Source of the DNA: a virus
DNA length: 20,245 nt
Direction: 5' to 3' (one strand)
Virus record (IMG/VR): IMGVR_UViG_3300005918_000176
Span: 1 to 20,245 of that record
In this document: piece after piece, positions 1-20,245 of the stretch
Layout of the letters: the number at the start of each line of letters is the position of its first letter
Numbering within the stretch: the first letter of the stretch is position 1
Notes under the pieces: model-generated
Told to the model about the DNA's origin: nothing
Seen by the model: the letters and a program-made list of their open reading frames with translations, nothing else
Database searches by the model: none
Translations under genes and position numbers: made by a program

Positions 1-178
1 ATTGAGGCAGAAAATTGCTGGTATCATACAGCGACAAAGATTTTTGGTGTCTTTCCCAGGATTCTCTGCGTATCGCAAGTGTCTGATTATATACCAAGCG
101 ACAGGCTTCGAGAGAGTTTCCTAATGCTCTTTTTTGCTTCCCGGTTGGATAAATCCGATATTTAAAAGTCTTACGCAT
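1..178 (-). CDS. tnpB: TnpB/OrfB (IS200/IS605-type), N-terminal part only
   Basis: Reading the minus strand from ATG at 178 gives 59 residues starting MRKTFKYRIYPT and continuing with KQKRAL, LEACRLVYNQTL and SLSLYD. This is the typical N-terminus of TnpB/OrfB proteins, the RNA-guided nucleases carried by IS200/IS605 elements. The frame is open to the window edge, so the RuvC-like catalytic residues and zinc finger cannot be inspected; an active nuclease, a decayed copy and a TnpB-derived repressor are all possible. A strong sigma70-like promoter lies so close that transcription would begin at about the ATG. No Shine-Dalgarno sequence is visible. No TnpA is seen in the window. The family call is seen in the sequence; nuclease activity is only inferred. 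Confidence 0.85.
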   Translation of the reverse strand, partial: MRKTFKYRIYPTGKQKRALGNSLEACRLVYNQTLAIRRESWERHQKSLSLYDTSNFLPQ

Positions 179-184
179 AATTTT

Positions 185-212
185 ATTATAAGAAGTGTTA
201 CGTAAAAGTCAA
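185..212 (-). promoter_or_regulatory. sigma70-like promoter for tnpB
   Basis: On the minus strand, TTGACT (212-207) and TATAAT (190-185) are separated by 16 nt. This is a near-consensus promoter. The -10 box ends 6 nt before the tnpB ATG, so the predicted start of transcription is at or next to the A of the ATG. That implies a leaderless or nearly leaderless mRNA. Confidence 0.65.
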
Positions 213-230
213 GCGAAAAATTTTAAAACT

Positions 231-271
231 GGCAATTCATCCCCACCGCAAGCGGATGGGGTATTCTTGCC
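231..271. repeat. Long imperfect palindrome, possible IS200/IS605 end hairpin
   Basis: The arms are GGCAA (231-235), CCCCA (241-245) and CCG (246-248), pairing with CGG (253-255), TGGGG (257-261) and TTGCC (267-271) around a CAAG loop. Two 5-nt stretches form an internal loop and A256 is bulged. It lies about 53 nt upstream of the tnpB start and abuts the stop codon of the neighbouring small gene. IS200/IS605 elements end in subterminal hairpins of this kind, so it may be the left end. A terminator for the small gene is less likely because no T-run follows directly on either strand. Confidence 0.5.
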
Positions 272-444
272 TAAAAGGAGGAGAAATAAAAAGGATCAGG
301 AAAGTCTTCGTCCTCCGAGCCATCATCCCCGTCAATAGCCCATGCAATCACCGGTTTCATCATTAACTCAGTGCACGTACCGTCGTGTTTATACACTCCC
401 GACACCATTAACGTTCCTGTAGTGTTTGGGATTATCCTCTGCAT
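271..444 (-). CDS. Small acidic protein of unknown function (57 residues)
   Basis: ATG at 444 follows GGAGG with a 6-nt gap, and that GGAGG overlaps the TAG stop of the gene before it (TAGGAGG), giving a tight operon. The product starts MQRIIPNTTGTLMVSG and ends with an acidic stretch (DGDDGSEDEDF) and an aromatic tail (PFYFSSF). No family is recognised. The stop codon touches the palindrome that may be the end of the tnpB element, so insertion may have trimmed or replaced the original C-terminus. The strong ribosome binding site and operon spacing support a real gene. Confidence 0.65.
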   Translation of the reverse strand: MQRIIPNTTGTLMVSGVYKHDGTCTELMMKPVIAWAIDGDDGSEDEDFPDPFYFSSF

Positions 445-454
445 GTTCTACCTC

Positions 455-682
455 CTATTTTTTAATCCAGCATTTTTGCCCATTTCTCAAAAAAAACCAT
501 TGATCTTTGTCGGTATCCAGCTTGGCAAATAGAATTCCGTGATAGCTGAGATCCCCAGGCGAACACTTAGCAGATGGACCTGGGATAACTATCTCACTGC
601 CCAGTGGCCATACTGGCATTTCAAACGGGACCGGAAACCAGAAAGCAGCGGTTGCTACAATTAAGGAAACAATCCATTTCAT
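455..682 (-). CDS. Small secreted or membrane-anchored protein (75 residues)
   Basis: The ATG overlaps the stop of the upstream nuclease gene (TAATG), and a GGAGGGG sequence lies upstream within the end of that gene, so translation is probably coupled. The product starts MKWIVSLIVATAAFWF, a hydrophobic segment that could be a signal peptide or membrane anchor. A Pro-rich stretch (PVPFEMPVWPLG) and a polar C-terminus with two cysteines, ending CWIKK, follow. The family is unknown. A role at the host envelope is only an inference from the N-terminus. Confidence 0.7.
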   Translation of the reverse strand: MKWIVSLIVATAAFWFPVPFEMPVWPLGSEIVIPGPSAKCSPGDLSYHGILFAKLDTDKDQWFFLRNGQKCWIKK

Positions 683-1164
683 TAATGATACCCCTCCTCT
701 AGTTGGCTAAGTCTTCTAGCAACAGAGGCAAACATTGACCATGTTGGCGGGAATGCCTCACGCTCCGGAGCAGATATCTTGTGATAAAGTCTCAATGATT
801 CCGGATGCACCTCAAGCAGGCCTGCCTCGATTGGTATCTCATCGACCGGGAGGAGGCCCTTTTGAGCCAGGAAATAGAATTGGTTAGAGTATATCACGGC
901 GGGGAATCTTTTGAGCGGTTGTTCAATTTCTTTCCTAAAATCAGATACGCTTCTCTTGATCTCATAGGCCGTTACCCTGATACCCTTTCCGGGCCAGCAG
1001 GATATCTCGAAGGCGTCTATACGCATGGTTGCTATGCTGGCGTATCCGGTCCCGATCCTGAACTCGCGGACAATGCCTACCTCGCCTTTGTCCATGGCTC
1101 TCTTTCTGTGGTCTATCAATGCCTTAAATATTTCCGAATTGGATAAAACTTTCTTTTTGATCAT
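682..1164 (-). CDS. MmcB-like PD-(D/E)XK nuclease family protein
   Basis: The 160-residue product has the layout of MmcB/restriction-endonuclease-fold proteins: an N-terminal helix region, D50 in RIDAFEI, then E68 and K70 in YEIKRSVSDFRKE (E-x-K followed by S-x-S-DF), then YSNQFYFLAQKGLLPVDEIP and GLLEV. The D/E-x-K residues are the expected metal-binding set. Relatives act in DNA repair in bacteria and occur in phages as accessory nucleases; the substrate here is unknown. It heads the leftward operon. Its start lies in the AT-rich divergent promoter region and has no clear Shine-Dalgarno sequence. Two PD-(D/E)XK-type genes facing apart across one promoter region suggests one replication and repair control point. 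Confidence 0.75.
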   Translation of the reverse strand: MIKKKVLSNSEIFKALIDHRKRAMDKGEVGIVREFRIGTGYASIATMRIDAFEISCWPGKGIRVTAYEIKRSVSDFRKEIEQPLKRFPAVIYSNQFYFLAQKGLLPVDEIPIEAGLLEVHPESLRLYHKISAPEREAFPPTWSMFASVARRLSQLEEGYH

Positions 1165-1165
1165 G

Positions 1166-1239
1166 ATATATAATGTAAATTATTTTGAAATAAAAGCAAT
1201 ACACCTATTGAAAAAATTACAAAAAAATATATAATGTAA
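1166..1239. promoter_or_regulatory. Divergent control region with 13-bp direct repeat
   Basis: The 77-bp gap between the two divergent genes is very AT-rich. It holds two copies of ATATATAATGTAA, at 1166-1178 and 1227-1239, 61 bp apart. The right copy contains the -10 box of the rightward promoter. The left copy sits directly before the leftward start codon. A regulator binding both copies could control both arms at once; this is inferred from position only. Confidence 0.5.
1208..1235 (+). promoter_or_regulatory. sigma70-like promoter of the recombination operon
   Basis: TTGAAA (1208-1213) and TATAAT (1230-1235) are spaced by 16 nt. The -10 box ends 6 nt before the ATG at 1242, so the transcript would start at or beside the start codon. 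The first gene has no Shine-Dalgarno sequence, which fits a leaderless mRNA. Confidence 0.6.
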
Positions 1240-1241
1240 CT

Positions 1242-1652
1242 ATGCAGCTCAAAGGTAGACCGGATCCAGCGGAAGAAGATGTGCAGTTAGCTTTATGCGA
1301 ATATGTCAGAAAAAAATATCCGCAGGTCTGGTACAGGAGCGATCTTGGTGGGATCTGGTTGCCCTTTAAACTTGCAAAGAAAAACAAGAAAATGCAGAGG
1401 GGGAGAGGGTTTCCGGACTTCAGCCTTCCCTTAAGGACAGTATTATATGCCGGACTTTACATTGAAATAAAGAAAAGCCGTAAAGAGCTTTTCAAAAAAG
1501 ATGGCACCATGAGGAGATCAAAGCACATTACAGAGCAAAGAGAATGTATGCACTGGCTTAGGTCCCAGGGATTCTTTGCAGTGTTTGGTGCTGGCCTTGA
1601 TAATTGCATGGCTGTAGTAGACTTTTATATGCGCCTGGCTAGACGGGCATAA
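1242..1652 (+). CDS. VRR-NUC domain nuclease
   Basis: This 136-residue protein matches the stand-alone phage VRR-NUC family. An N-terminal helix (EEDVQLALCEYVRKKYP) is followed by the catalytic core RGFPDF (D59), an E75-x-K77 motif in YIEIKKS, then KHITEQRECMHWLRSQGF and AVVDFYM. VRR-NUC is a PD-(D/E)XK fold with structure-specific or nicking DNA cleavage in characterised relatives, needing a divalent metal. It is the first gene of the rightward operon and is followed by a Rad50-like ATPase and RecT, so a role in phage recombination or replication-fork processing is likely. Full length for the family and all key residues present. Confidence 0.88.
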   Translation: MQLKGRPDPAEEDVQLALCEYVRKKYPQVWYRSDLGGIWLPFKLAKKNKKMQRGRGFPDFSLPLRTVLYAGLYIEIKKSRKELFKKDGTMRRSKHITEQRECMHWLRSQGFFAVFGAGLDNCMAVVDFYMRLARRA

Positions 1653-1669
1653 ACTTGAAGGAGGTTTTT

Positions 1670-3532
1670 ATGGACGCAGAAAACTGCACCGTAGTAAAAT
1701 TAATGCAACTTGAAATTCGGGAGTTTATGGGAATAGAACGATTTCACATGGCCCCGAATGGTAAAAACATGAGCGTATGTGGCTACAACAAGGCTGGCAA
1801 GACAACCATTGCGTCGGCAATCACATGGTTGCTGGCCGACAAGGACCTCAGTCTTAACCAGCCCGCAAACTTCAGCATAAAGCCCATGGACACCGCAGGT
1901 AATATAATTGAAGGAAAAACCCCTTATGTTACCGTAAAGTTTTCGGTTAACGGTGATCCGCTTACTCTTGGCAAGGGGTATTACGAGAAGCGAACCAAGA
2001 GAGGAAAGCTGACCGGACACACCGCCCGGTATTCGGTGAACGACGAGGCCAACGTAAAAAAGAAGGATTTTGACAAAGCCATCGCAGAGATAGGTAGCGT
2101 TAAAACTTTGCAACTCCTCATGTCTCCCTTCTTCTTCAACACGCTCCCCCAGGCCGAGTGCCGCAAGATCCTTTTTGAGGTTGGCAACGTAAAAGCAGGT
2201 GACGAGCTGGTAAGGGCAGAGAAAAAGAGAACGCAGCTTAAAGCGGAGCTGTCAGTAGTTGAACGGGAGACGATAGCGATAAAGCCGGTAATCAAAGAAC
2301 TCAGATCTAATGCAGGCACCCTATCACCCCACGATGCCGAAACGGCAACGAATCAACTGGTTAAAATTGACAAAAAGATTGCGGCTATCAATGCCGGGCT
2401 GGTTGATCCTGATGTCACGAGAAAAATAAGCAAGCTTGAGGATGAAATAAAAACCCTCGAATTTGACGAAAGCACAGATATCATAAGAAAAAAGACGCTT
2501 GCGAAGCTTGCGGTAGAAGCCCTGGAAGGGAAGTTAAGAAACGAAAAGATGGATATAATCGGGGCACTGGAAACAGCCGGGAGAAAGGCTTTACTGGCAG
2601 AATCGATAGAAGAAGAGATAGCAGACTGCCGTACCATGTTCGGTGCCCTTATCGCCGAACCAGAACCGAACCATGGCATCTGCCCAACATGTCACCAGCC
2701 AATCACTGACAAAAAGTCAATGGAAGCTGCGGTGTCTGCGTTTAAAGAGGATAGGGCAAAAAGGGCAACAGAAATAAATGTCAGAGGCAAGGACCTGACG
2801 GGGAAGTTGTCGGCAATCAGAGAAGATATGAAAAAACTTGCCATCGGCAGGGAGGTACACGAAAAAAACGAAGCAAGCTTCAACACAGAGCTTGAAATTG
2901 CACAAACGAAGCTGGACAGCCTGTCAGATCCAACCACAGATGAAAAGCCGGACGGCAGCAATACTGATGCTCTCAAGAAAGAACTATCCGATCTTATCGA
3001 AAGCAGTGCCATTACTGAAGATACAAAGGTATTGCTCGAAGAGGTAAACGCGGAAAGGACGAAGACTAGCGATATCATTAGTGCATGTAAGGAAGCGGTA
3101 AAATCGGTAAAGAGAATTGACGTCCTCAAGAAAAAAGAGAAGGACGGGTGGAAAAAGGTTGAAAAGATCGAGGATGACATTACCAAGATCGAAGAAGAGG
3201 TAAGGGCAGAAGCAGAAAAGCTTGAGGGACCCATCAACGCCATGTTTGAAAGGTGCTCTTTCAAGTTTATGGAAGACAAAATATCGTCCGGCTTTAAGCC
3301 GTGCTGCGTGACAGTGGTAAACGGGGTTCAATGGGGACATGGCCTCAACACGGAGGGAGAAGTTAGCGCCGGACTTGATATTGTCAGAGTGCTATCTAAG
3401 CATTATGGTATATCTATGCCGTGCCTGGTTGACAATGCTGAATCAGTCCTTGATTTTGCTGACCCCGACATGCAGTTAATACGCTTTTATGCTGACAAGA
3501 ATTGCGAACAGCTAGAAGTGTTTTTCGATTAG
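1670..3532 (+). CDS. Rad50/SbcC/SMC-like ATPase with zinc hook
   Basis: The 620-residue product has an ABC-type Walker A near the start (GYNKAGKTT, about 38-46), long charged coiled-coil segments on either side of a central CPTC zinc-hook motif (C338 and C341), then a C-terminal half with a degenerate signature region (NTEGEVSAGLDIV) and a Walker B-like LVDNAES (about 586-592). This is the plan of phage Rad50/RecF/SMC-like ATPases that work with nucleases at DNA ends. I place the start at ATG 1670, which follows AAGGAGG with a 5-nt gap, rather than the TTG at 1655 inside that binding site. No SbcD-like partner is visible; the flanking VRR-NUC or the MBL-fold protein could supply nuclease activity, which is an inference. 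Confidence 0.85.
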   Translation: MDAENCTVVKLMQLEIREFMGIERFHMAPNGKNMSVCGYNKAGKTTIASAITWLLADKDLSLNQPANFSIKPMDTAGNIIEGKTPYVTVKFSVNGDPLTLGKGYYEKRTKRGKLTGHTARYSVNDEANVKKKDFDKAIAEIGSVKTLQLLMSPFFFNTLPQAECRKILFEVGNVKAGDELVRAEKKRTQLKAELSVVERETIAIKPVIKELRSNAGTLSPHDAETATNQLVKIDKKIAAINAGLVDPDVTRKISKLEDEIKTLEFDESTDIIRKKTLAKLAVEALEGKLRNEKMDIIGALETAGRKALLAESIEEEIADCRTMFGALIAEPEPNHGICPTCHQPITDKKSMEAAVSAFKEDRAKRATEINVRGKDLTGKLSAIREDMKKLAIGREVHEKNEASFNTELEIAQTKLDSLSDPTTDEKPDGSNTDALKKELSDLIESSAITEDTKVLLEEVNAERTKTSDIISACKEAVKSVKRIDVLKKKEKDGWKKVEKIEDDITKIEEEVRAEAEKLEGPINAMFERCSFKFMEDKISSGFKPCCVTVVNGVQWGHGLNTEGEVSAGLDIVRVLSKHYGISMPCLVDNAESVLDFADPDMQLIRFYADKNCEQLEVFFD

Positions 3533-3543
3533 AATATTGTCAG

Positions 3544-3575
3544 GTCGTCCCCAGTAGGGGGGCGTTGATTGAAAC
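3544..3575 (+). repeat. Solitary type I-C-like CRISPR repeat, copy 1
   Basis: This 32-nt unit starts GTCGTCCCC, has loop AGTAG, and ends GGCGTTGATTGAAAC. It matches the length, stem layout and conserved GATTGAAAC end of type I-C CRISPR repeats. Positions 3-9 pair with 15-21 (one G-U), giving a 7-bp stem. It begins 12 nt after the ATPase stop codon and ends 53 nt before the recT start, in the sense direction of the operon. There is no second repeat one spacer length away, so it is not an array. It matches copy 2 at 28 of 32 positions. Confidence 0.88.
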
Positions 3576-3628
3576 GACTAGATATACCAAACTCATTAAT
3601 TCGCTAACCATACCAGGAGGATACACTT

Positions 3629-5188
3629 GTGGCACAAAACACCGGAAAACCGCAGACATCTGAAGAAAAACAACTTGCCCTAAAAGAGACGGCAGCAAAA
3701 AATCTTCAGATACAAGAACAGTTCATCGGCCAATCACTTGGAGAAATGACAAAGGGTGGAACTCTCAGCGCGACCAAGTTCCAGCAACGCATCCTTAAAA
3801 ACTACTTCATCGAGACCACTATGGTTCTTGAAAAGGCGGAAGCTAAAAGAAAGAGAACTACATACAGGCAAGATCCGGTTCCAGTTATTTGGGAAAACGT
3901 AAACCTGACAAAGTTTGTTGTTGACGCGGCTGCAATGTGCCGCATCGGCCTTGATCCATCACAGAAGAACCACGTTAACCTCATACCTTACAAGAACAAT
4001 ACAACGGGTCTGTATGATATCGGCTATATCGAGGGATATAGGGGACTTGAAATTAAAGCCACAAAGTATGGGCTTGACGTCCCAGATTCAGTAACCGTAC
4101 ATCTTGTATACGCGACTGATCACTTCGTACCACACTTCAAGGACCGGTCGAACAAGTTTGATTCCTACGAATTCACCATCGACAATCCGTTTGATCGAGG
4201 TGAGGTCATTGGAGGCTTTTATTATCACTCATACGCCAGTAATCAAGAAAAGAATAAGCTCGTCATAATGTCTGTCGAAGAAATTCTGAAGAGAAAGCCT
4301 ACCTATGCCAGCCCTGAATTTTGGGGAGGCGACAAGGATGAGTGGAAGAACGGCAAAAAAACAGGCAAGAAAGTAAAGGTCGATGGCTGGCCTATCGAAA
4401 TGATGCTTAAGACCATGTACCGCGCGGCGTACAATGGCATCACTATTGACAGCAAAAAGGTCGATGATGATTTCATGCAGGCGAAGGAGAGCGAGGGGAC
4501 GCTACTCGCGGCCGAGTCTGAACTCCGTGCTATCGAAAACGAGCACAAAGACCTTGTTGACGTCACTCCTGACACGCAAGAAGTTGCGAAGAGCGAGGCG
4601 GACAACGTTGACAGGAAGACCGGAGAAGTTGTTGATGCAGAATTCGAGGTGTCCGGACCTATCGAAAACGCCCTTGAAACCGCGAAAAAGGAAAAGCTCG
4701 ACCTACAGAAAGCGGCCGAGGTAGAAGCCAAGCTGGTAGCTGTAGCCAAGAAGGCAAAGAAGGCCAGGAAGGATGCAGCGGAAGCGGCAGCGGCGGCGGA
4801 AGCGGAAGCGGCCAAGAAGACCGAAGAGAAGGACGCATCCGAGAAAAAGAAACGTCCAGAAACGCAGTCAAGGTCATCTATGGAAAAGTCAGATCCCGCT
4901 GCAAACGGAAAGGGAACTCTTATCGGAGCGAAGGAAAAGAACCCGCTCTGTGTGACAAACCAGTGTGCATACATTGATTCATGCACGGACAGAGACAAAG
5001 CTCATCAAGCAGTTATAAAAGAGCACTACGGTCATTTGTGTCAATCGGACAGAGCAAAAATCACCGCATACGCCAAGGCTGGACCTCCCGAAGCAAAGAC
5101 AACAAAGAAGGATGCCGGAGCACAAGAAGCAAGCCAAGCCGAATTCCCTATTCCGGACGGTTCTGAAATTGAGCATATGGAGTTCTAA
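3629..5188 (+). CDS. recT: RecT-family single-strand annealing protein with C-terminal extension
   Basis: Residues from about 60 to 310 carry RecT landmarks: AAAMCRIGLDPSQKNHVNLIPY, then GYIEGYRGLEIKATKYG, VYATDHFVPH, GGFYYHSY and a C-terminal WPIEMMLKTMYRAAYNG. RecT proteins bind and anneal single-stranded DNA during phage recombination. The start is GTG at 3629, preceded by AGGAGG with an 8-nt gap. At 519 residues it is much longer than usual RecT. After the core comes an Ala/Lys/Glu-rich, probably helical linker (about 350-410), then a Cys/His cluster, C441-x4-C446-x5-C452-x18-C471 with H466 and H469, that could bind zinc or another metal. CRISPR-like repeats flank the gene on both sides. 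The last codon overlaps the start of the next ORF (TAATG). Confidence 0.88.
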   Translation: MAQNTGKPQTSEEKQLALKETAAKNLQIQEQFIGQSLGEMTKGGTLSATKFQQRILKNYFIETTMVLEKAEAKRKRTTYRQDPVPVIWENVNLTKFVVDAAAMCRIGLDPSQKNHVNLIPYKNNTTGLYDIGYIEGYRGLEIKATKYGLDVPDSVTVHLVYATDHFVPHFKDRSNKFDSYEFTIDNPFDRGEVIGGFYYHSYASNQEKNKLVIMSVEEILKRKPTYASPEFWGGDKDEWKNGKKTGKKVKVDGWPIEMMLKTMYRAAYNGITIDSKKVDDDFMQAKESEGTLLAAESELRAIENEHKDLVDVTPDTQEVAKSEADNVDRKTGEVVDAEFEVSGPIENALETAKKEKLDLQKAAEVEAKLVAVAKKAKKARKDAAEAAAAAEAEAAKKTEEKDASEKKKRPETQSRSSMEKSDPAANGKGTLIGAKEKNPLCVTNQCAYIDSCTDRDKAHQAVIKEHYGHLCQSDRAKITAYAKAGPPEAKTTKKDAGAQEASQAEFPIPDGSEIEHMEF

Positions 5189-6003
5189 TGTCGTCCCCCG
5201 CAAGGGGGCGTGGATTGAAACTAATGTCTGACCCGATTATATTTAAATCCTATGGATCTAGCAGTAAGGGAAACCTCTACACCGTAAGTGACGGTGAGAC
5301 TACCGTGCTGCTTGATCCCGGATTTTCCGTCAAACAAATCAAGAAACGCCTGGACTTCAGCCTTAGCTCAAGCATAGACTTTGCCCTGGTCAGCCATGAG
5401 CACATGGACCATTGTGCCGGTGCCGAAGGACTTGCAAATCTTGGAATTGATGTGTTTATGGGCGGCGAGACAGCGGATAACATGAAAATTGATCCGTATA
5501 ATATCCACAGGGTTAACCCGTTTGAACAGTTTACCCTCGGGACCTGGACCGTTAAGGCAGTCCCTGTGCCGCACATGGGCCTAAAGACCGACCCTAAATC
5601 AAAAGATGGGAAAGGAAAGGTGCTTGTTAAAATCCCAAACCTCGCCTATTTGATGCTGAGTGGAGAAAATAAGTTTTTATTCATGATTGATTGTAGCGAG
5701 AGCCCATTTTTTTATCGCAACCTCACACACGTTGCTATAGGAGTAAACTATGATTGTGCGGTCCTATCTGAAAATATGGCGAAGGGAAGCTTACCAGTGT
5801 TTCTCGGCAGGCGGATACTGGACAGTCACATGAGCCTACAGACAGCCAAAAGGTTTCTGAGTGCCGTATGTCATGACGAAAACTCTGGTTATATGCAGGA
5901 GATACACCTCTTACATCTATCAGAAAAAAACATAGTGGCCTCAGATGCTCTAGATGAAATAAGGAGGCATACCGGTGTCGCTGTATTCGTACATGAAGGA
6001 TAA
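5188..6003 (+). CDS. Metallo-beta-lactamase-fold hydrolase (YycJ/WalJ-like)
   Basis: The H-x-H-x-D-H metal motif is present as HEHMDH, preceded by YGSSSKGN and LLDPGFS, and followed by VPVPHMG, FMIDCSES, ILDSHMSLQTAKRFL and LHLSEKN. This pattern fits the YycJ/WalJ branch of MBL-fold nucleases. MBL-fold genes next to recT are common in phages and are suspected to supply exonuclease activity. Start choice: ATG 5188 overlaps the recT stop (TAATG) and has GGAG 5 nt upstream, but then the CRISPR-like repeat is translated as an N-terminal SSPARGRGLKL extension. ATG 5224, just past the repeat, gives the usual family N-terminus (MSDPIIFKSYGSS) but has only a weak TGGA upstream. Both are in frame because the repeat unit adds 36 bp. 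Confidence 0.85.
   Translation: MSSPARGRGLKLMSDPIIFKSYGSSSKGNLYTVSDGETTVLLDPGFSVKQIKKRLDFSLSSSIDFALVSHEHMDHCAGAEGLANLGIDVFMGGETADNMKIDPYNIHRVNPFEQFTLGTWTVKAVPVPHMGLKTDPKSKDGKGKVLVKIPNLAYLMLSGENKFLFMIDCSESPFFYRNLTHVAIGVNYDCAVLSENMAKGSLPVFLGRRILDSHMSLQTAKRFLSAVCHDENSGYMQEIHLLHLSEKNIVASDALDEIRRHTGVAVFVHEG
5190..5221 (+). repeat. Solitary type I-C-like CRISPR repeat, copy 2
   Basis: This 32-nt unit starts GTCGTCCCC, has loop CGCAA, and ends GGCGTGGATTGAAAC. It is a nearly ideal type I-C repeat with the same 7-bp stem as copy 1. Differences between copies are at repeat positions 10, 12 and 14 (all in the loop) and 23 (in the 3' handle). It starts 1 nt after the recT stop. The 8-mer CTAATGTC occurs at 5185-5192 and again at 5221-5228, so the unit looks like a 36-bp insertion with a short duplication. 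In type I-C systems Cas5c cuts repeat RNA at the stem base and leaves an 11-nt tag, here UGGAUUGAAAC. Confidence 0.92.
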
Positions 6004-6139
6004 CAAGGAAAGGGAAATATTCTTACTAACCGTGAAATATTGGCTGCGCGGTGACAACTGGGCAGATGCCAAGAGTTCAGCAAGTACCATTGTGCTTGGA
6101 TTCAAGTCAAGCACGAAAAAGAAGGAGGAAAAAATATGA
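5975..6139 (+). CDS. Small basic protein of unknown function (54 residues)
   Basis: A GTG at 5975 follows AAGGAGG with a 7-nt gap, inside the end of the MBL gene in another frame. The ORF runs across the apparent gap between the two neighbours and ends with a TGA that overlaps the next start (ATGA). The product begins MSLYSYMKDNKEREIFLL and ends with a basic tail, KSSTKKKEEKI. The strong ribosome binding site and overlaps at both ends support a real, translationally coupled gene. An internal ATG at 5993 is an alternative start but has no binding site. No family is recognised. Confidence 0.7.
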   Translation: MSLYSYMKDNKEREIFLLTVKYWLRGDNWADAKSSASTIVLGFKSSTKKKEEKI

Positions 6140-6570
6140 AAACAAAAAAAGACAACAAAAATAAAACTCGTACCCACACTCCATTAAAAAAGGAAGTTAT
6201 ACAGGTTCGCTTAGATCCTAAATTAAAATTCTCTGCGGACATTGCGGCAAGAGTTCAAAGACGCAAGATCTCTTCTTTTGTCCAGTGGGCGATTGCCAGG
6301 ACACTAAAGACCTGCAAGCTGGAAGATGGAGAAATGGTACTCAATGTAGTACATGAGGTTTGGAGCGTTAACGAGCACGAAAGGTTTATAAACCTCGCCA
6401 TCAAATATCCGTCACTTTTGAATTTTGAAGAGGAGAAGATGTGGAAGTGCATTAAGGATGAAAGCAACCTATGCATTAAAGGCCTCGTCGGGGATCAGGT
6501 CGTTGACGTGGATATGGAAAAACTCGACAAGAAATGGGACGCCATTAAGCTGAAAGCAGACCAAAGCTGA
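6136..6570 (+). CDS. Ribbon-helix-helix-like DNA-binding protein
   Basis: ATG 6136 follows GGAGG. The 144-residue product has a basic N-terminus, then residues about 21-57 (VIQVRLDP, then a helix, then RRKISSFVQWAIARTL) that resemble a ribbon-helix-helix fold: a beta strand with alternating residues, then two helices. The rest is acidic and hydrophobic with no known domain. It may regulate the phage early region, for example through the 13-bp repeats at 1166-1239; that link is speculative. It is translationally coupled to the preceding small ORF (ATGA). Confidence 0.55.
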   Translation: MKTKKDNKNKTRTHTPLKKEVIQVRLDPKLKFSADIAARVQRRKISSFVQWAIARTLKTCKLEDGEMVLNVVHEVWSVNEHERFINLAIKYPSLLNFEEEKMWKCIKDESNLCIKGLVGDQVVDVDMEKLDKKWDAIKLKADQS

Positions 6571-6590
6571 ACCAGGGGCAGGGAGATGAA

Positions 6591-6815
6591 ATGATTAGCA
6601 CTGACGAATTGAGAAAAGCGGCAATATGTATATATATAGCAACGCCTAGACCTGTGGCGCGGGATATTTCTGATAGATTAGAAGGAGCCGCACAAGAAAT
6701 TGATGAGCTGAGGGAATTTGCGATATGGATGACCGGATGTTACGACTTCAGCCAGCATCCATATTTTTGCCTTAAACGTGACAAACTTTTAAAGGAGCAA
6801 AAACCCGCTGGCTAA
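6591..6815 (+). CDS. Small protein of unknown function, last gene of the rightward arm
   Basis: ATG 6591 is preceded by AGGGAG with a 5-nt gap. The 74-residue product is mostly helical (TDELRKAAICIYIATP, DRLEGAAQEIDELREFAIWM) with a basic tail (KRDKLLKEQKPAG). No family is recognised. Its TAA stop at 6813-6815 overlaps the stop of the convergent endolysin gene, leaving no room for a terminator between the arms. Confidence 0.7.
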   Translation: MISTDELRKAAICIYIATPRPVARDISDRLEGAAQEIDELREFAIWMTGCYDFSQHPYFCLKRDKLLKEQKPAG

Positions 6816-7252
6816 AAACAAGTATAAAACCGATGATTGCCTATAATCCCCAAAGACTTTAATTTTTTAGCCCATGATGGTGAAACGCTCAACGTATGAT
6901 AATGTGTAGGGCCTCCCACAAAATCCTTAATCCGGCCAAGATAAATTTGCTCTGCTATCATAACACACTCAAGCCAGACGGCACCCTTTATTTTTTTGGC
7001 AGTTATTAATTTTTTCAGATTTGAATCGAGTTGATTAAAGCATGAAAATTGTTTGGGACAGAGAATAACTTGCCTCCAATTATATCCCCAGCCCCAATGG
7101 CCCGGATGTTTTACTCTTGTTAACACAGTTAATCCGACACCAATTTTTCCGCTCCATGTTTCTGACCGGGCCTCCCCGAATATGAGCCCCGCCAGTAAAT
7201 CAAATTCCGACCAGCAAAGAAGCATGTTATCTGCGCCATGTTTTGATTTCAT
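6812..7252 (-). CDS. SleB/CwlJ-type cell wall hydrolase (phage endolysin)
   Basis: This 146-residue protein is almost entirely the Hydrolase_2 (SleB/CwlJ) catalytic domain. It has LAGLIFGEARSE with the putative catalytic Glu27, GKIGVGLTVLTRVKHP, WRQVILCPKQFSCFN, then GPTHYHT (114-120), SPSWAK and HRFY. SleB-type enzymes cut peptidoglycan glycan strands. There is no signal peptide and no wall-binding domain, so release would depend on the holins upstream in the same operon. ATG 7252 is chosen; an in-frame ATG at 7225 is possible, and neither has a strong Shine-Dalgarno sequence. It is the last gene of the late leftward operon. Confidence 0.88.
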   Translation of the reverse strand: MKSKHGADNMLLCWSEFDLLAGLIFGEARSETWSGKIGVGLTVLTRVKHPGHWGWGYNWRQVILCPKQFSCFNQLDSNLKKLITAKKIKGAVWLECVMIAEQIYLGRIKDFVGGPTHYHTLSVSPSWAKKLKSLGIIGNHRFYTCF

Positions 7253-7361
7253 TTTAAGCCAACGCCCAGTAAGTCGCCCCCCGGCCTTTTGACCATCCCA
7301 TTGCCGTCCAGCCAGGGAGCGTGTTGCGTAATTGGGATGCTAAAAATATAACTATCTTTTT

Positions 7362-7730
7362 TTATTCAATTCCAACCCCCCCAGGTTTTCCGGGAGGCTC
7401 CCAGTTTGTACAACTAAATACTCCAGCATTATATCGTATGCTTTCATGCCCGGCCTGGTCGCAAGCGCCTACCATAAAAAGCCTTAGCTCTCTACTCGGT
7501 ACATCATACACAAGCTCTGCGGTTGGTGCTGTTACTTCGCCTACCTGCTCCCATGTCCAGGTAGTCATATCTACTTGCGTTCCCATGTAGACCCTGTAGC
7601 ACTGTATGTCGGGTTCCGGATTAGCATCCCATTGAAGATGAATTTCTTTGGCTTGTGCTACCAGGAAAGCCACGGGCAGAAGAACAGCGGCAAAGAACAG
7701 GATAAATAGCAATTTATTCCACAGTTTCAT
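7362..7730 (-). CDS. Secreted fibronectin type III-like domain protein
   Basis: AAGGAG lies 8 nt before the ATG and overlaps the stop of the upstream gene. Residues 1-27 form a clear signal peptide (LLFILFFAAVLLPVAFLVAQA). The rest resembles a single fibronectin type III domain: IHLQWDANPEPDIQCYRVY, then TAELVYDVP and FMVGACDQAGHES. Such domains bind proteins or sugars and occur on phage and surface proteins. An exported fibronectin-like protein inside a lysis cassette is unusual. It might act in the host envelope during infection or lysis, which is an inference. Confidence 0.75.
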   Translation of the reverse strand: MKLWNKLLFILFFAAVLLPVAFLVAQAKEIHLQWDANPEPDIQCYRVYMGTQVDMTTWTWEQVGEVTAPTAELVYDVPSRELRLFMVGACDQAGHESIRYNAGVFSCTNWEPPGKPGGVGIE

Positions 7731-7742
7731 GATGTTGTCTCC

Positions 7743-8264
7743 TTATTCTGGTCTTACCAACCTAAACGTACCGCAGTCCATCATTGCGGGATCGTCTATT
7801 GCATAACCAAGAGCTGGATGCAGCGGGTTCTCCATCCTGCCACCTCGCATACCAACACACTTGATTTCCCATTCTCTGGCGTTATCTCTCAATATGATTC
7901 CCCATGTGGATTCCAGGCAAAACAAGCCTTCTGCCAGTATGTCGTAGGTGTCCATGCCTCTGGCTATCCAAGATCCGCAACACTCTGTAGCGTTAACGTT
8001 ACAGCTTGCAGGCTCGGCATAGATGGATATGGTTGCTAATGGCCCGTCGACGTTAGACACAAAGATCCACTCCGGATCTTCATAAACTATTAAGAATGCC
8101 TGCAAGAAAGGTATTGTGTTTGTGTCCACAGGTATGTCCGGCGGTGTGTCTTCTTCCCCTGGCGGTGTCGGTGGATTGAAGAAGTCATCAAAGGGGGACC
8201 CTGCACAGATAATAGGGAAAGCCAACAAAAAACAGAAGAGTATGGATAGACATTTATTTTTCAT
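7743..8264 (-). CDS. Secreted cysteine-rich protein of unknown function
   Basis: The 173-residue product starts with a signal peptide (LSILFCFLLAFPIICAGS); C20 lies near the likely cleavage site, but the preceding residues are not a standard lipobox. A Pro/acidic linker (PPTPPGEEDTPPDIPVDTN) follows, then a compact domain with cysteines in ASCNVNATECCGSW, GLFCLES, EIKCVG and MMDCGTF, suggesting disulfide bonds outside the cytoplasm. No family is recognised. It lies between the holin-like genes and the second exported protein, and the start overlaps closely with the upstream gene end. Confidence 0.7.
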   Translation of the reverse strand: MKNKCLSILFCFLLAFPIICAGSPFDDFFNPPTPPGEEDTPPDIPVDTNTIPFLQAFLIVYEDPEWIFVSNVDGPLATISIYAEPASCNVNATECCGSWIARGMDTYDILAEGLFCLESTWGIILRDNAREWEIKCVGMRGGRMENPLHPALGYAIDDPAMMDCGTFRLVRPE

Positions 8265-8273
8265 GTGTCCACC

Positions 8274-8564
8274 CTACTCCTTCTTGTCTCGAGTGGCCAC
8301 TCCCAACAACCCTATGATTGTAAATCCGCAGGTCACTATTTCGCCAACCATTTCCGGGGACATGTAGGCACCACAGGCTGTAGCTATGGCAGCGAGGCCG
8401 CGCCAGGTAGAAGGTTCTTTGAGCCTGCCGACCAAAAAGTCGAGCCCTTTTCTTTTCTTTGCGAGAGGGATATCGCTTGGCATAGAAGCAAATGCCCTTT
8501 TTACTTCATCAACATCCTCGGCCATTTCCTTGTATTTTTCTTCTATTCCAACAGGATTAGTCAT
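8274..8564 (-). CDS. Putative holin with two membrane segments
   Basis: GGGAG lies 6 nt before the ATG. The 96-residue product has a charged N-terminal half (about 1-50), the motif EPSTWRGLAAI, and two hydrophobic segments, about 55-68 and 72-90, followed by a charged tail (TRDKKE). This matches small phage holins in which a STWRGL-type motif leads into the first membrane segment. Holins form membrane lesions that release endolysin. The next gene upstream is another small membrane protein and the endolysin lies downstream, so this is a lysis cassette. Confidence 0.7.
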   Translation of the reverse strand: MTNPVGIEEKYKEMAEDVDEVKRAFASMPSDIPLAKKRKGLDFLVGRLKEPSTWRGLAAIATACGAYMSPEMVGEIVTCGFTIIGLLGVATRDKKE

Positions 8565-8576
8565 ACATATCTCCCT

Positions 8577-8819
8577 TTAATGCACAAATATTTTTATAAC
8601 TGAACTGCCCAGAAGCGCAAGAGCGAGAACTATCCCACCCCCAATACTGGCATAAAACTTTAAAGTAGAGGGACCCGGAGTGTCCTTGAGTTGTTGTTTT
8701 AGCAAGGCAACCTCAGTGACAAGCCCGCCTTTGTTGTCAGCACCATTAAGAACAACAAACACCTTGCCTAATAATGTTTTAATATCGGTTAGCTGGTTTA
8801 AGCATTCAGAATCATTCAT
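8577..8819 (-). CDS. Small coiled-coil membrane protein, XhlA- or holin-like
   Basis: GGAGG lies 7 nt before the ATG. The 80-residue product has a helical N-terminus (about 1-47, with LVTEVALLKQQLKD) and one strongly hydrophobic segment near the C-terminus (about 57-78, ASIGGGIVLALALLGSSVIKIF). This layout is like XhlA-type proteins that assist holins in phage lysis. It is immediately upstream of the putative holin, and its stop overlaps the holin ribosome binding site. The family cannot be fixed by eye. Confidence 0.6.
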   Translation of the reverse strand: MNDSECLNQLTDIKTLLGKVFVVLNGADNKGGLVTEVALLKQQLKDTPGPSTLKFYASIGGGIVLALALLGSSVIKIFVH

Positions 8820-8846
8820 AAAGCAACCTCCGCCAACAAGCTATAT

Positions 8847-9266
8847 TTACACCTCAAAATACAGAACGCATTTACCCGTTGCTGAGTTGACAGAGTTTCC
8901 GGAAAGGTTAAACGTCCATGTGCCAGCGCATAGCCTTGGACCGTAATCAGCGCCTATCTTTGGTTGTGTCTGCTCACTGTTTATGGTATGCCTATCTTTG
9001 AGCTCACCTCCAAAAACATCGACCCCATATTCATCCTTAATTTCGATGTCATAGCTAGCAGTCGGAGCAACAGACCCCGGATCAGTAACGGCAAGGACGC
9101 ACTTGCGCCCGAGGACAGCGAGTACATTGGCTGCACTAAAATCAACAGCAGTGACAGCTCCCCCACTCGACGCGCCAACCCAGTCAATCTCAGCAAGTAC
9201 TATTCCGCGATCCTCAGAGTAGGGCGTGGACACCTTTGAAATTGTTATGGTTACAGAACCAGCCAT
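8847..9266 (-). CDS. Probable beta-rich virion protein
   Basis: I place the start at ATG 9266 (MAGSVTITISKVS), 8 nt after GGGGAG and 1 nt after the stop of the giant gene. A longer frame from 9290 would start inside that gene with no binding site. The 139-residue product is rich in Val, Thr, Ser and Gly and looks all-beta, with IDWVGASSGGAVTAVDFSAANVLAVLG, SYDIEIKDEYGVDVFGG and GTWTFNLSGNS. Small proteins of this kind are common minor capsid, tail or head-decoration proteins near phage tail genes. No specific family is recognised. Confidence 0.6.
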   Translation of the reverse strand: MAGSVTITISKVSTPYSEDRGIVLAEIDWVGASSGGAVTAVDFSAANVLAVLGRKCVLAVTDPGSVAPTASYDIEIKDEYGVDVFGGELKDRHTINSEQTQPKIGADYGPRLCAGTWTFNLSGNSVNSATGKCVLYFEV

Positions 9267-9267
9267 T

Positions 9268-12200
9268 TTATTGTCTCCCCTTACTTCCATATAGTAGATT
9301 AAAGTTACTCATTCTTGTTCTGATGCCTTCGTTTATCGCGTCAACCGTTTTTTCTTTCGACTCTTTGGCAAGTGCCTTGTTTGCTTCCACCTCATTTCGC
9401 CTGCCCCTTAGCCTCCGGATCTCTTTTCGGTCAAGCTTTACCCTGTCTCTGAATCGTAGTTGCCACGAATATTTTGTCCTAACACTGGAAAGCTTTTCAA
9501 TGTCCTTAATTTGTGCAAAATGCTTTTCAGACTTTTCGGCATATCTTATTTCATTAAGATTATCATAAAACTTTGTCCGAGTATAGAATTCGCTTTTCTC
9601 ACCGTAAAGCCTTCTGGCGAAAGGAATCTTGCTAACCTTAACATCTTTCTTTGAAAGGGTTGCGGGCAATTCAAGGACATTACCCATAAACTTGCCCGCC
9701 CCACCGGTAAAGGTGTCTACAAACAAGTCAATAATCTCTGGAGATATATCAATTTTTCCGGGGACAACCTCGTCTCCACCGGTCAAGTCATTTAATTCCT
9801 TAGATATGACTTTAGATAAACCCCTGACACTTTTCCAGTGCATTTGATATTCAGGTTTCGGAACGTCAAATGGCATTTGCTCTGGTTTAAGAGGAGCTCC
9901 GGCAAAGTTCTTATTCTCTTTCCATTGAACAAACGGATCAAGTATGGTCGGAGCAATAAATTGTAGAATAGATCCTTCCCCTCCTACAGGATTAAATGAG
10001 CTTATGACCGCACTCGCCAATTTTCCAGCAGCACCTATAGCGGAGAACTCTTTTTTATTTGGATCTACTGCCTCGCCTATTACCTGGCCGAGCACATGGA
10101 GGGTGTTATATCCCCATGGAAGCGGACAAATCTTAAAATAGTCTCCGTTCGGACGCATAAGAATCAGATTTCTCTCCTTAATCCAGCTAGGGATTTTGTC
10201 GTATTTCTTTTCTCCGTCGTCGTCGTCACCACCTAATGTCCTGTTTAAAATGTCCAGCATTACAGCGAAACCAACGGTCCCGTACATCATAGCTCGAACT
10301 TTCTTATTTCTTTTTGCTGCCATTATTAGCCTTGCGCTGCCCTGTATGTTGGCACCAAAAAACAAGTAGAAAGCACCCAGGGCCTGGCCGACGTCTCCCC
10401 TGCGGTTAAAGTTAACGGTAAGGTTTTTAGCCGCTGAAGCAGCCTTTTCCTTGCTGATGCCAGCCTTTACAAGATGTTTGTATGTTGACAGCCTGATCGC
10501 ATTCTCAACGGCAACATTTTCTCGGCTGATCAAGGTAAAGGCACTCTTAATAATTTTTCTGGCGGATACCCCGGGACCAGACCCAAGCAATGAAAGCTTT
10601 TTCTTAAGAGCCTTCTCCCTGGACTCTGTGTCTTTGTAGTACTCCATCCATCCGGTTTGGCCACCATGTTCTCTAAAATCTTTATAGTCTTGTGACCATT
10701 CAGTATCGTATTTTCCCCTAATGCCCTTCCGTATCCCGGCAAGAGCCTTAAAGACATCTTTGAAAATTCGGCCCCGAATTTTCTCGGCCTGTGTGTCGTT
10801 GATGTTATAGCCAGCGGTTTGAAGATCTTTCAGAAAGTTATTTAATATAAATTCAGGGCTAGCAGCAGTATTCACTATTGCCAGGTAGCGATTTATCTTA
10901 GACATTATATTTATAATGGCATTACCGCTTCCAGATCCCAGGTTTTTCAAGCCAATGGCTATTCTTTGGGCATGAACGTTCTGCTCGTCGAAAGTTATCG
11001 TGTGCTCAACCCCGTCAACCTTTACCACTAAGACATTATCTTTGAATTTGTACGCACGGTCCTTTCCATACACCACTTCGCCCAAGGAAGAGGGTAGCCC
11101 GGTCATTGGATCAACCTTGCCGTCAAACACCCGAGTTTGTTCAGGGTAACCTTCTGGCCGTTTACCGCGACTTCTCCAGCTCCTTTTGCTCAGTAAAGGC
11201 TTTAATTCCGGGGCGTCAACCTCCCACATGCTGCTTTTATGCTTACTCGCAAACTTGAGCATTGCACGGCCAATCTTTGCTTTCTCTGCCCTTATGATTG
11301 AGGCCTCATGTTGAGCCAAAATGTTAGTAAGTATGTTCACCGCACGTCTCTGTGAGCTACCAGTGAGGCGCCGCTTTGACTCAGGACCGGCAATATTCAT
11401 CCCTTGCCCTCTTTTTGGCATCCCGGCGTCTTTACCTTCTCTCTTGAGAGGGACATAAAACTTGTAAGCACTGGACCACGCCTCAATTTCCTCGGGAGTA
11501 GCCAAGCCCTCCGCTACAAGTAAATCCCTGGTTGACCCAACCACATCGTCAACCTTTTTGGCAAGAATTTCCATGGCCTCATTGCCTTCGTACTCATTAA
11601 GGATGCCATCGGCCTCTTCGTCTGTCATCCCGGAAAGGGCTTCATTGTCCTCTCTTTTTGGATTCAAGGCCATAAATCTGGCGTTGGCCTCTCTGGCGTG
11701 TCTCGCATAAAGGTATCGCTCAAGATTTTCAAGACCGATGCCTGTCTTGACTATGTCTTCCGTGAGCGGATCAATTACGTTTGCGTCAAATTCCTCTACT
11801 CGTCTCGCGACCTGATCATGGTAAAGCTCTTCAGTCTGATAGGTGTTTTCATCGTCCTCAAGCTCTACATGCGGAGGTAATACAATGGCATCCTGTACAA
11901 TCTTGAGAGAGTTGAAACGGTCCTGAATTTTGAATTGAATAAGGTTGAAAGCCTGCCGCACACTTCCTTCTATAGGTAGGTCGAAACCTTCAGGAGATAT
12001 GGGACTTTCAAAAACCTTCTTCGCAACCTTAATCCCTTCAATGTTTTCGGTGGTTAACGAAGCCCCTGTACCCTTGAGGGTCTGCTCGACCAGTGCAGCG
12101 GCCCAGGCAGAAAGGTCCTGCTCATCCGAAAGCTTTAAATGTGCCGGAAGCTGCGGAGGCCCGCCCCTTATTATACCGTGATAGGACTCTATCGCCTCCC

Positions 12201-14979
12201 TTAGAAATTGTGACCTAAAGCTAAGGTCAAGGGCTTCAGCATGGTTTCCCTTTTTCTTTTGAACTTCCGATTCCATTAAGACAGAATGTCTCATTTTATC
12301 AATCTGTTCTATCTCTTCTGGAGTTGCTATTTTGCCAAAGTCTGCGGCCTCCCTCGCGCTTCTGAAGTCTGGAATCCCCTCGGAAAGCTTGAGGTCGCTA
12401 TCTTTAATCGATATGCTGGTAGCCTTAAGGTTTCTCGCTGTTTTCCCTATAGCACTTGACGCAAGGGCAATGTAGTCCTCTTCGGTGAACCTGCCAGGGC
12501 TTACGCCAAGATGTTTCACAAGCCAAGCCTTGGTCGCTGCAATTAATTTTCTGTGCCACTCAAGCTTTCTGTTACCCCTGGCCTCCACAAAGTATGCAAG
12601 GGCCTCTTCGTTTACATTTTCACGGGGAGTTGATGAAGGAACCACGGCGTATGCTCTTGCAATGGCCCGGCCCAGGTCTGAGTTTTCATATCTCTTGGCA
12701 GCAAAGTTAGCAAAGATATACTGGCTTAACTTTTCGCCAAAGATTTTTTTGTAGCCATAGTGGACACCCAGTTCGTGAAGAAGCACAGACCAGGCATGCC
12801 CTTTTTTGATTCGACCAGGAATCATATATACAGTGCTTGATCCATCTGAATATGTAACAATGAAAGCCTTGGCTGTTTCTACCGTTCTGCCGAACTTGGC
12901 TGTCGCAGCCTTGCCATCTATGAACCTGATCTTTCCTTCTCTGATAAGGGAATTAGTGGCATCATTCCCTATGTGGCTGGATATTTCATTCCCGATAGAT
13001 ACAACATTACTGGCTATCTGCCGACGTAACAGTAGTGGCGTCTTGCTCTTTAACTTTTCCAAAGAAGTACTATCAAAGGATGATTCAAACGCAGGTCCCT
13101 TTTCGCCCTCTTTCTCTTTTTGTTCAGATGCCTCAAATTCTACATCAGCGGTGCGGTCACCTTCGTCGGGTATCCTGTGTTGCTTGCTGTCATCAGGTGG
13201 TGCAGATCGTTCACCAGGGACACCGCCAGCGCCTTCGGCCCCAGCTTCTCCCGTCCCTCCGGTTGAAAGAGAGCTTCCTCTTCCCCCTCCTCCAGATAAT
13301 TCAGGAACCCCAGGGCTTCCGCCGGTTCCAGCATCAGAAGGTACTCCACCTGCTCCCTCAGCTCCGGAAGGTTGTTCCGGTTGAACAATGGCACCTCCTG
13401 GTACAGCGCCCACTCCATCAGCTTCAGGGAGTGTAGCTCCCAGTTTGACGGGTTCTGATCGAGTTCCTGAAGCGCCTTTTTTGCCAGTAAGTTGATCGGT
13501 TCCTGGTTTTCCTTGTTCGCGTTGTCTTGCATTGTAGACATCCTCCAATAGTGGCACGGCATCTTCTACCGCTTCCACTGATTCAGTTACAATATTTTCG
13601 AGTGAAGACGTTTTACCTGTCTTATCTATAACTATAAGCACGTTATCGAAGTTTGTCCCATATTTCACGTATTCCTTTCCAGAAATAGGTATAACGGCCT
13701 TAACATTATATTTAGATGTAATGCCAGCCCACCATTTCTTGAAGGTAGGTTTATCCATTGCCATGCCACGACCAGCAATGGCCACAAGGCGCCCGCCTTC
13801 CTCAAGCCGCTTAAGCCCCTCCTCTATGTGGTCGGCACCAACCTTTGTATCCATCTTGGTGCCTTTCATGTTTACGTCAGCGGAGAAGGGCGGATTCATC
13901 AATACGACTGTTGGTTTCACGTTCTCGGGAAGAATGGCATTCAGGTGTGCGGCATTCTCGCGGTACACCTTAATACCAAAGTTTTCGAGGATATCTGCAC
14001 GGCGGTCGCTGATCTCGTTCGCGACTACTTCTTTAGGGTTTTGAGACTGTGCCGCAGCGACAAGGCTACCGACGCCTGCACTCGGTTCGAGGACAACATC
14101 GTTCCTGCCTATGCTGGCCACCCATGCAGCCAGATAACTATGTGATGGAGGCGTTGAAAACTGTTGTAAGTCAATCTGGTCTTTCGTGCGCTTCGTTTGA
14201 GTAACGATCCCGGCCATTGTTGCTTTTAGATATCTTATTGCCTCTGACGCGGAGGCTATCCCCTTCACTGCAACTTTCACCCACAAGTTAACCCCAAGCT
14301 CTTGCGCTTCGTAGGCATCCCTGGACGTATATTTTCCGTCAGTCTGAGTGCCACCAAAGGCATCGTCAGCCTGCCTAAACAGATCTCTCCATGTGTATTG
14401 CTTGCCAGAGGATATCATTTCAGTGACCCAGGAAGCCAGCTTTACAGTAGGTGTTTGTTCCTTTTTCGGTTCTGTCTTCTTCTCCGGGGTTGCAGGTTCT
14501 TCTATCTGTTTAAGCCCGGCACTGGTTAAAGCCCTGTCGATGGTTTCGCCTATCGACCATTGAGCAGGCGCTCCGGGTCCGAGGGTTTCCCTGACGCCGC
14601 TTTCTGTTATCTGTAGATAGTACGTACTTCCGGGCTTATCACGCATGACCTTATAGGTTATGCCTTCGTGCTGTGCTACACCTACACTTTTAAGACGTTC
14701 AATAAATTTATCCTTGGTATATAAACCCGGCTTCTCTGGTTTGATGGTCGCAGCAGGCTTCTCAAATTTCTCCGGACCCTTATAATTCTTTTTAAGTACA
14801 GACACGACGCTGTCATACTCAGTCTGCGCTTCACTTACCTTGGCCTTGACAATACTAAGAATAGCTTCATGATCGGAGATACCCTTGTCTTTGCTGACTT
14901 CTCGCGCACGGGAAACCATTTCCTTGATCTCTTTGGGCTTAAAATTGTTTTTGCGTAAACATTTTATGGCATTTTTCAT
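9268..14979 (-). CDS. Giant polyvalent protein: DNA methyltransferase, zinc peptidase and LPD-type domains
   Basis: The 1903 residues form several blocks. After a helical N-terminus comes an adenine-type methyltransferase (QFSTPPSHSYLAAW at about 273; motif I VLEPSAGVGSL, 296-306; motif IV NPPF, 362-365). A Gly/Ala/Pro-rich linker spans about 490-605. A zinc metallopeptidase-like domain has HELGVH at 735-740 with NEEALAYF downstream. Long helical regions follow, then a C-terminal part from about 1360 (NRYLAIVNTAASPEFILNNF, RRGDVGQALGAFYLFFG) resembling the LPD38 domain. This is the layout of phage polyvalent proteins, which are packaged in the virion and enter with the DNA; P1 DarB is a functional analogue that shields DNA from restriction. 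It lies among virion genes, as expected. The start overlaps the previous stop (TAATG), with GGGGA upstream. Confidence 0.85.
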   Translation of the reverse strand: MKNAIKCLRKNNFKPKEIKEMVSRAREVSKDKGISDHEAILSIVKAKVSEAQTEYDSVVSVLKKNYKGPEKFEKPAATIKPEKPGLYTKDKFIERLKSVGVAQHEGITYKVMRDKPGSTYYLQITESGVRETLGPGAPAQWSIGETIDRALTSAGLKQIEEPATPEKKTEPKKEQTPTVKLASWVTEMISSGKQYTWRDLFRQADDAFGGTQTDGKYTSRDAYEAQELGVNLWVKVAVKGIASASEAIRYLKATMAGIVTQTKRTKDQIDLQQFSTPPSHSYLAAWVASIGRNDVVLEPSAGVGSLVAAAQSQNPKEVVANEISDRRADILENFGIKVYRENAAHLNAILPENVKPTVVLMNPPFSADVNMKGTKMDTKVGADHIEEGLKRLEEGGRLVAIAGRGMAMDKPTFKKWWAGITSKYNVKAVIPISGKEYVKYGTNFDNVLIVIDKTGKTSSLENIVTESVEAVEDAVPLLEDVYNARQREQGKPGTDQLTGKKGASGTRSEPVKLGATLPEADGVGAVPGGAIVQPEQPSGAEGAGGVPSDAGTGGSPGVPELSGGGGRGSSLSTGGTGEAGAEGAGGVPGERSAPPDDSKQHRIPDEGDRTADVEFEASEQKEKEGEKGPAFESSFDSTSLEKLKSKTPLLLRRQIASNVVSIGNEISSHIGNDATNSLIREGKIRFIDGKAATAKFGRTVETAKAFIVTYSDGSSTVYMIPGRIKKGHAWSVLLHELGVHYGYKKIFGEKLSQYIFANFAAKRYENSDLGRAIARAYAVVPSSTPRENVNEEALAYFVEARGNRKLEWHRKLIAATKAWLVKHLGVSPGRFTEEDYIALASSAIGKTARNLKATSISIKDSDLKLSEGIPDFRSAREAADFGKIATPEEIEQIDKMRHSVLMESEVQKKKGNHAEALDLSFRSQFLREAIESYHGIIRGGPPQLPAHLKLSDEQDLSAWAAALVEQTLKGTGASLTTENIEGIKVAKKVFESPISPEGFDLPIEGSVRQAFNLIQFKIQDRFNSLKIVQDAIVLPPHVELEDDENTYQTEELYHDQVARRVEEFDANVIDPLTEDIVKTGIGLENLERYLYARHAREANARFMALNPKREDNEALSGMTDEEADGILNEYEGNEAMEILAKKVDDVVGSTRDLLVAEGLATPEEIEAWSSAYKFYVPLKREGKDAGMPKRGQGMNIAGPESKRRLTGSSQRRAVNILTNILAQHEASIIRAEKAKIGRAMLKFASKHKSSMWEVDAPELKPLLSKRSWRSRGKRPEGYPEQTRVFDGKVDPMTGLPSSLGEVVYGKDRAYKFKDNVLVVKVDGVEHTITFDEQNVHAQRIAIGLKNLGSGSGNAIINIMSKINRYLAIVNTAASPEFILNNFLKDLQTAGYNINDTQAEKIRGRIFKDVFKALAGIRKGIRGKYDTEWSQDYKDFREHGGQTGWMEYYKDTESREKALKKKLSLLGSGPGVSARKIIKSAFTLISRENVAVENAIRLSTYKHLVKAGISKEKAASAAKNLTVNFNRRGDVGQALGAFYLFFGANIQGSARLIMAAKRNKKVRAMMYGTVGFAVMLDILNRTLGGDDDDGEKKYDKIPSWIKERNLILMRPNGDYFKICPLPWGYNTLHVLGQVIGEAVDPNKKEFSAIGAAGKLASAVISSFNPVGGEGSILQFIAPTILDPFVQWKENKNFAGAPLKPEQMPFDVPKPEYQMHWKSVRGLSKVISKELNDLTGGDEVVPGKIDISPEIIDLFVDTFTGGAGKFMGNVLELPATLSKKDVKVSKIPFARRLYGEKSEFYTRTKFYDNLNEIRYAEKSEKHFAQIKDIEKLSSVRTKYSWQLRFRDRVKLDRKEIRRLRGRRNEVEANKALAKESKEKTVDAINEGIRTRMSNFNLLYGSKGRQ
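13140..13532 (-). CDS. Probable overprinted gene inside the polyvalent gene (+1 frame)
   Basis: ATG 13532 is preceded by GGAGG with a 9-nt gap. The 130-residue product (MQDNANKENQEPINLLAKKA, then NWELHSLKLMEWALYQEV, LPELREQVEYLLMLEP and LNYLEEGEEEALF) reads as a normal acidic helical protein, with CTG, GAG, AAC and CAG codons dominating. It covers residues 483-613 of the giant protein, where the main frame encodes only a Gly/Ala/Ser/Pro-rich linker. That contrast, plus the binding site, is the case for a real second gene. The last dozen or so residues look less natural. The family and function are unknown. An accidental open frame caused by the linker composition is the alternative. Confidence 0.55.
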   Translation of the reverse strand: MQDNANKENQEPINLLAKKALQELDQNPSNWELHSLKLMEWALYQEVPLFNRNNLPELREQVEYLLMLEPAEALGFLNYLEEGEEEALFQPEGREKLGPKALAVSLVNDLHHLMTASNTGYPTKVTAPLM

Positions 14980-15227
14980 TACAATTTCCCCGATAAAACA
15001 ATGGCTATTACGACACTAACTACATTTTCATCGTCATTGACCTGACGCCTATGAAAATCTCTAAGGTACTCTCTCTCTCCTGCGTCAGCTAAAAGACGCC
15101 CGCCGCCACCACCACCAGACCCACCCCGTGTAACCGCCACAATCAGGGCAATATAGCCATCTGTGGCGCAACCAATGGGAATGTTGCTTGAAATATAACC
15201 ATTGGTTGCAACGTCTAAAGGAATCAT
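14979..15227 (-). CDS. Small protein with glycine-rich segment, unknown function
   Basis: The ATG overlaps the previous stop and the TAA overlaps the next start (both TAATG), so the gene is translationally coupled on each side. The 82-residue product has MIPLDVATNGYISSNIPIGC, a repeat-like pair of NGYI/DGYI segments, then a run of glycines (GGSGGGGGG) and a charged C-terminus. Segments like NGYISSNIPIGC suggest a surface-exposed virion piece. No family is recognised. Confidence 0.6.
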   Translation of the reverse strand: MIPLDVATNGYISSNIPIGCATDGYIALIVAVTRGGSGGGGGGRLLADAGEREYLRDFHRRQVNDDENVVSVVIAIVLSGKL

Positions 15228-16309
15228 TATGATGTCCTTGTTACAATACTTAAGCTTTTACCGTCTCCCGATATTGCCAGGCTTATTGTTCCAACGGCCC
15301 TGGATGTTGGTGTAACTGTCATTGGATTGGATAAATCCAACCCCTGAAGTTTATGAAGATTGTCGAGGTGCGAGCCTCCGGCCTCAAGCCAAGTCTTAAT
15401 TTCACCGACCGTTGGAGGGGTTGTTGCATTTCGAGAAGACACGGCCACATCCAGATTGCTGACGTCAGCTTTATACTGATTCGGATTATCAAGGTCGGTC
15501 TGAAGCGCAGCTATCGCGGTGTCGTATTCGCTCGGTACGGAGAACCCCGTCGCCGTAATCCAGTTACCCTGATTAGTTTGGAGCTCATCAGTGTCACCTA
15601 CAATATCGGAAAGTTTAGTGCTGTTGTCATCCATCTCCGTTCTGATCTCAATGACAGTCGGTGGAGTGGTCGCATTCCTTGTGGAAACAGCCACATCCAG
15701 ATTAGAGACGTCGGCCCTATACTGGGCAGGGTTGTCCAGGTCAGTTTGGAGAGCGGCTATCGCGGTGTCATATTCACCCGCCGCAGATCGAGTGGACACC
15801 AACACGTCTAAATTGGAGACGTCAGCTTTGTACTGATCAGGACTATCAAGCTTTGTCTGGAGAGCGGCTATCGGCACATCATATTCATTGGGGACTGAAA
15901 ATCCAGTAGCTTTGTACTGAGCAGGATTATCTAAGTCAGTTTGTAGAGCGGCTATTGCCACATCGTACTCGTTGGGCACTGAGAAGCCTGTAGCCGTAAC
16001 CCAACTGCCCTGGTTGGTCTGAAGCTCGTCGGTATCATCCAGCACCATATTTACTAAACTGTCAAGATAACAATCCTCCGCAGCATAGACGGGGCTCCCG
16101 CCGCCAGTATCCCAAACAATAGAACCAACAAAATCATCGGGAAAACTTATGTACTTGCCGTACACGCCGCCTCCGACTTCAAAAATTGCGGCCGTTGATC
16201 TTGCAACCTCGACAGTACCGTCCACTTTAAGCAGGGTATAGCCTATGGTCCCGACCAACCCAGTTTGCGAGCTGCCCATGGAGCAAATTTTGGAAATCGA
16301 TATTGCCAT
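15227..16309 (-). CDS. Repeat-containing probable virion protein
   Basis: The 360-residue product starts with a globular part (about 1-90, TGLVGTIGYTLLKVDGTVEV) resembling phage structural domains. It then holds four copies of EYD-x-x-IAALQT-x-LD-x-P-x-QYKA, at about 114-134, 142-162, 179-199 and 261-281. These are interleaved with ADVSNLDVAVSTRNATTPP units and two copies of DTDELQTNQG-x-W-x-TATGFSVP. The C-terminus (VTPTSRAVGTISLAISGD) looks beta-rich. Repeats of this type form extended fibres or collars in phage tails. Its start abuts the previous stop (TAAATG) with only a weak binding site. Confidence 0.7.
   Translation of the reverse strand: MAISISKICSMGSSQTGLVGTIGYTLLKVDGTVEVARSTAAIFEVGGGVYGKYISFPDDFVGSIVWDTGGGSPVYAAEDCYLDSLVNMVLDDTDELQTNQGSWVTATGFSVPNEYDVAIAALQTDLDNPAQYKATGFSVPNEYDVPIAALQTKLDSPDQYKADVSNLDVLVSTRSAAGEYDTAIAALQTDLDNPAQYRADVSNLDVAVSTRNATTPPTVIEIRTEMDDNSTKLSDIVGDTDELQTNQGNWITATGFSVPSEYDTAIAALQTDLDNPNQYKADVSNLDVAVSSRNATTPPTVGEIKTWLEAGGSHLDNLHKLQGLDLSNPMTVTPTSRAVGTISLAISGDGKSLSIVTRTS
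15442..16039 (-). repeat. Internal tandem and interleaved repeats within the virion gene
   Basis: Four units encoding EYD-x-x-IAALQT-x-LD lie in this stretch, three of them 28-37 codons apart (start to start) and the fourth 82 codons on, with two larger duplicated blocks beginning DTDELQTNQG. DNA identity is high between copies, such as the recurring AGAGCGGCTAT on the plus strand. Copy number could change by recombination. Confidence 0.75.
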
Positions 16310-16585
16310 TTATTTCTTTCCCATTACCGCCTTTATTTTTGCCGCGTCTTTTTTTGTTTGCTCTTCCACCGCCATTTCTTTTTCTTTTGCCTGGCTTTCC
16401 TCTTCAATCAATCTTTTCAGACAAAAAATCTCACCTTGACGAGTGAGCATGCCGTCGTGAAGATCAGAAAGGTCTTTCTGTAGTTGCACCTGAGCTTGCT
16501 GAGCTTGTTTCTGCATTTGCAGTCTTTTATAATCAAACTGTGCAATTTCTTGTTCTACCTGTTTTATCCGTTCTGCCTTGTTCAT
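16310..16585 (-). CDS. Small coiled-coil protein
   Basis: The ATG overlaps the previous TGA (ATGA), with GGAG 8 nt upstream. The 91-residue product is almost wholly charged helix rich in Gln, Lys and Glu (KQVEQEIAQFDYKRLQMQKQ, LKRLIEEESQAKEKEMAVEE, ending KAVMGKK), consistent with a coiled coil. No family is recognised. Its position among tail genes suggests a minor structural or assembly factor. Confidence 0.65.
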   Translation of the reverse strand: MNKAERIKQVEQEIAQFDYKRLQMQKQAQQAQVQLQKDLSDLHDGMLTRQGEIFCLKRLIEEESQAKEKEMAVEEQTKKDAAKIKAVMGKK

Positions 16586-17088
16586 GTGGTAATCTCCATT
16601 GCTGTATCTTCCTGTTGTTTCGCCTGATAAGCAGCCACCACTTCAGGGGTATGAAGTTTTTCTGCTATTGCTTTGCTCATCACGTCTGCCCTATCTGGAT
16701 CATCACCGGGATTTATCCAGGTCCGGTGGAATTTCTTACTCACCTCTTCTCCTTCGTCGAAAATTCTGGTTATTCGTCTAACTGCAATCCTGCCAAAATC
16801 ATCGAGCACACGATCATATGTTACGATCTCTTCAAGCCCTGTCCCGGTCGGCTCTTTCTTCTCAATAGCAAAAGCGGCCAGTGTGTCCTTATTGGTAATC
16901 GCCGCAACTATATCCTTTGACCTGTCGTCCCAATCTGCCATGTGTCCTGGATCGATAGGTGTCATAGGATCGGAGTATTTATGATCAATAAAGTTACCTT
17001 TATCATCTTGGTATTCAGTAATTATTCTGAGTTGAAGGTTTCCGTTTTCGGTTATTGAATGGTGAAATTTCATATTTTTAGACAGCAT
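16582..17088 (-). CDS. Phage protein of unknown function, 5' end altered by homing endonuclease insertion
   Basis: The 168-residue product contains MKFHHSITENGNLQLRIITE, DPGHMADWDDRSKDIVAAI and TWINPGDDPDRADVMSKAIAEKLH. No family is recognised. The first ATG at 17088 lies within the last codons of the endonuclease gene (11-nt overlap). A second ATG at 17073 gives MKFHHS. The original start appears to be the stranded MKKLLKFHHS exon at 17814-17849, on the other side of the endonuclease gene, so the current start was probably supplied by the insertion. Expression may be reduced or depend on readthrough from the endonuclease gene. Confidence 0.7.
   Translation of the reverse strand: MLSKNMKFHHSITENGNLQLRIITEYQDDKGNFIDHKYSDPMTPIDPGHMADWDDRSKDIVAAITNKDTLAAFAIEKKEPTGTGLEEIVTYDRVLDDFGRIAVRRITRIFDEGEEVSKKFHRTWINPGDDPDRADVMSKAIAEKLHTPEVVAAYQAKQQEDTAMEITT
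17060..17072. repeat. 13-bp direct repeat flanking the homing endonuclease gene, left copy
   Basis: TGGTGAAATTTCA occurs here and again at 17824-17836, one copy on each side of the endonuclease gene. Here it encodes the MKFHH start of the interrupted gene. Allowing one mismatch, the match extends 3 bp further. Confidence 0.8.
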
Positions 17089-17794
17089 TATCCTGTTTTC
17101 CCTGTTTTTTCTTTTCCCAGTATTTTTTCACTCTAATACTTCGTGCCAACCTTCGTTCTTTTGTATATGACGCCCTCATCCTTCTCTTTGTTTCTTCTGT
17201 TTTTGGGACACCCTTCTTAGCTTTACTTATCTTTGCTTTATGTTCTTCTGTAAACACCCTACCTTTTTGTGCTTTACTCATATTTTTTATCTGTTCTTCA
17301 GTAAATATTATCCCCTTATGAGCTTCACTCATTTTCTTTTTAGTCTCTTCAGTAAGCTTTCTGCCATAAGCAGGGTGGTTTCTTATATCGACATATCTTG
17401 CTTTGGCACTTTCACTTATCTTACGCTTTGCTTCTTCGGAACATTTTATACCTTTCTGAAATTCAGACATTTTTAGTTTGGATTCTTCACTATGCTTAAA
17501 ACCAATTGCACTTCCACCACCAATTAAATGATTGTATCCTTTTTCAATTACCCTGTAATAACAAATATAATATATTTCTAATCTATTTAATTCTTCTCGG
17601 TCAGCACACTCATGTATAATCTTCCATTTAAAATCTTTTGGGTTATACTTTCTTAATGCCTTATAAAAATGGTTATCATACCTGTTCCCTTTGGCTTCAT
17701 AATAATGCTCTTGTTTTCTTTTTTTAAGAGTATGTATAGTTTGACCAATATACATCTTGCCATTTAATTTATTTGTAGCTGAATAAATAATCAT
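17078..17794 (-). CDS. GIY-YIG homing endonuclease with NUMOD3 repeats
   Basis: The N-terminal domain is GIY-YIG: MIIYSATNKLNGKMYIGQT, KKRKQEHYYEA, FYKALRKY and RLEIYYICYY. It is followed by about six NUMOD3-like DNA-binding units with the form [FKR]-x-[ST]EE-x-K-x-KMSE-x-x-KG, for example RKLTEETKKKMSEAHKG and RVFTEEHKAKISKAKKG. Such proteins are free-standing phage homing endonucleases that cut an allele lacking the gene and copy themselves in by repair. The gene is clearly more AT-rich than its neighbours. It sits between the tail fibre gene and the rest of an interrupted gene, and a 13-bp direct repeat flanks it. Start ATG 17794 has no clear Shine-Dalgarno sequence; a TACAAT box lies just upstream. 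Confidence 0.92.
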   Translation of the reverse strand: MIIYSATNKLNGKMYIGQTIHTLKKRKQEHYYEAKGNRYDNHFYKALRKYNPKDFKWKIIHECADREELNRLEIYYICYYRVIEKGYNHLIGGGSAIGFKHSEESKLKMSEFQKGIKCSEEAKRKISESAKARYVDIRNHPAYGRKLTEETKKKMSEAHKGIIFTEEQIKNMSKAQKGRVFTEEHKAKISKAKKGVPKTEETKRRMRASYTKERRLARSIRVKKYWEKKKQGKQDNAV

Positions 17795-17813
17795 ATCTTA
17801 TTGTATCACATAT

Positions 17814-17849
17814 TCATTTAGAGTGGTGAAATTTCAGTAATTTTTTCAT
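17814..17849 (-). pseudogene. Stranded first codons of the gene interrupted by the homing endonuclease
   Basis: Directly after the tail fibre stop, AGGA and a 6-nt gap lead to ATG 17849 and the short frame MKKLLKFHHSK, then TGA. The KFHHS part and its DNA repeat the start of the gene at 16582-17088 on the far side of the endonuclease gene. The ribosome binding site and the position show where that gene used to begin. Confidence 0.7.
17824..17836. repeat. 13-bp direct repeat flanking the homing endonuclease gene, right copy
   Basis: Second copy of TGGTGAAATTTCA, inside the stranded MKKLLKFHHS exon. Together with the left copy it brackets the endonuclease gene, like a target duplication or the trace of homing repair. 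Confidence 0.8.
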
Positions 17850-17857
17850 TTTAATTC

Positions 17858-20155
17858 CTACGCTGCAAGATAAGTTATATCAATTCCCAAAGCCCAAGCA
17901 GTATCTACATCAGCGTTATCTAAAGTGTGAGCTGTACCGTTATCTGCAAGTTGAATGAGTCCAAAATAATCATTCGCTCCATAAATAGAAGCAAAAACCC
18001 CATTAGGTAAACTACCACCATGATCAGACAGAAATACCATAGTAAAAACTCTTTCTGCAATTCCGGTTAATTGTAAACATGTAAAGGGTATAGACACATG
18101 AAGATTTCCAACCGGAGAACTTGCAGATGTAATAGCTAGCTCTCCAGCAAGATGCACAGTCCGGCCAATTTTTGTGTAGGCAAAAGTCTTGTTGGTTGCC
18201 ATAACATAACTACCTGACGTACTACCGGTAATGGTGGGTTCGTATGTCCCCTCCTCATAATCATCGAGCGTATTGGCGTCAGAGCTTGGAACTGCCGTGG
18301 CAGGGAACTTTATTTGACCTTTTGCTAAAATAACCACACTGTTATGGTCAATCCTCACTGCTTCTGTTAAATTATTCCCAGTATTAGCAGAATCATCCAC
18401 ATAAAACGCTAAGCCACCCTGATCTGCGTCTGCTGTAGTTTCAACAGCAGCTATAGCGGCCATTTTTGTGCTTGCTCTTCCAGGACCTCCTAATGTAAGT
18501 GCCGCTCCTATATTGTTATCCCCCGTCCCCTCAGAGGTGTTTTCTAAAAATAAAGTGTCTCCACTTAAAGTGGTTGTATAAGGATCGAAGGCTGTTGTTG
18601 CTTTTATATGTCCCCTGGCAAGAGGAGTCACCCCGATACCAATTTGCCCAGTAGCATCTGCCTGTAAAGCCGGATCTGGACTTCCATCACTCGCCACCAG
18701 CTCACTGTGCCTGTGCAAAGCATCAGCTATGGAATTGTTGGTTAAAGTCTCAAGCTCTGCCCCTGTGGCCGTTGTGTCGTTGTGGCTGGCTATGGAATGA
18801 GCTTCAGCATGGTGGTCGTCTGTAGAAACATCGCTCAGGCTGTCATGGGAGAGGCCCAGGGCGTCAATGTCAACCTTGGTCTGGTCTGCGGCAGCACCAT
18901 CCTCCACATTGATCAGGGTCCTAATCTGGGCAGGAGTCAGCGCAGCTATATCTCCGGCAGTTATCCTCCCGACAAGGGTCTGCTCCCCGACTGTTAAGGC
19001 AGCAGGCGTATCGTCAGCGTCGGCCTTTAGGAGAGTGTTGGCGTCAAATAGCGCTTTTGTAACCAAACCAGATAAATCCTGGTCACCAGTATTCACCCCA
19101 GATTGATTACCTAAGTTTGTCAGCTCAGTAGAGGTAAGATGATAATACCCTCCAATCGCTCCACCATCTAATCCGCCAAGATCGTTATGATTAGACACCG
19201 AGGTTCCGGAAAAGAAAGTATCTGTTACCATCTGTACTTCGGTAAAAGATCCGCCCGATTGAGGAGCTATAATACATCCAAGCAATGCGCCAAAATAAAC
19301 CAGATGGTCAGGCTTTGATGGTTCGGGAGCGGTTTCTGCTTCAGCCAGGGTGTAGGAATCTCTGCCATAAACGACATACACATGCCCGTCTATGTGCATA
19401 TAAACCCAGAAGCAGCCATACTTGTTATTTCCAATCGTATTTAAAGTCCCAGTGCCGTCGTCGTAATGCTCGAAATCTATTACATTAGAAGCCGCTCCAT
19501 AGGTCCACCCTGAAGGTGCGGCTCGATATACGGGCGAAAAGGTTATTCCAGAAGAATCATAGATAGCTACCGTAAAAGAATTTATTCCACCATAGATTAT
19601 GCCTTCTGTCGTTATAAAGTTGTTCGTTCCGGTATAAGATATGGTAGCTCCACTCTGTAGCGCCAAAGACCTTACCGCTCTTGCCAGCTCATGGAGTTTC
19701 TGCACTCCATCCTGAAAACGGTATCCAGTGCTTGCCGTATGGACCACATTAGAGCTGTCTCTCATCACCCTACCGATAGGAATACTTCTCTTGTCGGTGT
19801 CGTATAGGTTTGATCCAGATATGCTTATTGTGGGCGAGCCGCCGTTGTAATTAAGATGAGCCCTATAGATGGTGTCAACTACAGTTATGGCCTGGTTGTC
19901 TTGCTCAGCCAAAGACACTTCCACCAGTGCTCCGGTTGCGCTATTGGTGGATCTCAGAAGGGCAGTGAGCGCGGCCACCTTGAATGTGTTGGCGTTTGTT
20001 CCGTCAGATATCTCTCCACCGGTTACAATCATCGGAGAGTCAGCATCATCAGAAATATTTTTCAGCGAGGTTAACTGAGAATCTATCTGAGCATGGGTAT
20101 TCGAGCCTATGCTCGCAAGCTCAAGGTGATCATCTATTATTCTGAGTGCAGTCAT
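17858..20155 (-). CDS. Phage tail fibre or receptor-binding protein
   Basis: The 765-residue product has features typical of phage tail fibres. The N-terminal part (about 1-300) contains ADSPMIVTGGEISDGTN and THAQIDSQL-type segments. A stalk-like middle carries SVSNHNDLGGLDGGAIGGYYHL, LTPAQIRTLINVEDGA, EAHSIASHND and ALHRHSE. The C-terminal domain has GQIKFPATAVPSSDANTLDDY, EEGTYEPTITG and YTKIGRTVHLAGELAITSA, a block seen in many tail fibre tips. It would bind the host surface. Its start directly follows the previous stop (TAAATG). It is the first complete gene of the late arm in the window. Confidence 0.85.
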   Translation of the reverse strand: MTALRIIDDHLELASIGSNTHAQIDSQLTSLKNISDDADSPMIVTGGEISDGTNANTFKVAALTALLRSTNSATGALVEVSLAEQDNQAITVVDTIYRAHLNYNGGSPTISISGSNLYDTDKRSIPIGRVMRDSSNVVHTASTGYRFQDGVQKLHELARAVRSLALQSGATISYTGTNNFITTEGIIYGGINSFTVAIYDSSGITFSPVYRAAPSGWTYGAASNVIDFEHYDDGTGTLNTIGNNKYGCFWVYMHIDGHVYVVYGRDSYTLAEAETAPEPSKPDHLVYFGALLGCIIAPQSGGSFTEVQMVTDTFFSGTSVSNHNDLGGLDGGAIGGYYHLTSTELTNLGNQSGVNTGDQDLSGLVTKALFDANTLLKADADDTPAALTVGEQTLVGRITAGDIAALTPAQIRTLINVEDGAAADQTKVDIDALGLSHDSLSDVSTDDHHAEAHSIASHNDTTATGAELETLTNNSIADALHRHSELVASDGSPDPALQADATGQIGIGVTPLARGHIKATTAFDPYTTTLSGDTLFLENTSEGTGDNNIGAALTLGGPGRASTKMAAIAAVETTADADQGGLAFYVDDSANTGNNLTEAVRIDHNSVVILAKGQIKFPATAVPSSDANTLDDYEEGTYEPTITGSTSGSYVMATNKTFAYTKIGRTVHLAGELAITSASSPVGNLHVSIPFTCLQLTGIAERVFTMVFLSDHGGSLPNGVFASIYGANDYFGLIQLADNGTAHTLDNADVDTAWALGIDITYLAA

Positions 20156-20245
20156 TTACTTGTCTTTCTCAGCATCTATGCTTTTTATGAGACCATCCCG
20201 GCCTCTATTTATCTTGAATTTCCATGATGAACCGCCATCTTTGCG
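20156..20245 (-). CDS. C-terminal end of an upstream phage gene
   Basis: The frame is open from the window edge and encodes 29 residues, starting RKDGGSSWKFKINRGRDG and ending DAEKDK, followed by TAA directly before the tail fibre ATG. KFKINRGRDGLIKSI resembles the end of small phage proteins that precede tail fibre genes. It is too short to identify. Confidence 0.65.
   Translation of the reverse strand, partial: RKDGGSSWKFKINRGRDGLIKSIDAEKDK

Follow-up and report, generated by a model that had tools for sequence, protein, structure and literature searches.

The window analyzed here is the whole 20,245-bp stretch of an IMG/VR virus record, which is linear and probably a fragment. Its genes, called with a home-made finder, include a recombination operon that encodes an SbcC/RecF-like AAA ATPase, a RecT-like single-stranded DNA annealing protein, and a metallo-beta-lactamase-fold hydrolase (MBL), all on the plus strand, with two short repeats, R1 and R2, in the order ATPase, R1, recT, R2, MBL (Table 1). 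Homologues of the ATPase occur in 99 phage records. Elsewhere, the window holds a 1903-aa protein with an LPD38 polyvalent-protein domain (9268-14979), diverged tandem repeats of 84 to 136 nt (15399-15991) within a minus-strand ORF (15227-16309), and a GIY-YIG/NUMOD3 homing-endonuclease-like gene (17078-17794) in a region poor in GC (about 39% over 16001-18000).

Table 1. Features of the recombination operon and of the two repeats within it (positions in the window)
Feature	Position	Strand	Remarks
Promoter-like site, TTGAAA-16-TATAAT	1208-1235		Just upstream of the first operon gene; best promoter-like site of the operon
First operon gene	1242-1652	+	phrog_824, no function assigned
SbcC/RecF-like AAA ATPase gene	1670-3532	+	phrog_77 (5.9e-32), Pfam AAA_23 (1.1e-9); ORF opens at 1655
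TTC (type I-C PAM)	3524-3526	+	Precedes the upstream copy of the R1 duplication
R1 upstream copy, GATTAGAATAT	3527-3537	+	Holds the ATPase stop codon; similar to 3576-3585
R1, solitary type I-C repeat	3544-3575	+	32 nt, GTCGTCCCCAGTAGGGGGGCGTTGATTGAAAC
R1 downstream copy, GACTAGATAT	3576-3585	+	Directly at the R1 3' end
recT-like ssDNA-annealing gene	3629-5188	+	phrog_34753 (3.3e-99); RecT-like phrog_148 (8.4e-13)
TTC (type I-C PAM)	5183-5185	+	Last recT codon; precedes the upstream copy of the R2 duplication
R2 upstream copy, TAATGTC	5186-5192	+	Holds the recT stop; last 3 nt in common with R2; exact match to 5222-5228
R2, solitary type I-C repeat	5190-5221	+	32 nt, GTCGTCCCCCGCAAGGGGGCGTGGATTGAAAC
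R2 downstream copy, TAATGTC	5222-5228	+	Directly at the R2 3' end; holds the MBL start ATG (5224-5226)
MBL gene	5224-6003	+	phrog_392 (1.1e-42); operon partner of recT in other phages

R1 and R2 are 32-nt units of the type I-C kind and lie exactly where a sequence-only reading of this DNA had placed them, on the sense strand of the operon and with recT, now supported by PHROG matches, between them. That reading had also reported no cas genes and no repeat-spacer array, and we likewise saw neither in this linear fragment. The two units agree at 28 of 32 positions and differ at loop positions 10, 12, and 14 and at handle position 23, while all seven stem pairs and the remaining ten positions of the 3' handle are unchanged; a constant stem and handle with a variable loop is the pattern that would be expected if both copies had been kept for recognition by Cas5c. 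Each folds into a seven-pair I-C hairpin (about -12.6 kcal/mol) with an unpaired 3' handle ending in GATTGAAAC. The sequence that follows begins with GACTAGATATACC at R1 and with TAATGTCTGACCC at R2.

The two units stand 1,646 nt apart on either side of a gene, and no other full or partial repeat lies nearby, so that both qualify as solitary repeats (SRUs); no third copy was found in the record with three mismatches allowed. Both match CRISPR repeats over their full length, R2 at 31 of 32 positions of an I-C array repeat and R1 at 28 of 32. Both are also intergenic, R1 in a 96-nt gap and R2 between the recT stop and the MBL start, beginning 1 nt past the former and ending 2 nt ahead of the latter, although an in-frame alternative ATG at 5188 could extend the MBL gene and have R2 translated. 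A degenerate pattern covering both units, with 26 fixed positions, matched nothing but R1 and R2 in 2.9 million viral contigs. In about 85,000 genomes it hit only 10 stretches, the majority of which belong to or adjoin I-C arrays. Chance can thus be excluded as the source of R1 and R2.

Several other identities were considered for the repeats. A CRISPR mini-array was rejected, as there is no spacer-sized sequence between the two repeats and there are no further copies. As a promoter, R2 could pair its TTGAAA with a TATATT, but transcription would then start inside the MBL gene, and R1 showed no promoter-like site. Terminators were rejected, with no terminator-like site at either repeat, and an Rfam search of the repeats returned nothing above the gathering score.

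The sequence-only reading had proposed a search for hosts with type I-C arrays of matching repeats, and such arrays exist. Repeats of the GTCGTCCCC type are uncommon (the 10 stretches among about 85,000 genomes) and are the main array repeat in two MAGs, one of Kiritimatiellae and one of Desulfovibrionaceae. The Desulfovibrionaceae repeat, GTCGTCCCCCGCACGGGGGCGTGGATTGAAAC, is one base off R2 (31/32) and adjoins a complete I-C cas operon (cas2, cas1c, cas4, cas7, cas8c, and cas5c), and an array on a Nitratidesulfovibrio vulgaris plasmid has a repeat 93.8% identical to R2. Spacer matching pointed to no host, and no host array with the spacer predicted below was found. Relatives of the RecT, the ATPase, or the 1903-aa protein were absent from the viral contigs, the RecT was not found in 150 genomes of the order of the Desulfovibrionaceae MAG, and neither spacers nor relatives linked that MAG to the phage.

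The operon itself has a repeat-free form, which the sequence-only reading missed, as it did the flank duplication with its I-C PAM. The order ATPase-recT-MBL is present in phages of Aeribacillus, Psychrobacillus, Bacillus, Marinitoga, and Stenotrophomonas. In Aeribacillus phage AP45, Psychrobacillus phage PVJ1, Marinitoga phage MPV1, and Bacillus phage Pony, which share the gene order seen here, recT and the MBL gene overlap or are 0 to 1 nt apart without repeats, whereas here R2 is inserted; repeat-free junctions read TAAATG (AP45) or TAATG (PVJ1 and MPV1) or have the two genes overlap or stand apart by a few bases. R2 together with a duplicated 4 nt makes up a 36-nt in-frame insertion at the recT/MBL stop-start overlap, and deleting 36 nt at R2 restores TTCTAATG, a junction of the MPV1 type. 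With the 7-mer TAATGTC on both sides of R2, the recT stop and the MBL start are both preserved.

Such a comparison bears on whether the repeats might serve to process the message, with host Cas5c cutting at R1 and R2 and so setting recT and MBL expression in CRISPR-bearing hosts. Repeats in both junctions around recT, and the tight fit of R2 between the recT stop and the MBL start, would suit this role, but relatives carry the same operon without repeats, R2 disrupts a conserved stop-start coupling, and the SRUs of other phages adjoin unrelated genes. We consider message processing very improbable.

At both repeats, the sequence directly after the 3' end resembles a stretch upstream of the repeat that is preceded by TTC, the type I-C PAM (PMC8406640). 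The match is exact at R2. The duplication at R1 is degenerate, with one mismatch and one gap, as if decayed, and the score of its PAM-anchored gapped alignment is reached by only 1 of the 419 TTC sites in the window.

A short match behind TTC recalls the CreA RNAs, which guide Cascade to partially matching promoter DNA beside a TTC PAM (PMC9458426). By analogy, the first 4 to 14 nt of a guide made from the repeat might match the TTC-preceded upstream copy, where Cascade would bind without cutting and repress or block the operon, and such a site exists at R2, with TTC and a seed match of 7 nt, 5 nt upstream of the repeat. Yet the matching site lies within the operon, beside the repeat and more than 2 kb from the promoter-like site at 1208-1235, whereas the CreA guide matches a promoter next to the PAM; it also overlaps stop codons, and the length of the match varies from 4 to 14 nt. 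Regulation of this kind is, in our judgment, quite unlikely.

To place R1 and R2 in a wider context, we assembled 87 nonredundant viral I-C SRUs from two scans of viral contigs, with arrays and near-duplicates removed. SRUs between co-oriented genes were sense in 47 cases and antisense in 11 (P = 2e-6), and the second scan by itself (24 SRUs) gave 15 sense and 0 antisense, a bias that argues for an RNA role of most I-C SRUs. Placement was likewise nonrandom, with 51 of the 63 SRUs of the first scan intergenic versus about 8 expected under random placement. A sense, operon-embedded position is thus the rule for I-C SRUs. Phages with several dispersed SRUs exist as well: among the 76 other viral records with an SRU, 6 carry dispersed copies, so that two copies in one record are uncommon but not unique. 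For both reasons, the presence of two copies inside an operon, which the sequence-only reading had called unusual, is not exceptional. Annotated phages and plasmids yielded too few additional SRUs, and none of the 25 best-ranked NCBIfam families for 125 neighboring proteins was an anti-CRISPR family.

One phage record (L106, record G012; also L027:5474-6490) has two identical SRUs, at 5351-5382 and 18939-18970, on opposite DNA strands and each sense within its own operon. One lies in a tail operon and the other between a gene for an IscB-like/RRXRR protein and an SbcC-like gene that is homologous to the ATPase gene of the window. In two further records, identical SRUs stand on both sides of one or two small genes (L108, record G004, at 9272, 11329, and 11926; L109, record G028, at 7626 and 8204), and in record G004 about 22 nt of upstream flank is common to two SRUs, suggesting local copying. 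In six antisense SRUs (L018, L030, L069, L075, L079, and L082), no more than about 11 nt separate the 3' end from the stop codon of the gene on the other strand; these SRUs are possibly a second class with a promoter of its own. On the host side, solitary I-C repeats with near-identical flanks lie on two contigs of one Desulfosarcina MAG (L165:1601-1632 and L166:4658-4689), outside the array of that MAG, and may be a small family dispersed in a host genome.

The sense bias also speaks to a more trivial origin, in which the units would be neutral hairpins or assembly chimeras of phage and host array. The contigs are metagenomic, and some viral contigs do hold host-like genes or true arrays. Against this, stem and handle are conserved, both flanks of the repeats continue as one operon, the common stretch, at 4 to 14 nt, is not long enough for an assembler to be misled, and some SRU sites recur with the same flanks in separate samples. 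An origin of this sort is already disfavored, and we give it only a slight chance.

The flank duplication is found in other SRUs as well. For each of the 64 triplets, we counted the SRUs among the 87 that have the triplet no more than 15 nt upstream with a copy of the first 4 or more post-repeat bases directly behind it. TTC scored 5 (R2, L027, L068, L084, and L175; permutation mean, 0.14; P ≤ 0.001), TTT scored 2 (L053 and L077), and the other 62 triplets scored 0. In L201, an 11-nt copy stands behind CTT further upstream. Because some of the tested sequences had suggested the PAM idea in the first place, the triplet test is not wholly independent; the second scan, done before the PAM was noticed, added L175 (TTC) and L201 (CTT). 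Duplications that score at least 7 and begin exactly at the repeat 3' end numbered 5, versus 0.32 expected (P ≤ 0.001), a count from which R1 was excluded. A generic target-site duplication with free offset was not significant; only with the copy fixed at the repeat 3' end did the test stand out. In R1, R2, L053, L068, and L084, the duplicated stretch covers the upstream stop codon wholly or in part. The same signature was not seen in I-F (n = 7) or I-E (n = 18) SRUs, and empty sites for L068 and L201 had no match in the phage collection. A PAM-linked capture scar is statistically supported and unexpected, as judged from the sequences of about eight cases.

The plainest account of these observations is that R1 and R2 are RNA anti-CRISPRs (Racrs) of the known type, acquired by whatever route, with the TTC-flanked duplications due to chance or a generic insertion scar. 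It agrees with the precedent of RacrIC1 in a bicistronic RNA (PMC10651486), with the sense bias, and with the roughly 90% of SRUs that have no duplication; indeed, a duplication with a YTY triplet is present in only about 10% of I-C SRUs. Chance would not be expected, however, to make a duplication begin precisely at the repeat 3' end or to make TTC prominent among 64 triplets, and we regard this account, with no particular route of acquisition, as rather unlikely.

As far as repeat sequence and context can tell, R1 and R2 are likely Racrs. We lean, if narrowly, toward a fuller reading in which they are solitary I-C repeats embedded in an operon, captured from a host I-C array and acting as Racr-like RNA decoys. 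Repeat identity and sense placement are observed; transcription, Cas5c binding, and inhibition, like every functional step of the explanation, are what we infer. R1 and R2 would be cotranscribed with the recombination operon, and each would fold into the I-C hairpin and be recognized by host Cas5c. In type I-C systems, Cas5c processes crRNA, holds its 5' handle, and nucleates the Cas7 filament (PMC7684278). On the phage message, Cas5c would cut the repeat and retain a 5' handle joined to phage mRNA, and Cas5c and Cas7 might in this way be drawn into guides made of phage mRNA that have no PAM-flanked full target and so could not target.

As to the origin of such repeats, the DNA shows an insertion in a conserved operon and a flank duplication with TTC ahead of it, and from these we envisage an escape and a recombination event. 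We propose that racr genes may be born by PAM-displacing capture, in which a repeat lands between PAM and protospacer and gives escape and an RNA decoy at once; we hold the evidence for this general claim to be evenly balanced. The post-repeat sequence, X, would be a protospacer that the host array had previously acquired, and in the array, as in the present phage, X would have directly followed a repeat 3' end. The site PAM(TTC)-X-D of the phage would have become PAM-X'-repeat-X-D, either when the phage copied the repeat and the start of the spacer back from the array or when it was joined to the array by one-ended Cas1-Cas2 integration. The left end would have been sealed to the PAM-X' remains with little or no homology, and the 0 to 9 extra bases ahead of the repeat could have come from the end of the spacer that preceded it in the array. 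The captured repeat would separate the PAM from the protospacer and mimic the flank of the host's own array, allowing escape from the spacer, and it would stay in the mRNA, where selection may keep the decoy when it is sense in a transcribed operon. Capture inside a gene would break the gene, whereas at a gene end the duplication would spare both genes, which fits the intergenic placement.

Racrs are widespread, and the route by which viruses gain CRISPR repeats is apparently unexplained in the Racr literature cited here; one review terms the broad viral recruitment of CRISPR repeats an enigma (PMC11656645). If the capture proposal is true, the scar (PAM, short duplication, and junction at the repeat 3' end) would provide such a route, with the repeat coming from the very array that attacks the site. 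It would also explain why SRUs are located at gene ends, allow targeted protospacers to be found from phage sequence alone, and give a testable prediction for phage escape experiments.

Several known systems resemble the locus. Viral CRISPR mini-arrays (PMC11656645) are likewise host-type repeats borne by viruses, but R1 and R2, with 1,646 nt and a gene between them, form no spacer unit. CreTA (PMC9458426) shares with the locus an ectopic repeat and a short TTC-preceded match to the post-repeat sequence, but the match here is beside the repeat and not at a promoter, no toxin gene was seen, and the repeats are not strongly degenerate. A further likeness is to SRUs and especially RacrIC1 (PMC10651486), which are full-length solitary repeats of a host CRISPR subtype in phages, intergenic and without an array. 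RacrIC1 is a phage I-C SRU, bicistronic with acrIC5 and experimentally anti-CRISPR, and its cotranscription with a protein gene parallels the operon setting of R1 and R2. The locus differs from RacrIC1 in having two copies, diverged from each other, on either side of recT; in its setting, a core recombination operon without a known acr gene; and in the PAM that precedes the flank duplication.

Follow-up and report, generated by a model that had tools for sequence, protein, structure and literature searches.

A +1-frame gene very likely nested in the interdomain linker of a phage large polyvalent protein

A virus record of 20,245 bases (the window, analysed at its full length) holds a giant open reading frame within which a much smaller frame lies complete, in the +1 register. 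The locus raises the question of whether the small frame is a gene in its own right or an accident of the low-complexity linker encoded by the same bases. The original prediction favoured a gene, as a hidden phage protein made from the late mRNA. We find that the small frame is very likely a real, selected overlapping gene; its translation is inferred, and the strength of this conclusion does not extend to its function. The features of the locus are collected in Table 1.

Table 1 Features of the host gene and the nested gene in the window
Feature	Coordinates	Strand	Basis or remark
Host gene, large polyvalent protein (LPP), 1903 aa	9268..14979	minus	Open frame; PHROGs and Pfam matches
LPD38 domain of LPP, residues 1591-1788	9616..10209	minus	Pfam PF18857, E 1.1e-37, above cut-off
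DNA methyltransferase region of LPP, residues 196-480	13540..14394	minus	Ends just 5' of the nested ATG
Gly/Ala/Ser/Pro-rich main-frame linker, LPP residues 483-612	13144..13533	minus	Translation; overlaps the nested gene
LPP region 3' of the linker, residues 670-849, HELGVH (metallopeptidase-like)	12433..12972	minus	tblastn and motif
Nested gene (family A)	13140..13532	minus	130 sense codons and TAG stop; +1 frame of the LPP
Shine-Dalgarno-like GGAGG	13542..13546	minus (plus strand reads CCTCC)	9 nt 5' of the nested ATG

The host frame encodes a phage LPP, since the LPD38 domain, matched above the Pfam cut-off, and the methyltransferase region occur in one giant chain. The protein matches two PHROGs families of 2.8-3.4 kaa, phrog_14770 (E 9e-167) and phrog_616 (E 3e-133). 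The methyltransferase region shares 44 and 42% identity with the relatives L008 and L092, respectively, matches phrog_9133 (E 5e-18) and carries the motif EPSAG...NPPF, and its Pfam MTS match falls slightly under the cut-off. The region 3' of the linker was matched by tblastn to positions 8273-8833 of L008 and to L088, and its HELGVH motif was read from the sequence. LPPs and DarB-like antirestriction proteins were defined by Iyer et al. 2017 (PMC5512222), and the DarB-like LPP of JC1 has been detected in virions (PMC9144972). LPPs of this kind are virion proteins and are thought to protect incoming DNA. Most relatives have LPPs of 2.5-5 kaa, whereas that of the window, at 1903 aa, is short; compared with L008 it lacks some 4.8 kb separating the methyltransferase from the peptidase-like region. 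A GIY-YIG homing endonuclease with NUMOD3 motifs (17078-17794, minus strand; phrog_314, E 2.5e-38; NUMOD3, E 1.6e-17) stands among the LPP-side genes.

The nested frame runs on the minus strand from an ATG at 13532-13530 to a TAG at 13142-13140 and is a complete open frame, contained entirely within the host ORF over the residues of the linker. Its predicted product is acidic (21 Asp and Glu against 10 Lys and Arg; pI 4.6), and AlphaFold, given an alignment of 37 homologous sequences, predicted an all-helical protein of five helices (pLDDT 86.7, pTM 0.80). The descriptive claims of the original prediction thus held: a 130-codon +1 frame with GGAGG 9 nt from its ATG, an acidic helical product, and a Gly/Ala/Ser/Pro main-frame linker between methyltransferase and peptidase domains, the latter being peptidase-like by motif. 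The linker also contains the peptide GAEGAGGVP twice. As 8 of the 9 codons differ between the copies, no recent DNA duplication is indicated, and the nested gene does not explain the repeat.

The main rival explanation is that the frame is a by-product: a Gly/Ala/Ser/Pro linker would leave the +1 frame open by chance, and the protein-like look of the translation would reflect base composition. Considered alone, the window gives this rival some support. When the linker was recoded synonymously, the +1 frame stayed open in about 5% of trials (P about 0.05). This openness is only weak evidence for a gene, because a linker poor in hydrophobic residues seldom makes +1 stops; it has few codons with T at position 2, the source of such stops. 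The +1 coding score is 0.177, against 0.020 ± 0.041 under the recoding null, and none of 5000 recodings reached it; the score is high in the ORF only. Permuting the linker's own synonymous codons did not lower it, however, so that the permutation test does not discriminate, and the high score reflects the unusual synonymous usage of the linker overall. Long open +1 runs also occur in many LPP linkers, and about ten other ORF clusters in LPPs are accidents of this kind. The case from the window alone is therefore merely suggestive, and it is the comparative evidence that excludes chance.

LPP relatives were gathered through the conserved C-terminal part of the protein and later through the methyltransferase region. 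When all ORFs embedded in the first set were compared with the window protein, only one was significantly homologous, a +1 ORF located at the corresponding position in L092 (E 6e-5). The second set, collected by methyltransferase, contains ORFs about 100-150 codons long, most of which start 8-14 nt past the methyltransferase match; a GGAGG often precedes their ATG by 9 nt. An iterative search of 30,757 ORFs, seeded by the window protein alone, grew from 11 to 35 to 40 members (family A), and all 40 lie in the +1 frame of an LPP directly after the methyltransferase domain. Removal of identical copies left 37 distinct loci. Relatives with an intact main frame in which the +1 frame had acquired stop codons, or the binding site had been lost, would have counted against the gene. 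Instead, all 37 distinct sequences keep the +1 frame open over a homologous protein that ends at its own stop, 36 start with ATG, and in 31 the start is preceded by a Shine-Dalgarno (SD) core no shorter than 4 nt, while the other 6 have no clear SD.

The similarity within family A is not a by-product of similar linkers. Scored against a profile of the 36 other sequences, with the window left out, the window protein reached 66.1 bits (E 7e-18). The best of 5000 synonymous linker recodings with phage codon usage scored 20.5 bits and the best of 5000 permutations of the linker's own codons 39.1 bits, so that none of the 10,000 came near. The family is not universal: with loci cut by a contig end excluded, 9 of 46 methyltransferase loci gave no family A match at E < 1e-3. 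Searches of cultured phages by tblastn and blastn found no family A member. Exact-peptide-word searches of viral contigs with the window protein or the whole LPP returned no match, as exact words from a single sequence are too strict. A weak genome match in G695 was rejected as a homolog, as it sits in a coiled stretch of an unrelated gene.

We compared substitutions between the frames in seven pairs of relatives, using nucleotide alignments built without reference to either frame. No close relative of the window was available, and the selection was measured in relatives whose nested proteins are at most 31% identical to that of the window, not in its own lineage. In the methyltransferase region and downstream, substitutions in all seven pairs follow the LPP frame and fall mostly at position 3. 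Within the nested ORF the pattern shifts to that of the nested frame, with main-frame position 1 changing most and position 3 least (Fisher p for the switch, 3e-6 to 7e-9 across the pairs). In the pair L177-L201, for example, changes at main positions 1/2/3 number 2/2/25 in the methyltransferase and 24/4/5 in the overlap. Of the 33 changes in this overlap, 24 are synonymous in the nested frame (9.8 expected) and 6 in the LPP frame (10.1 expected). Chance ORFs in these two genomes show the opposite pattern, for example changes of 0/24/0 at nested positions 1/2/3. Thus, purifying selection acts on the nested frame in relatives of the window and switches on at the ORF; this was the frame-by-frame comparison by which the original prediction was to be checked. 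Accidental ORFs change mainly at main position 3, the reverse of family A, and together with the failure of recodings to reproduce the family homology and the existence of standalone homologs (below) this all but excludes the by-product explanation.

The main frame is also maintained. Had the nested protein alone mattered, 10.3 stops would be expected in the LPP frame of the window and 6.5 per locus on average; none is observed across the overlap in any of the 37 loci. Comparison of the loci therefore shows that both frames are actively kept open. The main-frame residues at the start of the overlap, Asn or Asp and then a codon beginning with G, are those required to spell the nested ATG. These data bear on a second rival, in which the +1 frame of the region is part of the LPP and two compensating frameshifts (by mutation, assembly error or programmed shifting) hide an in-frame helical domain. 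Such joins do occur: in Sinorhizobium phage PBC5 a frameshift has apparently fused part of an LPP with a nested gene from a different family. Against it stand the conserved ATG, mostly with an SD, and the own stop of the 37 distinct nested ORFs, and a main frame that stays open throughout despite the stops expected; we consider this rival very unlikely.

The two frames also differ in composition. Each main-frame codon is made up of position 3 of one nested codon and the first two positions of the one that follows. Over the 37 loci the nested proteins contain 16% Leu, 9% Glu and 4% Gly, and the same bases in the LPP frame give 20% Gly, 10% Pro, 9% Arg, 9% Ala and only 3% Leu. The codon offset thus turns a Leu/Glu-rich helical protein into Gly/Pro/Ala/Arg/Ser, which supports the proposal in the original prediction that the linker composition may be a by-product of selection on the other frame.

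Codon usage has been described as a criterion for the older of two overlapping frames (reviewed in PMC8227390). The synonymous-codon fit to the remaining LPP is 0.07 for the nested frame and -0.15 for the linker, compared with 0.14 for the rest of the LPP, and in 27 of 37 loci the fit of the nested frame exceeds that of the main frame. The window itself carries no such signal (-0.09 nested against 0.02 main). In addition, two tandem standalone homologs are present in a 4.8-kb prophage-like contig (G145:C26:1-4836, L212), where they stand beside a DEAD/DEAH-type helicase gene; a further match, in L210, is again nested. From the standalone homologs and the codon-usage criterion we infer that the nested frame probably came first and that the linker was overprinted on it.

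An alternative is that the nested gene is real but was born inside a pre-existing linker, by classical overprinting, with the standalone copies as later escapes. In its favour, nested copies far outnumber standalone ones, de novo genes within older ones are reported to lie most often in the +1 frame (PMC8227390), and the codon fit in the window is slightly better in the main frame. Against it, in most loci codon fit points to the nested frame as the ancestral one, the nested protein has an ordinary composition and a confidently predicted fold while the linker is of low complexity, and the pattern is repeated in many families. This order of events remains possible, but we prefer an older nested gene. 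The original prediction is refined accordingly in two respects: of the two frames, that of the nested gene is probably the older, and such nesting is a general feature of such phages, wider than was proposed. Its claim of a hidden protein from the late mRNA is supported by comparison as far as the gene is concerned; translation and the late mRNA remain inferred.

We propose that ribosomes starting at the internal ATG, 9 nt from its GGAGG on the LPP mRNA, would make the 130-residue helical protein, while those in the main frame would read the same bases as a spacer between the methyltransferase and the peptidase-like region. On the inferred history, the LPP would have become continuous by reading through the small gene in a second frame, leaving the spacer as a by-product. 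The function of the small protein is a matter for tentative inference only. Its fixed place beside the methyltransferase and its production from the LPP gene suggest a partner in fixed linkage, possibly a chaperone, a packaging adaptor or an inhibitor restraining the methyltransferase or peptidase in the producing cell, and we hold this with low confidence. The standalone copies indicate that the protein need not act with an LPP. Database comparisons gave no further guidance: Pfam had no match for the nested proteins of the window, L092 and L008, PHROGs gave a single weak match for one of the 37 family members, the PDB yielded no significant match by sequence, and Foldseek searches of the PDB and BFVD with the predicted fold returned only insignificant matches.

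We explored nested frames elsewhere in LPPs. In the first LPP set, 26 of the 33 +1 ATGs with a 6-nt SD had a coding score above 0.05, and no ATG in the +2 frame combined a 6-nt SD with such a score. Homologous nested-ORF clusters showed conservation of the nested frame in 13 instances, family A included, and of the main frame in 10, with 3 undecided; the 10 main-frame clusters are accidental ORFs. About a dozen further small +1 families were observed in LPP linkers, mostly of 60-120 codons and with clear SDs, at loci including L116, L117, L021, L037, L040, L059, L084-L086 and L150. Family C has a confident predicted fold (pLDDT 89.2), and profile comparison found no relationship between it and family A. 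Members of families B and C are also nested, in the +1 frame, in LPPs of cultured phages, namely Agrobacterium phage Atu_ph08, Vibrio phage VvAW1, Ochrobactrum phage POI1126, ZX1 and Ruegeria phage 45A6. The family C match in 45A6 lies at 30763-31119 on the minus strand of KT820175.1. In all GenBank records of LPPs that we checked, including those of these phages, the nested gene is unannotated.

In PBC5 (L218), orf33 and orf23 are seemingly one LPP split by a frameshift, which apparently runs orf33 into a nested family B gene; phrog_938 seems to contain this join at its C-terminus. A PHROGs match of family B to the C-terminus of an 'endolysin' was accordingly rejected as an in-frame homolog and attributed to the apparent fusion of the LPP piece to the nested gene.

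The arrangement resembles that of the phage spanin genes, in which the whole of Rz1, a small gene with a start site of its own, lies within the larger Rz on one strand but in a different frame. This nesting is annotated in BcepIL02, near its LPP. The proteins and their role differ: Rz1, a lipoprotein, is the partner of Rz in lysis, whereas here the host is a giant LPP and the overlapped part an interdomain spacer. The host gene, with LPD38 and a methyltransferase, belongs to the LPPs and DarB-like antirestriction proteins of PMC5512222; a text search of that paper turned up neither an account of nested genes in LPPs nor the word overlap. With de novo overprinted viral genes (PMC8227390) the locus shares dual coding, internal overlap, and one low-complexity and one ordered product; here, however, it is the small ordered product that is probably ancestral, the spacer of the giant being derived, and the arrangement recurs in some 13 nested families. 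Our search of the open-access literature found no account of genes that overlap, or are nested in, those of polyvalent or DarB-like proteins; subscription papers were mostly outside its scope, and a prior description is not excluded.

Gene callers miss such nested genes, and a whole layer of phage proteins has been overlooked beside proteins thought to disarm host restriction. The nested genes offer a straightforward physical explanation of why giant proteins contain Gly/Ala-rich spacers. They also lend themselves to testing how one sequence can serve two frames and which of these came first. A bolder reading, for and against which we find the evidence evenly poised, is that giant LPPs reached their continuous form by extension across small genes that were already there, read in a second frame, so that many of their low-complexity spacers would be by-products of nested +1 genes, which would together form a large unannotated set of phage proteins. 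Since cultured phages carry such genes (45A6, Atu_ph08, POI1126 and VvAW1), direct testing is feasible.
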